Shown one piece after another: positions 1-64,000 of a stretch of DNA of 64,000 nt. The notes beneath the pieces were generated by a model. It searched no databases, was not told the DNA's origin, and saw only the letters and a program-made list of their open reading frames with translations. A program made the translations under genes and the position numbers. The stretch comes from an uncultured Gemmiger sp. GTDB taxonomy: Bacteria; Bacillota; Clostridia; Oscillospirales; Ruminococcaceae. The stretch's first letter is position 1. Every line of letters starts with the position of its first letter. Location of the stretch: the NCBI GenBank assembly GCA_944388165.1, contig CALXHS010000023.1, forward strand, positions 38,500 through 102,499, given 5' to 3'.

Positions 1-377
1 TCCCGGCGGCTGCCCCCCGCCCGGCGCAGGTGGGCTTTCACCCGGGCCACCACCTCCATCGGGTTGAAGGGCTTGGCGATATAGTCGTCCGCCCCCAGGT
101 TCAGGCCCAGGATCTTGTCGTTGTCCGCGCTTTTGGCCGAAAGGATCAGCAGCGGGATGTCGCTGGTGCGCCGCAGCGCCCGGGTCAGCTCGTACCCGTT
201 CATTTCCGGCATCATCACGTCCAGAATGGCCGCGTCGGGGCTTTCCCGCAAAGCGGCGGCCAGAGCGGCCTTTCCGTCGGCGGATTCCACCACGCGGAAG
301 CCCTCGCTTTCCAGATACAGGCGCAGCACCGCCCGGATGTCGGCGTCGTCCTCTGCAATCAGAATGGTTTTGGCCAC
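1..377 (-). CDS. Response regulator, OmpR-type (partial, cut by window edge)
   Basis: Only the N-terminal receiver domain is inside the window. It starts at a GTG (377) with an AAGGGG ribosome binding site just upstream, and reads AKTILIAEDDADIRAVLRL, which carries the acidic pocket. The phosphoacceptor Asp lies in AILDVMMPEMNGYEL, followed by the conserved Ser in LLILSAKS and the Lys in DDYIAKPFNP. These are textbook CheY-fold positions. The KPFNPMEVVARVKAHLRR tail is typical of OmpR/PhoB regulators, so a winged-helix DNA-binding domain and a partner sensor kinase are expected beyond the left edge. The gene is divergent from the thiamine operon. The receiver call is certain; the OmpR subfamily is likely and the signal is unknown. 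Confidence 0.9.
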   Translation of the reverse strand, partial: MAKTILIAEDDADIRAVLRLYLESEGFRVVESADGKAALAAALRESPDAAILDVMMPEMNGYELTRALRRTSDIPLLILSAKSADNDKILGLNLGADDYIAKPFNPMEVVARVKAHLRRAGGSRR

Positions 378-509
378 GGTTCGCCCCTTCTTTCGTCATT
401 TTTTTCAGCATACAATAGGGCGGTCGTGCCTGTCAAGGCGGCAAAAATCCCCGGAAGGCCCACCCTGAAAGGCAGAGCCGCCGCAGGGGGTTCTGGGAAT
501 GTCTTTTGA

Positions 510-538
510 TTGACAGCCTGTGGCCTTTGTGCTATCAT
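510..538 (+). promoter_or_regulatory. Sigma-A type promoter of the thiamine operon
   Basis: TTGACA at 510-515 and TATCAT at 533-538 are separated by 17 bp. Transcription would start about 25 bp before the TPP aptamer. Confidence 0.8.
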
Positions 539-562
539 AATCCCCGACAAAATAATAAAGAT

Positions 563-654
563 AGAATTCTAGGGGAGCTCCTGGGAGCTGAGAGGACCAT
601 CCGGCCCGACCCTCGAACCTGATCTGGATCATGCCAGCGTAGGAAAGCAATTCT
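563..654 (+). promoter_or_regulatory. TPP riboswitch (THI box)
   Basis: The segment has the conserved thi-box cores: CTGAGA at 588-593, and GAACCTGATCTGGATCATG followed by CCAGCGTAGGAAA. The ends pair as P1 (AGAATT at 563-568 with AATTCT at 649-654). It lies between a strong promoter and an intrinsic terminator (690-720) and precedes ykoFEDC. Thiamine pyrophosphate binding should therefore favour termination and switch off the transporter. Confidence 0.93.
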
Positions 655-689
655 ATGAAAAAGCCGGCCTGTGGCCGGCGGATCGTGAT

Positions 690-722
690 GGGTGCTTTCC
701 TGCGGGAAGGCATCCTTTTTAT
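690..722 (+). terminator. Riboswitch-controlled intrinsic terminator
   Basis: An 11-bp stem with G-U pairs (690-700 with 705-715), a TGCG loop and a T-run lie between the TPP aptamer and ykoF. This is the expected expression platform for transcriptional attenuation. Confidence 0.8.
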
Positions 723-751
723 TTTGCCTATTTTTTGGAGGAGGCATTTTT

Positions 752-1396
752 ATGGCAAACGAAAGCTGCTGTTCCGGCTGCAGCCGCCCGGACCTGCCCT
801 GGGCGGGCCGGGGCACCGACCTGCCCATTGCGGGCTGCCGGTTCACCCTGTATCCCATGACCGACAATTTCATCCAGATCATCCTGGGGGCGCTGGAAAA
901 GACCGACACCTCGGCGGTGTGGAGCGAGACCGACGCCCTTTCCACCGTCTACCGGGGCAAGCTGCCCTATGTGGCCGACGCTGTGCAGGCGCTGTTCCTC
1001 AACGCCTACCGGGAAGGGGTGCACATGGCCCTGGAAGGCCAGTTCTCCAAGGGCTGCCCGGGGGATGTTTCCGGCGACAGCGTGCTCAACCGGGAAGGGG
1101 AGGCCCCCAATGCGGCGGCGGTGGCGGGCATCCATTTCCCCGTCCACTGCAAGCTGGCCTTGTACCCCCTGGGTGACCCCGATTACATCGACCGCATCGC
1201 CAAGGTGTGGTATATGGCCCAGGAAGCCGGGCTCAACCCCACCACCATCCACTATGCCACCCGCATTGAAGGGGACGTGCAGGCGGTGTTCCGCTACCTG
1301 TACCAGGTGTGCGATTTGATGGAAAACGACCCCGGCGTGCATCATTATGTCCTGCATTTTACCATGAACTGCAACAGCCCTACGGTGGAGGAATGA
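752..1396 (+). CDS. ykoF: YkoF-type thiamine/HMP-binding protein
   Basis: This 214-residue protein is two tandem copies of a ferredoxin-like ACT/MTH1187-type domain. One copy covers about residues 25-105 (GCRFTLYPMTDNFIQIILGAL...) and the other about 130-214 (HCKLALYPLGDPDYIDRIA...). That arrangement is diagnostic of YkoF, a soluble protein that binds thiamine or hydroxymethylpyrimidine and is encoded with the YkoEDC ECF-type transporter. The start at 752 has TTGGAGGAGG upstream and follows the riboswitch terminator. The stop overlaps the next start region (ATGA at 1393-1396). An N-terminal Cys cluster (SCCSGC) is unusual; there is no lipobox or signal peptide. Regulation is by the TPP riboswitch. 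Confidence 0.9.
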   Translation: MANESCCSGCSRPDLPWAGRGTDLPIAGCRFTLYPMTDNFIQIILGALEKTDTSAVWSETDALSTVYRGKLPYVADAVQALFLNAYREGVHMALEGQFSKGCPGDVSGDSVLNREGEAPNAAAVAGIHFPVHCKLALYPLGDPDYIDRIAKVWYMAQEAGLNPTTIHYATRIEGDVQAVFRYLYQVCDLMENDPGVHHYVLHFTMNCNSPTVEE

Positions 1397-1401
1397 AAAC
1401 T

Positions 1402-2001
1402 ATGAAAAACAATGCCTGGAAACTGAAAGACGTTCTGCTCATCGCCATCTGCGCCGTTTTGTTCGGCGTGATCTATCTGGGGTGCACCTACGTGGGCGGC
1501 ATCCTGTACGGTATCCTGACCCCCTTCGGCATGGCTTCTCTGGGATACGAGCCCTTTTACGGCATCTACTTCATGGCGGCGGCCTTCGGCGTGTATGTCA
1601 TGCGCAAGCCCGGCGCCGGTCTGATCGCCGAACTGCTGGCCGCTGTGCTGGAATGCCTGTTCGGCAACTACTTCGGACCCATCATCATCCTGTCCGGCCT
1701 GGTGCAGGGCTTCGGCTTTGAGCTCATCGTGGCCCTGAAAGGATACAAGAAGTTCGACCGCATGACCATGATCCAGGGCGCGGTGCTCTGCTCTGTGCTG
1801 ACCATGGGCTACAACCTGGTCATCAGCGGCTACAACCAGATCGCGGTGCCGGTGCTGGCCCTGATGCTGGCGGTGCGCATCGTCAGCGCCGTGGCCATTG
1901 ATGGCATCGTCACCCCGCTGCTGGCGGACGGCCTGGTCAAGGCCGGTGTGCTCAAGGGCTACGCCGTGGCCCGGGATGCTGCCGTGGACCTGGAGGACTG
2001 A
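1402..2001 (+). CDS. ykoE: YkoE, substrate-binding (S) component of thiamine ECF transporter
   Basis: This 199-residue integral membrane protein has about six hydrophobic segments, from DVLLIAICAVLFGVIYLG near the N-terminus to the VLALMLAVRIVSAVAIDG helix. It matches the usual YkoE length and composition. YkoE is the membrane S component that recognises thiamine or its HMP precursor. The ATG at 1402 is preferred because GGTGGAGG lies about 10 bp upstream; an ATG at 1393 is too close to that site. It sits between ykoF and ykoD with no gaps, so it is co-transcribed under the TPP riboswitch. Confidence 0.9.
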   Translation: MKNNAWKLKDVLLIAICAVLFGVIYLGCTYVGGILYGILTPFGMASLGYEPFYGIYFMAAAFGVYVMRKPGAGLIAELLAAVLECLFGNYFGPIIILSGLVQGFGFELIVALKGYKKFDRMTMIQGAVLCSVLTMGYNLVISGYNQIAVPVLALMLAVRIVSAVAIDGIVTPLLADGLVKAGVLKGYAVARDAAVDLED

Positions 2002-2005
2002 GTCG

Positions 2006-3517
2006 GTGGCAGCACAAACCGCCCTGTCCATGCGGGACGTGGTGTTCCGGTACATGGAACAGGGCAAGCGCAACATCCTGGACCATGTGGACCTGGAGAT
2101 CCCCGCCGGCAGCGTGACGGTGGTGATGGGGGCCGGCGGCTGCGGCAAAAGCACCCTGGCCGCCGTGGCCGCCGGGCTGTACCCTGAAAACGGCGGGTTT
2201 CTGGCCGGGGGAAAAATCGCCTGGTTCAGCACCGGACTGGACCGGATGAACCCCCAGCAGCGGGCCCGTCAGGTGGGCATGCTGTTCCAGAACCCCGATT
2301 TACAGTTCTGCATGGACACCTTGCGCAAGGAAATGCGCTTCTGCATGGAAAACCTATGCCTGGACCCCGGAGAGATGGAACCCCGCATCCGGGCGGCGGC
2401 CGAGGAACTGGGGGTGCAGGAACTGCTGGACCAGCCGCTGCACACCCTGTCCGGCGGGGAAAAGCAGCGGGCGGCCCTGGCCTGCCTGTATGTGATGGAA
2501 AGCCGGTGCCTGCTGCTGGATGAATGTTTTGCCAACCTGGACCGGGACGCCGCCTTGCAGCTGATGGAGATGCTGCGGCAAATGCACCGGCAGGGGCGCA
2601 CCATCCTGGCCATCGACCACCAGCCCGACCTCTGGCTGGACACCGCCGACGAGTTCATCCTGCTGGGGGAAGGGGGCCGTGTGGCGGCCCGGGGGCTGCA
2701 CAAGGGCAATCTGCCCCAGTACAGGCCGCTGTTCCAGGAACTGGGCCTGTTTTACCCCGAGCCGCCCCGTCCCTACCGCCCTGCGGCGGAGGAGAAGGAC
2801 CCCATCCTCTGCTTTGAAGAGCTCAGCGTGGCCAAAGGAGAGGTGCGGCGTTCCCTGTTCCGCCGCCGCACCGAACCCGCGCCCCTGCTGCTGGAAGGGG
2901 CCGAAGCCCGGTTCCCCAAAGGGTCCATGACCGCCGTGCTGGGCCCCAGCGGCTGCGGAAAGACCACGGCTTTTCTGGCGGTGCTGCGCCGCCATGCCTA
3001 CACGGGGCGCATCACCCTGGACGGCGCCGACCTGAGCGGCATCCGTCCCCGGGACCTGTACCGGCAGGTGGGCATCGTGTTCCAGAACCCCGCCAACCAG
3101 TTCATCACCCAGAACGTGGCCGAGGAGGTCATGGCCAGCCTGCGGGTGTGGAACCCCGCCTGGCCGGAGGACGCCTGCCGCGCCGAGGCCGAACGCCGTC
3201 TGGAAGAGTACGGCCTGAGCCGCTACCGGCGGTATTCCCCCTATATGCTCAGCCAGGGGCAGCAGCGGCGGCTGGCGGTGCTCTCCGTTCTGTGCGGCGG
3301 GCAGAAACTGCTTCTGCTGGATGAACCCACCTACGGCCAGGACGCCCGCTCGGTGCAGGCCATCATGGCCCAATTGCGGGACAAGGTGGACAACCAGGGC
3401 CTGAGCGTCATCTTCATCACCCACGACCGGGCGCTGGCTGCCGCCTGGGCGGACAAGATCTATTGGCTGCGGGACCGGAAACTGGAACCGGCCCGGGCGG
3501 GGGAGGTGACCCTGTGA
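2006..3517 (+). CDS. ykoD: YkoD, fused double ATPase of thiamine ECF transporter
   Basis: This 503-residue protein carries two ABC ATPase domains in one chain. Domain 1 has Walker A GAGGCGKST, signature LSGGEKQRA and Walker B LLLDECFANLD. Domain 2 has GPSGCGKTT, LSQGQQRRL and LLLLDEPTYGQD. Duplicated ATPases are the usual form of YkoD and related EcfA fusions. The start is a GTG at 2006, 9 bp after GGAGG; reading further upstream only enters ykoE in another frame. Its stop overlaps the ykoC start (GTGA). It powers uptake with YkoC and YkoE at the cytoplasmic face. Domain 1 has Cys instead of the common Pro after the Walker B Glu, which is tolerated in the family. Confidence 0.92.
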   Translation: MAAQTALSMRDVVFRYMEQGKRNILDHVDLEIPAGSVTVVMGAGGCGKSTLAAVAAGLYPENGGFLAGGKIAWFSTGLDRMNPQQRARQVGMLFQNPDLQFCMDTLRKEMRFCMENLCLDPGEMEPRIRAAAEELGVQELLDQPLHTLSGGEKQRAALACLYVMESRCLLLDECFANLDRDAALQLMEMLRQMHRQGRTILAIDHQPDLWLDTADEFILLGEGGRVAARGLHKGNLPQYRPLFQELGLFYPEPPRPYRPAAEEKDPILCFEELSVAKGEVRRSLFRRRTEPAPLLLEGAEARFPKGSMTAVLGPSGCGKTTAFLAVLRRHAYTGRITLDGADLSGIRPRDLYRQVGIVFQNPANQFITQNVAEEVMASLRVWNPAWPEDACRAEAERRLEEYGLSRYRRYSPYMLSQGQQRRLAVLSVLCGGQKLLLLDEPTYGQDARSVQAIMAQLRDKVDNQGLSVIFITHDRALAAAWADKIYWLRDRKLEPARAGEVTL

Positions 3518-4263
3518 CCCCTTTTCTGGAAAAATGGAACCCCACGGTGAAGGCGGCCACGGTGCTGGTGTGCGTGATCCTGCTGTCGGTGCAGTATCTG
3601 GTCAGCCTGAACCTGACGGTGTTCGCCCTGTGCCTGGTATTGCTGCTGGCGGGCTCCCGCTGCGGGCTGCGTCGGCTGGCCGCTTTGCTTCTGCCTGCCG
3701 GTGTGGCGGCGCTGGGCCTGTTTTTCATGGGCCTGTACTACGCCCGGGGCGGCAGCGTGGACCCCGCTGCCCTGGACACGGTATCCGCCCTGCCCTATGC
3801 GGTGCGGGCGGCCATGTCCCGCAACCTGTACACCGCCCCGCAGCTGGCCACCCGTCTGCTGGCCTACGCCGGGCTGGGCATGATGTTTGCCCTGTCCACC
3901 GATACCGAAATCTTTATCGCCAGCCTGCTGCACCAGTGCCGTCTTTCCCCAAAATTTGCCTACGGCATTCTGGCGGCCTTCCACCTGATGCCCGGCATGG
4001 TGCGGGAATTCAACCAGGTGCGGCTGGCTTTTGCGGTGCGAGGGCTGCATGTCCACCCCCTGTCCCTGCAGCCCATCTTCACCATGCTGGTGAACAGCGT
4101 GCGCTGGTCGGAATGTGTGGCCATGGCCATGGAATCCAAGGGCTTCTGCGGCGACGCGCCCCGCAGCTACTGCCTGGTGCCCCGGATCCACTGGTACGAC
4201 CTGGCCGCCGCCGTTGCGGCGGTGGGGGGCATCGTGCTGGGCATGGTCTTTCTGCGGTACTGA
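3514..4263 (+). CDS. ykoC: YkoC, transmembrane (T) component of thiamine ECF transporter
   Basis: This 249-residue membrane protein has several hydrophobic helices near the N-terminus (TVLVCVILLSVQYLVSL, VFALCLVLLLAGS) and a last one at the C-terminus. The cytoplasmic coupling segment includes FAVRGLHV and MAMESKGFCGDAPRSY, which resemble the Ala-Arg-Gly coupling motifs of EcfT proteins. The GTG start overlaps the ykoD stop by four bases and has GGGAGGTG just upstream. It is the last gene before a strong terminator. Confidence 0.9.
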   Translation: MTPFLEKWNPTVKAATVLVCVILLSVQYLVSLNLTVFALCLVLLLAGSRCGLRRLAALLLPAGVAALGLFFMGLYYARGGSVDPAALDTVSALPYAVRAAMSRNLYTAPQLATRLLAYAGLGMMFALSTDTEIFIASLLHQCRLSPKFAYGILAAFHLMPGMVREFNQVRLAFAVRGLHVHPLSLQPIFTMLVNSVRWSECVAMAMESKGFCGDAPRSYCLVPRIHWYDLAAAVAAVGGIVLGMVFLRY

Positions 4264-4288
4264 CCGCCTTTTACACCCGATACAAACC

Positions 4289-4324
4289 AAAAAGAGCAGC
4301 ATCCGCAAGGATGCTGCTCTTTTT
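4289..4324 (+). terminator. Intrinsic terminator of ykoFEDC
   Basis: A 16-bp perfect A/T-flanked stem (4289-4304 with 4309-4324, GCAA loop) carries an A-run and T-run on either side. It can end transcription on both strands, including the leftward operon ending at 4431. Confidence 0.92.
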
Positions 4325-4430
4325 GGTTGACATGCAGAAAAAGGAGGCTGGGTAGAAAGAAGATTGCCGGAACCGGTTGGGGAGATGGCCCGGACAAAGA
4401 AAGGAGAGGAGGAAATTTCCCTTTTTCTGC

Positions 4431-5564
4431 TCAGATACCGGTGCCGATGTCCAGGGCCGCGTGGTAACCCCAGTAGACGGCGTTGGTGATGGTGCTCACC
4501 TTGGCGGCATCGCCGATGATGCGCACAAAAGGCGCGGTGCCCCGCAGGGCTTCCACGTCGGCGGTGCGGGACCGCTGGCCCAGGGCGCAGATGACGCTGG
4601 TGCCGGGGACGAGAACCTGCTCGCCTGCCTGATTCTCGCAGAGGATGCCGTCAGGCCGCACTTCCAGGCCCTTGTAGCCGGTGTGCACCGTGACGAACTT
4701 CTCGATTTCTTTCAGCAGCAGGGGGCGGTGGCGCACGTTGGCGTCGGGGGCCAGGGTGGCCCGCATCTCCACCAGGTGGACACGCTTGCCCTCCTGGCCC
4801 AGATGGATGGCGCACTCGCAGCCCGCCAGGCCGCCGCCGAAGACCACCACGTCGTCGGTGACCTTGTCTTTTTCTTTATAATAGTTGTTGACGATGACCA
4901 CGTTGTCTCCGTCCAGGCCCGGGATGGGCGGCACCAGAGGGGCGGAACCCACCGCGATGATGAGCGCGTCGGGGGCCACCGCTTCCACCAGCTCGGGGGT
5001 GACGGCGGTGTTCAGGCGAATCTCGACGCCTGCCTTGCGGGCTAGGTTGGCGTAGGTGCCCGTCAGCTGGTACATCTCCTGCTTGAAGGGCAGGGCCTGC
5101 TCGCTTTTCAGGATGCCGCCCAGTTCGCCGTCCTTCTCGCACAGGATGACCTGATGCCCACGGCGGGCCGCGGTGTAGGCGGCGTACAGGCCGCCGGGGC
5201 CGCCGCCTGCCACCAGGACTTTCTTCTTTTCGGGGGCGGGGTAGATGGTGTCGCCCTCCATTTCCCGGCCAATGAGGGGGTTCACGGTGCAGCGGCGGGT
5301 AGCGGTGGCAGCGCGCTCCGCCATGCAGGTGAAGCAACGCAGGCAGCGGACAATTTCCTCGCCCCGGTTGGACATGACCTTGTTGGGCAGGAAGGGGGCG
5401 GCCAGCAGGGCGCGGGCCATGTAGACGATATCCGCCTTGCCGGAGGCAATAATTTCCTCCATCTGGGCGGGGTCGTTCAGGCCGCCGATGGTAGCCACCG
5501 GGATCTTCACGTGCTTTTTGATCTCAGCGGCCAGATACACATTGCAGCCGTGGTCCTTGAACAT
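4431..5564 (-). CDS. OYE/2-enoate reductase family, C-terminal part (after frameshift)
   Basis: This is the second piece of a gene split at a 7-G run (5568-5574). It holds the end of the flavin TIM barrel (VATIGGLNDPAQ, ADIVYMARALLAAP), a cysteine cluster for a 4Fe-4S site (CLRCFTC and a later RRCTVNP), and an FAD/NAD(P) domain with VLVAGGGPGGLYAAY and VVVFGGGLAGCE. Family members such as 2,4-dienoyl-CoA reductase, enoate reductase and BaiH/BaiCD pass electrons from NAD(P)H through FAD and Fe-S to FMN to reduce an activated C=C bond. The cluster spacing is CxxCxxC, tighter than the CxxCxxxC I recall for FadH. The internal ATG at 5564 is an artefact of the frame change and has no clear ribosome site. 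The substrate is unknown. Confidence 0.85.
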   Translation of the reverse strand: MFKDHGCNVYLAAEIKKHVKIPVATIGGLNDPAQMEEIIASGKADIVYMARALLAAPFLPNKVMSNRGEEIVRCLRCFTCMAERAATATRRCTVNPLIGREMEGDTIYPAPEKKKVLVAGGGPGGLYAAYTAARRGHQVILCEKDGELGGILKSEQALPFKQEMYQLTGTYANLARKAGVEIRLNTAVTPELVEAVAPDALIIAVGSAPLVPPIPGLDGDNVVIVNNYYKEKDKVTDDVVVFGGGLAGCECAIHLGQEGKRVHLVEMRATLAPDANVRHRPLLLKEIEKFVTVHTGYKGLEVRPDGILCENQAGEQVLVPGTSVICALGQRSRTADVEALRGTAPFVRIIGDAAKVSTITNAVYWGYHAALDIGTGI

Positions 5565-6388
5565 GCTGGGGGGGTGTCGCCGAAGCCCCGCTGATAGGTG
5601 CCAGCGGAAACGTGCAAAAGGTCGATATACGGTTCGATCTGCTGGGCAATGCGGCAGCCCTCAGCCAGGTCATACCCGCCCTCGAACAGCTCCGAGCCGG
5701 ACAGGCGGAACTCGATGGGGAAGCGGGGGCCCACGGCTTCCCGCACCGCTTTGAGCACCTCAATGGCGAAACGGCAGCGGTTTTCCAGGGTGCCGCCGTA
5801 CTCGTCGGTGCGCTTGTTGAAGTAGGGAGAGAAGAACTGGTTGATAAGCCAGCCGTGACCACCGTGGATCATGAGCATCTCAAAGCCCGCCCGCTTGGCA
5901 AGGCCCGCTACATGACCGTAGGATTTCACGATATCGGCGATCATCTCCTTGGTCAGCTCGCCGACCTCCACCCCGTCGGGGCGGGTGCAGGCGGAGGGGC
6001 CCCACTGGGCCAGACCCTTCTGCTTGGATTTATCGGTCATGTAGGTGCCGGAGTACATGCCGGAATGGGAGAGTTCCAGGCTGGGCATGGCCCCGTGGCG
6101 GCGGATGGCGTCCGCCGTGTAGGTGGCGGCAGCCAGGGAGTTGAGGATGCTCTCATCCAGGTGGTAGGCGTGGGAGCCGTCGGTGGCGGGGTGGACCATG
6201 CACTCGGACACGGTCACCGCACCGGCGCCGCCCTTGGCCCGCAATTCATAGAAGGCCGTGGACTTGGGGCCGATGCAGCCGTCGTTGGTGATATCGGTGC
6301 CGCCCATGGGGGCGGAAAACATCCGGTTGCGGAAGGTGACGCCCCCGATGGTGATGGGGGCGCACAGATGGGGATACTGGTATTTCAT
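5507..6388 (-). CDS. OYE/2-enoate reductase family, N-terminal part (before frameshift)
   Basis: This is the FMN-binding TIM-barrel half of the same enzyme: PITIGGVTFRNRMFSAPM at the start, ELSHSGMYSG, then MIHGGHGWLINQFFSPYFN, TDEYGGTLENRCRF and HVSAGTYQRGFGD, all conserved OYE motifs. The start at 6388 has GAAAGGAA upstream. About 17 off-frame residues follow GDTPP before a stop. Adding one C to the 7-C run (coding strand) joins it to the next piece as GDTPPSMFKDHG and restores a protein of about 650 residues, the normal length. The gene is the last of a leftward operon after an acetate-type transporter and an alpha/beta hydrolase. Confidence 0.85.
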   Translation of the reverse strand: MKYQYPHLCAPITIGGVTFRNRMFSAPMGGTDITNDGCIGPKSTAFYELRAKGGAGAVTVSECMVHPATDGSHAYHLDESILNSLAAATYTADAIRRHGAMPSLELSHSGMYSGTYMTDKSKQKGLAQWGPSACTRPDGVEVGELTKEMIADIVKSYGHVAGLAKRAGFEMLMIHGGHGWLINQFFSPYFNKRTDEYGGTLENRCRFAIEVLKAVREAVGPRFPIEFRLSGSELFEGGYDLAEGCRIAQQIEPYIDLLHVSAGTYQRGFGDTPPACSRTTAAMCIWPLRSKST

Positions 6389-6409
6389 GGCAGATTCCTT
6401 TCAAGGGTT

Positions 6410-6997
6410 TCAGTAGGGCAGCACTTTGCGGCCCAGGGCGGTGCTCATGAGCATGGCGCTGCCGGAATAGAGCATCCAGCCGGCAAAGGCCATGATGCAC
6501 ACCGCTGCCGGGGTGCGCAGGTTCACAAGGCCCAGGTCGCTGAGCCCCATGCAGATGAAGCCCAGGCAGATGACCCCCATGAAGAAGGCCATGGGGCCGT
6601 TTTTCAGCTGAACGAAGGTGGCGGAGATGCACAGCAGCATGAACGCCGCCAGGAACGCCGCGCCGTCCACATAGCCTTTCACCCCGGCAATGGCTTCGGG
6701 CACGGTGCGCCCGGCCGCCGTGTAGACGACCACCACAGCGCCCCAGATGCCGTTCTGCACCAGAGTCACGCCGGAAAGCACCCCGTTGGCCACCGCGCCG
6801 ATGACGTTGCCCGCCTTGAAAGCCTGCACGCTGGTGAGCAGGACCAGGGGGCAGGCGGCCAGGGCCCAGGGCAGCACGGCTGCCATGGCGGAAGTGTCTG
6901 CCAGGCCGAAAAGCACCGGCCACAGGGTAAACAGCACCAACCCGGTGATGATGTTGCCCAGGGGGGCGGAATCGGCGACCTTGCCCGCCCCGCTCAT
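6410..6997 (-). CDS. GPR1/FUN34/YaaH (SatP-like) family transporter
   Basis: This 195-residue protein has six evenly spaced hydrophobic helices. It has the family features: an N-terminal APLGNIITGLVLFTLWPVLFGL helix, later LALTS-like AACPLVLLTSVQAFKAGNVIGA, and an FMGVICLGFICMGLSDLGL segment. Family members carry acetate, succinate or other small monocarboxylates, or ammonium. The start (ATG at 6997) overlaps the upstream hydrolase stop as ATGA and has AGGAGGCC upstream, so translation is coupled. It probably moves an acid released by, or fed to, the neighbouring hydrolase or reductase; the substrate cannot be read from sequence. Confidence 0.82.
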   Translation of the reverse strand: MSGAGKVADSAPLGNIITGLVLFTLWPVLFGLADTSAMAAVLPWALAACPLVLLTSVQAFKAGNVIGAVANGVLSGVTLVQNGIWGAVVVVYTAAGRTVPEAIAGVKGYVDGAAFLAAFMLLCISATFVQLKNGPMAFFMGVICLGFICMGLSDLGLVNLRTPAAVCIMAFAGWMLYSGSAMLMSTALGRKVLPY

Positions 6998-7893
6998 CGT
7001 GCGGCCTCCTGCAGAACGCTGCGCAGATACCGGTGGATCAGGGCGATGCCGTCCTCCCAGGCGTCCATCCGGTTGATGAAGAAGCCGTGGACACAGCCCG
7101 CAAACCGCTTGCAGGTCACTTCCACACCGGCCCGGGCCAGCTTCAGGGCAAACTCCTCATCTTCCGGGGCCAGGCTGTCGTCCCCGGCGGTGATGACCAG
7201 GGTCTGGGGCAGCGCCGCCAGACGGTCGGCGGGGGCAAACAGGGGAGACACCCGCCAGTCCCCGGCCTTGTCGGCCGGGCAGTACAGGGCGTTGTAGCCC
7301 CGGGCGCGCTCGGCGGGCATGTCCCGCTCGGGGTGGAACTTCTCCACCGGGTCGGTCTGCAGGTCCAGGGGGGCGTAGGTGATCACCGCCGCCAGGGGCC
7401 GCACGGCGGCCTCGTCAGCTTCGGCCATGCAGACATTGGCCACCAGGTTGCCGCCGGCGCTCTGGCCCAGCAGGATCAGCTTGTCCGGGTCACAGTCCAG
7501 ACCGGCGGCCTGGTCTTTGGCCCACAAAGCAGCGGCGCGGGCCTGGTGCACCGCCGTGGGGAAGGGATAGTCCGGCGCCAGGGCGTAGTCCACATCCGCC
7601 ACCACGCACTGGAAGGTGCAGGCCAGACGGCGGCAGAACAGCTCGTCCCGGTCGCTGCGGCCCCGGATGAACCCGCCGCCGTGGCAGTTCACCAGGATGG
7701 GGGCTCCCGGCGTGACCTGGAAGGGCACCGTCAGGTACACCTGCACCGGTTCTTCCCCGGGAACTTCCACCGTCACGGGGCGCACGCTGCAGGGATAACG
7801 GTCCATCTCCTCGGCGGAAATGTGGGGCTGGGCCTGTTTGGGGGAGCTGGCACGCATGGCTTGGGCCAGGGTCTGCTTTTCCTTTTGATCCAT
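6994..7893 (-). CDS. Alpha/beta hydrolase, hormone-sensitive-lipase type esterase
   Basis: This 299-residue enzyme has the HSL-family oxyanion motif HGGGF (in NCHGGGFIRGRS), nucleophile elbow GQSAGG, a likely catalytic Asp in LVITAGDDSLAPEDEEF and a His in GCVHGFFI. Such enzymes hydrolyse short-chain acyl or aromatic esters in the cytoplasm; no signal peptide is seen. The ATG at 7893 is chosen because GAGGTG lies 6 bp upstream; a GTG three codons earlier is part of that site. It is the first gene of the leftward operon with the YaaH-type transporter and the split OYE reductase. Confidence 0.88.
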   Translation of the reverse strand: MDQKEKQTLAQAMRASSPKQAQPHISAEEMDRYPCSVRPVTVEVPGEEPVQVYLTVPFQVTPGAPILVNCHGGGFIRGRSDRDELFCRRLACTFQCVVADVDYALAPDYPFPTAVHQARAAALWAKDQAAGLDCDPDKLILLGQSAGGNLVANVCMAEADEAAVRPLAAVITYAPLDLQTDPVEKFHPERDMPAERARGYNALYCPADKAGDWRVSPLFAPADRLAALPQTLVITAGDDSLAPEDEEFALKLARAGVEVTCKRFAGCVHGFFINRMDAWEDGIALIHRYLRSVLQEAAR

Positions 7894-8085
7894 AACAAAC
7901 ACCTCGTCTGCTGCAAAACGGCTTTTTTTCCATTATATCGCCGTTGTTTGTACCTCACAAGGCGGCTGGCCCATAGTAATTCCATATGGTTCGATAGGAA
8001 AAAAGGAATGGGATTCTGCCATGGACAAGACCCCGGCGGGCGTTTACAATAGAAGTAAGTCAACACAAGAAACGGGGGTACTTTC

Positions 8086-8514
8086 ATGAGTCTGGATAAG
8101 CTGGATTACGTGCTGGCACTGGCCGAGGAACGCAACCTGACCCGTGCCGCCAAAAAGACCTTCATTTCCCAGCCCTTCCTGCTGCCCTACCCGGGCAACG
8201 GCTTCTACCGCTGCGCCCAGTTGCTGCTGAACCAGGCGGGGGTCAAGCCGGGGCGCATCCTGAACTATACCAACATGAACACCGCCTACCAGCTCTGCGC
8301 CAAAGGGGTGGGTATGCTCTTCATCACCCCGGCGCTGTTCGACCGCTTCCTGCCCGCCTTGCAGGGGCAGATGGCTTTCTGCACCCTGCAGGAGCCGGTG
8401 TACACCCGGGCCTCGGTGGCGGCGTGGCGGCAGGACACCCCCCACGCGCCCCTCATCCGGGAGATGATCGACCTGACCCGGGAACTGCTGCTGCCCCGGC
8501 TGGTCAGCCCCTGA
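8086..8514 (+). pseudogene. LysR-family regulator with large in-frame internal deletion
   Basis: The first 29 residues (LDKLDYVLALAEERNLTRAAKKTFISQP) are the start of a LysR winged helix. The recognition helix should follow, but the sequence jumps to the end of a LysR effector domain: YRCAQLLLNQAGVKPGRIL, TAYQLCAKGVGMLFITPALF and a typical C-terminal PLIREMIDL. The product is 142 residues against about 300 for the family. The frame is kept across the junction near 8173-8176. Half of the DNA-binding helix-turn-helix and effector lobe I are missing, so it cannot act as a normal activator. It lies just upstream of the dehydratase that the full regulator probably controlled. A novel short regulator is possible but unlikely. 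Confidence 0.8.
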
Positions 8515-8635
8515 TTGGTTCCAGGTTATCGTTCCATCAAACAATGGTATTAGACGTTTCCTTTTTTGTCGGGTATGCTGAAAACACGAAGGATCGTGTA
8601 CATCCGCATTCCAATTTACAAGGAGGAGACCCGTC

Positions 8636-9778
8636 ATGAAGATCACCCGCATGGAATACATCCCTGCCAGCAAGTACCTGTTCATCAGGATCCACACCGA
8701 CGAAGGCGTTACCGGCATCGGCGAAGTGGGGTCCTGGGGTTACCTGGATGGTACCCTGGGCGTGCTGAAAAAGCTGGAAGGGTATCTCATCGGCAAGGAC
8801 CCGTTCTGCATCGAACACCACTGGCAGTACATGTACCGCAGCATGTATTTCCGCGGCTCCCTCATCATGAGCGCCATCGCCGCCATCGATATCGCTCTGT
8901 GGGACATCAAGGGCAAGGCCCTGGGCGTTCCGGTGTACGAGCTGCTGGGCGGCCGTTACCGGGACAAGGTGCGCACCTACCCGGCGGTGTTCAAGTTCAC
9001 CCCCGAAGAGATGGCCGCCGCCTGTGCCGAGATCAAGGCCCAGGGGTTCACCGCCGCCCGCCTGATGATCACCGGCGATATGCGCCAGCGCACCTGCGGC
9101 ATTGAGGACAGCATCTTCAGCCACCGGGTGGCCTCCCAGGTGGAGCGTGTGCGCGCCTGCCGGGAAGCGGTGGGCGCGGACTTCGACCTGATCCTGGAGA
9201 TCCACCGTTCCATGAGCGTGCCCGACGCCATCGCCTTTGCCAAGGGCGTGGAACCCTATAACCCCCTCTTCCTGGAAGACCCCATCGCCCCCGACAGCGA
9301 CGAGGTCATGGCGGAAGTGGCTTCCAAGACCTGGCTGCCCATTGCCACCGGCGAACGGTTCGTCACGGTGCAGGAGTTCGAGAACCTGCTCATGAAGAAG
9401 GCCGCCCGCTATGTGCGCCCCGACCTGTGCGCCATGGGCGGCATCACCGCCTGCAAGAAGGTGGCCGCCATTGCCGAAAGCCACTATGTGGACATCGTGC
9501 CCCACAACCCCCTGGGCCCCGTGTCCACCGCCGCCTGCCTGCAGCTGGACGCCGCCGTGCCCAACGTGGCCATTCAGGAATTCCCCAGCTTCTACCTCTC
9601 CGGCGGGGAGAAGGATATGATCACCACCGAACTGAAGCTGGACCACGGCTTCCTGGTGGTGCCGGATGCCCCCGGCATCGGCATCGAACTGGTGGAGGAC
9701 ATCACCGAAAAGTTCCCCCCTGCCCAGCGCAGCATCAACTGCCAGATCTCCTTTGACGGCGGCGTGCGCGACCTGTAA
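8636..9778 (+). CDS. Enolase-superfamily (mandelate racemase/galactonate dehydratase type) sugar-acid dehydratase
   Basis: This 380-residue enzyme shows the N-terminal capping domain (TDEGVTGIGEVGSWGYLDG, AAIDIALWDIKGKALGVPVYELLGG) and the TIM barrel. Metal ligands are the first acid in LILEIHRSM, Glu in LFLEDPI and Glu in IATGERF. A catalytic His lies in DIVPHNPLGP. The EIHRS and PHNPLGP patterns resemble the GalD/ManD-type acid-sugar dehydratases more than mandelate racemase itself. It would dehydrate a hexonate or similar acid to a 2-keto-3-deoxy acid. The ATG at 8636 has AAGGAGGAG upstream. It ends at a terminator and is followed by an SLC13-like permease. The exact substrate is not readable. 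Confidence 0.88.
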   Translation: MKITRMEYIPASKYLFIRIHTDEGVTGIGEVGSWGYLDGTLGVLKKLEGYLIGKDPFCIEHHWQYMYRSMYFRGSLIMSAIAAIDIALWDIKGKALGVPVYELLGGRYRDKVRTYPAVFKFTPEEMAAACAEIKAQGFTAARLMITGDMRQRTCGIEDSIFSHRVASQVERVRACREAVGADFDLILEIHRSMSVPDAIAFAKGVEPYNPLFLEDPIAPDSDEVMAEVASKTWLPIATGERFVTVQEFENLLMKKAARYVRPDLCAMGGITACKKVAAIAESHYVDIVPHNPLGPVSTAACLQLDAAVPNVAIQEFPSFYLSGGEKDMITTELKLDHGFLVVPDAPGIGIELVEDITEKFPPAQRSINCQISFDGGVRDL

Positions 9779-9817
9779 TTCTTTTTTGCCAATCCCATAT
9801 GCCTCTTCATATGCCTT

Positions 9818-9847
9818 GGACCGCCCGAAAGGGCGGTCCTTTTTTTG
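9818..9847 (+). terminator. Intrinsic terminator after the dehydratase
   Basis: The stem GGACCGCCC/GGGCGGTCC with a GAAA-type loop is followed by seven T. Confidence 0.93.
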
Positions 9848-10156
9848 TCGTTTTGGGGCAGGCGGGGGCCATTGCATAATTTGATGGAACCATAGCGGCC
9901 CGGCTATCTTTATGTCACAGGTTGAACAAAGGGGGAATGTCAATTTTGGCAGGGCGCACAAAAACCCCCTTTGCCCCCTCGGGGCGATTCCGTCGGGATT
10001 ATAGACCGATACACAAACGATATTTTACTTTCCCCGTACCGCCCGGTAGGATGAAGACACAGAAACGGAAACCAGCTGATTCCACTGCAGCGGACACCGA
10101 ACCAGCCGCCCGGCCCGCGGCCCGCCGGTGTGAAATTATGAGGAAGGATGAATCAC
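9848..10156. other. Intergenic region with possible permease promoter
   Basis: No convincing gene is present; the open frame crossing it has no ribosome site and odd composition. A possible promoter (TTTACT at 10024-10029, 17 bp, TAGGAT at 10047-10052) points to the permease. AGGAAGG at 10141-10147 is its ribosome binding site. Confidence 0.5.
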
Positions 10157-11458
10157 ATGACTCCACAACTGATCATCTGTTTGGTCATCTGTGCCATCAC
10201 AGTGGCATTCTACATTTACGGCAAGTTCCCCATGGCGGTGGTCGCCATGGCTTCGGTGGCCGCGTTCCTGGTCACCGGCTGCATCGACGGCGCTTCGGTG
10301 CTGGGTTACTTCGGCAACAACAACGGCATCATGATCATGTCCATGTTCGTGGTGGCCGCCGGTTTCAATAAAACACAGTTCGTCAAAAACGTGGCCGATG
10401 GTCTGAACCGGTTCGCCAAAGGCAACCTGACCAAGATCATGTGCGGCTACGTGCTGGTGGCGATCCTGCTCAGCCAGTTTATCCAGAGCCCCGTGGTCGT
10501 CTTCGGTATTCTGGCGCCCCTGCTGGCCCAGACCGTGGAATCCATCGGCGTCAAGCCCAGCAAGGTCATGTTCGCCCTGGGCGTTGCCTCCATCGCCACC
10601 TGCTCTGCATTCCCCCTGGGCTCCGGCGCCACCGTGGCCGCTGAGCTCAACGGCTACCTGGCCGCCGGCGGCTACACCGACTTCGTGGTGCAGCTCACCG
10701 ATCCCATGAAGGCCCGTCTGCCCCTGGTCATCGTCTGCGCTCTGTACTGCATCTTCCTTGCCCCCCGCCTGGCTCCCAATGAACCCATTCTGGAAATCAA
10801 ACAGAACGAAAACCGCGGCGCCCAGGCAGCTCTGAACAGAAAGAAGCTGCCCATGTTCCAGGGAGTGGCCGCTTTCGTGATCTTCTTCGGCACCACCATC
10901 GCCCTGATTTTCCAGAAGTACATCGGTCTGGACACCTGGATCATCTGCATGGTGGCCGGTATCCTGATGGTCGTCTGCGGCGTGCTCAGCCAGGAAGAAG
11001 CCGTGGCCGCCATGCCCACCTGGATGTACCTGCTGTTCGTCGGTTCTCTGGCCATGGGCGGCGCCCTGACCAACACCGGTGCCGGCCAGCTCATCGGTGA
11101 CGCTGTGGCCGCTGCCGCCAACACCCTGGACAACACCTTCCTGATCTACCTGATGTTCTTCCTGATCCCCTTCCTGATGACCCAGGTCATGCAGAACCGC
11201 GGCGTTATGCTGATCTTCATCCCCCTGGCTGCCCAGGCCTGCAAGAGCATGGGCGCCAACCCCATCGGCATCGTCATCTGCGTCCAGGCTGCCTGCCTGA
11301 CCGCCTTCATGACCCCCATGGCCACCGCGGCGGTGCCCTACTACATGGCTGCCGGCGGCTACGACATCAAGAGCGTGTTCAAGCAGTCCATCGTGCCCGC
11401 TATTCTCTTCTGCGCTGTCAGCGTCATCTGGAGCGCCATCGCGTTCCCCCTGTACTGA
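10157..11458 (+). CDS. SLC13/ArsB-like (IT superfamily) anion permease
   Basis: This protein of 433 residues has about 11-12 hydrophobic helices in two halves. Each half carries a re-entrant-type motif: FIQSPVVVFGILAPLL / SAFPLGSGATVAAE in the first and VMQNRGVMLIFIPLAAQA / FMTPMATAAVPYYMAAGGY in the second. This pseudo-twofold architecture fits the DASS/CitM/ArsB ion-transporter superfamily, whose members carry di- and tricarboxylates or other anions. ATG 10157 is preferred over 10148 because AGGAAGG lies 9 bp upstream of it. Next to the sugar-acid dehydratase, an acid-sugar substrate is plausible but inferred. Confidence 0.82.
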   Translation: MTPQLIICLVICAITVAFYIYGKFPMAVVAMASVAAFLVTGCIDGASVLGYFGNNNGIMIMSMFVVAAGFNKTQFVKNVADGLNRFAKGNLTKIMCGYVLVAILLSQFIQSPVVVFGILAPLLAQTVESIGVKPSKVMFALGVASIATCSAFPLGSGATVAAELNGYLAAGGYTDFVVQLTDPMKARLPLVIVCALYCIFLAPRLAPNEPILEIKQNENRGAQAALNRKKLPMFQGVAAFVIFFGTTIALIFQKYIGLDTWIICMVAGILMVVCGVLSQEEAVAAMPTWMYLLFVGSLAMGGALTNTGAGQLIGDAVAAAANTLDNTFLIYLMFFLIPFLMTQVMQNRGVMLIFIPLAAQACKSMGANPIGIVICVQAACLTAFMTPMATAAVPYYMAAGGYDIKSVFKQSIVPAILFCAVSVIWSAIAFPLY

Positions 11459-11501
11459 TAGCCTGACCCAAACTTCCTTCTCTTCATCATAAAGCATCCA
11501 G

Positions 11502-11533
11502 CAGCCCCCGGACGCACACCCGTCCGGGGGCTG
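11502..11533 (+). terminator. GC-rich hairpin after the permease
   Basis: A 13-bp perfect stem (CAGCCCCCGGACG and its complement) lacks a following T-run. It may stabilise the mRNA end or act with the next hairpin. Confidence 0.5.
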
Positions 11534-11575
11534 TTGTCATGGGAGCGGTTCCGCATACCACCAGACCGCCGGAAT

Positions 11576-11616
11576 AAAAACAGGTCACTGTACAAACGTG
11601 CAGTGACCTGTTTTTT
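11576..11616. terminator. Bidirectional intrinsic terminator
   Basis: AAAAACAGGTCACTG pairs with CAGTGACCTGTTTTTT around a 10-nt loop, giving a T-run on both strands. It lies between the convergent permease and AraC genes. Confidence 0.9.
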
Positions 11617-11645
11617 GGTTGTGCAGCAAAAGAAAGCCCATGCCC

Positions 11646-12608
11646 TCATCTGTGCCCGGCCCGGTAGGCGGCGGGGGAACAGCCGTATTTTTCCTTGAAT
11701 TTGCGGTAGAAGTAGCTGCTGTTCTCGTAGCCGATAGCCTGGATGATGCCGTCGGCGGACATGCCGGTGTTCACCAGCAGATAGGCCGCCTGCTGCAGTT
11801 TGCGCTGCTGAAGCAGCTGCTTGAAGTTGGCCCCCGTGTGCCGGGACAGCAGACGGCTGAGGGCATAGGGGGGCAGGCGCAGCCGGGCGGCGATCTCTTC
11901 CAGGGTGCCGTCCCGGTAGCGGGTCTCGATGTATTGCAAGGTGGTAAAGACGGCGTTTTCCTCCCGGTTATCCGGCAAGGTGCGGTTGATGTTCTCGGCA
12001 AAGAGGGTCAGGTTCTGCAAAAGCAGCCCCATGGTGGTCTGGTTCATCAGGTTCACCCCGGGCTTTTTTTCCAGCAGTGTCCAGATCATGTTTTCCAGCA
12101 GGTTTTCCACCGGCAGGATGTCCCGGGCCGCAATGTGCAGCCAGCCCGCAAAGGCCGACTCCCCCGCCAGGGTGGAAATGAGGAAATCCCGCAGCACGTT
12201 CTCCTGGTCCAGCATACGGAAACTGCGGTCGAAGAACTGGGGCAGAATGATGAAATTCACCCCCACATCCTCCTCCCCGGCGGGCAGGATCTCGTGGTAG
12301 ACTGCCTGGTTCAGAAACAGCAGGTCCCCCTGGCGCAGCACCAGTTCCCGGCTGCCGTTGAGGATGTGGGTGGTGGAACCGCTGCACATGTAGAGCATCT
12401 CCACATAATTATGACGATGCCGCGGAAAATGCACGAACCGGGTGTGGGGGCGTATCTCGATGAGTTTGCCCTTTTCCAGCAGCTTTTCGCTGTCCACCAC
12501 AAAATCCCGGCTGGAGGTATACCGCTCCCGCTGTACACCCTGCCCCGCCAGGATGGCCTGTTCCTCCTCGGTGATGCGGCGCAGCTGCGCCAGCAGTCTT
12601 TCGTCCAT
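11646..12608 (-). CDS. AraC-family regulator, probably of the rhamnose operon
   Basis: This 320-residue protein has an N-terminal cupin effector domain (about 50-140: FVHFPRHRHNYVEMLYMCSG, RQGDLLFLNQAVYHEI). Two AraC helix-turn-helices fill the C-terminal 100 residues (LEEIAARLRLPPYALSRLLSRHTG, ADGIIQAIGYENSSYFYRKFKEKYGCSPAAYR). The start at 12608 has AGGTGGGG upstream. The open frame runs far upstream through rhaB antisense, but that is a GC artefact. It is transcribed divergently from rhaB across a 147-bp intergenic space, so it most likely activates the rhamnose genes in response to rhamnose, as RhaR/RhaS do. The effector is inferred from position. Confidence 0.9.
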   Translation of the reverse strand: MDERLLAQLRRITEEEQAILAGQGVQRERYTSSRDFVVDSEKLLEKGKLIEIRPHTRFVHFPRHRHNYVEMLYMCSGSTTHILNGSRELVLRQGDLLFLNQAVYHEILPAGEEDVGVNFIILPQFFDRSFRMLDQENVLRDFLISTLAGESAFAGWLHIAARDILPVENLLENMIWTLLEKKPGVNLMNQTTMGLLLQNLTLFAENINRTLPDNREENAVFTTLQYIETRYRDGTLEEIAARLRLPPYALSRLLSRHTGANFKQLLQQRKLQQAAYLLVNTGMSADGIIQAIGYENSSYFYRKFKEKYGCSPAAYRAGHR

Positions 12609-12672
12609 GGGCTGTCCCCACCTTTCTGGTCCCAGCATAGCACAGACCCGGCGGGATTGCAAATAAGGTTCC

Positions 12673-12722
12673 TGTTTTGGCCAAACACCGACCTTATCCC
12701 CCGGGCGGCAAACCGCTACAAT
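12673..12722. promoter_or_regulatory. Divergent regulatory region: near-palindrome and rhaB -10
   Basis: TACAAT at 12717-12722 is a good -10 but has no -35 at the right spacing, as expected for an activator-dependent promoter. TGTTTTGGCCAAACA (12673-12687) is a near-perfect inverted repeat about 30 bp upstream and could be the AraC-regulator or another operator. Confidence 0.5.
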
Positions 12723-12755
12723 AAAGACAACAAAATCAGGAAAGGAGCGTACCCT

Positions 12756-14225
12756 ATGGGTCCGTATTATCTGGCCATTGACATCGGTGCGTCCAGCGGG
12801 CGGCACATCCTGGGCCACCTGGAACAGGGGCGGATGGTGCTGGAAGAGGTACACCGCTTCGACAACCGCCAGGTCCGCCAAAACGGCCACGACTGCTGGG
12901 ACATCGGCCACCTGTGGCAGGGCATCCTGGACGGGCTGAAAGCCTGCAAGGCGTTGGGCAAGATCCCCGCCACCGTGGGCATCGACACCTGGGCGGTGGA
13001 CTTTGTGCTGCTGGACAAGGACGGGGCGCCGGTGGGGGATGCGGTGGCCTACCGGGACAGCCGCACCGAAGGCGCCGACAAACTGGTGGAAGAAAAAATC
13101 ACCCCCGCCGACCTCTACGCCCGCACCGGCATCCAGAAACAGCCCTTCAACACCATTTATCAGCTGGCGGCGCTGCAAAAAGAGTACCCCGAACAGCTGG
13201 AAGCCGCCCACAGCCTGCTGATGATCCCCGATTACTTCCATTATCTGCTCACCGGGGTGCAGAAGCAGGAATACACCAACGCCACCAGCACCGGGCTGGT
13301 CCACGCCGCCAGAAAGACCTGGGACCGGGACCTGCTGGACCTGCTGGGCCTGCCCCGGCGGCTGTTCGGCCCCCTGTCCATGCCGGGCACGGTGGTGGGG
13401 CCGCTGAAAGAGGAAATCGCCGCCGAAGTGGGCTTCCAGACCACCGTGGTGCTGCCCGCCACCCATGACACCGGCTCGGCCTTCCTGGCGGTACCGGCGC
13501 AGGATAATCATTCGGTGTATCTTTCCAGCGGCACCTGGAGCCTGCTGGGGGTGGAAAACGAGGAACCCATCACCACCGAGGAAAGCCGCCGCCAGAACTT
13601 CACCAACGAGGGCGGCGCCTGGTACCGTTACCGCTACCTGAAAAACATCATGGGCCTGTGGATGATCCAGTCCATCCGCCGGGAACTCAACGGTGTGGAC
13701 TATGTGGAGGGCAAGACCCGGGCCGCCTGGACGCTGGACGTACAGCCCGGGGAAAAGCAGTGGAGCTTCCCCGACCTCATCGCCGCTGCCGAAGCCGCTG
13801 CCGATTTCCCCTCGGTGGTCGACGCCAACGACGATGCTTTCCTGGCCCCCGACAGCATGATCGCCGCCGTGCAGGCCGCCTGCGAAGCCACCGGCCAGCC
13901 GGTGCCCGCTACGGTGGGCCAGCTGATGCAGTGCGTCTACCGCAGCCTGACACTCTGCTACAAAAATGCCATTGCCGGGCTGTCCCAACTGACCGGCAAG
14001 AGCTACACCGCCATCCATATCGTGGGCGGCGGCTGCCAGGACAACTACCTCAACCGCATGACCGCAACCATTTGCGGGCTGCCGGTGTGGGCGGGCCCTG
14101 TGGAGGGTACCGCCATCGGCAACCTGGTCATCCAGATGATCCGCGGCGGCGACTTCGCCAATCTGGCCGCGGCCCGCGCCTGTATCCGTGACAGTTTTGA
14201 TAGTAAGGAGGTACTTCCCCAATGA
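12756..14225 (+). CDS. rhaB: Rhamnulokinase
   Basis: This 489-residue FGGY-family kinase has the length of E. coli RhaB. The ATPase-fold phosphate loop is AIDIGASSGRHILG. The catalytic-region segment is GIDTWAVDFVLLDKDG, the sugar-binding loop ATHDTGSAFLAVP, the ISSGTWSLLG-type motif SSGTWSLLGVE, and the second phosphate motif IVGGGCQDNYLNRM. These match rhamnulokinases rather than xylulo- or glycerol kinases. It phosphorylates L-rhamnulose at C1. The start follows AGGAAAGGAG, and the stop overlaps the isomerase start by ATGA. It is the first gene of the rhamnose operon. Confidence 0.93.
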   Translation: MGPYYLAIDIGASSGRHILGHLEQGRMVLEEVHRFDNRQVRQNGHDCWDIGHLWQGILDGLKACKALGKIPATVGIDTWAVDFVLLDKDGAPVGDAVAYRDSRTEGADKLVEEKITPADLYARTGIQKQPFNTIYQLAALQKEYPEQLEAAHSLLMIPDYFHYLLTGVQKQEYTNATSTGLVHAARKTWDRDLLDLLGLPRRLFGPLSMPGTVVGPLKEEIAAEVGFQTTVVLPATHDTGSAFLAVPAQDNHSVYLSSGTWSLLGVENEEPITTEESRRQNFTNEGGAWYRYRYLKNIMGLWMIQSIRRELNGVDYVEGKTRAAWTLDVQPGEKQWSFPDLIAAAEAAADFPSVVDANDDAFLAPDSMIAAVQAACEATGQPVPATVGQLMQCVYRSLTLCYKNAIAGLSQLTGKSYTAIHIVGGGCQDNYLNRMTATICGLPVWAGPVEGTAIGNLVIQMIRGGDFANLAAARACIRDSFDSKEVLPQ

Positions 14226-15646
14226 GCATGTTAGTGGAAACCAAAGCCCGGGTGGGCGTGTTCGCCATCGCCCTGGGCGCGTATCTGCCCCAGTTCCCCA
14301 GCCTGGTGCCGGAGTTCCAGGCCCAGTATGAGCAGTTCAAGACCATGATTCCCGACACCGTGGAGCTGGTGGACGGGGGCATCGTCACCACCAAGGAGCT
14401 GAGCCAGGCCGCCGGGGACAAGTTCCGCGCCGCCGACGTGGACCTGGTGATTTTGCAGCTGCTGACCTACGCCACCTCCTACAACATGCTGCCCGCCGTG
14501 CGGGACCTGGATGTGCCGGTGGTGCTGGTGAACGTGCAGAAGCTGCGTGCCCCCGACTATGAAAACACCGACACCGCCAAGTGGCTGGGCGAACTGTACG
14601 CCTGCGGCGCCGTGGGCGAGATGGTGGCCGACCTGGAACGGGCGGGCAAGCGCCATGCGGTCATCACCGGCGTGGTGGAAGGGGGCGACCCCGTGGTGCA
14701 GGCCGAGATCAACGACTGGTGCAAGGCCGCCCAGGTACGCCGCCGCTTCCGGGACACCAACCTGGCCCAGATCGGCCGTCCCTATCCCGGCATGATGGAC
14801 CTGTACATTGACGAAACCAACCTCTACCACCGCATGTGGCTGTACACCAAGCAGTTCGACTGGGAAAAGATGTGGGCCATTGCGGACGACATCACCGACG
14901 AGGCGGTCATCCGCGCCAAGGCGGAAGAAATTCTCGACACCTTCGACATCGAGGGCGGCGGCACGGTGGAAAAGGTCTGGGAGATGGCCCGCTACGTGGT
15001 GGCCTTTGAACAGTGGGTCAAGGACGAGCAAATCGCCTTCATTGCCTCCCACTACGATGGCTTTGCCCAGGGCAAGGCGGGCGTGCTGGATTCCATGCTC
15101 ATCCCCGCCTTCTCCATGCTCATCAAGCAGGGCGTGGCCTGCGCGGTGGAAGGGGATATCAAGGTCTCCATGGCCATGTCCATCCTCAAGACCATCTCCG
15201 GCCAGGGGCAGCTGTCCGAGATGTATTCCATCGACTTCGACAAGGATATCTGCCTCATCGGCCATTCCGGTTCCGGCGATGCGGCCATCTCCGCCAAAAA
15301 GCCCACCATGAAGATCGTGCCCGTCTTCCACGGCAAGACCGGCGGCGGCTACCTGACCCAGTTCTACCCCCATCTGGGCCCCGTCACCTATCTGGGCATC
15401 ACCCAGGACAAGGACGGGCACTTCAAGTTTGTGGTGGCCGAGGGCATCAACGAGGAAGGCCCCATCTTCACCTTCGGCGACACCAACATGCGCACCCGCT
15501 TCACCTGCGGCGCCCGGGAGTTCGTCAACCGCTGGAGCGAAGCCGGGCCCACCCATCACATGGCCGCCGCTGCGGGCCGCCACATCGACACCATCCTGAA
15601 GGTGGCCAAGATCTTCAACCTGCCGGTGGATGTCATCACCCGCTGA
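14222..15646 (+). CDS. Fucose/arabinose-isomerase-fold ketol-isomerase in rhamnose operon
   Basis: This 474-residue protein belongs to the L-fucose/L-arabinose isomerase fold. It has an N-terminal Rossmann-like part (ADVDLVILQLLTYATSYNM, DVPVVLVNVQKL, AVGEMVADLERAGK) and catalytic-domain segments IPAFSMLIKQGVACAVEGD, CLIGHSGSGDAA and GGGYLTQFYPHLGPVT. It is not the classical RhaA TIM-barrel, nor the RhaI type, although it lies between rhaB and rhaD. It most likely converts L-rhamnose to L-rhamnulose as a non-orthologous replacement; L-fucose or another deoxyhexose is the alternative. The ATG at 14222 has AAGGAGG 10 bp upstream and overlaps the rhaB stop. Confidence 0.85.
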   Translation: MSMLVETKARVGVFAIALGAYLPQFPSLVPEFQAQYEQFKTMIPDTVELVDGGIVTTKELSQAAGDKFRAADVDLVILQLLTYATSYNMLPAVRDLDVPVVLVNVQKLRAPDYENTDTAKWLGELYACGAVGEMVADLERAGKRHAVITGVVEGGDPVVQAEINDWCKAAQVRRRFRDTNLAQIGRPYPGMMDLYIDETNLYHRMWLYTKQFDWEKMWAIADDITDEAVIRAKAEEILDTFDIEGGGTVEKVWEMARYVVAFEQWVKDEQIAFIASHYDGFAQGKAGVLDSMLIPAFSMLIKQGVACAVEGDIKVSMAMSILKTISGQGQLSEMYSIDFDKDICLIGHSGSGDAAISAKKPTMKIVPVFHGKTGGGYLTQFYPHLGPVTYLGITQDKDGHFKFVVAEGINEEGPIFTFGDTNMRTRFTCGAREFVNRWSEAGPTHHMAAAAGRHIDTILKVAKIFNLPVDVITR

Positions 15647-15703
15647 GATTGATTTTTAAGTATCGCAAATTAAAGATAAAATTATACAGAGAGGAAAATA
15701 CCC

Positions 15704-16531
15704 ATGGAAATCTACGATATCGCCTGTGTACAGGGCTTCATCCGCATGTGCAACGACGGCTGGCTCCAGGGCTGGCACGAGCGCAACGGCGGCAACCTGA
15801 CCTACCGCATGACCGCCGAGGAGGTGGCTGCCTGCCGTCCCTATTTTGACGAGACCCCCCGGGAATGGGTGAAGATGGGCGTCCAGGCGGAAAACCTGGC
15901 CGGTGAATACTTCATCACCACCGGTTCCGGCAAGTATTTCCGCAACGTGGAGCCCGACCCCATCCACTCCATCGGCATCGTGGAGATCAACGCCGCCGGT
16001 GACAGCTGGCGCATCGTCTGGGGTCTGGCGGAAGGCACCAAGCCCACCAGTGAGTTCCCCAGCCACTTCATGAACCACAGCGTGCGCAAGGCCGCCACCA
16101 ACGGCGCCAACCGGGTCATCTACCACTGCCACGCCACCAACGTCATCGCCCTGACCTACATCCTGCCCCTCACCGACCGGGATTTCAGCCGTGCCCTGTG
16201 GCAGTCCGCCACCGAATGCCCGGTGGTCTTCCCCGAAGGCGTGGGCGTTTGCCCCTGGATGGTGCCCGGCGGCGCGGACATCGCCATGGCCACCAGCGAG
16301 AAGATGAAATCCTATCAGGCGGCGGTCTGGGCCCAGCACGGCCTGTTTGCCTCTGGCCCCGACTACGACACCACCTTCGGCCTGGCCCACACCATCGAGA
16401 AGAGCGCCGAGATCTACGTCAAGGTGCTGTCCATGGGCGGAGGCCTGATCCGCCAGACCATCGAGGACGACGACCTGCGGGCCATCGCCCGGGACTTCGG
16501 CGTGACCCTCAACGAAGCCTTCCTCAACTGA
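15704..16531 (+). CDS. rhaD: Rhamnulose-1-phosphate aldolase
   Basis: This 275-residue class II aldolase is the same size as E. coli RhaD. It has the signatures WHERNGGNLTYRM, FITTGSGKYFRNV, the phosphate/metal region SEFPSHFMNHSVRKA, the zinc ligands in IYHCHATN and a later His in AAVWAQHGLFASG. It cleaves L-rhamnulose-1-phosphate to dihydroxyacetone phosphate and L-lactaldehyde. The ATG at 15704 follows AGAGAGGAAA after a short AT-rich gap. It is last in the operon and precedes a strong terminator. No lactaldehyde reductase lies nearby. Confidence 0.95.
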   Translation: MEIYDIACVQGFIRMCNDGWLQGWHERNGGNLTYRMTAEEVAACRPYFDETPREWVKMGVQAENLAGEYFITTGSGKYFRNVEPDPIHSIGIVEINAAGDSWRIVWGLAEGTKPTSEFPSHFMNHSVRKAATNGANRVIYHCHATNVIALTYILPLTDRDFSRALWQSATECPVVFPEGVGVCPWMVPGGADIAMATSEKMKSYQAAVWAQHGLFASGPDYDTTFGLAHTIEKSAEIYVKVLSMGGGLIRQTIEDDDLRAIARDFGVTLNEAFLN

Positions 16532-16596
16532 GAAGGGCACCGGACAAAACGACAGAAGCCGTTGTCCTGCATACCTGCTTTTTCCTGATTTTCCGG

Positions 16597-16633
16597 AAAG
16601 AAAGCCCTGCACCCACGGGTGCAGGGCTTTCTT
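16597..16633 (+). terminator. Terminator of the rhamnose operon
   Basis: AAGAAAGCCCTGCACCC pairs with GGTGCAGGGCTTTCTT around a short loop. The stem is flanked by an A/T run usable in both directions. Confidence 0.88.
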
Positions 16634-16988
16634 GAACAGCTGCATGAAATTCACGCTCTCAAATTTCAGAAGGCGGGACCTTTCTTTGCGGTGCTGTCAG
16701 GAAGTGGCTGCCTGCACCGCTCTCCTTTGCAAAAGGCGGTCCGGAAGCAACAGAAATGGTATCTCGCAACAGAACAGGGAAGGGAACTGACGAAAGTGCC
16801 CGATTCCGGGGTGCGAAAATTGTGATGGAAGTGGGATAAGCGAGAAGGGATCTTGCCAAGGGATATGATATAATAGGATATATCGGCGGATGGGATTTTT
16901 CCTGCTGCGGAAAGGCAGCCCGGGTTTCGCCCCGGCGCCGATTTGTTTCCGTGATGGCCGAAACGTTGTAAAAACAGGAGGGACCGAG
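16634..16988. other. Intergenic region before the 257-aa gene
   Basis: There is no supported gene. A TATAAT-like -10 lies at 16869-16874 with no clear -35. AGGAGGG just before 16989 is the ribosome site of the next gene. Confidence 0.5.
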
Positions 16989-17762
16989 ATGGTGGATTCT
17001 TTTGCGGCAAGTCAGGCTGAAGAGCACGCCGGACGAATCTTTGCACTGGCAGACCGATATATGCTCCGGCATTCGGAAGCGGCGGCCGAAGAACTGAAAG
17101 CCTTGTATGACCAGACCGCGGACTACTGCCGGCAGGGCTGTGCCGCTTACGATGGCGTCATGGCTCTCCACGCCCATGTGCTGGCATTGTGGAATGTTAA
17201 CGGGCATTTCGATCGCAGCCTGGCCTTTGCCTACGCCCACCAGGCGGAGGAATCCTATCAGAAATTTCTGGATTCGGATGCTGTGTCCGCCATGATGGAA
17301 GTGGATCAGCGGGTCTACCGGATGTATCTGAAAAACGTCCGGCTGATCTGCGCTTATGTGGACTACTGCAGCGGCGATCTCTACGGCGCACAGCAGTGGC
17401 TGCAGAAGATCGGGGTGGAAAACCCGGAAGTTTCAGCGGTCGCACTGATGGCGTCCGTCCTTTTCCGGCTGACCATGGACGAAGGCAGAGAGGATTTCCT
17501 GGCGCCCTTCGAGCTGTTCCGGGCCATGGATCAGATGTTTGTGCAGCCGCTGCGCCATCCCTTCGAGGAGGATATCCTGCGCACGGCCTACGGCTTCTAT
17601 GAGCTGTATTATACCCACGGCGTGTGCGATCCGGCCCGGAGCGTTCCCTATGACCCCGCGCAGGCTGTGCGGATCCTGACCCGTGCCTGCGCCCTGTTTG
17701 CGGATGCCCGGAAAAAGGAATGGATGCTGGACAAGATCAACGAAGCAAAAGGGAAATGCTGA
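16989..17762 (+). CDS. Unknown helical (TPR-like) protein, 257 aa
   Basis: I do not recognise a named family. The sequence is predicted largely helical, with regular Ala/Leu/Tyr patterns such as ALHAHVLALWNVNGHFDRSLAFAYAHQAEESYQKFL and a middle repeat-like segment around VRLICAYVDYCSGDLYGAQQWLQKIG. These resemble TPR or SEL1-type helical repeats. There is no signal peptide or membrane segment. The start at 16989 has AGGAGGG upstream. It precedes an IS3 remnant and the AAA+/protease gene in the same direction, so it may once have belonged to that locus as an adaptor, but that link is inferred only from position. Confidence 0.7.
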   Translation: MVDSFAASQAEEHAGRIFALADRYMLRHSEAAAEELKALYDQTADYCRQGCAAYDGVMALHAHVLALWNVNGHFDRSLAFAYAHQAEESYQKFLDSDAVSAMMEVDQRVYRMYLKNVRLICAYVDYCSGDLYGAQQWLQKIGVENPEVSAVALMASVLFRLTMDEGREDFLAPFELFRAMDQMFVQPLRHPFEEDILRTAYGFYELYYTHGVCDPARSVPYDPAQAVRILTRACALFADARKKEWMLDKINEAKGKC

Positions 17763-17823
17763 AAACTGCTGCATGATCCATAAACGCCGCCGGGGTGCGG
17801 CAAAAACAGGCGGGCGGTCCGTT

Positions 17824-18172
17824 GTGAAGTGACCCCGAAAAGTTAGACAATATTTTTGAAGAAATTGCTCAAGCAACCGAAAGGGCTTGTTGTCTGTGAA
17901 GAGCAGGCGGCAAGCCCTTTAGTTTTATCTTGATTCTGCGGTGATTGTAGTAATCCAGATAGTCCACCAGTTCCTGCTTGAAGTGTTCCAGGGAATCGAA
18001 TTTTTGCAGGTACAGCAGTTCACTTTTGAGTAAGCCAAAGAAATTCTCCATGACGGCATTGTCGAGGCAGTTTCCCTTACGGCTCATGCTCTGGCGGAGC
18101 CCTTTCTTCCTGATCATGTGTTGATATTTTTTGTGCTGATACTGCCAGCCTTGATCAGAATGGAGGATCTTC
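17824..18172 (-). mobile_element. IS3-family element remnant (3' end with terminal repeat)
   Basis: The segment holds the C-terminal end of an IS3-family OrfB transposase on the minus strand (stop at 17869). It includes LHSDQGWQYQ, SMSRKGNCLDNAVMENFFG and YYNHRRIKIKLKGLPP, all parts of the DDE integrase domain with its last Glu in MENFFG. Beyond the stop, GTGAAGTGACCCCGAAAAG (17824-17842), continuing into TTAGACA, looks like an IS150/IS3-type terminal repeat. The element stops abruptly around 18165-18175, where AAA+ coding sequence begins, so orfA and most of orfB are gone. It cannot transpose. Confidence 0.87.
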
Positions 18173-21027
18173 TTGATGTTGATCCCGGCCTGAACCGCCG
18201 CTTTCCGCTGCCGAACCGTATCCGTTTTTATGATTACACCGCCGATGAACTGACCGATATCCTGCAGGAGATGGCACAGCGGAGCGGTCAGATCCCGTCG
18301 GATGATTACCTGCAGCGTTCGCTGGCGGCTCTGGACGCCTACCTGCCCACCCGCCCGGCGGATTTCGGCAACGGCGGTTTTATCCGCGAGGCGTACCTGC
18401 CCGGTTCCATCCAGGCCCGTGCTACCCGCCTGGCGAAACAATTGACCGGCAAAGAAGATGGTATTCCTACCGAAGAACAGCTGGCGTCCGTTACCGACGC
18501 GGAGCGCCGCACCCTGACCGGTGCGGACCTGCCGCCGCGCTTTGCCCGGCTGGCCGGACCCGCCGGCCGCGTCCGCCCCGAACGCCGCACCGCCCTGCAA
18601 CGGGTGGAAGAGCTGGTCGGCAAGGACAATATCATCGAATTTGCCCATGCCCGCATCCGGGGCGGGGAAGATCAGAACTTCCTTGACGAACAGGCTCCGG
18701 CCGCTCTGCAATATGCCATTGTGGGCCCTTCGGGCAGCGGCCGTCACACAGCCGCGCACGCGCTGGCTGCCCTCTGGCGGGAAAGCGGTTTGCTCGAACG
18801 GGATGATGTTGTTCCGGCGGGCTTCGGCGACCTGGTGGGCGAATATGTGGGCAGCACGCCCAGAAAGACCCGCGAGGTGATCGAGCGGGCACGGGGCGGT
18901 ACACTGCTGGTGGAATTCCCCAGCAGCCTGCTGCCCAAAAGCGGTACCGACAACTCCTTCGGCCCGGAAGCCCTGGGAGAAATCTCCGGCGCCATGGCTG
19001 CCTTTGCCGAGGACACCAGCTTTGTACTGATCGATACCCCGGAAGGGATCGAAGCGCTGTTCAAAGCTCAGCCCGGAATGCGCAGTCGTTTGTGCCGCAT
19101 TTTCACCCTGGAAGACCTGCTGCCGACTCAGATGGAGGAGATTTTCCACCGCAAGACCGCCGACAGCTTCGAATTTGCGCCCGACGTGGAAGAGGTGATG
19201 GATGATTTCTTCCTCAACTGGGTCAGCAACCGGGGCGGCCTGGGTGACGCCAGCCGGAGCTGGGGGAACGGCATGGAGATCGATAAGCTGATCGAAGACC
19301 TGAAAATCCGCTGGAAGAACAGCGATGGCGAAACGCGCACGGAAGAGCGCGAGGAGGGTGGTCAGACCTATGCGCTGCAGCGCCGTTACATTGAGCGCGG
19401 GCATTTTCCGCCTGAACTTCTCAAATATCTGTGCCGCACCTCCGCCGTTTCGGACAGTGCCCTTCAGGGTCTGGAGGAACTGCCCGGTCTGGCAGGGGTC
19501 AAGAGGTCTATTCGAGGGATCCGCCGGCGTATCCGCCGCCTGAAGGGCGGACGTAAAAAGCCTGGCTGCTATCTGTACCTGGGCAACCCCGGTGTCGGCA
19601 AAACCAGCGTTGCCCGGCTGATGGGCGGCGTGCTCAAGGCCGCCGGTGTCCTCAGCCAGGGGCATGTCATTGAACGCACTGCCCGCCAGCTCATGAGCCA
19701 GCTTGACGAGTTTGATTCCATCCTCAAACTGGCCCGCGGAGGTATCCTCTTCATTGATGAAGCGCCTCAGCTGCGGGAGGACCTGCGGGGGCGTGAGGTC
19801 ATCAAACGGCTGCTGACCGTGCTGGAAGATGATGCTGTCACCGACACGACCAGCATCATTCTGGCCGGTTACCCCGGCCCCATGATGGATCTGCTCCGGC
19901 AGGACGAAGGCCTGGAAAGCCGCTTCGGGTCGGAGGACAGCCGCATCTTCTTTGATGATTACAACGAGTCCGAACTGGTGAAGATCATGGAGTACATGGC
20001 CGCCCGCGCTGATAGCAACAGCGCCATCGGCGCCGTGCGTCCGCTGCAGCTGGACGAAGACTTCGTCAAGGTGTCCCGGCAGGTGTTTCGGGCGGTACTG
20101 GCCCGCCATGACCAGAACTTCGGCAACGCCCGCTTTGTGCGCACCTACCTGCACGATGCCCTCAACGCCCAGCTGGAACGGCTGGACCGGGAGTACGGGG
20201 AGGAGGGCGAGCCGCCGGAGGAGACGGCAGACCGCCTGACCGGTGCGGACATTCCCGCCCGCTACCGCAGTCTGGCAGAACGCCGCCGTGTCTGGGCACA
20301 GCCTGACCCGGGCCGGATGAATCTGGAACAGCGTACCGAAGTGACCGATGCAAGTTACGAAGCTGTCTGCGAGACATTGTCCACCAGTGTTGTGCTGCTG
20401 CAGGTATGGAAGGACGGCAGACCGCTGGGGAGTGCCACCGGCACCATTGTTACCTCTGATGGCCTGGTGCTGACCTGCGCCCATGTGGTCCAGGAATGTG
20501 ACCGCATCCGCGCCCGCATTTACTGCCCCGGTGCTCCCGGTGGCGACAATCATTGGATGGAAACGGAACTGCTGGAACCCATCTGCGAAAGTTGTGATAT
20601 GGCAATGCTGCAGATCAAGGGCCGAAATTTCACTCCTGTTCCCATTCGCCTTCCCGGTGATGAAAAGCCTCGTCCTGGGGAAAGAACGCTGCTTCTTGGC
20701 TACCCGTTGGGCGGCATGCTGTCCGGTAACAACATAGACCAGACCCGCATCAGCAATTTTGCCGGTGGGGTGGCCTCGATTCAGATGATCGGCGCCACCG
20801 AACGCTGCTACATCGACAGCACCGGCTTGCACGGAAACTCCGGCAGTCCGGTTTTTTCCCGGGAAGACGGACGGATGATCGGTGTGTTTTCCGGCTCTAT
20901 CAGGCGTGACAGCAACTCGCTTGATGAACTGAACTATTTCTATCCCATCCATTATTTCTGGGAACGGTTTGTTCTGTCCCAACTGTCTGGCGAAAAGGAG
21001 GAAACAGACGATGGCGACGAAACCTGA
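18160..21027 (+). CDS. Tandem AAA+ (CbbX/EccA-like) ATPase fused to trypsin-like serine protease, 5'-truncated
   Basis: From the ATG at 18160 the product is 955 residues; the positions below count from that Met. Residues 3-66 are the tail of a CbbX-type AAA+ domain (DVDPGLNRRFP, YTADELTDIL), cut off by the IS3 remnant. A second AAA+ domain has a degenerate P-loop GPSGSGRHT (about 189-197), with Arg where Lys is expected. A third has an intact Walker A GNPGVGKTS (475-483), Walker B ILFIDEA and the arginine motif LESRF. The C-terminal 220 residues are an S1/HtrA-like protease with His in LTCAHVV (775), Asp in CDMAML (813) and Ser in GNSGSPVF (894). The parts are joined by repeated LTGADLPPRF/LTGADIPARY linkers. 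The start is uncertain; AGAATGGAGG is too close to serve it. It overlaps the RCC1 gene by 17 bp. Confidence 0.85.
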   Translation: MEDLLDVDPGLNRRFPLPNRIRFYDYTADELTDILQEMAQRSGQIPSDDYLQRSLAALDAYLPTRPADFGNGGFIREAYLPGSIQARATRLAKQLTGKEDGIPTEEQLASVTDAERRTLTGADLPPRFARLAGPAGRVRPERRTALQRVEELVGKDNIIEFAHARIRGGEDQNFLDEQAPAALQYAIVGPSGSGRHTAAHALAALWRESGLLERDDVVPAGFGDLVGEYVGSTPRKTREVIERARGGTLLVEFPSSLLPKSGTDNSFGPEALGEISGAMAAFAEDTSFVLIDTPEGIEALFKAQPGMRSRLCRIFTLEDLLPTQMEEIFHRKTADSFEFAPDVEEVMDDFFLNWVSNRGGLGDASRSWGNGMEIDKLIEDLKIRWKNSDGETRTEEREEGGQTYALQRRYIERGHFPPELLKYLCRTSAVSDSALQGLEELPGLAGVKRSIRGIRRRIRRLKGGRKKPGCYLYLGNPGVGKTSVARLMGGVLKAAGVLSQGHVIERTARQLMSQLDEFDSILKLARGGILFIDEAPQLREDLRGREVIKRLLTVLEDDAVTDTTSIILAGYPGPMMDLLRQDEGLESRFGSEDSRIFFDDYNESELVKIMEYMAARADSNSAIGAVRPLQLDEDFVKVSRQVFRAVLARHDQNFGNARFVRTYLHDALNAQLERLDREYGEEGEPPEETADRLTGADIPARYRSLAERRRVWAQPDPGRMNLEQRTEVTDASYEAVCETLSTSVVLLQVWKDGRPLGSATGTIVTSDGLVLTCAHVVQECDRIRARIYCPGAPGGDNHWMETELLEPICESCDMAMLQIKGRNFTPVPIRLPGDEKPRPGERTLLLGYPLGGMLSGNNIDQTRISNFAGGVASIQMIGATERCYIDSTGLHGNSGSPVFSREDGRMIGVFSGSIRRDSNSLDELNYFYPIHYFWERFVLSQLSGEKEETDDGDET

Positions 21028-22126
21028 ACTTTGCCCGGTTTGCGGCAGCGCCATACCTGCACTCATGGGCAACGATCAACCTTGTCTGACCTGTGGCTTT
21101 GCTTACCCCGGTGTCAGGCATTTCGCAGGCCGCCGTTCACTGGAAGCCTGGCAGCAAAGCATCGCTGACAAAAAGAAGGAGCTGCTGCGCAGGATGATCC
21201 GCTGCTGCAGCGAGCAAACGCGTTTCAGGCTTAACGGCGGTAATTTGAGCCTGCTGCTGCCGGGGGGACCGGCGCTGCCGGATCTGCCGGAAAGCACAAA
21301 AGGCGGCTTGTGGTTGGTGAACGCTGCCACAAAGAATTTCTATGCCGATGTCTGTCAGTACGCCGCAGCGGATAACGCTGTTCGCTGTCAGCTTTTCCTG
21401 ACGCGGGACGGGCACGTCCGGTCTGTGGGCGACAACACCTGTGGCCAGTGCAACACGCAGGACCTGACGGATATCAGCTTTGTGGCGGCCACTGCTGAGT
21501 GTACCTATGCTGTCACAAAGGACGGAAGGGTACATTGGCGCGGACAGCCGGTCTGCCGTGATACCGCCCAGCTCGATGCATGGCAGGGCGTGTGCCGGAT
21601 CGCGGCGGGTTCCTACCATCTGGCAGGACTGACCCGGGACGGCAGGGTGCTTATTGCCGGTGATCTGCTTGACAGCAAGGTGACGGAAGAGATCGCTGGC
21701 TGGCGGAACGTGTGTGCGGTGGCTTGTGCCGGAAATGCAACGATAGCCCTGTGCCGGGACGGCAGCGTCCGTTTTGCGGGCCGCCCCGGCGATGCCCGTG
21801 CAGCGGCCCGCGACTGGAAGGAAATGGCGGCTGTGGCCATTGAGAGCATCTACGCAGTCGGAATGACAAAGGATGGCAAGGTGCTGCTGGCAGGCAGCAA
21901 CCCCAATCCTGATCTGGACATGGGCCGCGGGGAAGCTGCCCGCTGGGACAACGTGGTCGCCATCTCCTGCAGCCGTTCCGGCATCGCGGCGCTGGGCGCC
22001 GATGGTACCGTTCGCCTGGCCGGCAACATTCATGGCCTCCGTGGTCTGGCTGCTATCTGGAACGCCTCGGCGGAGAGTATCCGCCGCCAGCTGCTCCACG
22101 GCGCGCTGCAGGTTTCGGTCCGGTAA
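21011..22126 (+). CDS. Zinc-ribbon protein with RCC1-like beta-propeller
   Basis: This 371-residue protein starts with a zinc ribbon (Cys 8, 11, 25 and 28: CPVCG and CLTCGF). A basic helical linker leads into RCC1-type repeats over about 100-360, visible as repeated units such as FLTRDGHVRSVGDNTCGQC, AVTKDGRVHWRGQ, GLTRDGRVLIAGD, ALCRDGSVRFAGR, GMTKDGKVLLAGS and ALGADGTVRLAGN. RCC1 propellers usually bind proteins or nucleic acid. The start at 21011 is preceded by AAAAGGAGG and overlaps the protease gene, so the two are translationally coupled. A role as substrate, sensor or scaffold for the AAA+/protease partner is inferred. Confidence 0.85.
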   Translation: MATKPELCPVCGSAIPALMGNDQPCLTCGFAYPGVRHFAGRRSLEAWQQSIADKKKELLRRMIRCCSEQTRFRLNGGNLSLLLPGGPALPDLPESTKGGLWLVNAATKNFYADVCQYAAADNAVRCQLFLTRDGHVRSVGDNTCGQCNTQDLTDISFVAATAECTYAVTKDGRVHWRGQPVCRDTAQLDAWQGVCRIAAGSYHLAGLTRDGRVLIAGDLLDSKVTEEIAGWRNVCAVACAGNATIALCRDGSVRFAGRPGDARAAARDWKEMAAVAIESIYAVGMTKDGKVLLAGSNPNPDLDMGRGEAARWDNVVAISCSRSGIAALGADGTVRLAGNIHGLRGLAAIWNASAESIRRQLLHGALQVSVR

Positions 22127-22331
22127 GGTGATGCGCTCCAATATTCCCCTAAAAAATAAGGCGGGGAACACTTTTTAATAAGGAAAATTGTCCGCACAGG
22201 TCTGTTCGCAAGCTGGGCTTGCGGCAGGCCTGTTGCTTTTTAGGAAAATGGGCCGATCAGGAAAGGGCAAGAACTACCATAAAAAATCAAGCGTACGGGT
22301 ATGTTTTTATAACGTCCTGTGCATTCCCGGC

Positions 22332-23636
22332 TCAATCCGGCTTTTTCAGACCCTTCGTTGCCGGGTTGTCGATGAGTTTGCCCTCCCGGGTGAAGCGGGA
22401 ACCGTGGCAGGAACAATCCCAGGTGTGTTCCTGGGGGTTCCAGCGCAAAGCGCAGCCCAGGTGCGGGCAACGCCGGGCGGTGGGGGTCAGCATGCTGACC
22501 ACGGCCTCCCATCCGTTGACCGCCAGCTGGGGATGCAGGAGGGACCGGGCGGGGGAAAATGCCGCTGCATAGGGATTTTCCTTTCCCTGTACCAGATCGG
22601 TGAGGATCATGGCCGCCGCCATGGAGGTGGTCATGCCCCATTTGTTGAACCCGGTGGCCACATACCAGTCCGGGGTGGTGGGGGAATAGCGCCCGATATA
22701 GGGCATGCCGTCCAGGCTCATGCAGTCCTGTGTGGCCCAGCGGGCCACCTCCCGGGCCGCGGGGTACTGCCGCCGGGCGAACTCCTCCAGTTCCCGCCAG
22801 CCGCCGCCCTGTTTGCCGGTGCGGTGACCGCCGCCCCCGATGAGCAGCAAGTCCTTGTAATTGCGGAAGGACAGGCCGGTCTTTGCCTCGTCCAGATACA
22901 TACCCTTCACATCCGGAGCGTTTTTCAGGGCAATGACATAGGACCGCTGCTGGTACAGTTTGAGAAAATACCCCCCGTGCTTGTTGATGAAGGGGAAGTG
23001 GGTGGTCACGATGACCTTCCCGGCCCGGATGCGGCCATGGTCGGTCACCGCGGTGTTGCCCACCAGTTCCCGTACCCGGGTGTGCTCATGAATGTGCAGA
23101 TCCCCGGCTATGTGGGAGATGAATTGCAGCGGATGAAACTGTGCCTGCCGGGGAAAGCAGACCGCCCCGGCCACGGGAAAGGGAAGGGGCAGATCATCCG
23201 CAAATTCCGCCGGAAATCCCAGCTTTACCAGGGCGTTCAGTTCCCGCCCGATCTTGCCCCGGTCATCCAGGGAATAGACATAGGCAGCTTTCTCCTCAAA
23301 CCCGCAGGGAATATGCCGGCAGAGTTCCCGGTATTTTTGCAGAGCGGCTTCGTTGGCGGCCAGGTATTGTTTTGCCCGCGCAGGCCCGAACCGGGAGACC
23401 AGCTGATGGTAGATTAGCCCGTGCTGGCTGGAAATTTTGGCGGTGGTGTTTTTGGTGATGCCGCTGCAGATGGTTTCTCCTTCCGCCAGCAGATAGGGCA
23501 CCCCCGCATGGTGCAGAAAGTAGGCGCACAGGATGCCCGCCATACCGCCGCCGATGATGAGCACCCCGGTGTCCCTGTCATTATCCAGGGCGGGAAAATT
23601 CGGCTTTTCCCAGGTTTGTTCCCACAGTGACGCCAT
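22332..23636 (-). CDS. FAD-dependent oxidoreductase with C-terminal Rieske domain
   Basis: This protein of 434 residues has an N-terminal DAO-type FAD fold (GVLIIGGGMAGILCAYFLHHAG) and later flavin motifs including the C-terminal GFNKWGMTTSM. A Rieske [2Fe-2S] domain at the end has CPHLGC and CSCHGSRF, giving two Cys and two His ligands. Such fusions occur in Firmicutes and Bacteroidetes as oxidoreductases of unknown substrate. The ATG at 23636 is chosen because AAGGAGG is about 8 bp upstream; nine more in-frame codons precede it without such a site. It lies downstream of, and close to, a tocopherol-cyclase-like gene in the same direction. Confidence 0.88.
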   Translation of the reverse strand: MASLWEQTWEKPNFPALDNDRDTGVLIIGGGMAGILCAYFLHHAGVPYLLAEGETICSGITKNTTAKISSQHGLIYHQLVSRFGPARAKQYLAANEAALQKYRELCRHIPCGFEEKAAYVYSLDDRGKIGRELNALVKLGFPAEFADDLPLPFPVAGAVCFPRQAQFHPLQFISHIAGDLHIHEHTRVRELVGNTAVTDHGRIRAGKVIVTTHFPFINKHGGYFLKLYQQRSYVIALKNAPDVKGMYLDEAKTGLSFRNYKDLLLIGGGGHRTGKQGGGWRELEEFARRQYPAAREVARWATQDCMSLDGMPYIGRYSPTTPDWYVATGFNKWGMTTSMAAAMILTDLVQGKENPYAAAFSPARSLLHPQLAVNGWEAVVSMLTPTARRCPHLGCALRWNPQEHTWDCSCHGSRFTREGKLIDNPATKGLKKPD

Positions 23637-23659
23637 ACGCTTGTCCTCCTTGCCGGTGT

Positions 23660-24511
23660 TCAAAAAAGGTTTTGCTGTCCGTGGGGGATATCCGGCACAA
23701 ACTCATACACCCCGTGGTCGCTTTGCAGATCGAATACCGTTTTTCCTCTTTGGGTCAGCTTTGCCCGCAGATGCACGTTGCAGCTTTCCCGGATGGTGTA
23801 GGACATTTTGCCCTGTTCCGGTGCCCGCAGCGGGTGTCCTGCCCGGGTGGGGGCAATATCCAGTTCCAGGGTGAGGGGGCCTTGGGTCAGGCGGATGTGC
23901 TGCGGTGTGAAGATGCGAATTCCGACGCCCCGGTAGGTGGCCAGGCGGTATTCCTTGCCCCGGTACAGGATGGCGCAGATGCAGCCCCGGAAAGCCAGGC
24001 CGCAAAAGGGGATGCGGGCGATGGAAAGCATCAGGGAACAGGGCTGCGGAAAATCATTGCACTGTACCCACAGATAGGAACGGGGGAAAGAGGTGCCGCT
24101 GTCGGTTTCCGCATAGCCGGTGCCTCCGCGGAAGTCGTACAGCCGTCCGTCCACCGTGACACTGCCTTGCAGGCGGTGCGCCATGCTCAGTACCCCGTGG
24201 CGGCATTCCATGGGGAAAAAACGGAAGGGGCCCATAATATCCGAACCCAGAGGAGAAAAGGGGGCGTAGCGGATCTCGCCATGAACACCGGGCAGCCGGA
24301 TGCGGCATCCCCGCCGGGAAAACCGGCATCCGTCCGCCCGGATCACGCCGCCCCGCACCGACAGATGAGATACCTTGCATTGGCGTGACCCTTCCGGGGA
24401 AATGATCTGGACAAAAGCCCCGCTCTGCGCCCGGCCGGGGATGAAAGCCACCATGGCATCCCCTTTCTAGTGCTTGAAATACCAGCCCGCAAAACCGTCC
24501 TGCCTGCGCAT
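23660..24511 (-). pseudogene. Tocopherol-cyclase-like protein interrupted by an amber codon
   Basis: Reading from the ATG at 24511 gives MRRQDGFAGWYFKH, then TAG at 24467-24469, then KGDAMVAFIPGRAQSGAFVQII, continuing in frame to 23660. The family, often annotated tocopherol cyclase in Clostridia, characteristically begins with a GWYFK-Q segment followed by an FIPG motif, so the TAG replaces the expected CAG (Gln). That is one C-to-T change. The rest of the roughly 280-residue frame is intact. Restart at the ATG at 24454 would lose the N-terminal strand. True biochemical function in bacteria of this kind is unknown. The gene is just upstream of the Rieske oxidoreductase. Confidence 0.75.
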
Positions 24512-24920
24512 TTCTCTGGCCCTGCCTTTCTTTTCCTGCTGTATTCAGTATGCACCACCCAACCGGTCTTCTATTCTGCGGCAGTTTGTTTTCAGCTTTT
24601 TTGGTTTTTGGGGATGTATAGGCGGAAAGGGCGGCTCCAGCAGAAGCCTATCCGGTACACGTCCTCTTTCCAGTGGTGGTAGTGATCGGAGGCTATCTTG
24701 TTGTCCAAAAAGATGGGGCAGTTGCCCCCCCAGGCAGGTGGTGACGGGGCCTTCCCTCATCGCCGAAACCGCCTTCCAACTGGAACGAGCTGGTGGAAGC
24801 AACCCGGAGGAAATCCTCTGGGAAGGGGCATAGAAAAAGCTTCTCTATAAGATCCTTATGGAAGAGTGCGCCCCCCGGGGCCGGAAGCGCTTGGGCGCAG
24901 CGTTTGACCGGCGGCTCCGC
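24512..24920. other. Intergenic region without supported gene
   Basis: Short open frames here have poor composition and no ribosome sites. It separates the leftward Rieske/cyclase-like pair from the rightward sensor operon. Confidence 0.5.
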
Positions 24921-24950
24921 TTGCACAGCGGGGTTCCGCCGTACTATAAT
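24921..24950 (+). promoter_or_regulatory. Promoter of the sensor operon
   Basis: TTGCAC at 24921-24926 and a perfect TATAAT at 24945-24950 are 18 bp apart. They lie about 50 bp before the binding-protein start. Confidence 0.8.
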
Positions 24951-25003
24951 AAAATGAGAATCAAGGGGCGTTTATAGGAGCGCTCCGGGTGAGGAGGGCG
25001 CGG

Positions 25004-25975
25004 ATGAAACTGCAGCGGATGCTGCCCGTACTGGGCGGGCTGCTGGTGGTGGGAATGCTGGCGGCTGCGTTGGTGCCTCTGCTTTGTCTGCCGGGGGATC
25101 CTTCGGCCGACCAGATCGAGGGGCAGCGGCTCATCGGTGCCACTTACATGACGATGAACAATCCCTTTTACCAGGAGCTGGATGCCCGGGTGCAGGCGGC
25201 GGTGGAAGCCAACGGCGACAGGCTGCTGACCCGGGATGCCGTGATGGACCAGGACCGCCAGAACCAGGAGATCGCCGACCTGCTGGAACTGGGGGTTTCG
25301 GCTTTGCTGATCAACCCGGTGGACTGGGAGGGCGTCAGCGAAGGGGTACAGCTGGCCGCCGACGCCGGGGTGCCGGTCATTGTCATCGACGCGCCGGTCA
25401 AGGACGACAGCCTGGTGGCTTCCACCATTCTGTCGGACAACTACCAGGCCGGGGTGCAGTGCGCCGAACACCTGCTCAGTGTGCGGGATTCCGCCAATGT
25501 CCTGCTGCTTGAGCATGTGACGGCCCGGTCGGGCGCCGACCGCATCCAGGGGTTTGTGGATACCCTGCAGGGGCGGGAAGGCTTTACCATTGTGGGAACA
25601 GGGTCTTCCGACGGACAGATCGAGAACGCCATGCCGGTGATGGAACAGCTGCTGTCCGACCATCCCGAGGCCGACGTTGTGATGGCGCTGAACGATCCCA
25701 GCGCGCTGGGCGCACTGGCTGCCATCGAGGGTGCCGGGCTGCGCGGACGGTTCCTGGTATACGGGGTGGACGGCTCGCCGGAAGGCAAGGTGCTGGTCGC
25801 CGACGGGCTGATGACCGCCACCAGTGCCCAGATGCTGAGCCGGATGGCCGAGACCGCCGTTGACCAGGCATACCTGGCGATGGACGGCGGCACCCCCGAA
25901 AAAGAGATCGTACTGCCGGTGACACTGTTGACCCGTGACAATGTGTCGGCGTATGGGACAGACGGGTGGCAATGA
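25004..25975 (+). CDS. Membrane-anchored periplasmic-type sugar-binding protein (RbsB-like)
   Basis: This 323-residue protein has an N-terminal membrane anchor or uncleaved signal (LPVLGGLLVVGMLAAALVPLL). A type-I periplasmic-binding fold follows: IGATYMTMNNPFYQELDARV, ALLINPVDWEGVSEGVQLAADAGVPVIVID, and the hinge region VVMALNDPSALGALAAIEGAG. It resembles ribose/galactose-binding proteins of ABC importers, but no permease or ATPase follows. Instead its stop overlaps the start of a histidine kinase (ATGA at 25972), so it probably presents a sugar to that kinase at the cell surface. The ATG at 25004 has GAGGAGGG 5 bp upstream. Confidence 0.85.
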   Translation: MKLQRMLPVLGGLLVVGMLAAALVPLLCLPGDPSADQIEGQRLIGATYMTMNNPFYQELDARVQAAVEANGDRLLTRDAVMDQDRQNQEIADLLELGVSALLINPVDWEGVSEGVQLAADAGVPVIVIDAPVKDDSLVASTILSDNYQAGVQCAEHLLSVRDSANVLLLEHVTARSGADRIQGFVDTLQGREGFTIVGTGSSDGQIENAMPVMEQLLSDHPEADVVMALNDPSALGALAAIEGAGLRGRFLVYGVDGSPEGKVLVADGLMTATSAQMLSRMAETAVDQAYLAMDGGTPEKEIVLPVTLLTRDNVSAYGTDGWQ

Positions 25976-27300
25976 TGAAACAGGATCATACGTTGCGCAC
26001 TTTGCGGGGGCTGATGCTGGCCATCAACCTGGCGCTGGTGCTTTACTATTCCCTGTTGCGCGGCGTCACGATGCTGCGCATCACCTACGGCTTTACTGCG
26101 CGGGATTTTCTGACCCAGGCGGGGCTGGTCCCGGCACCGCCCTGGCAGATGACGCTGCTTTCTCTGGGGCTGTTTGTGCCGCTGGCGGCGCTGATCCTGG
26201 GCAAGGCACACCTGCCGCCCGACCGCCCGGCACTGCGCGCGGCGCTGTTCGGGGCCGAGATCCTGCTGGCCACCCTGGAGACCGCCAGCCTGGATTTTTA
26301 CTACCGGGGCTTTTTCCTGATGGTGCTGGCCGACCTGGTCTACACCGTGCAGGACCGGCGGGGCCGGGCAGGCATCATTGCAGTGCTGACCGGCCTGTAC
26401 GCCCTGGCAGATTACAACATTGCGGCAACGCTGTTCCCTAGTGTACCGCTGCAGGTCTATCTTTCCTATTATACCGAGGCCATCCGCAGCTGGTTCAGCG
26501 GGGTGGAAAGTCTGCTGACCTCGCTGCATGTGCTGCTCTTTGTTGTTTTTCTGGTTCTGTTGTTCCTGGGCCAGAAGGAAGAAAACACCCGTGTGCACCA
26601 GCTCAACGAACAGCTGCAGGAAAGCTACCGCCAGCTGCAGGACTATGCCGACAAGACCGAGCATATGGCCGAACTGCGTGAGCGAAACCGTCTGGCACGG
26701 GAAATCCATGATACACTGGGTCATACACTCACCGGTATCATCATGACCACCGACGCCAGCCTGGTGCTGATGGACACCGCGCCCCAGCAGGCCAAGCAGC
26801 AGCTGCAGCTGGCCAACCAGACCGCACGGGAAGGGCTGAATGATGTACGGCGGTCCATCAACGCACTGCGGCCCGACGCTTTGGAACACCGGAAATTTGC
26901 CGAGGCGCTGGAAGACACCGTGGAAAAGTTCTGCCTGACCACCGCTGCCAAGGTGGACTATGCCCAGTACTGCGGAGAGATGGACTTTGCCCCCGATGAA
27001 GAGGAGGCCATCTACCGGGTGCTGCAGGAAAGCCTGACCAATGCGGTGCGGCACGGAAAAGCCCGCCACATTCAGGTGCGGCTGGACCGTGCCGGCGAGG
27101 AACTGGTCATCATGGTCAAGGATGACGGCGTCGGCATGGCGCCGGGGCAGCCGGAGGGCTTCGGTCTGCGGCATATGCGGGAGCGGCTGGAATTGCTGCA
27201 CGGCAGCCTGGAATACGGCAATCGCCCTGCCGGTGAGGGCCCGGGCTTTATCTTGACGGCGCGGTTGCGGCCGCGGCAAAAAGGGGAGGAATCCATATGA
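25972..27300 (+). CDS. Membrane histidine kinase, NarL/DesK-type (HisKA_3)
   Basis: This kinase of about 442 residues has several hydrophobic helices in the first 200 residues, ending at VLLFVVFLVLLFLGQ. A coiled linker follows, then the HisKA_3 dimerisation box with the phospho-His in RLAREIHDTLGHTLTG. The HATPase_c domain has the N box LQESLTNAVRHG, G1 VKDDGVGM and FGLRHMRERLELL. It pairs with the adjacent NarL-family regulator. The start overlaps the binding-protein stop and the end overlaps the regulator start, so the operon is tightly coupled. With binding proteins on both sides it likely senses an extracellular sugar indirectly. Confidence 0.93.
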   Translation: MMKQDHTLRTLRGLMLAINLALVLYYSLLRGVTMLRITYGFTARDFLTQAGLVPAPPWQMTLLSLGLFVPLAALILGKAHLPPDRPALRAALFGAEILLATLETASLDFYYRGFFLMVLADLVYTVQDRRGRAGIIAVLTGLYALADYNIAATLFPSVPLQVYLSYYTEAIRSWFSGVESLLTSLHVLLFVVFLVLLFLGQKEENTRVHQLNEQLQESYRQLQDYADKTEHMAELRERNRLAREIHDTLGHTLTGIIMTTDASLVLMDTAPQQAKQQLQLANQTAREGLNDVRRSINALRPDALEHRKFAEALEDTVEKFCLTTAAKVDYAQYCGEMDFAPDEEEAIYRVLQESLTNAVRHGKARHIQVRLDRAGEELVIMVKDDGVGMAPGQPEGFGLRHMRERLELLHGSLEYGNRPAGEGPGFILTARLRPRQKGEESI

Positions 27301-27965
27301 TCCGTGTGGTGATTGCGGACGACCAGGAACTGTTCTGCCAGAGCTTGAAGATCGTCCTGAACGTCAACCCCGACATGGAGGTGGTGGACACCGTCAGCGA
27401 CGGCGGCACCGCGGTGGAAAGCGTGGCCCGGTACCGGCCGGACGTCGTGTTGATGGATATCCGTATGCCGGTGATGGATGGCGTCGAGGCCACCCGCACC
27501 ATCAAGGAAAAATATCCCGCCACCAAGGTCATTGTGCTGACCACCTTTGTGGATGATGAGTATGTTTTCGGCGCGCTGAAAAACGGTGCCAGCGGCTACC
27601 TGCTCAAGGGTTCCGGCGTCACCGAACTGGCCGAGGCCATCCGGGTGGCCCACAGCGGCGGTGCGATGGTCAACCCCAATGTGGCCAGCAAGATGATCCA
27701 GCTGTTTTCCAGCATGGCTCACGGCGAGGCGAGCATCCCGGTAGAGGATGAGCGTGCCGCCAGCCTGACCAAAGGTGAACTGCAGGTGGTGCAGTCGGTG
27801 GGGCGCGGTCTTTCCAACAAAGAGATCGCCGCCGAACTTTGCCTGTCGGAGGGGACGGTGCGCAACATCATCAGTGTGGTGCTGGGCAAGCTGGGTCTGC
27901 GTGACCGCACACAGCTGGCCATCTGGGCTGTGGAGACCGGCGTGCGGCGCCGGGAACTGCCGTGA
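27297..27965 (+). CDS. NarL/LuxR-type response regulator
   Basis: This 222-residue regulator has a receiver domain with acidic pocket IADDQE, phospho-Asp in VVLMDIRMPVMDG, the Thr in VLTTFVDD and Lys in YLLKGSG. A LuxR helix-turn-helix (LTKGELQVVQSVGRGLSNKEIAAELCLSEGTVRNIISVVLGKLG) fills the C-terminus. It starts four bases before the kinase stop. Its likely targets are this operon or the mannose-type PTS downstream, where an inverted repeat TTGTCAC-N9-GTGACAA occurs. Confidence 0.95.
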   Translation: MIRVVIADDQELFCQSLKIVLNVNPDMEVVDTVSDGGTAVESVARYRPDVVLMDIRMPVMDGVEATRTIKEKYPATKVIVLTTFVDDEYVFGALKNGASGYLLKGSGVTELAEAIRVAHSGGAMVNPNVASKMIQLFSSMAHGEASIPVEDERAASLTKGELQVVQSVGRGLSNKEIAAELCLSEGTVRNIISVVLGKLGLRDRTQLAIWAVETGVRRRELP

Positions 27966-29266
27966 GGCGGCGTACTGCGGCCGTGCTGGGCAGCGCCGTT
28001 GTGCTGGCCGCTGCGGCTGCCTGCATGCTGTGGCCGCGGGGCGGCATCGTGCTGCACCTGGGGGTATTTGCCGGCAGTTACTGGGGCACCCCCAACGGCA
28101 GCAGCTACCAGGTGCTGGACGATGCCATTGCCCAGTTCGAAGCCGACCACCCCGGCGTGACGGTGACATATGAAAGCGGCATCCCGGTGGACGAATACAG
28201 CGAATGGCTGGCCGGTCACCTGCTGGTCGGTGAAGAACCGGATGTCTTTTTTGTCCTGCCCGAAGATTTTGGACTGTTGGCCGAGACCGGCGCCCTGGCC
28301 CCGCTGGACTCGATGCTGGACAGTGCCGACGGGCCGGAGCGTAGCCTGTACTATGATGCCTGCCTGCAGGCCGGGCAGTACGACGGCCGGCAGCTGGCCC
28401 TGCCATACGAGAGTGCGGCAACTGTGATGTTTGTCAACCGCACCCTGTTGGAAGCCTACGACATTCCCATGCCGAAAAACGACTGGACCTGGCAGGACCT
28501 GTACAACATCTGCCAGACCATTGCCGATGCGCAGCCCGACATCGCCGACCGTGACTACGGCATCTACGGCTACACCTGGCAGAACGCACTGTATGCCAAC
28601 GGCGGCATGCTGTTTTCTGCCGACGGGCGGCAGTGTAACCTGTCCGACGCACGTACCATGGCGGCCATTCAGTTTACCCAGCAACTCAACAGCCTGAATC
28701 ACGGGTACACCGTCACGGCCCAGGACTTTGACACCGGCCATGTGGCCTTCCGCCCCTTTCTGTTCAGCGAATACCGGGCCTACCAGCCCTACCCCTGGCG
28801 GGTGAAAAAGTACTCCAGCTTTGTATGGGACTGCCTGCGGATGCCCGCCGGACCGGACGGCAGCAACACCAGCGAGCTGCACACCGTGCAGGTGGGGGTG
28901 AGCGCCCGCAGCCGCCATGCCGAACTGGCCCGGGAACTGCTGTGCACCCTGTGCGCCGACACCACCACACAGAGCGCCCTGTTTTTACAATCCCAGGGCA
29001 TCTCCCCCCTGCGCTCCGTCACCGAGAACACCGACCTGCTCAACCGCATTTTTGCCGAGACCCAGGGTTCCAGTACGTTCAACAGTGCCGCCATCGGCGA
29101 GATCATGTACACAGCGGCGGCCGTGCCCCAGTTTGCGGCCCGGGAACAGGCCACCGCCATGGCGGAAACGGCTGTGAACAACGCCCTGCTCAGCAGCGCA
29201 TCGCTGGCGACCGCCCTGCCCACCGCCCAGCGGGAGATCGACCTCTATCTGCAAAACGCCGGCTGA
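27962..29266 (+). CDS. Extracellular sugar-binding protein (ABC family 1 type), orphan
   Basis: This 434-residue protein starts with a GTG overlapping the regulator stop. It has an N-terminal hydrophobic anchor (AVLGSAVVLAAAAACML). The rest is a family-1 extracellular solute-binding fold: DAIAQFEADHPGVTVTYESG, ALPYESAATVMFVNRTLLEAY, WTWQDLYNICQTIADAQ. The AAAC before ML could be a lipobox, but the preceding charge and length fit either anchor type. No permease genes follow. With the first gene it gives the kinase two candidate sugar receptors. It ends at a terminator. Confidence 0.87.
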   Translation: MRRRTAAVLGSAVVLAAAAACMLWPRGGIVLHLGVFAGSYWGTPNGSSYQVLDDAIAQFEADHPGVTVTYESGIPVDEYSEWLAGHLLVGEEPDVFFVLPEDFGLLAETGALAPLDSMLDSADGPERSLYYDACLQAGQYDGRQLALPYESAATVMFVNRTLLEAYDIPMPKNDWTWQDLYNICQTIADAQPDIADRDYGIYGYTWQNALYANGGMLFSADGRQCNLSDARTMAAIQFTQQLNSLNHGYTVTAQDFDTGHVAFRPFLFSEYRAYQPYPWRVKKYSSFVWDCLRMPAGPDGSNTSELHTVQVGVSARSRHAELARELLCTLCADTTTQSALFLQSQGISPLRSVTENTDLLNRIFAETQGSSTFNSAAIGEIMYTAAAVPQFAAREQATAMAETAVNNALLSSASLATALPTAQREIDLYLQNAG

Positions 29267-29298
29267 CGAGCTGCTTTTTTCCGTATTTTTCCAAGCCT

Positions 29299-29346
29299 CC
29301 CGGTTCCGTCTGGCATACCGCCAAAGGAACCGGGACTTCTTTTTTT
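29299..29346 (+). terminator. Terminator of the sensor operon
   Basis: CCCGGTTCC pairs with GGAACCGGG, followed after four bases by a nine-base T-run. It separates the sensor genes from the PTS operon. Confidence 0.85.
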
Positions 29347-29447
29347 GCGCTGTTTTTCAAACGATGCTGTGAAATGTGCACAAAACAAGGTGCGTTCTTC
29401 CGGTCAATTCGGCATAATCACGAGGGGATTGGCAAAAAACATGACGA

Positions 29448-29506
29448 TTGTCACCTTCAAGTCGTGACAAAATGCAGATGTGAATTCCTGCGCAATTTTC
29501 TACAAT
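29448..29506 (+). promoter_or_regulatory. PTS promoter with inverted-repeat operator
   Basis: A perfect inverted repeat TTGTCAC-N9-GTGACAA occupies 29448-29470. TACAAT (29501-29506) is a good -10; no strong -35 is visible, and the repeat lies just where an activator would sit. The adjacent NarL-type regulator is the obvious candidate to bind. Confidence 0.65.
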
Positions 29507-29559
29507 AAAGACAAGAAGCAAGCCCACCGCAGGGCGACGCAGAAGGAGAGATGATTGGT

Positions 29560-29979
29560 ATGCGGTATCTTTTGTTGGTGGCCCACGGGGAATTTGCCCC
29601 CGGCCTGCACTCCGCGCTCAACATGCTGGAAGGGGAGCGCGACGATGTGTTTGACATTCCTTTCCACGACGGCATGACCCAGGACGATTTCAAGGCGCAG
29701 ATCCGGCAGATCATTGCCCCCATCACCGCAGGGGATGAGGTGCTGGTGCTGGCGGACCTGATGGGCGGTTCGCCGCTGACCGGCCTGATGGAAGAACTGG
29801 ATGCCCACTGCGGCCTGGCCAATGTGCGGGCTTTGGGCGGCATGAACCTGCCCATGGCTGTTTCCGCCTGCGAAGCCGAGGACCTGGCTCTGGACGAGGC
29901 CGCCGCCTCGGTCCAGAGCGAAGCCGCCGAACAGATCCGTCCGTTTGCCACTGCATCCGGCGAAGACGACGACATCTGA
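29560..29979 (+). CDS. PTS mannose-family EIIA component
   Basis: This 139-residue cytoplasmic protein has the mannose-family EIIA fold with phospho-His 9 in LLLVAHGEFAPGL. It also has the conserved VLADLMGGSPL and LGGMNLPM segments. It receives phosphate from HPr and passes it to EIIB. The ATG at 29560 is chosen since AAGGAGAG is about 9 bp upstream; an ATG at 29551 directly follows that site. It is the first gene of an EIIA-EIIB-EIIC-EIID operon. The acidic tail (GEDDDI) is unusual but harmless. Confidence 0.92.
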   Translation: MRYLLLVAHGEFAPGLHSALNMLEGERDDVFDIPFHDGMTQDDFKAQIRQIIAPITAGDEVLVLADLMGGSPLTGLMEELDAHCGLANVRALGGMNLPMAVSACEAEDLALDEAAASVQSEAAEQIRPFATASGEDDDI

Positions 29980-30007
29980 TGCACCGAAAAAGAAGGAGGA
30001 ACGTACA

Positions 30008-30499
30008 ATGATCAGCTTTATCCGTATCGACGACCGCATGATCCACGGCCAGACCTGCACCCGCTGGGCGCTGGAATACCCCTGCACCGGTCTGGTGGCT
30101 GTCAACGACGCCGCGGCCAACAACTCCATCCTGTCTGCCGCGTACAAGAATGCCTGCGACAAGAAAACCTTTGTCTGGACGCTGGACGCCTGGCAGAAAA
30201 AGAAAGACAAAGTGCTGGCCAGCAAGGACCAGTATTTCCTGATCACCAAGAACTCGGTGGATATGGCCAAGGTGCTGCTGGATCAGCCCTTTGACCCGGG
30301 TATCCGCACCATCATCGTCGGCCCCTGCAACGACCGCCCCGGCGCCATCAAGCTGGGCAACAACCAGAGCGTCACGCCGGAGGAAGCCGAAGCCTTTGAG
30401 AAGCTGATGGCTGCCGGCTATGAGATCGAGTTTGCCCTCATCAAGGAAGCGGCCATCGGCAACTGGAAGAAATTCCGCGGCCAGTTTGGCTATAAATAA
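30008..30499 (+). CDS. PTS mannose/fructose/sorbose-family EIIB component
   Basis: This 163-residue EIIB carries the phospho-His 13 in IRIDDRMIHGQTCTRWA, the hallmark of the mannose family. Its later IIVGPCNDRPGAIKLGNN and SVTPEEAEAFEKLMAAG segments also fit. It passes phosphate from EIIA to the incoming sugar bound by EIIC/EIID. The start has AAGGAGGA upstream. It is separate from EIIA here, unlike the fused EIIAB (ManX) of E. coli. Confidence 0.93.
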   Translation: MISFIRIDDRMIHGQTCTRWALEYPCTGLVAVNDAAANNSILSAAYKNACDKKTFVWTLDAWQKKKDKVLASKDQYFLITKNSVDMAKVLLDQPFDPGIRTIIVGPCNDRPGAIKLGNNQSVTPEEAEAFEKLMAAGYEIEFALIKEAAIGNWKKFRGQFGYK

Positions 30500-30522
30500 T
30501 CACGCCTGAGGGAGGAGTTTTC

Positions 30523-31368
30523 ATGACAATCAATGTATTTCAAGCGGCATTGCTGGGCCTGTGCGCCTGCTTGTCGTCAATGCCGGGCATGGGCGGCACC
30601 ACGTTCGGCAACTACACCCTGGGCCGTCCGCTGGTAGCCGGCCTGGTGGTGGGCCTGATCCTAGGCAATGTGCCGATGGGCATTTTCCTGGGCGCAGCCA
30701 TCCAGCTGGTGTACATTGCCCTGGTCACCCCCGGCGGCACCGTCTCGGCGGACGTGCGCGCCATCTCTTACATCGGCATTCCTCTGGCCATGCTCTATGT
30801 CAGCGCCGCCGGGCTGGACCCCGCTACCTCCGCTGCCCAGGATATGGCTGTGACCCTGGCTTCCACTGTGGGCACGCTGGGCACCGTGCTCTTCTACGGC
30901 ACCGCCACCGTCAACCTGGTGTGGCAGCACATCGGCTGGCGCAATGTGGAAAAGGGCAACCTGAAGAGCCTGTACCTGGTGGATATGGTCTTCCCTTGGA
31001 TCTCCCACATCCTGTGCTCCTTCATCCCCACCTTCATCATCTGCTACTTCGGTTCCAACATGGTCCAGCTGATCCAGAGCTACCTGCCCATGGACGGCAT
31101 CATCATGAAGACCCTGTTCACTGTCGGTTCTCTGCTGCCGGCCGTCGGTGTTGCCATCCTGCTCAAGCAGGTGGTCACCAGCCCCAAGGACTTCCTGACC
31201 TTCTTCTTTGGCTTCACCCTTTGTGGCTGCATGGGCCTGAACCTGATCGGCTGCGCCATCGTGGCCGGCTTCTTTGCCCTGATCAAATACCAGATCAGCT
31301 GTGCGGCCATGCGTCCGGCTGTGGCCGGCGCTGCCTCCGGTGACGATGATGACGAGGAGGATATCTGA
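30523..31368 (+). CDS. PTS mannose/fructose/sorbose-family EIIC component
   Basis: This 281-residue membrane protein shows the family signature near the start (ALLGLCACLSSMPGMGGTTFGNYTLGRP). About eight hydrophobic segments follow, including IFLGAAIQLVYIALVTPGGTVSADV. It forms the sugar channel with EIID. The C-terminus ends in an acidic DDDDEEDI stretch, like the EIIA tail. GGAGGAG precedes the ATG. The next gene, EIID, starts 2 bp after its stop. Confidence 0.93.
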   Translation: MTINVFQAALLGLCACLSSMPGMGGTTFGNYTLGRPLVAGLVVGLILGNVPMGIFLGAAIQLVYIALVTPGGTVSADVRAISYIGIPLAMLYVSAAGLDPATSAAQDMAVTLASTVGTLGTVLFYGTATVNLVWQHIGWRNVEKGNLKSLYLVDMVFPWISHILCSFIPTFIICYFGSNMVQLIQSYLPMDGIIMKTLFTVGSLLPAVGVAILLKQVVTSPKDFLTFFFGFTLCGCMGLNLIGCAIVAGFFALIKYQISCAAMRPAVAGAASGDDDDEEDI

Positions 31369-31370
31369 CG

Positions 31371-32198
31371 ATGAAAAAGCTTTCCAAAAAGGCCCTGAAC
31401 AAGTCCTTCCTGAACTGGTTCTACGGCCATCTGACCTGCTTCTCTCAGGAACATATGCAGACCTTCGGCTACATGCTGGCCATGCTGCCCATCCTGCAGG
31501 ATCTGTATGAAACCAACGAAGAACAGACCGAAAAGATGCAGACCTACACGGCATTCTTCAACACCGAACCCCAGGTCGGCTCGGTGGTCGTGGGTATCAC
31601 CGCCGGTATGGAGGAAGCCCGCGCCAACGGCGAGGCGGTAGACAGCGAGACCATCAACGGCATCCGTGCCGGTCTGATGGGCCCCCTGGCCGGTATTGGC
31701 GATTCGCTGGTAGTCGGCACCGTCATCCCCATCCTGCTGGGCATCGCCCTGAGCCTTTCGGGCGGCGGTTCTCCCCTGGGTGCCATCTTCTACATCCTGG
31801 TGTGGAATATCGGTATGTTCCTCATCATGCGGCTGCTCTACTTCAAGGGCTATGAGATGGGCGGCAAGGCTGTAGAGTTCCTGGTGGGCGAAAAGGCCAA
31901 CGCCATCCGCGAAGCCATCGTCATGATCGGCACCATGGTCATCGGCGGCGTTACCGCCAGCTGGGTGTCCATCAACACTGCCTTCAAGATGGTGGGCAGC
32001 AACGGCGAGACCATCGTCGACCTGCAAAGTACGCTGGATACCGTCTATCCCCACATTCTGTCGGCGCTCTTCGTGCTGCTGTGCTGGTGGCTGATGAGCA
32101 AAAAAAAGATGAGCCCCATCGTGGTCATGCTGATCCTGGTCGTCATTGCCTTTGTGGGTGTCCTGGTCGGCTTCTTCGATCCGGGTCTGAGCTACTGA
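31371..32198 (+). CDS. PTS mannose/fructose/sorbose-family EIID component
   Basis: This 275-residue protein has the N-terminal amphipathic region (FSQEHMQTFGYMLAMLPILQDLY) and the NTEPQVGSVVVGITAGMEEARANG motif. It also has the GLMGPLAGIGDSLVVGTVIPILLGIALSL segment conserved in EIID, and C-terminal membrane helices. It completes the translocation pore with EIIC. It begins 2 bp after the EIIC stop and ends at an intrinsic terminator. Together the four proteins form a complete mannose-family permease. Amino-sugars or mannose-type hexoses are the commonest substrates, but specificity is not readable. Confidence 0.94.
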   Translation: MKKLSKKALNKSFLNWFYGHLTCFSQEHMQTFGYMLAMLPILQDLYETNEEQTEKMQTYTAFFNTEPQVGSVVVGITAGMEEARANGEAVDSETINGIRAGLMGPLAGIGDSLVVGTVIPILLGIALSLSGGGSPLGAIFYILVWNIGMFLIMRLLYFKGYEMGGKAVEFLVGEKANAIREAIVMIGTMVIGGVTASWVSINTAFKMVGSNGETIVDLQSTLDTVYPHILSALFVLLCWWLMSKKKMSPIVVMLILVVIAFVGVLVGFFDPGLSY

Positions 32199-32233
32199 TC
32201 GTTTTTCTGACCAACTGTCATCTTTCCCTCGGG

Positions 32234-32278
32234 GACGGCCGGCCCGGAATCTTCCGGCCGGCCGTCTCTTCCTTTTTG
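32234..32278 (+). terminator. Terminator after the PTS operon
   Basis: A 15-bp GC-rich stem with one bulge (GACGGCCGGCC paired with GGCCGGCCGTC) is followed by TCTTCCTTTTT. It probably lets some reading through to the two following genes, which have no clear promoter. Confidence 0.8.
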
Positions 32279-32303
32279 TCAACTGCCCAAGGAGGTCTTT
32301 GCT

Positions 32304-32588
32304 ATGCTTACACCCAAACAGGCTTTGAACGAAGCGCAGCGCCAGAAACAAGCGCTGCGGACCATCATCGGCTGGCGGCGCGTGCTGTTTGTGCTGTCTG
32401 CCTGTTTTGTGGCACTGGCCGCCTGGGGCTTTACCGCCGGGATGATGCCCGCCGGCATTGTCGGGACGGTGCTGAGTTGCCTTGGTATGGTGCTGACCCT
32501 GTTGGTTCACCTGAGCATCGTCCGCGGTGAAAAGAACGTTGAGGCGATCCTGGCCACCCTGGCGCCGGACGCCAAAGCGGAGGGATAA
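32304..32588 (+). CDS. Small two-helix membrane protein, unknown
   Basis: This 94-residue protein has two hydrophobic helices (VLFVLSACFVALAAWGFTAGM and GIVGTVLSCLGMVLTLLVHLSI) and basic ends, with both termini probably inside. I recognise no family. It starts after AAGGAGG with good spacing and is 5 bp before the HAD gene, so it is expressed. It lies between the PTS and the sugar-phosphatase, and a role in that transport unit is only inferred. Confidence 0.8.
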   Translation: MLTPKQALNEAQRQKQALRTIIGWRRVLFVLSACFVALAAWGFTAGMMPAGIVGTVLSCLGMVLTLLVHLSIVRGEKNVEAILATLAPDAKAEG

Positions 32589-32593
32589 ACAAG

Positions 32594-33415
32594 ATGGCAA
32601 GTTATTCCATTGTGTTTCTGGATGTGGACGGCACCTTGCTGGACAACCGCCAACGGGTCAGCACCGCAGCCTGTGAACTGCTGGCCCGGCTGAACAGCCG
32701 GGGGGTGCCGGTGGTGCTGGCCAGCGCCCGGCCCCCCAAAGGGCTGGAACCCATCTATGCCCAGCTGGGGTTCCGCGGGCCGGCCATCTGCTATGCGGGG
32801 GCTTTGGCCGTGCTGCCCGACCAGCATATCCTGTATGACCATGGCATTCCCGCCGCAACGGCGGCCCGGTTTGAGCAGGCCGTGCTGGAAGGTTGGCCGC
32901 GTCTGACCGTCAGTGCCTATCTGTACGATACCTGGCTGACCCCGGACCCCGGCGCCCCCGCCATCCGGCGCGAAAGCGCCATCACCGGCTGCGAAGCACT
33001 GACCAGTGCCCTGGGCAGCGCTGCACAGCGGCTGGGCGATGTACACAAGCTGCTGCTCATCGGTCCCGAGCAGGACATCACCGACCTGCAGCACCGCCTG
33101 GCCCCGCAGTTCCCCGAACTGACGGTGCTGCGCTCCAACCCGACCTATCTGGAGGTGGTGGCCCGGGGCGTATGCAAGGAACGGACGGTCGCCGCCCTGC
33201 TGGATCATTTTGGCCTGACGGCTTCCCAGGCGGTAGCCTGCGGTGACGGTGAAGTTGATGCCGGGATGCTGCGTATGGCCGGGCTGGGGGTGGCCATGGG
33301 AAATGCCGCCCCCAAGGTGCGGGCAGCGGCGGATTTTGTGACGGCCACCAACGAGGCGGACGGTGTATTTGTGGCGCTGAACCGGTTGCGGTTCGCCCCG
33401 CCGCCTGTAAAATAG
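32594..33415 (+). CDS. HAD-superfamily Cof-type phosphatase
   Basis: This 273-residue enzyme has motif I FLDVDGTLLDN (nucleophile and acid/base Asp) and motif II VLASARPP, with Ser/Ala variations. The Cof-type C2 cap follows, then a late Lys in ARGVCKERTVAALLDHFG and motif IV ACGDGEVDAGMLRMAG. Cof phosphatases dephosphorylate sugar phosphates, FMN, or similar small molecules. Position after a PTS suggests control of intracellular sugar-phosphate, inferred only. The normal family KG-A segment is CKERTVAA here. It ends at a terminator. Confidence 0.9.
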   Translation: MASYSIVFLDVDGTLLDNRQRVSTAACELLARLNSRGVPVVLASARPPKGLEPIYAQLGFRGPAICYAGALAVLPDQHILYDHGIPAATAARFEQAVLEGWPRLTVSAYLYDTWLTPDPGAPAIRRESAITGCEALTSALGSAAQRLGDVHKLLLIGPEQDITDLQHRLAPQFPELTVLRSNPTYLEVVARGVCKERTVAALLDHFGLTASQAVACGDGEVDAGMLRMAGLGVAMGNAAPKVRAAADFVTATNEADGVFVALNRLRFAPPPVK

Positions 33416-33424
33416 AGAGGTGTT

Positions 33425-33455
33425 TGCCCCGGTCGACATGACCGGGGCATTTTGT
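33425..33455 (+). terminator. Terminator after the HAD gene
   Basis: TTGCCCCGGTC pairs with GACCGGGGCA and is followed by TTTTGTT. Confidence 0.88.
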
Positions 33456-33627
33456 TATTGCGTTGGCATTGCCCCCGGCGGTTGAACGCCGGAGACTTTA
33501 TGCTAAAGCTATCATAAAAAGCTGTATTCTTGTTTGAAATTACAGCTTTTGGGGAGACTGATAGGATCCGAACTTGCGCTTTTTCGGAGAAGAAAACTGT
33601 GAAAAGATAGTGAGATGTTGTGATAAA

Positions 33628-33664
33628 GCGCCGGAATTTGTGTGGTGTACACAAATTCCGGCGC
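33628..33664. repeat. Repeat hairpin, copy 1
   Basis: GCGCCGGAATTTGTGT pairs with ACACAAATTCCGGCGC around a short loop. A closely similar hairpin lies at 63717-63753. The shared flanks (TGATA before, CTG after) show that the two are related copies, not chance stems. No T-run of note follows either. Confidence 0.8.
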
Positions 33665-33689
33665 TGTTTGTTGTGTAAAAAATTGAATA

Positions 33690-33788
33690 TCAGAAGCTGG
33701 TACCGATATCCAGGGCCGCATGGTAACCCAAGTAGACGGCGTTAGTGATAGTGCTTATTTTGCCGGCGTCGCCGATGATCCGTACAGG
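33690..33788 (-). pseudogene. C-terminal remnant of a second OYE/enoate-reductase gene
   Basis: On the minus strand this reads VRIIGDAGKIST, then NAVYLGYHAALDIGTSF and stop, in an unbroken frame. It aligns with the end of the OYE gene at 4431-4520 (VRIIGDAAKVST...NAVYWGYHAALDIGTGI). About four in five bases match. Nothing upstream on that strand continues the homology, so it is a decayed or truncated paralogue rather than a gene. Confidence 0.85.
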
Positions 33789-34266
33789 GGGGCCCGATCA
33801 GTATCATCCGGATTGCGATACGGTAAAATGCCGGTGATGGATCTGTGGGAGTATACCGAATACCTGCGGTCCTCTGTTCCAGGCCCTGATGCAGGTGGTA
33901 ATGAGATCGGGGAAGCTATTGCCAACGGAACCGGAGGTGCCGAGCACACCACCTGCCCGGCCTGCGGTTACAGCCGTTGAATCAGGCGGTTGCAGATTCC
34001 CAAAGGGGTACTGTCCTTGACAGGGGTTACGGTAGGGAAAACTCAGCGGCAGGCAAAGGCACACAGATAACGGTACCACTCCCCGCAGACAGCGAGGTCT
34101 TGCGCCCTGGTCATGTTCATCCGTTCAGCCTGCCCAGCAGCTGTCCTGCCGGGCGGGAGAGGCAGAAGGAATGAAGGTGGCTGCAGTCCTGCAGGAGCTG
34201 GGGGCCGCCGTCGGCACTCCGGTAATACCGGCAACCAGTGCGCAGTTTGGGATAAGGATACGCCTG

Positions 34267-34734
34267 TCAGTGCTCCTTTCCGGGCAAAGATGCTTCTGCC
34301 CCGGTTTCGGCGGTGCTGCATATATATCGTGCCCATGCCTGCGCCAGGGCTGTTCCCAGGCCGGGATTGGTGGTCAGCACACAGAACTGGGAGGGGGGCA
34401 GAGCAAAACGGAAATAATATTCCATGGCAGGGCACAGGTCGTCGGCATCCTCCGGCAAAAGCGCCTGGGGCCAGGATACAAACACCCCGTCCGGAGGAGC
34501 AAATCCCTCCATCTCCCAGCGCAGCAGCTGGCGGCAGAGCTCCCCCTTTCGCAGCTGGGACCGTGTGAGCCAGAGTATGTTGTCCGTTTGTTTTTCCACA
34601 TTGCGGTGGAACGCTGCAAAGCATTCCGCCGGCAGCAGGAATACCTTGACCTGATGGGGCGAAGTCTTGGGTGGAAGTTCCAGGCAGACCGGGGCCGGAG
34701 GTCTGGTCCCGGGAATAAACTGCTGTAAAAACAT
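34267..34734 (-). CDS. Unknown 155-aa protein
   Basis: I recognise no family. The start at 34734 has AAAGGAGG 6 bp upstream and the reading frame is free of in-frame stops. The sequence is soluble-looking with several aromatic residues: MFLQQFIPGTRPP, LWLTRSQLRKGELCRQLLRWEMEGF, PAMEYYFRFALPPSQFCVL and a short Cys-containing tail. No motif is obvious. It follows the cysteine-rich peptide gene by 56 bp in the same direction and is the last leftward gene of the signalling island, so it may share a transcript with the kinase-NTPase gene. Confidence 0.7.
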   Translation of the reverse strand: MFLQQFIPGTRPPAPVCLELPPKTSPHQVKVFLLPAECFAAFHRNVEKQTDNILWLTRSQLRKGELCRQLLRWEMEGFAPPDGVFVSWPQALLPEDADDLCPAMEYYFRFALPPSQFCVLTTNPGLGTALAQAWARYICSTAETGAEASLPGKEH

Positions 34735-34790
34735 GGAAATCCTCCTTTCATAAACGGAAACGGGAAAAAAGGGGGCAGCCGGGGGCCGGC

Positions 34791-34934
34791 TCAGTATACG
34801 TTTTCGGTGCCTTCGGTGAAATAGCGGCAACCGTTGTCGGTGGGATAGCAGTAGCACTTGTAGCAGGAGCAGTACCCCTTGGAATACATTCCCTCATAGG
34901 TGAAATAGCTGCAGTTTCCACATACACACATCAT
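34791..34934 (-). CDS. Small cysteine-rich peptide, 47 aa
   Basis: The frame starts at ATG 34934 with AAAGGAGAG upstream. It has eight Cys in 47 residues: CVCGNC, then GYCSCYKCYCY and one more Cys. Most are spaced CxC or CxxC, a pattern for metal binding or disulphides. There is no signal peptide. I know no named family. It is too short to appear in routine gene calls. The good ribosome site and position between two same-strand genes support it as real. Confidence 0.75.
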   Translation of the reverse strand: MMCVCGNCSYFTYEGMYSKGYCSCYKCYCYPTDNGCRYFTEGTENVY

Positions 34935-35153
34935 AAAAATCTCTCCTTTGTTTTGTATGAGCCTGGTGGCCTTGCGGATGGTCCAGAAGTTCCAAACTCT
35001 GTCTTTACTATAAAAAGTTCGGTGAATCGGCCTGGGGAAAAAAGAGAGAATTTATAAGAAAAATACCGGATATTTATATTGTTTTAGTCGGAAAGGTTGA
35101 CTACAAACGTAAAAATTTCCGGGTTATGACGGCAACTTTATTGAGAATTATAT

Positions 35154-38100
35154 TTACAGGAAAATGGTCTCGGTATCCGGACATGGGTGCAGTAGGGTTT
35201 CCGGCTGCAAAAGGGAGTCCGGTTCTGCGGCGGGAACAAGGGTTTCGGCCTGTTCCAGAAGCAGGGGAGACAGCACACAGGGCACAAAAGCGTTGCCTGG
35301 GTGGGGAATGTACCGGGTATAGGAGGTGAGCAGGCGATTCAGCGGTACGGTGCAGCGCATCTCCTCCACTGTGCCGGAAAGCAGAAATCCATCCTTGTGC
35401 CCGGCGCAAACAGCAATGACCCGGTCTCCGTCCCGCACCATTGCCTCGATCTGGGAAGAGGCGATGACCATCTGCTCCACCTTGCTGTTGCGGATATCCC
35501 AGATAATGACAAGATAGGGCTTCAGATCGGAGCGTATGTAGAGTTTTCCGTTGGCGTATACCCGGTGGTTCAGGACCGCAACGGGGGATTGTTCGGCCTC
35601 CTCAAAGGCTTTCTTTTCTGCATAGGGGGTGTCCTGCGGCCAGCGCTCGGATGCCAGCAGCTGGAATTTGTTCATGTTATACCGGACCGAGTTCCGGACA
35701 TTGCCCTGGGTGTCACAGGCGATGATCCAGTATTCCTGCTCGTAGCCTGGAACGATCAGCTCCAGCCCCATGCCTACCTGAAACTCTATCAGGAAGCCAT
35801 CCGGCAAGGGGGCCGGTGTACCTGTCAGCAGCTGGGCGTAGTTGCCGGGACCCCGCGCATTGCGCAGGATTTCCCACAGGCGATACCGCTTCTCGGTCCA
35901 TAGGGGACCCCGACGGATGTCGTACAACAGAAAGCTGTTGTCCCGCTCCTCCAGGCGCATGTCTCCGCAGGACTGCAGAAGAGCGGGCAGGGAAGTATCG
36001 TAGGGGAGCACCTCCCACAGAGGGGAACCTTCTTCCGGAGAAAACCGCGGGGCCAGCTCCAACAGGGTACGCCCCAGCAACCGGTGCAGGCACAGCCTGT
36101 TGCGTTTGTCGGAGGTCAGCCACTCCCTTTCTGAAAGGAAGCAGCCTTGCAGTTCGTCCATCCGATCGATGGAAAATCGTGTCTGTTGGTCCGGCAGAGG
36201 GGCGCCGGTCCGCAGGTCAAAGTCCAGGCAGACGGCGAAAATGTCCGCACGCTTGGATGAATAAAAGACTTGGACCCGTCCGGTGTCGGGGCACAGGGCG
36301 GCGCGCATGACCCGGCAGCAGTCCTGCGGCAGGGCCAGGGATACCATCCGGTTGTGGGCGTCAAAGACCGCCACGCGAGTTTCGCCGGCCATCAGAAGAA
36401 AGTTGTCCCGCCAGTCCATCCAGCAGAGCCTGGGGGGAAGCGGCAGTACCGCCACCTGCTCCAGGCAGGAATCCCGGGGCAGGCGGGCAGGACCTTCCGG
36501 TCCCAGCAGCCGGGCTGCGGACAAGCAGAAAAAAGAAACGGGCAGGTTGCGCAGGTCACAGCCGGAAAGATCCCCGCCCCGCTCATAGGCCCAGGCCAGG
36601 GCGAGGGCGGGCCGCAGACCGGCGCGCCAGGGACCGGGGTCCTGGGAGTAGAATGTCACCAGCCGCTGCAAAAGGCTGTGCGGCAAAGAAAAGCGCTGCA
36701 AGAAAGCCCAAGCCTCATCGGGCAGAAGATCCTTCTGGGCGGGTTCGGGTATGGGGTGGCAGGGGGCCAGTTCCGCCAGGAAAAACAGGAGCGGCTGCGG
36801 GTCAGGTGGGGCATGCCGAAGGGTTTCGATCAGCTGGTCAAAGGAACCTTCGGCGGCGAAAAACAGTGCTGTTCCCAAGCACCGCAGGGTCGGTTCCATG
36901 GCATAGCCCGCACCCCGGGGAACTATCAGGTCCAGGGAACGGCAGAGTACTACAAAGGCTTCCCGCTGTTCTTTTTTTCGGGGCAAAAGGCCGGATTCGT
37001 CCGAGAGAGAAAAGTCGGTCCGCCCCTGGCGGTACAGCTGGAAACACAGGGGCAGAAAGTAGGACAGCAGCATCTGCTGGGCTTGGGCGGGAGAGATGCC
37101 GGACGGAGCAGAGCGGCAGCGGTCCCACAGGGCCAAGATCCGCAGCTGGGTAGCGGTGACGGTCTTCTGGCTTTCCCGGGTCAGCCCGCAAAACAGTTTG
37201 TGGGGCAGATATTCCAGGGCGGCGGAGCACAGGAGGAACCGGGCCAGTCGCTGATACCAGTCGCCCTTTTCAGGAGAAGGCAGGCTGTCGGGAAGCTCGC
37301 CTTCGTGGGGGACGGTATACAGCACCGGCAGCCCCAGGGCGGGGGCTGCCCGCCCTGCGGTCACCACTTGCATGCAGGCAAAGGAGCACAGTTCCCGTAT
37401 TTGGTGGGTCAGGCTGCTGTTTTCACCGCACAGGGCAGGGTCCAGGTGATCCAGAAACAGGCAGAACCGGTATGCGGTTTCATTGGCAAACAGGTGGCGC
37501 AAAGCGGCAGGGGCGTCCGGCACATCCTCCTGCAGATAGGTCAGATAGGTTTCTCCCACAAAGCGCAGCAGGGCGTCCGGATCGGTGGGGTCGAACCGGT
37601 CCAGAGGCAGATACAGAGGAATAGTCCGGGGACTCTCCAGCAGCTGGCCGAAGGCATGGCGCAGCAGGCAGGTCTTGCCCATCCCCACCGGCCCCTGGAT
37701 GCAAAAGGATTTCCCTTTGTGCAGGCAGGTGCCCAGAGCGGCAATCCCGTTTCGGTCCGGACGTACCCAGGTAAGGGTCTCCGGGTCCAGCATGCCGCTC
37801 TGAGAGGAAAGGTAAGGCAGAGCTTCCTTCTCGATGTAGTTGCGGGGCGCGACGGGGGAGTACCGGTCCCAGAGCTGGATCCACTGCTGGGCACACAGGC
37901 GCAGGGATTCCGGGTGCAGGCCGGTGCGCTGTACGATCTGCTGCAGGGTTTCCAGCTGACAAATAAAATTGTTGTCGCGGTCGGTGGGGAGGGTGATGTT
38001 GCAGTCAGCTAGCTGGCCGAGTACAAAGTCCGCTGTTGCCCGGCGCACACCGTAAGGTAATTCTGCCAGCTCCCGGTCCAGAGTCGCCCGCAAGGCTTCC

Positions 38101-38942
38101 TCGGTCATGCTGTCCGCTGTCTGCCCGGTCAGAGCCCAGAACAGGGACATGGTCAGGGCGTAGATGTCATCTGCCGGGTCCAGCGCCTGCAGCGCCCGGC
38201 GGCACACCTGTGCCCGGGCCTGGATCTCGTTGTCGGGCAGCCGGCAGTCCAGAGCTTCCTGCAGGGCAGCCATGGCCTGCCCCACCTTCTGGACGTTTCC
38301 TGTCCAGAAGCCTGGCGTGCCGCAGACATGGCTGTATTGTTCCAGCAACGTCCGGGGGCTCTGGTCGGGGCTCAGCGACTCCGGAGCAAAGGCTGAGCCA
38401 AAATCGATCAGCCGGATTCCGGCCATCCGCTGCACGGGATGCTGCCCAGCCAGCACCCAGATGTTGGTGGGCTTGATATCGCAGTGCAGGATGGTGGGGT
38501 GCGCCTGGTGGATGGCCTGCAGGGCGTAGGCGGCTTCTGAAATGATCTCCAGCACCCGCTCCAGGTAGGTGGGCAGGTCCTGAGTCTCTTCGGGAAAAGA
38601 ATCCGGCCAAGGCCGTACGCCGTTGCGCCAGCGGGCCCGGTATTCCGCCAAGGTCCAGCCAGTCACCGTATCCATCCGCAGAATGGTGCGGTCGGGCCCC
38701 TCTTCCACCCGGCAGTCAAACACAAAGTCGTTGTTGCTCACCGCACGGCCGGCATCGTCCCGCTGTACGGCCAGCAATCGCATGGTATCGGCTTCCCGGC
38801 CGGCCTCCCGGCGGGTGAAGTCCACATCATCGAAATCAGCAAAAAAAATCTTTTCAATGAACACGCGGTCATCCTGCAGCGTGGCCCGGACCAGTGTGTT
38901 GCCAAGACCGGACAGTTTGCGCGTGAACAGTTTATCGCTCAT
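35154..38942 (-). CDS. Protein kinase / STAND-like NTPase / propeller-like multidomain protein, 1262 aa
   Basis: Residues 1-300 are a Hanks-type kinase domain: catalytic loop HCDIKPTNIW (153-162), LIDFGSAF (178-185) and an APE-like CGTPGFW (208-213). The ATP Lys is probably K31 in FIEKIFF. The region 400-560 is a P-loop NTPase with Walker A GPVGMGKT (417-424) and a Walker B-like FCLFLDHLD, of STAND/AAA type. About 850-1260 has repeated strand patterns (FLLMAGETRVAVFDAHNRMV, LYIRSDLKPYLVIIWDIRN) resembling a beta-propeller sensor. That plan resembles STAND signalling or defence proteins. The start at 38942 has AAAGGAGCC upstream. It follows the 560-aa gene by 54 bp, so they are co-transcribed. 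Confidence 0.85.
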   Translation of the reverse strand: MSDKLFTRKLSGLGNTLVRATLQDDRVFIEKIFFADFDDVDFTRREAGREADTMRLLAVQRDDAGRAVSNNDFVFDCRVEEGPDRTILRMDTVTGWTLAEYRARWRNGVRPWPDSFPEETQDLPTYLERVLEIISEAAYALQAIHQAHPTILHCDIKPTNIWVLAGQHPVQRMAGIRLIDFGSAFAPESLSPDQSPRTLLEQYSHVCGTPGFWTGNVQKVGQAMAALQEALDCRLPDNEIQARAQVCRRALQALDPADDIYALTMSLFWALTGQTADSMTEEALRATLDRELAELPYGVRRATADFVLGQLADCNITLPTDRDNNFICQLETLQQIVQRTGLHPESLRLCAQQWIQLWDRYSPVAPRNYIEKEALPYLSSQSGMLDPETLTWVRPDRNGIAALGTCLHKGKSFCIQGPVGMGKTCLLRHAFGQLLESPRTIPLYLPLDRFDPTDPDALLRFVGETYLTYLQEDVPDAPAALRHLFANETAYRFCLFLDHLDPALCGENSSLTHQIRELCSFACMQVVTAGRAAPALGLPVLYTVPHEGELPDSLPSPEKGDWYQRLARFLLCSAALEYLPHKLFCGLTRESQKTVTATQLRILALWDRCRSAPSGISPAQAQQMLLSYFLPLCFQLYRQGRTDFSLSDESGLLPRKKEQREAFVVLCRSLDLIVPRGAGYAMEPTLRCLGTALFFAAEGSFDQLIETLRHAPPDPQPLLFFLAELAPCHPIPEPAQKDLLPDEAWAFLQRFSLPHSLLQRLVTFYSQDPGPWRAGLRPALALAWAYERGGDLSGCDLRNLPVSFFCLSAARLLGPEGPARLPRDSCLEQVAVLPLPPRLCWMDWRDNFLLMAGETRVAVFDAHNRMVSLALPQDCCRVMRAALCPDTGRVQVFYSSKRADIFAVCLDFDLRTGAPLPDQQTRFSIDRMDELQGCFLSEREWLTSDKRNRLCLHRLLGRTLLELAPRFSPEEGSPLWEVLPYDTSLPALLQSCGDMRLEERDNSFLLYDIRRGPLWTEKRYRLWEILRNARGPGNYAQLLTGTPAPLPDGFLIEFQVGMGLELIVPGYEQEYWIIACDTQGNVRNSVRYNMNKFQLLASERWPQDTPYAEKKAFEEAEQSPVAVLNHRVYANGKLYIRSDLKPYLVIIWDIRNSKVEQMVIASSQIEAMVRDGDRVIAVCAGHKDGFLLSGTVEEMRCTVPLNRLLTSYTRYIPHPGNAFVPCVLSPLLLEQAETLVPAAEPDSLLQPETLLHPCPDTETIFL

Positions 38943-38996
38943 GCGTTATCGGCTCCTTTTTTCGCAAAAAGGGGGGGAGGGCGTAACCCCGGCAGA

Positions 38997-40679
38997 TCAG
39001 TCGTGGAGCCCTGCCAACGGAGCATGAGATCCGGCCTTGAGCCGGGCAAACACCGCGTCGATGGCGGCCAGATGGCCTGAATATTCGCTGGCGTCCTGGC
39101 CCAGCGCTTCCCGACCGGCCTGGGGGTCCCGGACGGTCTGTTCGCAGACCTGCAGCGCCTTTAGGAACAGCGTCTTGCGCTGAGTGGCGGGCAGATCAGC
39201 CGCCAGGGCCGCCTTCAGGGATGCATCGAAAGAAAGAAAGTCTTCCAGCGGGCTCAGACCGCAGCGGTTCAGAATATCGGTATATTCCTCCCCGGCACCG
39301 TTCAGCCGCAAGGCAAGCTGTTCCCGCTGGGGCAGCTGGCGGGCGCACAGGTCCTCCGCCAACAGCAAAAACAGCAGGAACATGTTGCGGTCCAGGTCGG
39401 CTTCGCCGCACAGTACCCGGACCAGATAGCTGCCGCTATGGGCAAACAGATCGCTCATGGCTTTCTGGTGGGACGGGCTGTCCTTCTCCCTGCTGCTGTT
39501 CTGGCCATCCTCGCCTGGGTCCAGCATGCCCAGCAGCAGCCGGGTCACCCCGCTCAGGTACAGGGGACGCTGCGCCCAGTGCTCTTTGGCCAGGGTCAGG
39601 CGCTGTTCCGGGTTGGTCGTCTGCGGGGCATCCTGACCATAAAAATAGAAGAAGGGCAGCAGCGCATCGGACAGCAGCTGCCAGCGCTTTTTCTCCATCA
39701 GCTCTTTCCGCAGCTCTTTCTCCGCTTCGATGGTACGTCCCTGGGAAAAGAGCGCCACCAGAACCGCAGGATATTCAAACCATTCTTCGCAGCCATCTGC
39801 CCCGATGCACAGTTCCTTTTCGTACAGAATGTCCCGCAGCCGGAACATCCCCTCCTGCTTGGGGTAGCGGGCGGGGGACAGCTGTACCGTCACCTGGGCC
39901 AGAGCGGTGTAAAAGGGGTCCAGGGCCCGGACCAGAGCCCGGACCAGGTAGTTGGTGGCTGTCAGACGATTCTGCACAAAGGTGGCGGCGGACTTGTCCA
40001 GAAAAATCTTCCAGTATTGGAACAGACAGTCCCTGACTGCCTGTTCCCCATGCAGAGCGGGCAGTTTCTGGCGGACCGCCTGGACGGCCTTGGTCATATT
40101 GCCGGTCACGCCGGCGGTGACTACATAGGTGGAGCCATCCTGCCGGAATGCTTCTGTCATATAGTCGGTCAAAGCCTGGTAGGTACAACGGCCCTGTTGA
40201 ATGGCCAGGCCCAGACGGAACTGGGCCTCCTTCTGCTGCCGGGCGGCCTGGTCGTCGGCAGAGGAGGTGTCCAGATGTTCCTGCACTGCCAGGTCGGCCA
40301 TCTCCTGCAGTTCCCTGACCCACTTCTGGCGTAGCTCTTCCAGTTCCTTCTGGGGCATGATCAGGGCGTTGTCCAGGTCCTTGTTCAGGCTGAGCAGGTA
40401 GACCACGGCGGCTTCCTTGCCGTTGCGGGTGTACAGCCGGGGCTGCCGGGCGGCGGTCAGCAGTCTCTGCACCCTGTCCAGAGACTGGCCCTGACGCACG
40501 CCGTTCCGTATGATGCGCAGGCGGCCCTCCCGGGGCGCGTCTGCGGCGGCACCGGCGTTGATTTCTGGGTCGGACAGGATACGGGCAAACTGTGCGGGCG
40601 TCAGTTCCACAGGGTCAGTGAACGCTTCCCATCCTCCGGCACGGTTGGCAAGCACCCCCAAAAAGCGCGTGAAATTCAT
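38997..40679 (-). CDS. Unknown 560-aa helical protein of the signalling island
   Basis: I do not recognise a family. The protein is helical, charged and soluble, with no membrane segments, and long helices such as LEELRQKWVRELQEMADLAVQEHL and QAARQQKEAQFRLGLAIQQGRC. A small hydrophobic SGSYLVRVL and a middle LVRALVRALDPFYTALAQV are visible. The start (40679) follows AAGGAGCG and a good promoter. It is the first gene of the leftward unit and is directly followed by the kinase-NTPase gene. An adaptor or effector role for that protein is inferred. Confidence 0.75.
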   Translation of the reverse strand: MNFTRFLGVLANRAGGWEAFTDPVELTPAQFARILSDPEINAGAAADAPREGRLRIIRNGVRQGQSLDRVQRLLTAARQPRLYTRNGKEAAVVYLLSLNKDLDNALIMPQKELEELRQKWVRELQEMADLAVQEHLDTSSADDQAARQQKEAQFRLGLAIQQGRCTYQALTDYMTEAFRQDGSTYVVTAGVTGNMTKAVQAVRQKLPALHGEQAVRDCLFQYWKIFLDKSAATFVQNRLTATNYLVRALVRALDPFYTALAQVTVQLSPARYPKQEGMFRLRDILYEKELCIGADGCEEWFEYPAVLVALFSQGRTIEAEKELRKELMEKKRWQLLSDALLPFFYFYGQDAPQTTNPEQRLTLAKEHWAQRPLYLSGVTRLLLGMLDPGEDGQNSSREKDSPSHQKAMSDLFAHSGSYLVRVLCGEADLDRNMFLLFLLLAEDLCARQLPQREQLALRLNGAGEEYTDILNRCGLSPLEDFLSFDASLKAALAADLPATQRKTLFLKALQVCEQTVRDPQAGREALGQDASEYSGHLAAIDAVFARLKAGSHAPLAGLHD

Positions 40680-40708
40680 GATCCAATCGCTCCTTCTAAA
40701 TTATTTTT

Positions 40709-40737
40709 ATTATACATTTTGTTGTGGGGTCGTGCAA
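40709..40737 (-). promoter_or_regulatory. Promoter of the leftward signalling unit
   Basis: On the minus strand TTGCAC and TATAAT are separated by exactly 17 bp, about 30 bp before the 560-aa gene start. The rightward Lon-like gene begins 81 bp away, so both units share this control region. Confidence 0.85.
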
Positions 40738-40818
40738 CAGAGCAAAAAATAGCCGGGCCGGGAAGCTGGATTTTTTATAGTGAAAGTGAAACATGCAAAC
40801 AAGAAAGGAGAATTCTAG

Positions 40819-41757
40819 ATGGCTGCGAAAGACACGCAAGAAATACTGTCCGTCATCTCTCATGAATGTCTCGATAAGACCGGTATGGGCAGGAAATCCT
40901 TTGTTTTGGAAATCCCGGATGGTCAGGTAAGGCGGGTCACCCCACCGCTCTATATCTCGGGAATCCTGCTGGATGAAATCAGCTGTGAAATTTACAAGCC
41001 GGGTGCAGAGCGGGACACACCGGTGAAGTTCAGTTACTATACACCGTCCGACCTCTATCTGCCGCCCCACTCGCTGATCCAGCTCATGGGGCTGCGGTGG
41101 ATGGGCACCTGCCTGGTGGCAGATACCGTCCTGCACTTCACCCCCCGGGACGATTACACCCGGATGGGAAGCTACGGGGAAAGGAACAGCATCTGGACCT
41201 GGCTGGCGCCGGACCCTGCTATCCTGTGCAAGAGGTCGGAAAAAGGGTGGCCCTGCATCGGAGTGTACTGCAGTTCCGGACGGGAAGAGCTCCCCCGCAA
41301 GACGCAGACGCTGCCCACAAAACCGCTGCCGCCCACCGCACCTCCCCCCGTTACCCGCACAGAGTCGGCGCAACTGCCCCGCCATGGGGCAGATAACGAC
41401 AATCCTCCGGCGGACCCGGTGCTCCGGCGCTTCACCGGGTTCCTGCAGGCCCATGCCTGCCGGGAGGACCGGGAAGAACCAGATCCGGGGGCGCTTCCGG
41501 CCGGGACCGGCAAGGATACTCTCAGGACACTGTACGAGGAGAACCGGTCTCTTTACAGTCCCGAGGTACAGAGGGAACTGGAGCACATATTGAAAAGTGC
41601 CTTTATGCTGGGAGAAAAGCCCCTGCGCCGTGCCCGCGATCTGCTGCGCTATATGCCTACCGTCGCGCAAGGACTTTTACCCCCATTCCGGAAGAGCCGC
41701 TGCGCGCCGCGCTGGAGCGGGCCCTTCCCGGGCAGGACACCATCATCGGCTGTGTGA
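40819..41757 (+). CDS. N-terminal part of Lon-like protein (before frameshift)
   Basis: The first 300 or so residues belong to the same protein as the next frame. It starts MAAKDTQEILSVISHECLDKTG with AAAGGAGAA upstream. The in-frame ending after RDLLRYMPTVAQGLLPP is off-frame nonsense (FRKSRCAPRW). In the other frame at 41685 the sequence reads IPEEPLRAALERALPGQDTIIG and runs into the next gene. A missing C in the 5-C run at 41680-41684 would cause this. The N-terminal region has no known domain and a low-complexity proline-rich spacer (KPLPPTAPPPVTR). It probably serves as a target- or partner-binding arm. Confidence 0.7.
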   Translation: MAAKDTQEILSVISHECLDKTGMGRKSFVLEIPDGQVRRVTPPLYISGILLDEISCEIYKPGAERDTPVKFSYYTPSDLYLPPHSLIQLMGLRWMGTCLVADTVLHFTPRDDYTRMGSYGERNSIWTWLAPDPAILCKRSEKGWPCIGVYCSSGREELPRKTQTLPTKPLPPTAPPPVTRTESAQLPRHGADNDNPPADPVLRRFTGFLQAHACREDREEPDPGALPAGTGKDTLRTLYEENRSLYSPEVQRELEHILKSAFMLGEKPLRRARDLLRYMPTVAQGLLPPFRKSRCAPRWSGPFPGRTPSSAV

Positions 41758-43889
41758 TGTCCGCTGTCCATGTGTCCAACATGACCTGTAAACCCCTGAC
41801 CCTGCTGTTGCTGGACGCGGAAGAGATCACCGCCCGGGAAATTATCCACTGCCTGTACAGCACGATGCCGGGAGCGGCCTATCTTGACGGCAGCCTGGGG
41901 GCGCTGAACCTGGTGGGCGTAGAGAGCTGCTATGAAGGAGCCGTCATCGGTCAGACCATCCGCAAGCTGGACGGGCCGCTTCTGTGCATCGAAAAGCTGG
42001 ATGCAGTGTACTGGCGGGCGCAGGATAACAAAGATTCCGCCGCGCCCTGCTTCAATGCGCTGTTCAGCGGTCGCACTTTCTGTGATCGTTTCCTGAGGGT
42101 GACGGTACGGTATTACGGCCATATTGTGGCTCAGGCCGCCGACCTGGAGCTGAAATACCGCTCACAGTTTGCCCGGGTCGTGGAGATCCCCGCGGATACC
42201 TACGAAGAAAAGATCTGCCGCCTGCAGGAAAAGGCCCGGGGCACCCCGCCCGCCTTTGTTCTGGACAAAGAGGTGGCGGAGAAAATCCTGAAAGAGTACG
42301 CTCCGGGGTCCATGAGCCGTGCGTTGCAATTTCTGGAACTTCTCCGCCTGTTTGCGGCAGATCTGGGGCGCCCTGTATGCTCCGGCGATCTGCCCGCCGC
42401 GTTGGGCGTACCTGCTCTGACCCGGGATGAACAGCTGATAGCTGATCTGGAAGGCTGCGCCGGGAATCTGCCCCAAGAAACGGCGCGGGAAGCTACTCAC
42501 CAGGCGCGGGTGCTGCTGAGTGTTTATACCCATGAGGGGGAGAAGGAAATGGCCCGCAGGATTCTTCGCACACTGGTGGACTACCAGAACGCCAGCCGCA
42601 GCATGGCCACGCCACATGGACCGCAGCTGCGCCGCGGCCTGGACGCCGAACTCCTGGGGCTGGAGGAGGAAAAAGAACTGGTGGTCCAGACACTGTGCGC
42701 ACATCGTCGCCGCATTCTCTTCTTTGTGGGGGCACCGGGCACCGGAAAAACCGCCCTGGCCCGCACTCTGGCCAAGGCCTCCGGACGTGCGCTGGTGCGC
42801 ATCGACATGGCGGCCCTGCACCCCGAGCAGCTCACCGGCCTGGCCCCCATTATGGGGCAAGGTGGGCAGGAAAGTGTTCTGGTGCGTCGTATTGCCCGGG
42901 CGGGGCGGCCGGCGGTGATTCTGCTGGATGAGATCGACAAGGCACAGCCCAAGGTGATGGAGTGCCTGCTGGAACTCTTTGAAAATCAGCGGATTTTTTC
43001 GGACGGATTGATCGGCCGGGTGGATATGAGCAATCACCTGATCGTACTGAGCGGCAATTCCCTGAAGGTCAGCCGCCCGCTGCTGGACCGCTGTCGGATC
43101 ATCACTATGCGTCCTTATACCCCGGAAGAAAAAGAAGCAATCCTGCGGCGGAAGTGGCAGGAGGCGCTGGAGGCGGAAGGCCAGGCCTTCCGCCCGTTGA
43201 GTGAGGAGCTGGTGCACTGTGCAGTGCGCCGCTGCGACACTGGCGGTGTCCGGGATGTTGAGAACATGGCTGAGTTCCTGGTCCGGCAGGTCTGTGCAGG
43301 AAAGCCCCTGCCCTGCACCGGGCAAGAGTTGGGTCGCCTGCTGGGCAGCTTCCTGCCCGATCTGCCTGTGATCCGGGAGCCTGGGAATGTGTACTGCCTG
43401 GCCGCACTGGAAAACGGTGGCGGGATGGTCAACCCGCTTCTGATCCGGGAAAACCCTGCACCGGGTGCGCCCTGCCTGCAGATATTGGGCATGCAGGGAA
43501 AAAGTATACAGGAAAGTGCACGGATGGCTCTGATGTGGGGCTCCTGCTGGTTGCGGCAGGCTTTGCCGCCGCTGATCATGGCCATGGATGCTTCGGAAAA
43601 GGACGGACCCAGTGGTGGGCTGGCCATGGCGTTGGCCTGTTACAGCCTGCAGACCGGCCGCATCCTGGAAGGAGTAGCAGCCACCGGGGAGCTGATGCTG
43701 GACGGTACGGTGCTGGCAGTGGGGGGGCGTACCTTCCAAATTGATCGGCGCAGTGCGCCGCACGCCTACGGTGCACACCATCTTTTTGCCTGCGGCCAAC
43801 CGGACGGACATTCCGCCCCGGCTGCTGAGGGAGACGGAGAAAGCAGGACTCCGGCTGCATTTTTTGGATACGGTTCAGCAGGCCATTGA
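41754..43889 (+). CDS. Lon-like AAA+ protease (main part, C-terminus frameshifted)
   Basis: The frame holds a first AAA-like domain with no P-loop Lys (LTLLLLDAEEITAREI, LLCIEKLDAV). A second is a standard Lon-type AAA+ module with Walker A GAPGTGKT (325-332), Walker B VILLDEID (387-394) and Lon sensor regions. The S16 protease domain has the catalytic Ser in KDGPSGG (S619) and ATGELMLDGTVLAVGG. The catalytic Lys is lost because a 7-G run at 43721-43727 shifts frame; removing one G gives VGGVPSKLIGAV, restoring the Lys, and then HTIFLPAANRTDIPP to a stop at 43950. The ATG here is not the true start; see the previous entry. No Lon N-terminal (LAN) domain is present, so it is a Lon-related regulator of the island, not housekeeping Lon. 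Confidence 0.83.
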   Translation: MMSAVHVSNMTCKPLTLLLLDAEEITAREIIHCLYSTMPGAAYLDGSLGALNLVGVESCYEGAVIGQTIRKLDGPLLCIEKLDAVYWRAQDNKDSAAPCFNALFSGRTFCDRFLRVTVRYYGHIVAQAADLELKYRSQFARVVEIPADTYEEKICRLQEKARGTPPAFVLDKEVAEKILKEYAPGSMSRALQFLELLRLFAADLGRPVCSGDLPAALGVPALTRDEQLIADLEGCAGNLPQETAREATHQARVLLSVYTHEGEKEMARRILRTLVDYQNASRSMATPHGPQLRRGLDAELLGLEEEKELVVQTLCAHRRRILFFVGAPGTGKTALARTLAKASGRALVRIDMAALHPEQLTGLAPIMGQGGQESVLVRRIARAGRPAVILLDEIDKAQPKVMECLLELFENQRIFSDGLIGRVDMSNHLIVLSGNSLKVSRPLLDRCRIITMRPYTPEEKEAILRRKWQEALEAEGQAFRPLSEELVHCAVRRCDTGGVRDVENMAEFLVRQVCAGKPLPCTGQELGRLLGSFLPDLPVIREPGNVYCLAALENGGGMVNPLLIRENPAPGAPCLQILGMQGKSIQESARMALMWGSCWLRQALPPLIMAMDASEKDGPSGGLAMALACYSLQTGRILEGVAATGELMLDGTVLAVGGRTFQIDRRSAPHAYGAHHLFACGQPDGHSAPAAEGDGESRTPAAFFGYGSAGH

Positions 43890-43950
43890 GTTTCTGGAAA
43901 AGAACGGGAACCCGAATGACTGCAAAAGAAATAACGCTTCCTTTTCTTAA
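43890..43950 (+). CDS. C-terminal tail of the Lon-like protein in shifted frame
   Basis: The shifted frame covers 43728-43950 (PSKLIGAVRRTPTVHTIFLP through LEKNG) and matches the end of Lon proteases. It is listed only for the part beyond the previous stop. It ends in TAA at 43948-43950. Confidence 0.7.
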
Positions 43951-43969
43951 ATTTGTTTCGCTTTTCTCC

Positions 43970-43998
43970 TTCGCCGAGAATGGGCTGAAAACTATAAT
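43970..43998 (+). promoter_or_regulatory. Possible promoter before the vWA gene
   Basis: TATAAT at 43993-43998 is 17 bp from a weak TTCGCC (43970-43975). GGAGG precedes the vWA start. Confidence 0.55.
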
Positions 43999-44110
43999 GA
44001 AGCCAGAAAGTTGAAAAGAGCTTTCAGGAAAGACCAAAACGAAAGGAGGTGAGGTCGTCGGTCTTGAAATTACAAAATCCGTTTTCTGACAAAAAGCAAG
44101 GAGGATTCTT

Positions 44111-44875
44111 ATGACTGACAAATTGAATGTTTATGATAATGGTTCTGCATGGAAAAGTATTCCGCCCGAAAATCTGAGTGAGCGCCATATCCTGATCCAG
44201 ATTCTCATTGATACTTCCGGGTCCATGTTCACCAAGCAGGCAGCGCTCAACAAGGCGGTGCGTGAATTGCTGGACGGTCTCCAGAATGACCCGACCACCC
44301 GTGGAGCTGCGGAGGTATGCATCATCGGGTTCGGCGGGAGCGAACCGAAGGTTCTTCTTCATTTCAGCCCACTGCGCCTGGCCCAGGCACCGGTGATTAC
44401 CTGTTCCGGCGGAACTCCCATGTATGCCGCCGTAGAGATGGGCCTGGACCTGCTGGAAAAGCGCCGGGCGGAGCTCAAGCAGCGCAATCCGCCGGTGCCC
44501 ATGTACAAACCATTTATCTTTATCCTGACGGATGGCGCCGCCAATGACCGCGTTACGGACTCCTTCAAGCGTCTGCGTGAGCTGCAGAAGCCTTCCCGAC
44601 CCGGCGCCAAATATGGCAAAATCTTTGTGTACCCCATCGGCCTGGGGGATGAATTCAAAAAGAAGGAAAATCAGCTCACGGTCGCATCGCTTTCCCACAA
44701 CCGCGAATTCTACACCGGAGATTACAGCAGCCTGTCCAACTTTTTCTGCTTTGTATCTACCACCACGACCTCCGCTTTGCGAACGGTGGAAGGCACCGCC
44801 GTTGAGTTGCCTGACCCTGAGGAATTCGGCTTCAAGCGCCAGCAGATTTCCTTTAACGAACTGATTGACGACTGA
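44111..44875 (+). CDS. vWA-domain protein (TerY/YegL-like)
   Basis: This 254-residue cytoplasmic vWA protein has a complete metal-ion-dependent adhesion site: DTSGS (34-38), Thr 102 in SGGTPMYA and Asp 141 in FILTDGAAND. Such proteins bind partner proteins through Mg2+ and are the vWA member of TerY-P triads with PP2C phosphatase and kinase. The start follows AAGGAGG. A terminator-like hairpin lies between it and the PP2C gene, so its level may differ from that of its partners. E. coli YegL is the closest named analogue by organisation; detailed identity was not measured. Confidence 0.9.
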   Translation: MTDKLNVYDNGSAWKSIPPENLSERHILIQILIDTSGSMFTKQAALNKAVRELLDGLQNDPTTRGAAEVCIIGFGGSEPKVLLHFSPLRLAQAPVITCSGGTPMYAAVEMGLDLLEKRRAELKQRNPPVPMYKPFIFILTDGAANDRVTDSFKRLRELQKPSRPGAKYGKIFVYPIGLGDEFKKKENQLTVASLSHNREFYTGDYSSLSNFFCFVSTTTTSALRTVEGTAVELPDPEEFGFKRQQISFNELIDD

Positions 44876-44882
44876 ATCTATA

Positions 44883-44911
44883 GGGAGGGGGCTTGACCCT
44901 CCCGCTTTTTT
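44883..44911 (+). terminator. Terminator or attenuator inside the triad
   Basis: GGGAGGG pairs with CCCTCCC and is followed by six T, 8 bp after the vWA stop. It would partly uncouple the vWA gene from the phosphatase and kinase. Confidence 0.75.
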
Positions 44912-44954
44912 GCATTTTCCGAAAGCGATTATTCCACAAAAAAGGAGGCCGCAT

Positions 44955-45848
44955 ATGTATGGGTTCAACATCAGCCTGACCGGATCAAAGCACGTCCTTC
45001 AAAAAATCCCCTGTCAGGATTACAGCAAAATCACCTGCCTGAAGTCTGACGGACAAAAGGTACTGGCTGGGGTGGTGTGCGATGGGGGCGGAAGCGCTCT
45101 CTACAGTAAACAGGGGGCAAAAGTTGCGGGTATCACCTATCTCAGACTCATCCGTCAGGGTCTGCTGAAAGAGAGCTTCTCACTGCAAGATGAAACGGCA
45201 TTGGGCCGGTTGCTGCAAACGGCCATGAAGGGTGCGCTTGCTGCCGTCAACGCCATGGCCGACGGCGAGGGGCACCCTCGCAGGGAATATGAGACTTGCC
45301 TTACCGGCACCGTTTTGACACAGAAGGGGGTGCTGGCTTGGTCCCAGGCCGGTGACAGCGGTCTGGTAATGCTGAGCCGGGATGGAAGTTTCCGGAAACC
45401 CACCCCCCGCTGCAGCGGCGAGGAAGCCGGCTCGGTTTTTCCTCTTTCATGCTGGCCCAAATGGCATTTTGGCATTTCCGGCGATGCTGTGGGCGCTGTT
45501 TTGTTTAGTGACGGTATCCTGGACTATGCGGTGAGCAATGACGCACTGGGCAGTCTTATCTACTGGCCCTTTCTCTCCCCGGCATTTTGCCGGGTGAACA
45601 ACAAAAGGGAACTGGCAGCCCTGAAACAGCGGTGGTTTGATCTCCTGACCGGCAAAATTCCCGACTTTCCCCTGCCAGAGCTCGTACCGGACGATCTGAC
45701 GGTGGTGGCTCTGGGGGCGGACAGCGAGCCCATGGGGCAGGCGCTGGAGAAGGTTCGCTGGGATGAAGGAGAGTTCCGTGCCCAATTACGGTCAGCCCGC
45801 AGGCGTGTCTGGCCGGACCTTTACCCGGAAGAAATGAGCGAGCCCTGA
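44955..45848 (+). CDS. PP2C-type serine/threonine phosphatase (YegK/PphC-like)
   Basis: This 297-residue PP2C_2-type phosphatase has metal ligands Asp 22 in PCQDYS and Asp 43 in GVVCDGGGS. Its AWSQAGDSGLVML, LFSDGILDYA and PDDLTVVAL segments complete the active site. The usual DGxG is GG here, typical of the short YegK/PphC subgroup. It would remove phosphates placed by the next gene's kinase. The start is the ATG at 44955 after AAAAGGAGG. It is 53 bp before the kinase start. Confidence 0.9.
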   Translation: MYGFNISLTGSKHVLQKIPCQDYSKITCLKSDGQKVLAGVVCDGGGSALYSKQGAKVAGITYLRLIRQGLLKESFSLQDETALGRLLQTAMKGALAAVNAMADGEGHPRREYETCLTGTVLTQKGVLAWSQAGDSGLVMLSRDGSFRKPTPRCSGEEAGSVFPLSCWPKWHFGISGDAVGAVLFSDGILDYAVSNDALGSLIYWPFLSPAFCRVNNKRELAALKQRWFDLLTGKIPDFPLPELVPDDLTVVALGADSEPMGQALEKVRWDEGEFRAQLRSARRRVWPDLYPEEMSEP

Positions 45849-45901
45849 CGGGGTAGAAAGAAACCGGTCCCCCGGCTGTGATCGGCGAAAAGGAGACAAA
45901 G

Positions 45902-47377
45902 ATGGAATATTACGGACTCCACAACAAACGGTATAAACTGGGGCAAAAGATCGCCAGCGGCGGGGAGGGAACGGTTTTTCAGATTCGCGGTACTGATAAG
46001 GTCGCCAAAATTTATTCCCCCCAAAAGCTGAACACAACTCCCGAGATGGAAAGCAAGCTCAGGTGCATGCTCCGTCTGGATGCCAAAATAGGCGGAGTGC
46101 TGGCGTTTGCTTTTCCCCAAGATCTGTTGTATGACAAAGAAGGGCGGTTTGTAGGCTTCACCATGCCGAAAATCACAGCCTACTCAATCATCTGCGCCGT
46201 GCGTCCCACAGAGCGCATCATTCTTCAGCCAAAGTGGGATACCCGGTTTTCCGTTGCTGTGGCGTTGAATCTTGCGGAACGTTTCCTTTATCTCGAAAAG
46301 ATGAATATTGTCGTGGGCGACGCCAACCTCGGCAACCTTCTCGTTGACGAAAAAGGGTTCGTTTACTTTGTCGACACAGATTCATGGACGATTACCGCAC
46401 CGGACGGGCACCGTTATGCCACAACGCAGGCGGGGGTCGCCCGCTATCTTCCTCCGGAGTGTATGACGGGAAAGATAGATTATACAACTCACACGGACAG
46501 GTATGAGTTAGCCCTTTGGATATTTTTTATTTTATACAATGGATGTCATCCGTTTTTAGGAGAGAATATTGAAAAAAATATAGCGGACAAACACTCTCCG
46601 TACTTTACGGCAAACGAGGCGATCCCGGCAGAAAGTCCTGATATAGAGTGGCCCGGAAAGGTTATCGTATCCTTGTTCCGAACGGCGTTTCTAGGCACTC
46701 CCCAGGAGCGCCCGTCGGCCGGGATGTGGGTGTCCGAACTGAAAAAATTGTTGAAGAAGCTCTGCACAGGATCTGCTGTGTGCCCACGGAATCCTCGGCA
46801 TTACTACATCCGCCAGTATACATACAGCTGCCCCTGGTGCGCCGTAGAACGCCGCCAGTCATCCTGCCGGATGCCGGGGCTTGCATCCACCGCTGTAAAG
46901 GGCAGAGGTACCAACGGCCATGCTGCGGCCGCCGGTCAGATCCGCCTGAAGCCGCAGTCTCAGCGGTCCGGAGTCGCTCACACGGTCGTGTGTTACGGAG
47001 CAGGGCTGGGGCTAGCGGCCACCCCCATGGTCTGTAATGGTTACCGATTATTGGCAGCAGAAATGGGGGCGGATCTGCCGGCCTGGTTCGCCCTGACAGT
47101 GCTGATTCTGTGCGGTATTGGTTCCGCCGGCTTGGTTCGTCAATGGCTGGAGAAAAGTTATAAAACAACGGGGCAACCCTGGTTTGTTCTGGCGGAGGCT
47201 GCCGCGCTGGTGACCGTTCTTCTGGCTGCCCTGGGGATCGGAACCATGCTGGTGCTGGCCTTCCTTTGTTTTTTGTGGCGGAGTTTTCTGATGTTTCTGG
47301 TCAGCCAGGCCGGCACGACCCTGCTGCTGATTGTGATAGGAGGAATCTTCCTTTATTATCTGATTTTCAACAACTGA
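45902..47377 (+). CDS. Membrane protein kinase (YegI-like)
   Basis: This 491-residue kinase has the Gly loop IASGGEGTVFQI (17-28) and ATP Lys 36 in KVAKIY. Its catalytic loop is MNIVVGDANLGNLLV and the metal loop FVDTDSW replaces DFG. These are YegI-type variants with HRD changed to VGD. A short Cys cluster (CPRNPRH to SCPWCAV) follows the kinase domain, then about four hydrophobic helices up to LLLIVIGGIFLYYLIFNN. It is therefore inserted in the membrane by its C-terminus, unlike E. coli YegI with its helix-hairpin-helix tail. It ends the rightward unit. Confidence 0.88.
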   Translation: MEYYGLHNKRYKLGQKIASGGEGTVFQIRGTDKVAKIYSPQKLNTTPEMESKLRCMLRLDAKIGGVLAFAFPQDLLYDKEGRFVGFTMPKITAYSIICAVRPTERIILQPKWDTRFSVAVALNLAERFLYLEKMNIVVGDANLGNLLVDEKGFVYFVDTDSWTITAPDGHRYATTQAGVARYLPPECMTGKIDYTTHTDRYELALWIFFILYNGCHPFLGENIEKNIADKHSPYFTANEAIPAESPDIEWPGKVIVSLFRTAFLGTPQERPSAGMWVSELKKLLKKLCTGSAVCPRNPRHYYIRQYTYSCPWCAVERRQSSCRMPGLASTAVKGRGTNGHAAAAGQIRLKPQSQRSGVAHTVVCYGAGLGLAATPMVCNGYRLLAAEMGADLPAWFALTVLILCGIGSAGLVRQWLEKSYKTTGQPWFVLAEAAALVTVLLAALGIGTMLVLAFLCFLWRSFLMFLVSQAGTTLLLIVIGGIFLYYLIFNN

Positions 47378-47468
47378 AAGCCTGCGTTGACCACAAAAAG
47401 GCACTGGGTGGCGGCTGGCTGTCGGATACAGTCCGGCAGAATCCCAAGGCCAGGGCTTCTATGCTGAA

Positions 47469-48152
47469 TCATGGCAGCAGCGGGGCGGCATAAGGCCCAC
47501 CCAGTTCCATCAGGCCGCGGGCCACCAGCCCGGCAAAACGGACTGCGCCTTCATAGCGCAGATGGGTATCATCGGCAAGGCCGTCCGGATAGGCGGGGTA
47601 CAGCCCAGGGGCTAGGTGCATATACAGGGAAAGGCTGTTTTCGGGTCCCATTGCCCCGACCAAAGTTGCGCTTTCCCGGGTCAGGTCGATGAGGGGCAGA
47701 TGTTCCCGTTCTGCCAGACGGCGGGCTGCATCCGGCCAGGGACCATGGGTGGGCAGCAACCGACCATCTTGGAAGCGGCGTCGGACCAGCGGGGTGATGA
47801 GCACCGGCATGGCACCCCGGTCCAGGGCGGTGCGGGCATAGGCCAGAAGGTTGGCGGCGTAGGTTTCGGGGGAGGTGAACCGGCTGGGATCTTCCTTCTT
47901 TTCGTCGTTGTGGCCAAACTGGATCAGCAGTAGATCCCCAGGACGCAGTCCTGCTTCCACCGGGGCAAAGAGTCCTTCCTCCCGGAAACTTTTGGTGCTG
48001 CGGCCGTTGCGGGCATGGTTGTGCACCGGGATGCCGGGGCGCAGATACAACTCCAGGACCTGCCCCATTCCGCACTGGGGCCAGGTGTCGATCCGGTTGT
48101 GCTGTACGGTGGAATCCCCGATCCACCAGATGGCTTGCGGCTGGTTTTGCAT
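47469..48152 (-). CDS. SGNH-hydrolase, rhamnogalacturonan acetylesterase type (CE12)
   Basis: This 227-residue enzyme has block I WWIGDST (nucleophile Ser 14), a Gly in NHARNGRSTKSF, the Asn block LIQFGHNDE and the final DDTHLRYEG with catalytic Asp and His. The order and the GDST/FGHND/H pattern match RhgT/YesT-type rhamnogalacturonan acetylesterases. It removes acetyl groups from pectin fragments. No signal peptide is present, so it acts on imported oligomers. It is divergent from the AraC-type regulator. ATG 48152 follows AAAGGAG. Confidence 0.88.
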   Translation of the reverse strand: MQNQPQAIWWIGDSTVQHNRIDTWPQCGMGQVLELYLRPGIPVHNHARNGRSTKSFREEGLFAPVEAGLRPGDLLLIQFGHNDEKKEDPSRFTSPETYAANLLAYARTALDRGAMPVLITPLVRRRFQDGRLLPTHGPWPDAARRLAEREHLPLIDLTRESATLVGAMGPENSLSLYMHLAPGLYPAYPDGLADDTHLRYEGAVRFAGLVARGLMELGGPYAAPLLP

Positions 48153-48419
48153 GGGAGGAACTCCTTTCGGCAGAGGCTGCCTTGACTGTGAACGGTTTTA
48201 TTATACCCTGATGCAAAGGGGGCGGGCAAGTGTCCGCTGACCGGAACGCAAAAAGGTTCCTTGTTGAAAAAGAACGTAAAAACGAAAAATGTGAAGAAGT
48301 GTTCCCTGCCGGGTGAAGAAATGTTCCCTGGGAACTGCCGTGAAACGGTGGCGGGGAAATAGGCTTTATGTTATACTGAAATGCACAGTTTTGGGCAATC
48401 AGCAGAAAAGGAGAGGATC

Positions 48420-49823
48420 GTGTTGGCATTCCGGCCGAGAAAAGCAACAGGTTCCCCCGGGGCTTTCATTCCGGGGCGGCTGCGCCATGCACTGCGGGAA
48501 AATTCGGTAATCCGGTTCCTTCTGGCACATCTGCTGACGCTGGGGATTGTCATGATCATTTGTGCCAGCGGATTCCACAGTGCGTTGGATATTGTCCGGC
48601 AGGATATTCTGGAAAGCAGCGGCTTTGCCATGGAACAGGCGGTGGATGCGGTGACCAACCGGCTGGTCACCCTGCGCATCATCGGGCTGCAGGTCATCAA
48701 CACCGACAGCATCCGGGAACTGGGAAGTAGCTCGCCCCAGAGCAGCGATTATGCCTTTCTGGCTCAGCGGGCGGTCAAGGATTATACCGAATATCTTCTG
48801 TATCACGAAGAAGCCCTGGACCAGAGCAGTTTTTTGTATTTTCAGAATCTGGACAGAGTCCTGTACCGGGGCAGTGTTTATCGGCCGGGGGTGTTCCGCC
48901 AGTATCTGGACAGCTGGAATATCGATGATGCCCAGTGGCAGACGCTCAGCACCTGTACCGATCCCTACCCCCGCTTCTGGGGCAGTGAATCGGGGGACCT
49001 GTACTACATCTTCCCCTGCACACTGCCGTTTCAGGGGCAATATCTGGGAGCCTTGTACTTTCGGATCGGGCACGATGAAATACGGCAGCAGTTTTCCTTT
49101 TTGGAAGGGTACAAGGACTATACCCTGCTGGTCTGCGACGAAAACGGACAGCTGGTGTACAGCGAAGATCGGCTGGGGCTGACAGAAACCACGCCGGCAA
49201 GTCATTGGCTGGAGGGGGCCGAAGCCCGGCAGGAAGGCAGCAACCTGATCTGGACCGTCAAAGCCGATGAGCGGCTGGGGCTGTGGATGGTCCTGGTGCT
49301 TCCTGAACAGGAGGCCATGCGAAAACTGACGGCATTGTCCGTCCAGACTTTGGGGCTGACCCTTCTGGCGGGCATACTGGGATGCCTGATCTCTCTGTAC
49401 TTCTCCCTGCGCAGCGGCCGTCCGGTGAACGCGATGGCCCGGGCTCTGCGCAGAACGGAGGAAGGGCTGAGCGCGGACCTGGACCATATCGGTGACGCGG
49501 TGCGCCGCCTTCTGGAGGACAACAAAAACCTTCAGCTTCAGAAAGAACAGGCAAAACCGGCACTGCGCAAGGCGTTTTTCCACGATCTTCTCAAATCCGA
49601 CTTTGTTTCCCGAAGTGAGATGGAGTATATGGCCGGCAGGGCGGGGCTTTCCCTCACCGGCGGCACTTACTGTGCGGCGGTGATGCGGCTGCACCCCAGA
49701 TCGATATTGACGCCATCGACGGGCAGACGGTGGAGGAGGCCCGGATCCTGCAGCAGGCGGTCAGCGCCGAGATCGACGCCCGGTGTGCCCGGGAGGTCTG
49801 GTCGTACAAGCGCAGTACCCTGA
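48420..49823 (+). CDS. YesS-like AraC regulator, N-terminal sensor part (before frameshift)
   Basis: The first piece of a split gene starts at GTG 48420 after AAGGAGAGG. It has a first membrane helix (FLLAHLLTLGIVMIICASG) and an extracellular Cache-like sensor of about 260 residues. A second helix is TLGLTLLAGILGCLISLYFSL, followed by a cytoplasmic linker (HDLLKSDFVSRSEMEYMAGRAG). These are features of membrane-bound one-component AraC regulators such as YesS that respond to pectin oligomers. A missing C in the run at 49694-49697 shifts the frame; off-frame reading (RSILTPSTG...) follows from there. Restored it continues MRLHPQIDIDAIDGQTVEEA into the next entry. Confidence 0.82.
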   Translation: MLAFRPRKATGSPGAFIPGRLRHALRENSVIRFLLAHLLTLGIVMIICASGFHSALDIVRQDILESSGFAMEQAVDAVTNRLVTLRIIGLQVINTDSIRELGSSSPQSSDYAFLAQRAVKDYTEYLLYHEEALDQSSFLYFQNLDRVLYRGSVYRPGVFRQYLDSWNIDDAQWQTLSTCTDPYPRFWGSESGDLYYIFPCTLPFQGQYLGALYFRIGHDEIRQQFSFLEGYKDYTLLVCDENGQLVYSEDRLGLTETTPASHWLEGAEARQEGSNLIWTVKADERLGLWMVLVLPEQEAMRKLTALSVQTLGLTLLAGILGCLISLYFSLRSGRPVNAMARALRRTEEGLSADLDHIGDAVRRLLEDNKNLQLQKEQAKPALRKAFFHDLLKSDFVSRSEMEYMAGRAGLSLTGGTYCAAVMRLHPRSILTPSTGRRWRRPGSCSRRSAPRSTPGVPGRSGRTSAVP

Positions 49824-50698
49824 TCACACTGTATATCTTTGATATCAAAAACCAGGAACCCCTTTTGCAGATCCTGCGGGATGTGGTGGACTGGCTCCAT
49901 CGCAATTATCAGGTGGAAGCCTGCTGGGGCGTCAGTACGCCCTGCACCGACCTGATGGATTTCTGGAAAAACAGTGAGGAAGCCAGCGCTGCCCTGCGTG
50001 AAAACGACGGCAGCGACCCGGTTGTGGTGTACAGCTGTGCCCGCAAGGTGGATGACCTGTACTATCTGCCCTATATTGTGGAAGATCGCCTGGTACAGGG
50101 GCTGCGGTCCGGGGACGGTGCCGCTGTGGAAACTGTGCTGGGGCTTCTGCAGCAGGAAAACTTCGTCCGCCGCAACCTGGGACGGATCCAGTTCCAGCGC
50201 TTCAGTCGGCGCATTGTGGAGATCCTGGCTGCCCGCATGGAGGTGGCAGCAGAGGAAAGTCCCGAGCTGACCGAACTGAACCGGCTGGCCTTTGCCTTCC
50301 ACGGTGACTGCGAACCCTATTTTGAAGCCCTCAACAGTCTGTGTCATGCGCTGTGTGAGGACACGGCCCGGCAAAAGAGCGCCCGGCGCAGTGAGAATGT
50401 CCGGGCCATTGAAGGGTATATCCAGACGCATTACCGGGACCCCAACCTCTGCCTGGCAATGGTCAGTGCGGAATTCGGCCTTTCAGAAGGGTATCTGTCT
50501 TCCATATTCAAGAAGGAGACCGGCATCAACTTTGCCGAATACCTGGAACAGCTCCGCGTCAAGGCGGCGCGGGTCCTGCTGGAGGACGGTACCAAGGTCA
50601 CCGATGTTTCCCATATGGTGGGGTATAACAGCATCCAGTCTTTCCGCCGTGCCTTCAAGCGGGTGATGGGCGTCAGCCCCAGCGAATACCGTCGCTGA
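49730..50698 (+). CDS. YesS-like AraC regulator, C-terminal DNA-binding part (after frameshift)
   Basis: The frame starts with the middle cytoplasmic domain and ends in a canonical AraC pair of helix-turn-helices: NLCLAMVSAEFGLSEGYLSSIFKKETG, then KVTDVSHMVGYNSIQSFRRAFKRVMGVSPSEYRR. The restored gene would be about 760 residues, the usual length of YesS-type regulators. The GTG at 49730 is only the first start codon of this frame and lacks a ribosome site. It probably activates the ABC importer and pectinase genes just downstream. Confidence 0.85.
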   Translation: MEEARILQQAVSAEIDARCAREVWSYKRSTLITLYIFDIKNQEPLLQILRDVVDWLHRNYQVEACWGVSTPCTDLMDFWKNSEEASAALRENDGSDPVVVYSCARKVDDLYYLPYIVEDRLVQGLRSGDGAAVETVLGLLQQENFVRRNLGRIQFQRFSRRIVEILAARMEVAAEESPELTELNRLAFAFHGDCEPYFEALNSLCHALCEDTARQKSARRSENVRAIEGYIQTHYRDPNLCLAMVSAEFGLSEGYLSSIFKKETGINFAEYLEQLRVKAARVLLEDGTKVTDVSHMVGYNSIQSFRRAFKRVMGVSPSEYRR

Positions 50699-50726
50699 AA
50701 GAAAAGAACGATACAACATAGAATGC

Positions 50727-50767
50727 AGGGAACCGTTTTTCCACAGGAACAACGGTTCCCTTTTTTT
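50727..50767 (+). terminator. Terminator of the regulator gene
   Basis: AGGGAACCGTT pairs with AACGGTTCCC and is followed by seven T. Confidence 0.92.
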
Positions 50768-50898
50768 GGCATGGAACAGATGGCATCATGCGGGCAGCCG
50801 CCCCTTTTTCGTCGGCCCGGGCCGTGGTATGGTGAGAACAGCGAAGGCCGGCACCCCAACCCAGCCGCCTGACGAAATGAAGAAAGGAGCCTTTTCCT

Positions 50899-51837
50899 AT
50901 GCCAACCCTGATAAAGGCAAGCGCAGCAAAGGAAGAACGCATCGGTCTTTCCACCTGGCAAAAGGTCAAAAAGTACCGCGCCTTCTATGTTATGTTTCTG
51001 CCTCTGCTGATCTGCCTGGTCGTTTTTTCCTATCTGCCGATGGTCGGCGTGCTGTATGCCTTCACCGATTACACCCCCTTCAAGGACCCATCTTTCGTGG
51101 GACTGGCCAACTTCAAAAAACTCTTCAGCCAGGCCGGATTCTGGCAGGCATTCTTCAACACCCTGCAGATCAGCACCTTGAAACTGATCTTCAGCATGGC
51201 GTGCAGCATCCTGCTGGCCCTGATGCTGGATGAGATCCGGTGCAAATGGTTCAAAAAACTTTCCCAGACCATCCTGTATATCCCGCACTTCATGTCCTGG
51301 GTCGTGGTGGCGTCCATCTTCACCATGTTCCTTTCCCCCAAAAACGGCCTGATCAACGGTGTGATCGAGCTGTTCGGCGGTACGCCCATTTATTTCCTGG
51401 CTGACGAAAACTGGTGGCGTCCGGTGTTCTACGTCATCTCCTGCTGGAAGGAGATCGGCTGGGGCACCATCATCTATATGGCCGCCCTCTCTACGGTGGA
51501 TATGGAACAGCACGAGGCGGCCATCATTGACGGCGCCACCCGGCTCCAGCGCGTGATCCATCTGACCCTGCCTTCCATCTCCGGCACCATCGTGACGGTG
51601 TTCATCCTGAACCTGGCCAAGGTCCTGAACCTCTTCGATCCTGTGTGGGTGCTGCAGAACGCCATGGTCATCAATGTTTCGGATGTGTTGGAAACCTATG
51701 TCTACCGCATGGGTATTTCCGGTTCCCAGTACGGTCTTTCCACGGCAGCCGGTCTGTTCAAATCGGTTATCTCGGTGGTGCTGGTCACCGTTGCCAACAA
51801 ACTCAGTAAAAAGATCACCGGCGAGGAGGTATTGTAA
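50899..51837 (+). CDS. ABC sugar importer permease, LplB family
   Basis: This 312-residue membrane permease has six hydrophobic segments starting with FYVMFLPLLICLVVFSYLPMVGVLYAF, typical of LplB/AraP-type proteins. The cytoplasmic EAA loop with its Gly is MEQHEAAIIDGATRLQRVIHLTLPSI. It pairs with the next permease, and the ATPase is missing from the locus. Firmicutes often supply a shared MsmX-type ATPase from elsewhere. GAAAGGAGC precedes the ATG. The substrate is inferred to be a pectin-derived oligosaccharide from neighbouring hydrolases. Confidence 0.92.
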   Translation: MPTLIKASAAKEERIGLSTWQKVKKYRAFYVMFLPLLICLVVFSYLPMVGVLYAFTDYTPFKDPSFVGLANFKKLFSQAGFWQAFFNTLQISTLKLIFSMACSILLALMLDEIRCKWFKKLSQTILYIPHFMSWVVVASIFTMFLSPKNGLINGVIELFGGTPIYFLADENWWRPVFYVISCWKEIGWGTIIYMAALSTVDMEQHEAAIIDGATRLQRVIHLTLPSISGTIVTVFILNLAKVLNLFDPVWVLQNAMVINVSDVLETYVYRMGISGSQYGLSTAAGLFKSVISVVLVTVANKLSKKITGEEVL

Positions 51838-52710
51838 ATGGGTCTCAATTCCAAGGAGCGGTTCTCTTTTGCCAAAGGCTACCGGGGCCGGACTCTTTTC
51901 CTGATGTTTGACTTTGCCCTGCTGGGCGCGCTCATGTGCATGATGGTGCTGCCCCTGATCAAGGTTCTGGTGGATTCGGTGGACCCCACCAGCTATGGTG
52001 TCCGCCTGATTCCCCGGGTGGTGGATTTCAGCGCCTATGAGATGATCGTGCGCAACTCCACCCTGTACCAGCCTTTCCTGGTTTCCATCTACACCACGGT
52101 GGTGGGCACCATCTTCGGTCTGCTGGTCACCACCATGGGCGCCTATGTGCTGATCCAGAAAGATATGCCCGGCCACCGGCTCATGGGCAAGCTGGTTCTT
52201 GCTACCATGCTGTTCAACGGCGGCCTGATCCCCACCTACCTGACCATCAAGAACCTGGGCCTGATGAATAATATGCTGGCCGTCATCGTGCCCTGCAGCG
52301 TAGGCGCTTACAACACCATCCTGATGAAGAGCTTCTTTGCCTCCATCCCCGGGGAACTCTTTGACTCCGCTGCCATTGACGGTTGCTCGCCCTTCGGCGC
52401 GTTCTGGCGGATCATGCTTCCCCTGTCCAAGCCGGCACTGGCTTCGGTGGGCCTGTTCATCGCCGTGGGTCTGTGGAATGAATACATGCACTTCATTCTC
52501 TATATCACCGACCCCGAATGGCAGAACTTCCAGGTGAAGGTTCGTTCCCTCATCCTGGAGGACGGTTTGTCAGGTACATCCATCACCCTTTCACAGGAAA
52601 TGCTCAAATCCGCCACCGTGGTTGTGGTTGTGGTGCCGTTCCTGCTGATCTATCCCTTCGTCCAGAAATACTTCACCAAGGGCGTGACCCTGGGTGCCGT
52701 CAAGGGATAA
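51838..52710 (+). CDS. ABC sugar importer permease, YtcP/AraQ family
   Basis: This 290-residue permease starts directly after the first permease stop. It has six helices and the EAA loop GELFDSAAIDGCSPFGAFWRIMLPLSKPAL. The length and the N-terminal FSFAKGYRGRTLFLMFDFALLG match YtcP-type partners of LplB. With LplB it makes the translocation channel. No ATPase gene follows. Confidence 0.92.
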   Translation: MGLNSKERFSFAKGYRGRTLFLMFDFALLGALMCMMVLPLIKVLVDSVDPTSYGVRLIPRVVDFSAYEMIVRNSTLYQPFLVSIYTTVVGTIFGLLVTTMGAYVLIQKDMPGHRLMGKLVLATMLFNGGLIPTYLTIKNLGLMNNMLAVIVPCSVGAYNTILMKSFFASIPGELFDSAAIDGCSPFGAFWRIMLPLSKPALASVGLFIAVGLWNEYMHFILYITDPEWQNFQVKVRSLILEDGLSGTSITLSQEMLKSATVVVVVVPFLLIYPFVQKYFTKGVTLGAVKG

Positions 52711-52724
52711 CCCTCTGTTTGGTA

Positions 52725-52754
52725 TTGCGGCGCAGCGCAAACGCCGTGTACAAT
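52725..52754 (+). promoter_or_regulatory. Possible secondary promoter for the binding lipoprotein
   Basis: TTGCGG (52725-52730) and TACAAT (52749-52754) are 18 bp apart in the 81-bp gap. An extra promoter would give the binding protein the excess usual over its permeases. Confidence 0.5.
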
Positions 52755-52791
52755 AGAACTAATCGACCCCATAGAAGGAGGAAAACCAACG

Positions 52792-54294
52792 ATGAAAAAA
52801 CAAATCGCAATGCTGCTGGCAGCGGCCAGCTTTGCCACCCTGCTGGCGGGCTGCGGCGCTTCCGGCACCACCTCGTCCGAAGGTGCCGCGGGTTCCACCG
52901 GCTCTGCCTCGGCTTCCGCCGAGACTGCCGGCAATGCCTATGAAAATGCCGCCAAGCCGGAATCCATTACCTGGTGGGTCCACGACGGCATGAAGCTGGA
53001 AGAAGGCACCGACCTGTGGGTCGAGGAGTTTGAGAAAAAGACCGGCATCGGCATGGACCTGCAGATCATCGACAACAACGAATACTACACCAAGCTGGAA
53101 CTGGCCTATGCTTCCGACACTGTCCCCGACACCTTTGACCTGGACGGTGCTCATCTGGGCACCTACGCTGCGCAGGGGGCCATCGCAGACCTCACCGATC
53201 TGGTGAAGGAGAGCGGCCTGTACGATAAGATCGACCCCGCGCTGTGGGATTCCCTGACCCTCAACGGCCGCATCTACGGCGTTCCCCGCGAAGTTCCCTC
53301 CGCCTGCGTGACTTACGTCCGTAAGGATTGGCTGGATCGCCTGGGCATGGATGTTCCTACCACCTACGATGAATTCATCGAGATGCTGACCCGCTTCAAG
53401 AACGAGATCCCCGAATGCACCGTTCCCTACACCGCTCCCGCCATGGAGAATGTGAACATTGCCCAGAATATGGCTGAGTTCTTCCAGGGCGCTACCCTGG
53501 ATTACACCAAGGTGGACGGCGTCTGGGTTGACGGAATGGCACAGGACAACATGGTGGAAGCCCTGCAGCGTGTGCAGGATGCGTATGCCGCCGGCCTCAT
53601 CGACACCGAAGTGGTCACCAACACCACCAGTGCCTGCCGTGACGAATGGTATTCCGGCGGTGTGGGCGTCTTCGCCTACTGGGGCGGCAACTGGGGTGAG
53701 ACCCTGACCAGCCGCGTCAAGCAGAATGTCCCCGAAGCCGAAGTCGTGGCCATTCCCCCCATCGAGGGTGCCACCTACCTGTACAGCGCTCCCTCCGTTC
53801 AGGTCATCTCCTCCAAGCTCAGCGAAGAAGAGATCGCTTCCATCTTCAAGTATTTCATCGAGTATGCCCATGACGGCGCCGAAGGCCAGGTCCTCTTCCA
53901 GAGCGGTGTGGAAGGCGTCCACTGGGCCCAGGACGGCGACAAGCTGGTTCCTCAGCCCAGCCTCTCCAACCCTGAAGAAACCTTCCGCAAGGCCTGGATC
54001 ACTCCCTGGATGAGCACCAACCCCCTCACCGTCACCGACAAGAACATGGACCTTGAACCTGCCATCACCGAGTCTCTGGCTATGGTTGACGCCTATGCCC
54101 AGCCGCTGTATGTCTTCCCGGTGTCCGAGACCCGTACCATGATCAATTCGGATCTGACCACCACCCGTCTCAACGTCTTTGCCCGCGTCATGATGGGCCA
54201 GATGTCTCCTGAGGAAGGTGTGGCCGAATACAAGGCCCAGGCGGAAGCTCTCGGTGTGTCCACCGCGCTGGAGGAAATGAACGCCAACAGCTGA
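52792..54294 (+). CDS. Sugar-binding lipoprotein of the ABC importer (LplA-like)
   Basis: This 500-residue lipoprotein has a type-II signal ending LLAGC (lipobox Cys 21), then a Ser/Gly/Ala-rich linker. The family-1 solute-binding fold follows: ESITWWVHDGMKLEEGTD, LDGAHLGTYAAQGAIADLTDL, GVPREVPSACVTYVRKDWLDRLG. The C-terminus shows the usual RVMMGQMSPEEGVAEYKAQAEALG helix. It is tethered outside the cell and captures oligosaccharides for the LplB/YtcP permeases. The start follows AAGGAGGA. The gene is followed by an attenuator-like hairpin. Confidence 0.94.
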   Translation: MKKQIAMLLAAASFATLLAGCGASGTTSSEGAAGSTGSASASAETAGNAYENAAKPESITWWVHDGMKLEEGTDLWVEEFEKKTGIGMDLQIIDNNEYYTKLELAYASDTVPDTFDLDGAHLGTYAAQGAIADLTDLVKESGLYDKIDPALWDSLTLNGRIYGVPREVPSACVTYVRKDWLDRLGMDVPTTYDEFIEMLTRFKNEIPECTVPYTAPAMENVNIAQNMAEFFQGATLDYTKVDGVWVDGMAQDNMVEALQRVQDAYAAGLIDTEVVTNTTSACRDEWYSGGVGVFAYWGGNWGETLTSRVKQNVPEAEVVAIPPIEGATYLYSAPSVQVISSKLSEEEIASIFKYFIEYAHDGAEGQVLFQSGVEGVHWAQDGDKLVPQPSLSNPEETFRKAWITPWMSTNPLTVTDKNMDLEPAITESLAMVDAYAQPLYVFPVSETRTMINSDLTTTRLNVFARVMMGQMSPEEGVAEYKAQAEALGVSTALEEMNANS

Positions 54295-54333
54295 TCACCA
54301 ACCATTCTCTGTCCTCTGTGTGATAACGAAGGA

Positions 54334-54370
54334 GGGGAGCGGGAGCTTTCCCGTTCCCCTCTTTCATTTT
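54334..54370 (+). terminator. Attenuator or partial terminator
   Basis: GGGGAGCGGGA pairs with TCCCGTTCCCC (one G-U) and is followed by TCTTTCATTTT. It probably lowers expression of the hydrolase genes below that of the binding protein. Confidence 0.7.
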
Positions 54371-54404
54371 GTCTGCCGGGCCCCGCCTGGTGAAAGGAGA
54401 AACC

Positions 54405-55667
54405 ATGACCATTGATCTGACACAGTTTGCCCCCGAAAAAGGGGCGCACTGGACCCAAGCCTTTGCCGCTGCGCTGGAAGCCCTGCGTCCGGAGGGCGGT
54501 GTGCTTCGGGTGCCCGCAGGCCGCTATGAAACCGGTCCTGTACGCCTGTTCTCCCACACGGAACTGCGGCTGGAACCGGGGGCGGTTATCGCCTTTGTGG
54601 CGGAGCCGGAAGCCTTTCCGCTGCAGGAATGCCAGTATGAAGGGCGGATCACCCGCCGCCCCCAGCCCTGCCTTTCCGCATTCGGGGCGCAGGATGTGGC
54701 CGTAACCGGGCAGGGTGTTATTGACGGCGGCGGTGCCGGCTGGTGGGCTGCGCACCGGGCCGGGACCCTACAGCATGGACGGCCCTACCTGCTGCATTTT
54801 GAGGACTGCACAAGGCTGCGCATCCAGGGCGTACACTTGCAGAACAGCCCTGCTTGGACGGTCCATCCGCTTCGCTGTGCGGATGTGATCATTCGGGACA
54901 TCTCCATCAGCAATCCCTATGATTCCCCCAACACGGACGGCATCAATCCGGAAAGCAGCCGGGATGTGCGTATCCTGGGCTGCCGGGTGGATGTGGGGGA
55001 TGACTGCATCACCCTTAAATCCGGTACCGAGGATACCCCCGCCCCTGCCCCCTGCGAGAATATCGTCATTGCGGATTGCTGCCTGGTCCATGGCCATGGG
55101 GGCATTGTCATCGGCAGCGAGATGAGCGGCGGTGTACGCAATGTGACTGTGACAAACTGTGTCTTTACAGGCACTGACCGGGGGATCCGCATCAAGACCC
55201 GGCGCCGCCGGGGCGGTCGGGTGGAAAATCTCCGCTTCTCCAATCTGGTCATGGACGGCGTGCTCTGCCCCTTTGTCTTCAACATGTATTACTGCTGCGG
55301 TACCAGGGAAGAAGACCGTTGGGTATGGGAAAAGACCCCCTATCCGGTGGACGGCGGCACGCCCTTCTTCGGCAATATCAGCATCAGCGGGGTCACTGCC
55401 ACCGGGGTGCGGGCTGCGGCCGGTTTCTGCTGGGGGCTGGCGGAAAGCCCGGTGCGGGGGCTGTCCATCCGGGACTGCCGCATTGAGATGGAACCCGGTG
55501 CGGAACCGGGGGTGCCGGCCATGATGGGCGGCTTGGAAACGGTGAGCGGCGCAGGATTCATGCTGCGCAATGCCCGGGAACTGCTGGTGGAGGGTGTCAC
55601 CGTGATCGGACACCGCGGTCCCGCTTTTGACGCTGACCAAACCGTGACGGGAAAACTGCCCGAATAA
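54405..55667 (+). CDS. GH28 polygalacturonase-family hydrolase
   Basis: This 420-residue parallel beta-helix enzyme has all the GH28 catalytic signatures: NTDG (D178), GDDC (D199, D200), GHGG (H231) and RIK (262-264). It hydrolyses alpha-linked galacturonic acid, or galacturonic-acid/rhamnose, bonds in pectin. There is no signal peptide, so it works on imported oligomers, perhaps as an exo-enzyme or rhamnogalacturonan hydrolase. The ATG 54405 follows GAAAGGAG. It is first in a run of four co-directional hydrolases. Confidence 0.93.
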   Translation: MTIDLTQFAPEKGAHWTQAFAAALEALRPEGGVLRVPAGRYETGPVRLFSHTELRLEPGAVIAFVAEPEAFPLQECQYEGRITRRPQPCLSAFGAQDVAVTGQGVIDGGGAGWWAAHRAGTLQHGRPYLLHFEDCTRLRIQGVHLQNSPAWTVHPLRCADVIIRDISISNPYDSPNTDGINPESSRDVRILGCRVDVGDDCITLKSGTEDTPAPAPCENIVIADCCLVHGHGGIVIGSEMSGGVRNVTVTNCVFTGTDRGIRIKTRRRRGGRVENLRFSNLVMDGVLCPFVFNMYYCCGTREEDRWVWEKTPYPVDGGTPFFGNISISGVTATGVRAAAGFCWGLAESPVRGLSIRDCRIEMEPGAEPGVPAMMGGLETVSGAGFMLRNARELLVEGVTVIGHRGPAFDADQTVTGKLPE

Positions 55668-55679
55668 AAGGAGAAAGCC

Positions 55680-57215
55680 ATGCTGTACAACTGTGTGAAC
55701 AAAGACTGCTATGAAAATCCCGTGCTGGAGATGGACTATTCCGACCCGGATGTGATCCGCGTGGGGGAGGACTACTACCTGGTCTCCTCCAGTTTTACCT
55801 ACCTGCCCGGCGTGCCGCTGCTCCATTCCCGGGACCTGATCCACTGGGAACAGCTCAGCTGGTGCCTGCCCCGGCTGCCCTTCGCCCGGTATGACCTGCC
55901 TGCTCACGGCTGCGGCAGCTGGGCACCGTCCATCCGGTACCATGAAGGGCGGTTCTACGTCTTTATCCCGCTGCCTGACGAGGGAATCTTTGTGGTCACC
56001 GCCACCGACCCCCGCGGCCCGTGGAGCGAACCCCACTGCATCCGCGAAACGGTGGGGTGGATCGACCCCTGTCCTTTCTGGGATGAGGACGGGAACGCCT
56101 ATATGGCCCACGCCTTTGCCAACAGCCGTTGCGGTATAAAGCACCGTATCGATGTCTGCCGCATGTCGCCCGATGCTTCCCGCCTGCTGGATGACGGCGT
56201 TCAGGTCTACTGCAATCCCCAGCTGCATCCCACCATGGAAGGCCCCAAAATGTACAAGCGGGAAGGATACTATTACATCTTCGTCCCGGCGGGCGGGGTG
56301 GCCACCGGCTGGCAGACTGTCCTGCGCAGCCGCAGCCCGCTTGGTCCCTATGAGGCCAAGGTGGTGCTCCACCAGGGGCAGAGCGCGGTCAACGGACCTC
56401 ATCAGGGCGCATGGGTCACGACCCCGGAAGGCGCAGATTGGTTCTTCCATTTCCAGGATGCCGGTGTCCACGGGCGTATCCTTCACCTGCAGCCCATGTG
56501 CTGGGTGGACGGCTGGCCGGTCATGGGCCGTGATCGGGACGGGGACGGCATCGGGGAACCGGTGGACAGCTGGCCTTTGCCTCTGCCCGCTGCCCTGCCG
56601 CAGCATCCGCTTCAGCCAGATGACGGCTTTGAGGGCCCCGACCTGGCGCTGTGCTGGCAGTGGCAGGGGAATCCCCGGCAGGAATGGTACCGGGTGGAGA
56701 ACGGGCTGCGGCTCTTTATGCCGCCCTGTGCCCGGGGAGAAAGCCTGTTGTGGTATATGCCCAATGTTCTGACCCAGATCGCGCCTGCAAAGCAATACAC
56801 CATGCGCACCACCCTGACCCTGGAAGACGGGGAGGATGGGGATGAGGCCGGGCTGACGGTGATGGGGCACCGCTATTCCGCTCTTTCCCTGCGCCGCACG
56901 GGGGGAGAATACCGGCTGGTTTTGACCCGGGGTCTTGTGACCGAGCGGACCGCCCAGGGAGTGGCGGTGGAGCAGGTGGCGGCGGAACAGCCTTTCCGGG
57001 GCAATACCGTATCCCTGGAACTGCGGTTTGACCCCGATGGCATGGTGCGCTATGCCTGGGCCATCCCCGGAAACACTCCCACCGTGATCGGTCCTGCCTG
57101 CCCGGCGGACAAATCCACCTGGTCGGGGGCACGGCCCGGCCTGTTTGCACGCAATCACCTCAACCGTCCTACCTCCGGCAGCGCCCGGTTCGACGGCGCC
57201 CGGTTCGGAATCTGA
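55680..57215 (+). CDS. GH43-family glycosidase
   Basis: This 511-residue GH43 five-blade propeller enzyme has the catalytic base Asp in YSDPDVIRVGEDYYLVSSSF (D22), the pKa-modulating Asp in VGWIDPCPFWDEDG and the acid Glu in TMEGPKMYKREG. A C-terminal beta-sandwich follows. The family acts on arabinan, xylan or galactan side-chains; subfamily and substrate are not readable. AAAAGGAGAA precedes the ATG. No signal peptide is present, matching the intracellular pattern of the locus. Confidence 0.92.
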   Translation: MLYNCVNKDCYENPVLEMDYSDPDVIRVGEDYYLVSSSFTYLPGVPLLHSRDLIHWEQLSWCLPRLPFARYDLPAHGCGSWAPSIRYHEGRFYVFIPLPDEGIFVVTATDPRGPWSEPHCIRETVGWIDPCPFWDEDGNAYMAHAFANSRCGIKHRIDVCRMSPDASRLLDDGVQVYCNPQLHPTMEGPKMYKREGYYYIFVPAGGVATGWQTVLRSRSPLGPYEAKVVLHQGQSAVNGPHQGAWVTTPEGADWFFHFQDAGVHGRILHLQPMCWVDGWPVMGRDRDGDGIGEPVDSWPLPLPAALPQHPLQPDDGFEGPDLALCWQWQGNPRQEWYRVENGLRLFMPPCARGESLLWYMPNVLTQIAPAKQYTMRTTLTLEDGEDGDEAGLTVMGHRYSALSLRRTGGEYRLVLTRGLVTERTAQGVAVEQVAAEQPFRGNTVSLELRFDPDGMVRYAWAIPGNTPTVIGPACPADKSTWSGARPGLFARNHLNRPTSGSARFDGARFGI

Positions 57216-57227
57216 AAGGAGCCTGCG

Positions 57228-59087
57228 ATGGAAATACAACAATATGTGGAACGTCTGGAAACCGGCCGGCCGGAACTGGCCCGGGAATGGCTGGCAGCCC
57301 ATCCCGCCGTTATGAATGCGTCGGATGACCAGGGCGTTCCGGTGGTGCTCCGCGCCATGGAAACCGGCAGCGAACCCCTGATCCGGTATCTGGTGGAAGA
57401 TACCGTGACCAAAGTGGCCGTCCGGGACCGGGATGGAGCCGGTGTGCTGCATTATGCGGCACGCCGGGGCAGCCCTTCTCTGTTGGCCTACCTGGTGGAA
57501 CGCCTGGGGTTTGATCCCCTGGAAAGTGACAGCCATGGCGAAACACCGCTGGAAACCGCCCGCCGGTTCGGCAATACTGCCGGGGAAACCTACCTGGCGG
57601 CGGCAGCCGGCTTCGGGGTGGAAGAGGGCTTCAAAAACCCCGTACAGTCCGGATTCATGCCGGACCCGTCCATCGTGCGTGTGGGGGAGGATTACTATAT
57701 GGTCAACTCCTCCTTTACCTGGTACCCGGCTCTGCCCATCTCTCATTCCCGGGACCTGGTCCACTGGGAGCGGATCGGCTACGTTTTTACCCGGGAAAAT
57801 GCTCCAGGTCTGCTGGAAGGACTGGACAGCGGCCACGGGCTTTGGGCGCCGGACATTTCCTTCCAGGACGGGCGTTTTTATGTGACGGTGACCCTGCGCC
57901 GCAACGATGATGACCCTCATCCCCGTGCCCAGCTTGTTACCAGCGCAGCCCGGCCGGAGGGACCTTATGACCCGCCCGCCGTACTGGAGATCGACGGCAT
58001 CGACCCTTCCCTTTTCACCGATGATGACGGAAGCCGGTATATGCTGCTCAACCGGGGTGCGCGGCTGGTGCCCCTCAGCGCCGATGCCCGCACCGCGCTG
58101 GGCCCGGCGGAACTGATTTGGGGCGGGCAGGACCATCGGGCCAGCGAGGGACCCCACATGTTCAAGAAGGACGGGTGGTACTATCTGCTGCTGGCCGAAG
58201 GCGGGACCGGTATGGGCCACCATATCACGGTGGGGCGCAGCCGCCATCTGCGCGGCCCCTACGAGCGGTGCCCCCACAACCCGGTGCTGCAGCAGCGGGA
58301 CCCTGCGGCGCTGCTGCAGAAATCCGGACACGGTGATTTTGTGGAAACCCAGGCGGGAGACTGGTGGGTGGTGTACCTCTGTGCCCGCCCGGTGGATGGA
58401 TTCTCCCCCCTGGGCAGAGAAACCGGCCTGGACCCGGTGAGCTGGACGGCTGACGGTTGGCCGGTGGTGAACTGTGGCCGGGGACCGTCGGCTCTGCAGT
58501 GCCGCCCTGCGCTGCCGTTCTTTGAGCCTGCTCCCATGAGCCCGGACCCGGAGGCTCACAACACCTTCTGGGCCAGTCAGCGCTGTCCCACGGGCGCCCG
58601 CTGGGAAAACGGTGTCCTCACCCTGCCGGGCAGCCCGCTGCCGTTGGAAGAACGGGACAGCCGGGCGGGCCTTTACCGGCGCCAGACCGCGCTGTGCTGC
58701 CGCTGGAGTGCCCGGCTTCTGGAATCGGAAGGAGACGCCGGGCTGGCTGCCTACTATGATGAATTCTCCTTCCTTCTGCTGGGCCGGGAGGCAGAGACCG
58801 GGGAGCTGGTCGCCCGCATGCGGGACGGCAGAATGGACCGGGTCCTGGGCCGGGCAGCCCTTCCGGCAGGACCGGTCTGGCTGCGGATGGAAGCGGAAAA
58901 CCTCACCCGCCGCCTGCTGTACAGTACCGATGGAAAGACCTGGAATCTTCTTGCCCTGGTGGAACGGGCGGAATGTCTGGCTGATGAAGGCGTGGGTTTC
59001 GGAAAGCGCTTCACCGGTACGATGCTGGGCGTCTATGCCGTGGGCGGTGCGGCCCGGCTTGACCAGCTGGAAATGGGTGATTTATGA
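57228..59087 (+). CDS. Ankyrin-repeat / GH43 fusion glycosidase
   Basis: The first 130 residues of this 619-residue protein are ankyrin-like repeats. Visible units are DDQGVPVVLRAMETGSEPLIRYLVE, DGAGVLHYAARRGSPSLLAYLVE and HGETPLETARRFGNTA. A full GH43 domain follows, with base Asp 146 in MPDPSIVRVGEDYYMVNSSF, the second Asp in IDGIDPSLFTDDDG and Glu in SEGPHMFKKDG, and a C-terminal beta-sandwich. Ankyrin repeats bind proteins and are rare on glycosidases; they may dock this enzyme to the importer or a partner hydrolase. There is no signal peptide. GAAAGGAG precedes the ATG. The stop overlaps the ABC gene start. Confidence 0.9.
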   Translation: MEIQQYVERLETGRPELAREWLAAHPAVMNASDDQGVPVVLRAMETGSEPLIRYLVEDTVTKVAVRDRDGAGVLHYAARRGSPSLLAYLVERLGFDPLESDSHGETPLETARRFGNTAGETYLAAAAGFGVEEGFKNPVQSGFMPDPSIVRVGEDYYMVNSSFTWYPALPISHSRDLVHWERIGYVFTRENAPGLLEGLDSGHGLWAPDISFQDGRFYVTVTLRRNDDDPHPRAQLVTSAARPEGPYDPPAVLEIDGIDPSLFTDDDGSRYMLLNRGARLVPLSADARTALGPAELIWGGQDHRASEGPHMFKKDGWYYLLLAEGGTGMGHHITVGRSRHLRGPYERCPHNPVLQQRDPAALLQKSGHGDFVETQAGDWWVVYLCARPVDGFSPLGRETGLDPVSWTADGWPVVNCGRGPSALQCRPALPFFEPAPMSPDPEAHNTFWASQRCPTGARWENGVLTLPGSPLPLEERDSRAGLYRRQTALCCRWSARLLESEGDAGLAAYYDEFSFLLLGREAETGELVARMRDGRMDRVLGRAALPAGPVWLRMEAENLTRRLLYSTDGKTWNLLALVERAECLADEGVGFGKRFTGTMLGVYAVGGAARLDQLEMGDL

Positions 59088-60844
59088 TGAAAGACGGGGA
59101 ACATCGAAGACGCCCTGTGTCCATGAGCTCGCTGCGTCAGATCGCGGCGCTCTACCACGGCCATTGGGGACAGCTTTTCTGGGCGGTGCTCTGGTTCGTC
59201 ATCAAGCATGCGCCCGCCTACGTGACGCCGGTGGTCACCGCCAATATCATCAACATCGTGACCGATCCCGCACACCATACCATGGGAGAATTCTGGATCA
59301 ACCTGACGGTGGGCTGCCTTTTTGTGGCGCAGAACGTTCTTACAGCCTGGCTGCATACCCGGGCGTACTCCGGCCTGACCCGCGGTATCGAGATGGAACT
59401 GCGGGGGGCCATGGTGGACAAGCTCCAGCATCTGTCGGTCCAGTTCCACACCCGTACCCAGTCGGGACGGCTTCTCTCCAAGGTCATGCGGGATGTGGAA
59501 AATGTGGAGCAGATGCTCCGTTCCTGCTTCGGCACACTGGTGCCGCTGGCCACCAGCGTTACGGCGGCGGTGGTGGTCACTGCCTTCAATGACCCGCGCA
59601 TTCTATGGCTGTATCTGCTGGCGGTGCCGGTGGCGGGATGCACGGTGGGGGCTTTCCGCCGTCCCATCCGCCGCTCCAACCGCAGTTTCCGGCGGGAGAT
59701 GGAAAAGACCCAGGCCGCGGTGGGCGAAATGCTGGAAATGGTCCCCGTTACCCGGGCCTATGGTCTGGCTGACCGGGAAGCAGAACGGATGAACCATCTG
59801 CTGGCCGGGGTCAAGGATTCAGGATTCCGCCTGGATACCACCAACTCGGTTTTTGGAGCCACCAGCTGGGTGGTTTTTCAGCTCTTCCAGATGATCTGCC
59901 TGGGCTTTACGGGTTCGCTGGCTTACCGGGGGATCATCAGCGCCGGTGAAGTGGTGCTCTACCAGAACTATTTCGGCCAGATCGTCACGGCGGTGTCGGG
60001 GGTGGTCAATCTTTTCCCCACATTGGCCCGGGGCCTGGAATCCCTCTCCAGCATTAATGAGATCATGGAAGCAGATGAGGTGGAACCCAACGGACAGACT
60101 CCCGCTCCGGCGCCTCTGAGGGGAGAAGTCTGCTTTGAAGGGGTGGCCTACCGCTATCCCGACGCTCCCGGTCCGGTCCTGCGGGACTTTACCCTGCGGG
60201 TGCCGGCGGGGCGCAGCGTGGCCATCGTGGGGCCCAGCGGTGCCGGCAAAAGCACCTTGCTCAGCCTGCTCATGGGGTTCATCCAGCCGGATGCCGGCCG
60301 GATCACGGTGGACGGCATCGATTTGACGGAGATGGAACTGAAAAGCTACCGCAGTCAGCTGGCTGTGGTCCCTCAGAACACCATTCTGTTTTCCGGTACC
60401 TTGCGGGACAACATCGCCTATGCCGCACCGGGGGTTTCGGATGAGGAGATCTGGCGTGTCATTGACCAGATCGGCCTGCGGGACCTGGTGGAAGGGCTTC
60501 CCGGTGGATTGGATGCCAGCTTGTCTGAACATGGCGGAAACTTTTCGGGCGGGCAGCGCCAGCGCATCGCCATTGCCCGCGCCCTGATCCGCCACCCCCG
60601 GATCGTGATTCTGGATGAAGCCACCAGTGCGCTGGATTCCGCCTCGGAGCAGCTGGTGGCACAGGCTACGCAGCGGCTCATGGGACGCTGCACCACCTTC
60701 ATGGTGGCCCACCGTCTGTCCACCATCCGCAGCGCCGACCACATTGTGGTGGTGGAGGATGGCCGGGTGGCCGAACAGGGCAGCTACGAAGAACTGATGG
60801 CCCGCAAGGGTCGTTTCTATCAGCTGAAAGTCCTGCAGCAATGA
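59084..60844 (+). CDS. Exporter-type ABC transporter (membrane + ATPase)
   Basis: This 586-residue half-transporter has a six-helix type-1 exporter domain in the first 330 residues, with coupling loop segments such as DVENVEQMLRSCFGT. The ATPase has Walker A GPSGAGKST, signature FSGGQRQRI, Walker B IVILDEATSAL and the H-loop AHRLST. It works as a homodimer unless a partner exists elsewhere. Placed between a GH43 and a GH95 gene with its start overlapping the former's stop (ATGA), it is translationally coupled to the hydrolases. Whether it exports sugars, or imports against its class, is open. Confidence 0.92.
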   Translation: MMKDGEHRRRPVSMSSLRQIAALYHGHWGQLFWAVLWFVIKHAPAYVTPVVTANIINIVTDPAHHTMGEFWINLTVGCLFVAQNVLTAWLHTRAYSGLTRGIEMELRGAMVDKLQHLSVQFHTRTQSGRLLSKVMRDVENVEQMLRSCFGTLVPLATSVTAAVVVTAFNDPRILWLYLLAVPVAGCTVGAFRRPIRRSNRSFRREMEKTQAAVGEMLEMVPVTRAYGLADREAERMNHLLAGVKDSGFRLDTTNSVFGATSWVVFQLFQMICLGFTGSLAYRGIISAGEVVLYQNYFGQIVTAVSGVVNLFPTLARGLESLSSINEIMEADEVEPNGQTPAPAPLRGEVCFEGVAYRYPDAPGPVLRDFTLRVPAGRSVAIVGPSGAGKSTLLSLLMGFIQPDAGRITVDGIDLTEMELKSYRSQLAVVPQNTILFSGTLRDNIAYAAPGVSDEEIWRVIDQIGLRDLVEGLPGGLDASLSEHGGNFSGGQRQRIAIARALIRHPRIVILDEATSALDSASEQLVAQATQRLMGRCTTFMVAHRLSTIRSADHIVVVEDGRVAEQGSYEELMARKGRFYQLKVLQQ

Positions 60845-60872
60845 TTCTGCCGGGGCGGGAAAGGAGAGCAGT

Positions 60873-63149
60873 ATGTCCGATACAAACAAGATCTTGTGGT
60901 ACGACCGCCCGGCCCGGCGGTGGGACCAGGCGCTTCCAGCCGGAAACGGACGGCTGGGCTGCATGCAGTTTGGCGGCGTCTACGAGGAATGCTGGCAGCT
61001 CAATGAGGACTCTGTCTGGGACGGGGGCCGCCAGACGGCCAACGGCGAACAGCGGGACCGGATGAATCCTGATGCCCCGGAAGCATTGCCACGGGTGCGG
61101 CAGCTTCTGCGGGAAGGAGAAGTGGCCCGGGCAGAAGACCTGGCCCGGCGTGCCCTGACTTCCGTTCCGCAGGGGCAGCGCCGCTATCAGCCGCTGGCGG
61201 ATCTGAGGATCAGCTGGCTGGGGGCACGGCGGCCCTGGTCGGAGTACCGCCGGGAACTGAATCTGGAAACGGGACGTTTGCAGGTGGCCTTTTCCGCAGG
61301 TGACACCAGATATACCCGGGAGACCTTTGTATCTTATCCGGACCAGATCATGGCTGTCCGTCTGACGGCACAGGGGGAACAGCGTCTTTTCCTGGAGATC
61401 CGGCTGACCCGGGACCGCTGGCGGTATGAGCGCGGCGGCAGGGAAGGCAATAATACCCTTTGGCTTTCCGGCGGACAGGACCTGAAGTTCTGTGCCATGG
61501 TCCGGGTGACGGAAACCGACGGCCGGGTGGAGGCTTTGGGGGAGACCATGCAGGTCCTGGATGCCCGCAGCGTTGTGCTGCTGGTGGCAGGGGCCAGTTC
61601 CTTCCGGGAACTCAGCCCCGCAAACGGCTGCCGGCGGATGGTGGAACAGGCGCAGACACTTGGCTGGGAGGAACTTTCCCGGCGGCAGCGGCAGGATTTT
61701 GTACCGCTGATGGCCCGGGCAGGTCTGGAACTGGACGGGCCGGACCGCGGCTTTCTGCCCACCGATGCCCGGCTGGCTGCCTACGCTGAAGGGGCGGCGG
61801 ATCCCGGCCTGGAAGCGCTGTATTTTGCCTACGGGCGATATTTGCTGGCGTCTTCCAGCCGCCCCGGTTCTCTGCCTGCCAATCTTCAAGGCATCTGGAA
61901 CCACCGCATGGACCCGCCCTGGGGCAGCAAGTTCACCATCAACATCAACACCGAGATGAATTACTGGCTGGCAGCCCGCACCGGTCTGGCCGAATGTGAG
62001 CAGCCGCTGTTTGATTTGCTGGACCGGCTGCGGGGACCCGGCGGGCGGATCGCCCGTCGGATGTATGGCTGCGAGGGATTCTGTGCACACCACAACACCG
62101 ACCTTTGGGCAGACGCGGCACCCCAGGATTGCTGGCTTCCCGGCAGTTACTGGCCCATGGGAGCCGCCTGGCTGGCAACGCACCTCTGGGAGCATTACCG
62201 GCGCACCGGCGACAGGCAAACGCTGGAAAACCACTATACCACATTGCGCGGTGCGGTACGGTTTGCCCTGGATTTTCTGGAAAAAGACCGGAACGGATGG
62301 TTGGTGACCAACCCTTCTGTCTCGCCCGAAAACAGCTATTTCCTTCCGGATGGCACGGTGGGACGGATGTGCGTGGGCGCCACCATGGATGAGCAGATCC
62401 TGCGGGAACTGTTTGGCGGCTTCCTGCAAGTCGCGGCCTTGCTGGGAAAAACCGGAAAAACCGAGGAGGAAGCGGCGGTGGCTCTGCCGCTGCTGCGCCC
62501 CACCGCCATCGGCCCCGACGGGCGGATCCTGGAATGGGCCGAACCATGGGGAGAACCAGAGCCGGGACACCGGCATATCAGCCATCTGTTCGGTCTGTTT
62601 CCCGGCAATGAAATCGACCCCGATGCTACCCCGGAACTGGCCGCAGCGGCAGAGCGGTCCCTGCGGTACAGGCTGACGCACGGCGGCGGGTACACCGGGT
62701 GGAGCCGCGCCTGGACGGTGGGGCTGTGGGCCCATCTCCATCAGGGAGAGGAAGCGGAACGGAATCTGCGGGCCCTGCTTACCGAATCTACCTTTGATAA
62801 CCTGATGGATAACCACCCCAGCAAAGAAGGTCCGGTTTTTCAGATCGACGGAAACCTGGGAGCGGCTGCGGCCATGGCCGACTGCCTGGCTCAGAACGGC
62901 CCGGCAGGACTGCGCCTGTTGCCGGCTTTGCCGCCGGGATGGCGCCGGGGCTCTGTGCACGGACTTTGCCTGACCGGAGGCCTTCGGGCGGACCTGCGCT
63001 GGCAGCAGGGAAGGCTGGAGGAAGCGTGCCTTTTTGCAAGCCGCCCCTGGACGGGGACTCTGCGCTGCGGCGAGGCACAAACACGGCTGACCCTCTGTGC
63101 AGGCCAGACGGTCCGACTGGACAGCATGTTGAAACAGCAGATCGTATAA
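60873..63149 (+). CDS. GH95-family alpha-L-fucosidase/galactosidase
   Basis: This 758-residue enzyme matches GH95 throughout. The N-terminal beta domain starts LWYDRPARRWDQALPAGNGRLGCM. The (alpha/alpha)6 barrel holds GIWNHRMDPPWGSKFTININ, MNYWLAARTGLAE, AHHNTDLWADAAP and CWLPGSYWPMGAAWL. The C-terminal HPSKEGPVFQIDGNLGAAAA segment is typical. It inverts alpha-1,2-linked fucose or L-galactose, both found on pectin side chains. There is no signal peptide. GGAAAGGAG precedes the ATG. It ends the pectin unit before a strong terminator. Confidence 0.94.
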   Translation: MSDTNKILWYDRPARRWDQALPAGNGRLGCMQFGGVYEECWQLNEDSVWDGGRQTANGEQRDRMNPDAPEALPRVRQLLREGEVARAEDLARRALTSVPQGQRRYQPLADLRISWLGARRPWSEYRRELNLETGRLQVAFSAGDTRYTRETFVSYPDQIMAVRLTAQGEQRLFLEIRLTRDRWRYERGGREGNNTLWLSGGQDLKFCAMVRVTETDGRVEALGETMQVLDARSVVLLVAGASSFRELSPANGCRRMVEQAQTLGWEELSRRQRQDFVPLMARAGLELDGPDRGFLPTDARLAAYAEGAADPGLEALYFAYGRYLLASSSRPGSLPANLQGIWNHRMDPPWGSKFTININTEMNYWLAARTGLAECEQPLFDLLDRLRGPGGRIARRMYGCEGFCAHHNTDLWADAAPQDCWLPGSYWPMGAAWLATHLWEHYRRTGDRQTLENHYTTLRGAVRFALDFLEKDRNGWLVTNPSVSPENSYFLPDGTVGRMCVGATMDEQILRELFGGFLQVAALLGKTGKTEEEAAVALPLLRPTAIGPDGRILEWAEPWGEPEPGHRHISHLFGLFPGNEIDPDATPELAAAAERSLRYRLTHGGGYTGWSRAWTVGLWAHLHQGEEAERNLRALLTESTFDNLMDNHPSKEGPVFQIDGNLGAAAAMADCLAQNGPAGLRLLPALPPGWRRGSVHGLCLTGGLRADLRWQQGRLEEACLFASRPWTGTLRCGEAQTRLTLCAGQTVRLDSMLKQQIV

Positions 63150-63167
63150 ATGAATCGGTTTATTGCA

Positions 63168-63199
63168 GGAAAAAGGCCACCGAAAGGTGGCCTTTTTCC
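63168..63199. terminator. Bidirectional terminator of the pectin locus
   Basis: GGAAAAAGGCCACC pairs with GGTGGCCTTTTTCC around a GAAA loop. Confidence 0.92.
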
Positions 63200-63596
63200 T
63201 TGTGAAGAGGTAAGAAATACAATTTTTACCACGCGGAGAAAGAGAATACATTCGAGTAGAGGTTGAAAGCCGTTTTTGCAGGAAGAATAAAGGAACAAAG
63301 AAACAGTTTGGTGTAAATATAAAAAATGTTGGACGGTGGAATACGTAATAGGCGGTGTAGCCTTTCGTTTTTCAGCTAATGAGGAGACTTGACATGCGGG
63401 TGCCTGTATCGGTGGCAGTATGCTCTACAGAGCAGGATGCAGTATAAAGCAAAGTGACTTTTGGGAAAGACGTTCAATTGCCAGAAGGCGAGTGGAAAAT
63501 CGGTGTCAGAACTCTTGAAAAAGAACTACGCGGGCTGAAAACAGTGTGGCAAAAATATATTCTAAAAAGAGGCAATGGTTTATAAAAATTATCGTG

Positions 63597-63606
63597 TAAA
63601 CGTTTA
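63597..63606. promoter_or_regulatory. LacI-type operator-like palindrome
   Basis: TAAACGTTTA is a perfect palindrome with the central CG usual for LacI/CcpA-family sites, within GTGTAAACGTTTATTTT. It could control a gene beyond the right edge. Confidence 0.45.
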
Positions 63607-63716
63607 TTTTGCTTTTTTCGTGAGGTTCAGGTGTCTCAAAAATAGTTGTATATGATTCAGTTGGACGTAGTAGTCAGGTCGGAGAACTGTGACGGACAGG
63701 CAAATGCCATGATACA

Positions 63717-63753
63717 GCGCCGGAAATTGTGCAGTGTGCACAACTTCCGGCGC
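63717..63753. repeat. Repeat hairpin, copy 2
   Basis: GCGCCGGAAATTGTGCA pairs with TGCACAACTTCCGGCGC with one mismatch. It is the same size and position pattern as copy 1 at 33628-33664, with compensating changes in the stem. Confidence 0.8.
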
Positions 63754-64000
63754 TGGTTTTGATGGTTATAAAAGGATGTTGGGACGTACAAACGATACAC
63801 GGAACCGGCTGGGAAGAAGAAGTGGTCAGATGGTGGTCAAGTCAGCGGCTGCACAAAAGGAACATTTTCTTTCCTGCGCCGTTTTCTCGTACTTTCTTGT
63901 GCTTTTTGTCAAGTTTTTTTCATAAAGCCGCCGCAAAAACAGGTTTTTTTGCACAATGTCATGAATCTGACATTTTTGCATGCTTTGTTGTTTTTCGGTT

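Follow-up and report, generated by a model that had tools for sequence, protein, structure and literature searches.

A divergent kinase-NACHT and Lon-family protease gene pair next to a TerY-P-like triad in an uncultured Gemmiger species

NACHT proteins with an N-terminal effector and a C-terminal sensor defend against phage, as described in parts of PMC12169576. TerY-P triads are treated in sections of PMC11090510 as modules separable from their Ter or DNA-restriction partners; they are hypothesised there to be metal-sensing phospho-switches, and TerY-P-like modules are cited as anti-phage. NTP-dependent conflict systems, including MoxR-vWA ternary systems and GAP1-N2 neighbourhoods with kinase, PP2C and vWA genes, are described in sections of Kaur et al. 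2020 (PMC7159879).

The window analysed here is a stretch of 64,000 nt from an uncultured Gemmiger sp. (GCA_944388165.1, contig CALXHS010000023.1, positions 38,500-102,499, forward strand), and the island that we describe occupies its positions 34267..47377. It was compared with G015, another species of the same genus that was independently assembled. G015 must have been missing from earlier genome samples, where it would have matched, and its kinase-NACHT match came from a search of 15 genomes.

Layout of the island

The island comprises a left unit on the minus strand and a right unit on the plus strand, with the following features.

34267..34734, minus: 155-aa protein, the same domain as the kinase-NACHT C-terminus in G015; Shine-Dalgarno present
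34791..34934, minus: 47-aa Cys-rich ORF with a Shine-Dalgarno, linked by position only
35154..38942, minus: kinase-NACHT protein, 1262 aa (Ser/Thr kinase at about 1-300, P-loop 417-424, Walker B-like stretch 495-501, variable C-terminal region)
38997..40679, minus: 560-aa protein with a motif at residues 53-103
40680..40818: divergent spacer of 139 bp between the left (-) and right (+) units
40819..43950, plus: Lon-family AAA+ protease gene (one gene), with an N-terminal region of no known family, an unassigned middle, AAA+ and Lon_C
44111..44875, plus: TerY/YegL-like vWA protein with a complete MIDAS (Pfam VWA 24.8, cut-off 23.8)
44955..45848, plus: PP2C phosphatase, PphC/YegK-like, 297 aa (Pfam PP2C_2 69.8 bits, cut-off 24)
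45902..47377, plus: YegI-like Ser/Thr kinase, 491 aa, with a C-terminal zinc-ribbon-like motif and a hydrophobic, membrane-type tail

The reading frames given in an earlier note on this DNA at 35154-38942 (minus, 1262 aa), 38997-40679 (minus, 560 aa), 44111-44875 (plus, vWA), 44865-45848 (plus, PP2C) and 45878-47377 (plus, kinase) were all recovered. The PP2C gene probably starts at 44955 (297 aa) rather than 44865, and the kinase gene probably at 45902 (491 aa) rather than 45878 (499 aa). At the left end, a 196-aa ORF with a GTG start had been listed at 34267; we propose instead a start at 34734, which is preceded by a Shine-Dalgarno and gives 155 aa. A Shine-Dalgarno-like stretch lies upstream of every start proposed here for island genes. 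The two units had also been said to share one 139-bp promoter region. They do diverge from a spacer of that length, but a promoter scan of 40680-40818 listed no consensus site, and the assignment is positional only.

The 155-aa protein resembles the C-terminus of the G015 kinase-NACHT protein (tblastn, 38.5% over 109 aa, E 2e-12); the alignment scores 133, whereas 300 shuffles reached 53 at most. We assign the 155-aa gene to the island because the G015 kinase-NACHT protein includes this domain in the same chain. The 47-aa ORF, possibly a small metal-binding protein, had no Pfam match and found no counterpart in the 15 other loci searched. The motif of the 560-aa protein is also found in small HTH-like proteins, several of them encoded next to Ser/Thr kinase genes; the protein itself matched no Pfam or NCBIfam family and no PHROG, each at E<=0.01. 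Its fold prediction, from an alignment of 2 sequences, is helical but unusable at a mean pLDDT of 35.9. Searched with PADLOC, the island proteins gave partial, domain-level matches only.

The kinase-NACHT and Lon-like genes are divergent neighbours in two species

Judged by its sequence, the 1262-aa protein is a Ser/Thr kinase followed by a NACHT-type STAND NTPase and a C-terminal region. With the whole protein, the Pfam Pkinase score (29.0 bits) falls just below the cut-off of 31.7, which the isolated N-terminal 349 residues pass (31.9). The window NTPase region reaches 16.8 bits with AAA_16 and lies below every Pfam cut-off. Its G015 homologue, 39% identical over residues 6-732, passes for NACHT (27.8 bits, cut-off 26.7), so that the ATPase first described as STAND-like can be named more specifically. 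Common to both proteins are the kinase motifs HCDIKPxN and DFG, the P-loop GxxGxGKT and an Asp-containing Walker B-like stretch. The C-terminal region of the 1262-aa protein matched no family. A single-sequence fold prediction of the NTPase and C-terminal part was unusable (mean pLDDT 37.3), which neither confirms nor excludes the previous label of propeller-like.

The Lon-like homologue of G015 is a single intact ORF of 1,075 aa that combines AAA+ and Lon_C with a Ser-Lys dyad, both domains scoring over their Pfam cut-offs (AAA 62.9 bits, Lon_C 61.3 bits). Its residues 28-1046 match window positions 40945-41652, 41652-43727 and 43723-43887, in order but in different frames. The Lon-related AAA+ protease that had been noted before the trio is thus of the Lon family, but the ORFs of 312 and 711 aa together belong to a single gene; the GTG start of the 711-aa ORF lacks a Shine-Dalgarno. 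The window copy leaves its frame at two points: one around 41.65-41.68 kb, the other at a G7 run (43,721), shortly ahead of the catalytic lysine. The stretch with the serine is in frame with the AAA domain, and the lysine region is in another frame. The window motif KDGPSGG aligns with KSGPSAG of the G015 homologue, as well as with the region around the active site in a Lon protease of solved structure; the choice of catalytic lysine is our assumption. Against the Lon equivalog model the window piece scored 105.6, far below the cut-off of 608. Among the PADLOC matches, taken to E<=0.1 with the window piece and to E<=0.001 with the G015 homologue, none was named BrxL, the Lon-like protein of BREX, for which PADLOC presumably includes a model. 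By eye the middle region looks like a degenerate first AAA domain, a reading that we rejected, its similarity score of 35 to the actual AAA domain of the protein being at chance level (shuffle mean 32, maximum 47).

The G015 genes for the Lon-like and kinase-NACHT proteins likewise adjoin and point away from each other, on a contig of 15.1 kb. The link between the two genes thus survives the suspicion that they belong to unrelated, independently spread families. The association of the whole left and right units, as proposed in the earlier note, holds for this pair in two species and does not extend further: the triad is not beside the pair in G015, and the 560-aa gene lies there on a separate contig with other genes beside it.

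The pair is known from two genomes only; the genomes that were sampled, the plasmids, the phages and the viral contigs yielded no other copy. A scan of the genome_contigs collection with the 560-aa alignment matched its pattern in 107 stretches, one of which was a relative, the G015 record itself. In the viral_contigs collection, searches with the vWA, 560-aa, Lon-like and kinase-NACHT proteins all failed to find a relative. Neither the 560-aa nor the kinase-NACHT proteins found a match in plasmids and phages, the kinase-NACHT queries being the window protein against plasmids and the G015 homologue against both. The Lon-like query matched 1,500 plasmid records, all of them over less than 80% of its length; coverage was 48-61% in the 15 matches listed, of which nine were annotated as Lon and six carried no annotation there. 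Neighbouring genes differ between the window and G015 copies, which fits an accessory, movable element.

The vWA-PP2C-kinase triad

The vWA protein carries its MIDAS as DTSGS at 34, the T of GGTP at 100 and the D of LTDG at 139. Its sequence can be aligned to YegL and to a vWA protein, labelled TerY in this analysis, whose gene is close to terW on plasmid CP042628. The kinase is homologous to YegI (30% over 331 aa, E 2e-30), although Pkinase (Pfam) on the whole 499-aa protein gives 28.5 bits, just below the cut-off of 31.7; at its C-terminus a CPRN...CPWC motif looks zinc-ribbon-like. All three proteins are homologous to those of E. coli yegL-pphC(yegK)-yegI and their genes stand in the same order, in agreement with the YegL-YegK-YegI/TerY-P organisation first proposed. 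As also stated before, Ter genes are not visible: by Pfam, the 20 window ORFs scanned include no Ter family and no tellurite/Ter or DNA-restriction genes linked to the triad.

It is quite possible that two independent accessory modules adjoin in the island, a Yeg-type triad having been inserted by chance downstream of a Lon/kinase-NACHT pair. The 15.1-kb contig with the G015 pair lacks the triad, and G015 as a whole gave no PP2C at E<=1e-8, a search that a divergent copy could escape. Triads in other genomes of the phylum lie on stretches without a match to the G015 Lon-like protein. In the window, however, the triad starts 160 bp past the end of the Lon reading frame, in the same direction, and its phospho-signalling parts would suit a kinase receptor.

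Proposed function and comparison with known systems

We tentatively propose, at somewhat less than an even chance, a rare NLR-like kinase in command of a Lon protease of its own; the window genome would have gained a TerY-P switch in addition, and the putative role is in defence or stress. The core would be the divergent pair of NLR-like sensor kinase and dedicated AAA+ Lon protease, the small C-terminal domain of the sensor kinase being a separate gene in the window. The C-terminal region of the kinase-NACHT protein would detect a trigger, upon which the NACHT would switch its nucleotide state and oligomerise. The N-terminal kinase might then phosphorylate the unusual N-terminal region of Lon, or the 560-aa protein as an adaptor, and so unleash Lon proteolysis, leading to growth stop or target removal. 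The TerY-P/Yeg triad, added downstream of the Lon gene here, would establish or restore the level of phosphorylation. The genes with their families and catalytic motifs, the pair in two species and the fusion in G015 are observed, whereas the trigger, the substrate, the way in which control runs and the choice between defence and stress adaptation are inferred. The presence of the kinase-protease pair in a second species suggests a triggered stress or anti-virus response, and an anti-phage outcome is conceivable, with a chance below even.

Lon is a proteostasis protease. The island could be a switch for metal, oxidant or protein-damage stress, in which the kinase-NACHT protein and TerY-P tune Lon to clear damaged proteins and no anti-phage role exists; we regard this as unlikely. 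The metal sensing hypothesised for TerY-P triads (in part of PMC11090510), the Cys-rich 47-aa ORF and the zinc-ribbon-like motif would suit it, as would the ten flanking ORFs scanned, which by Pfam are genes of sugar transport, catabolism and regulation and include no defence genes. However, the element looks rare and occupies different positions in two species, unlike a housekeeping stress system, no Ter family occurs among the 20 window ORFs scanned (Pfam), and the NACHT receptors with tested function in the relevant parts of PMC12169576 are defensive.

Since Lon is out of frame as sequenced, the proposal can apply to the window copy itself only if sequencing errors account for the breaks. 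If both frame losses were real, the second falling just before the catalytic lysine, the copy would be a decaying, non-functional remnant, which we consider improbable. A C5 run lies near the first break, and the second coincides with the G7 run. At a distance of about 6 kb, an unrelated AraC gene differs in a similar way, by one base of a homopolymer, from its intact counterpart on a 98.9% identical contig, which points to sequencing error behind the Lon breaks. Moreover, frames other than that of the Lon-like gene are open in the island, over up to 1,262 codons. That the juxtaposition is an artefact of a fragmented assembly is very improbable: the genome is in 138 contigs, and G033 shows 98.9% identity over the right flank against matches of only 29 and 35 bp to the left flank, but the same divergent pair stands on an independently assembled contig of G015.

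It is a bolder and rather doubtful claim that the island is a new immune machine, in which an NLR-like receptor with a kinase effector activates its own Lon by phosphorylation and the TerY-P triad is an add-on reset switch. If true, receptor, kinase and protease would follow one another in roughly the logic of inflammasome and caspase, and a NACHT kinase controlling a dedicated AAA+ protease would unite, in a gut-bacterial genus, signalling parts usually studied apart. A candidate target would also be at hand for the TerY-P/Yeg triad, a module of so far hypothetical function. The divergent pair is a defined two-gene unit, intact in G015, and is directly testable for phage protection, stress resistance and protease control.

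Among known systems, the Lon proteases (S16) share AAA+ and Lon_C with our protein, the Ser and Lys regions being in frame in the intact G015 homologue. They differ in that our protein has an extra unassigned middle region, and that its N-terminal 300 residues gave no Pfam match, including to the Lon N-terminal substrate domain. The triad has the MIDAS vWA, the PP2C and the Ser/Thr kinase with zinc-ribbon-like C-terminus of TerY-P and of E. coli yegL-pphC(yegK)-yegI, in the same order, as defined in sections of PMC11090510. In contrast to the TerY-P/Yeg members compared, its proteins are only about 22-33% identical to them, the kinase has a hydrophobic tail and a Lon-family gene precedes; no Ter, CoCoNuT or McrBC family was found among the 20 window ORFs scanned (Pfam). 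Zinc-ribbon or TM kinases with PP2C and vWA genes recur in the systems described in parts of Kaur et al. (PMC7159879), whose main text does not contain the word 'Lon'. The MoxR-vWA-beta-propeller ternary systems differ in having MoxR, for which our proteins fall short (bpMoxR 20.1 bits in the window and 20.7 in G015, cut-off 27). Finally, the kinase-NACHT protein may have the tripartite layout of bNACHT proteins, with N-terminal effector, central NACHT and C-terminal sensor, as given in parts of PMC12169576; its N-terminal kinase is clear and its C-terminal region is a putative sensor. Unlike them, it carries a Ser/Thr kinase as its N-terminal domain and its gene is paired with Lon; we set it beside bNACHT by this possible layout, with a putative role in defence.

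A divergent Lon-like/kinase-NACHT pair in two species

The island (window 34267-47377) comprises two divergent units:

34267-34734, - strand: small ORF (155 aa)
34791-34934, - strand: small ORF (47 aa)
35154-38942, - strand: kinase-NTPase (1262 aa)
38997-40679, - strand: 560-aa protein
+ strand of the island: Lon-family gene, then vWA-PP2C-kinase trio

Shine-Dalgarno stretches back the starts at 34734, 34934, 38942, 40679, 40819, 44111, 44955 and 45902; the GTG start of a 711-aa ORF, a piece of the Lon-family gene, and a GTG at 45878 are without one.

The 1262-aa protein found a homologue in only one of 15 other genomes of the genus, that of another species, G015 (E 9e-122, 39% over residues 6-732). 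On a 15.1 kb stretch of this genome representing a whole contig (L060), a 1,452-aa kinase-NTPase (7240-11598, +) and a 1,075-aa Lon-family protein (3694-6921, -) are encoded divergently, with about 320 bp between them. The association of the two largest genes, as proposed in the earlier note, thus recurs as a divergent neighbourhood in a second species (n=2). The G015 pair is bordered on one side by a 316-aa ORF that matches nothing in Pfam and by a DUF3737 gene, and on the other by a LacI-type regulator (identified by eye). These neighbours differ from the flanks in the window, and the pair has therefore been kept in two species at different positions. The claim that all the genes of the island make up one fixed system went too far, as the G015 contig carrying the pair harbours no vWA-PP2C-kinase triad and the G015 relative of the 560-aa protein is located on a different contig.

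The kinase-NTPase is of the kinase-NACHT type. In the window, its Pkinase match scores 29.0 when the whole protein is scanned and 31.9 with only its first 349 residues (cut-off 31.7), and the NTPase matches AAA_16 only, at 16.8-16.9 bits, below the cut-off. The G015 homologue passes for both Pkinase (34.3) and NACHT (27.8, cut-off 26.7). A Lys-containing strand, HCDIKPxN, DFG, a P-loop and a Walker B-like stretch are common to both proteins. Homology extends past residue 869 (score 82; 150 shuffles gave at most 59), but the regions there are less alike than the rest of the two proteins, which might be consistent with a sensor. An extra C-terminal domain of the G015 protein is similar to the small protein encoded separately in the window, read one codon longer than 155 aa (38.5% over 109 aa, E 2e-12; score 133, with at most 53 in 300 shuffles). 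This gene fusion ties the small gene at 34267-34734 to the receptor, evidence that had been overlooked. Adjoining the receptor gene, the 47-aa ORF encodes eight cysteines, is preceded by a strong Shine-Dalgarno stretch and had no match in the 15 other loci searched.

The Lon-family gene and its broken frame

The relation to Lon proposed earlier stands, and a broken reading frame had been missed: the Lon-like region is a single gene, interrupted in the window. Residues 28-300, 300-993 and 992-1046 of the G015 protein match window 40945-41652, 41652-43727 and 43723-43887, three pieces that are collinear with it and lie in different frames. The 711-aa ORF matches positions 104-150 of the Lon_C profile and the last piece continues directly with positions 149-200, by itself at 16.1 bits (below the 21.1 cut-off). 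In the G015 protein the frame is unbroken, and the AAA match (62.9 bits) passes its cut-off, as does that to Lon_C (61.3 bits). The active-site serine region of the Lon-like protein aligns with a solved Lon protease, and the lysine region (VEEKL) of the G015 protein follows in frame. Neither the first 300 residues nor the middle region has a Pfam family match in the window or the G015 protein; a reading of the middle region as a degenerate AAA failed its similarity test.

The first loss of frame falls somewhere from about 41652 to a C5 run at 41680, and the second coincides with a G7 run (43721). An unrelated AraC-type regulator gene about 6 kb away (48381-50698) is also split by a single-base homopolymer difference, and is open at 772 aa in a 98.9% identical contig of a related genome, G033 (an alignment of 6,000 columns with 64 mismatches and two single-base indels). 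Because this nearby gene differs in the same way, sequencing error appears a likelier cause of the Lon breaks than real mutation.

The TerY-P triad and the 560-aa protein

The triad has the gene order of E. coli yegL-pphC-yegI. Its vWA protein has a full MIDAS, its PP2C is clear, and its kinase, which carries a CPRN...CPWC motif and ends in a hydrophobic tail, is closest to E. coli YegI among five references (30% over 331 aa, E 2e-30). Passages of PMC11090510 name such a set the TerY-P triad, hypothesise a metal-sensing phospho-switch and cite TerY-P-like modules as anti-phage; according to part of PMC7159879, a zinc-ribbon or TM kinase, PP2C and vWA recur beside GAP1-N2 GTPase systems. The vWA protein matches six of 299 phylum genomes (E<=1e-10), the window's own included, the best other at 33%. 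Four of the five other loci (stretches of 3.7-19.9 kb) all contain kinase, vWA and PP2C genes (by eye), and none of these four matched the G015 Lon-like protein. Since such sets exist in other phylum genomes, the triad is an already known module, represented here by a divergent version. At E<=1e-8 the PP2C query retrieved no copy other than that of the window from 41 genomes including G015, a limit that may miss divergent PP2Cs.

The 560-aa protein has no Pfam, NCBIfam or PHROG family at E<=0.01, and a relative (34% identity) in one of 60 other genomes searched, G015. There it adjoins a cluster of transglutaminase-like, DUF2625, ThiF/E1-like, JAB and FtsK/SpoIIIE genes (contig C49, L005 3464-12954; Pfam), which seems to resemble a ubiquitin-like conjugation or secretion-type system. 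A two-protein profile of the family gave weak, partial matches in seven of 393 other genomes (E 4e-5 to 6e-4), and a model of short HTH-like proteins was built from five of them. In three of these five loci a Ser/Thr kinase-motif ORF lies directly after the HTH-like gene or one gene on:

L022 3454-5509: small HTH-like protein near kinase-motif ORF
L023 941-2164: same family, near kinase-motif ORF
L024 9796-12149: same family, near kinase-motif ORF

No kinase-motif ORF was found near the HTH-like gene in L020 and L021. This family of small proteins may serve more generally as a partner of kinases in the order. The 560-aa protein scores 29.9 bits with the HTH-like model, most strongly over residues 53-103 (shuffles <=12.4 bits, n=2,000), and the same model gives negative scores for the window's Lon-like, 312-aa (Lon piece) and 499-aa (triad kinase) ORFs. 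The remaining two loci (L018, L019) have in common a 360-aa protein at one end of a cluster of FHA, PP2C, trypsin-like and Ser/Thr kinase genes (by eye; L018 690-10881, L019 5458-15709); the L018 copy scores 31.6 bits with the model and has the motif seen in the 560-aa protein. We infer that the latter is an adaptor in kinase signalling.

Rarity, surroundings and a proposed mechanism

In the genome samples from which our counts come, only the window's own copy was found for the kinase-NACHT protein (394 genomes of the order, E<=1e-10), for its part after the kinase (229 phylum genomes, E<=1e-4), for the Lon-like protein (295 genomes of the order, strict limit E<=1e-40) and for the YegI-like kinase (229 phylum genomes, strict limit E<=1e-25). 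No description of the pair was found in open-licence literature. The window's contig measures 102.5 kb, in a source genome of 2.38 Mb in 138 contigs. The island is bounded by a sugar-phosphotransferase/HAD region on the left (ending at 33,415) and by a GDSL/AraC/ABC-transporter/GH28 region on the right (beginning at 47,469), with ordinary flanking genes (Pfam scan of ten ORFs). The right flank (47680-53677) is 98.9% identical to G033, and the left stretch (28284-33398) is nearly absent from G033 and 83% identical to another related genome, G009. Because the flanks match differently, the island lies at the junction of two variable regions. The island is real and looks rare. Just to its left (33621-33675), a short palindromic element with 17-bp perfect arms also matches several sites in the related genomes G001, G007, G009 and G022 over about 49-55 bp; it is a dispersed repeat of the REP-like or terminator kind.

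Passages of PMC12169576 describe the established bNACHT layout: an N-terminal effector, a central NACHT and a C-terminal sensor. As this layout puts the effector N-terminal, the kinase would be the effector and a phosphorylated partner its product. The Lon protease would be the natural candidate substrate, since in each of the two species its gene faces that of the kinase across the shared divergent region. Beyond the parts and their pairing, which are observed, we propose that a trigger would cause NACHT oligomerisation and thereby kinase activation, leading to Lon activation and target proteolysis; in the window's genome, PP2C and the vWA/YegI-like kinase might reset or tune the response. 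The island joins, in a combination for which we found no description in open-licence literature, three known kinds of component: a bNACHT/STAND receptor, a Lon protease and a TerY-P switch.
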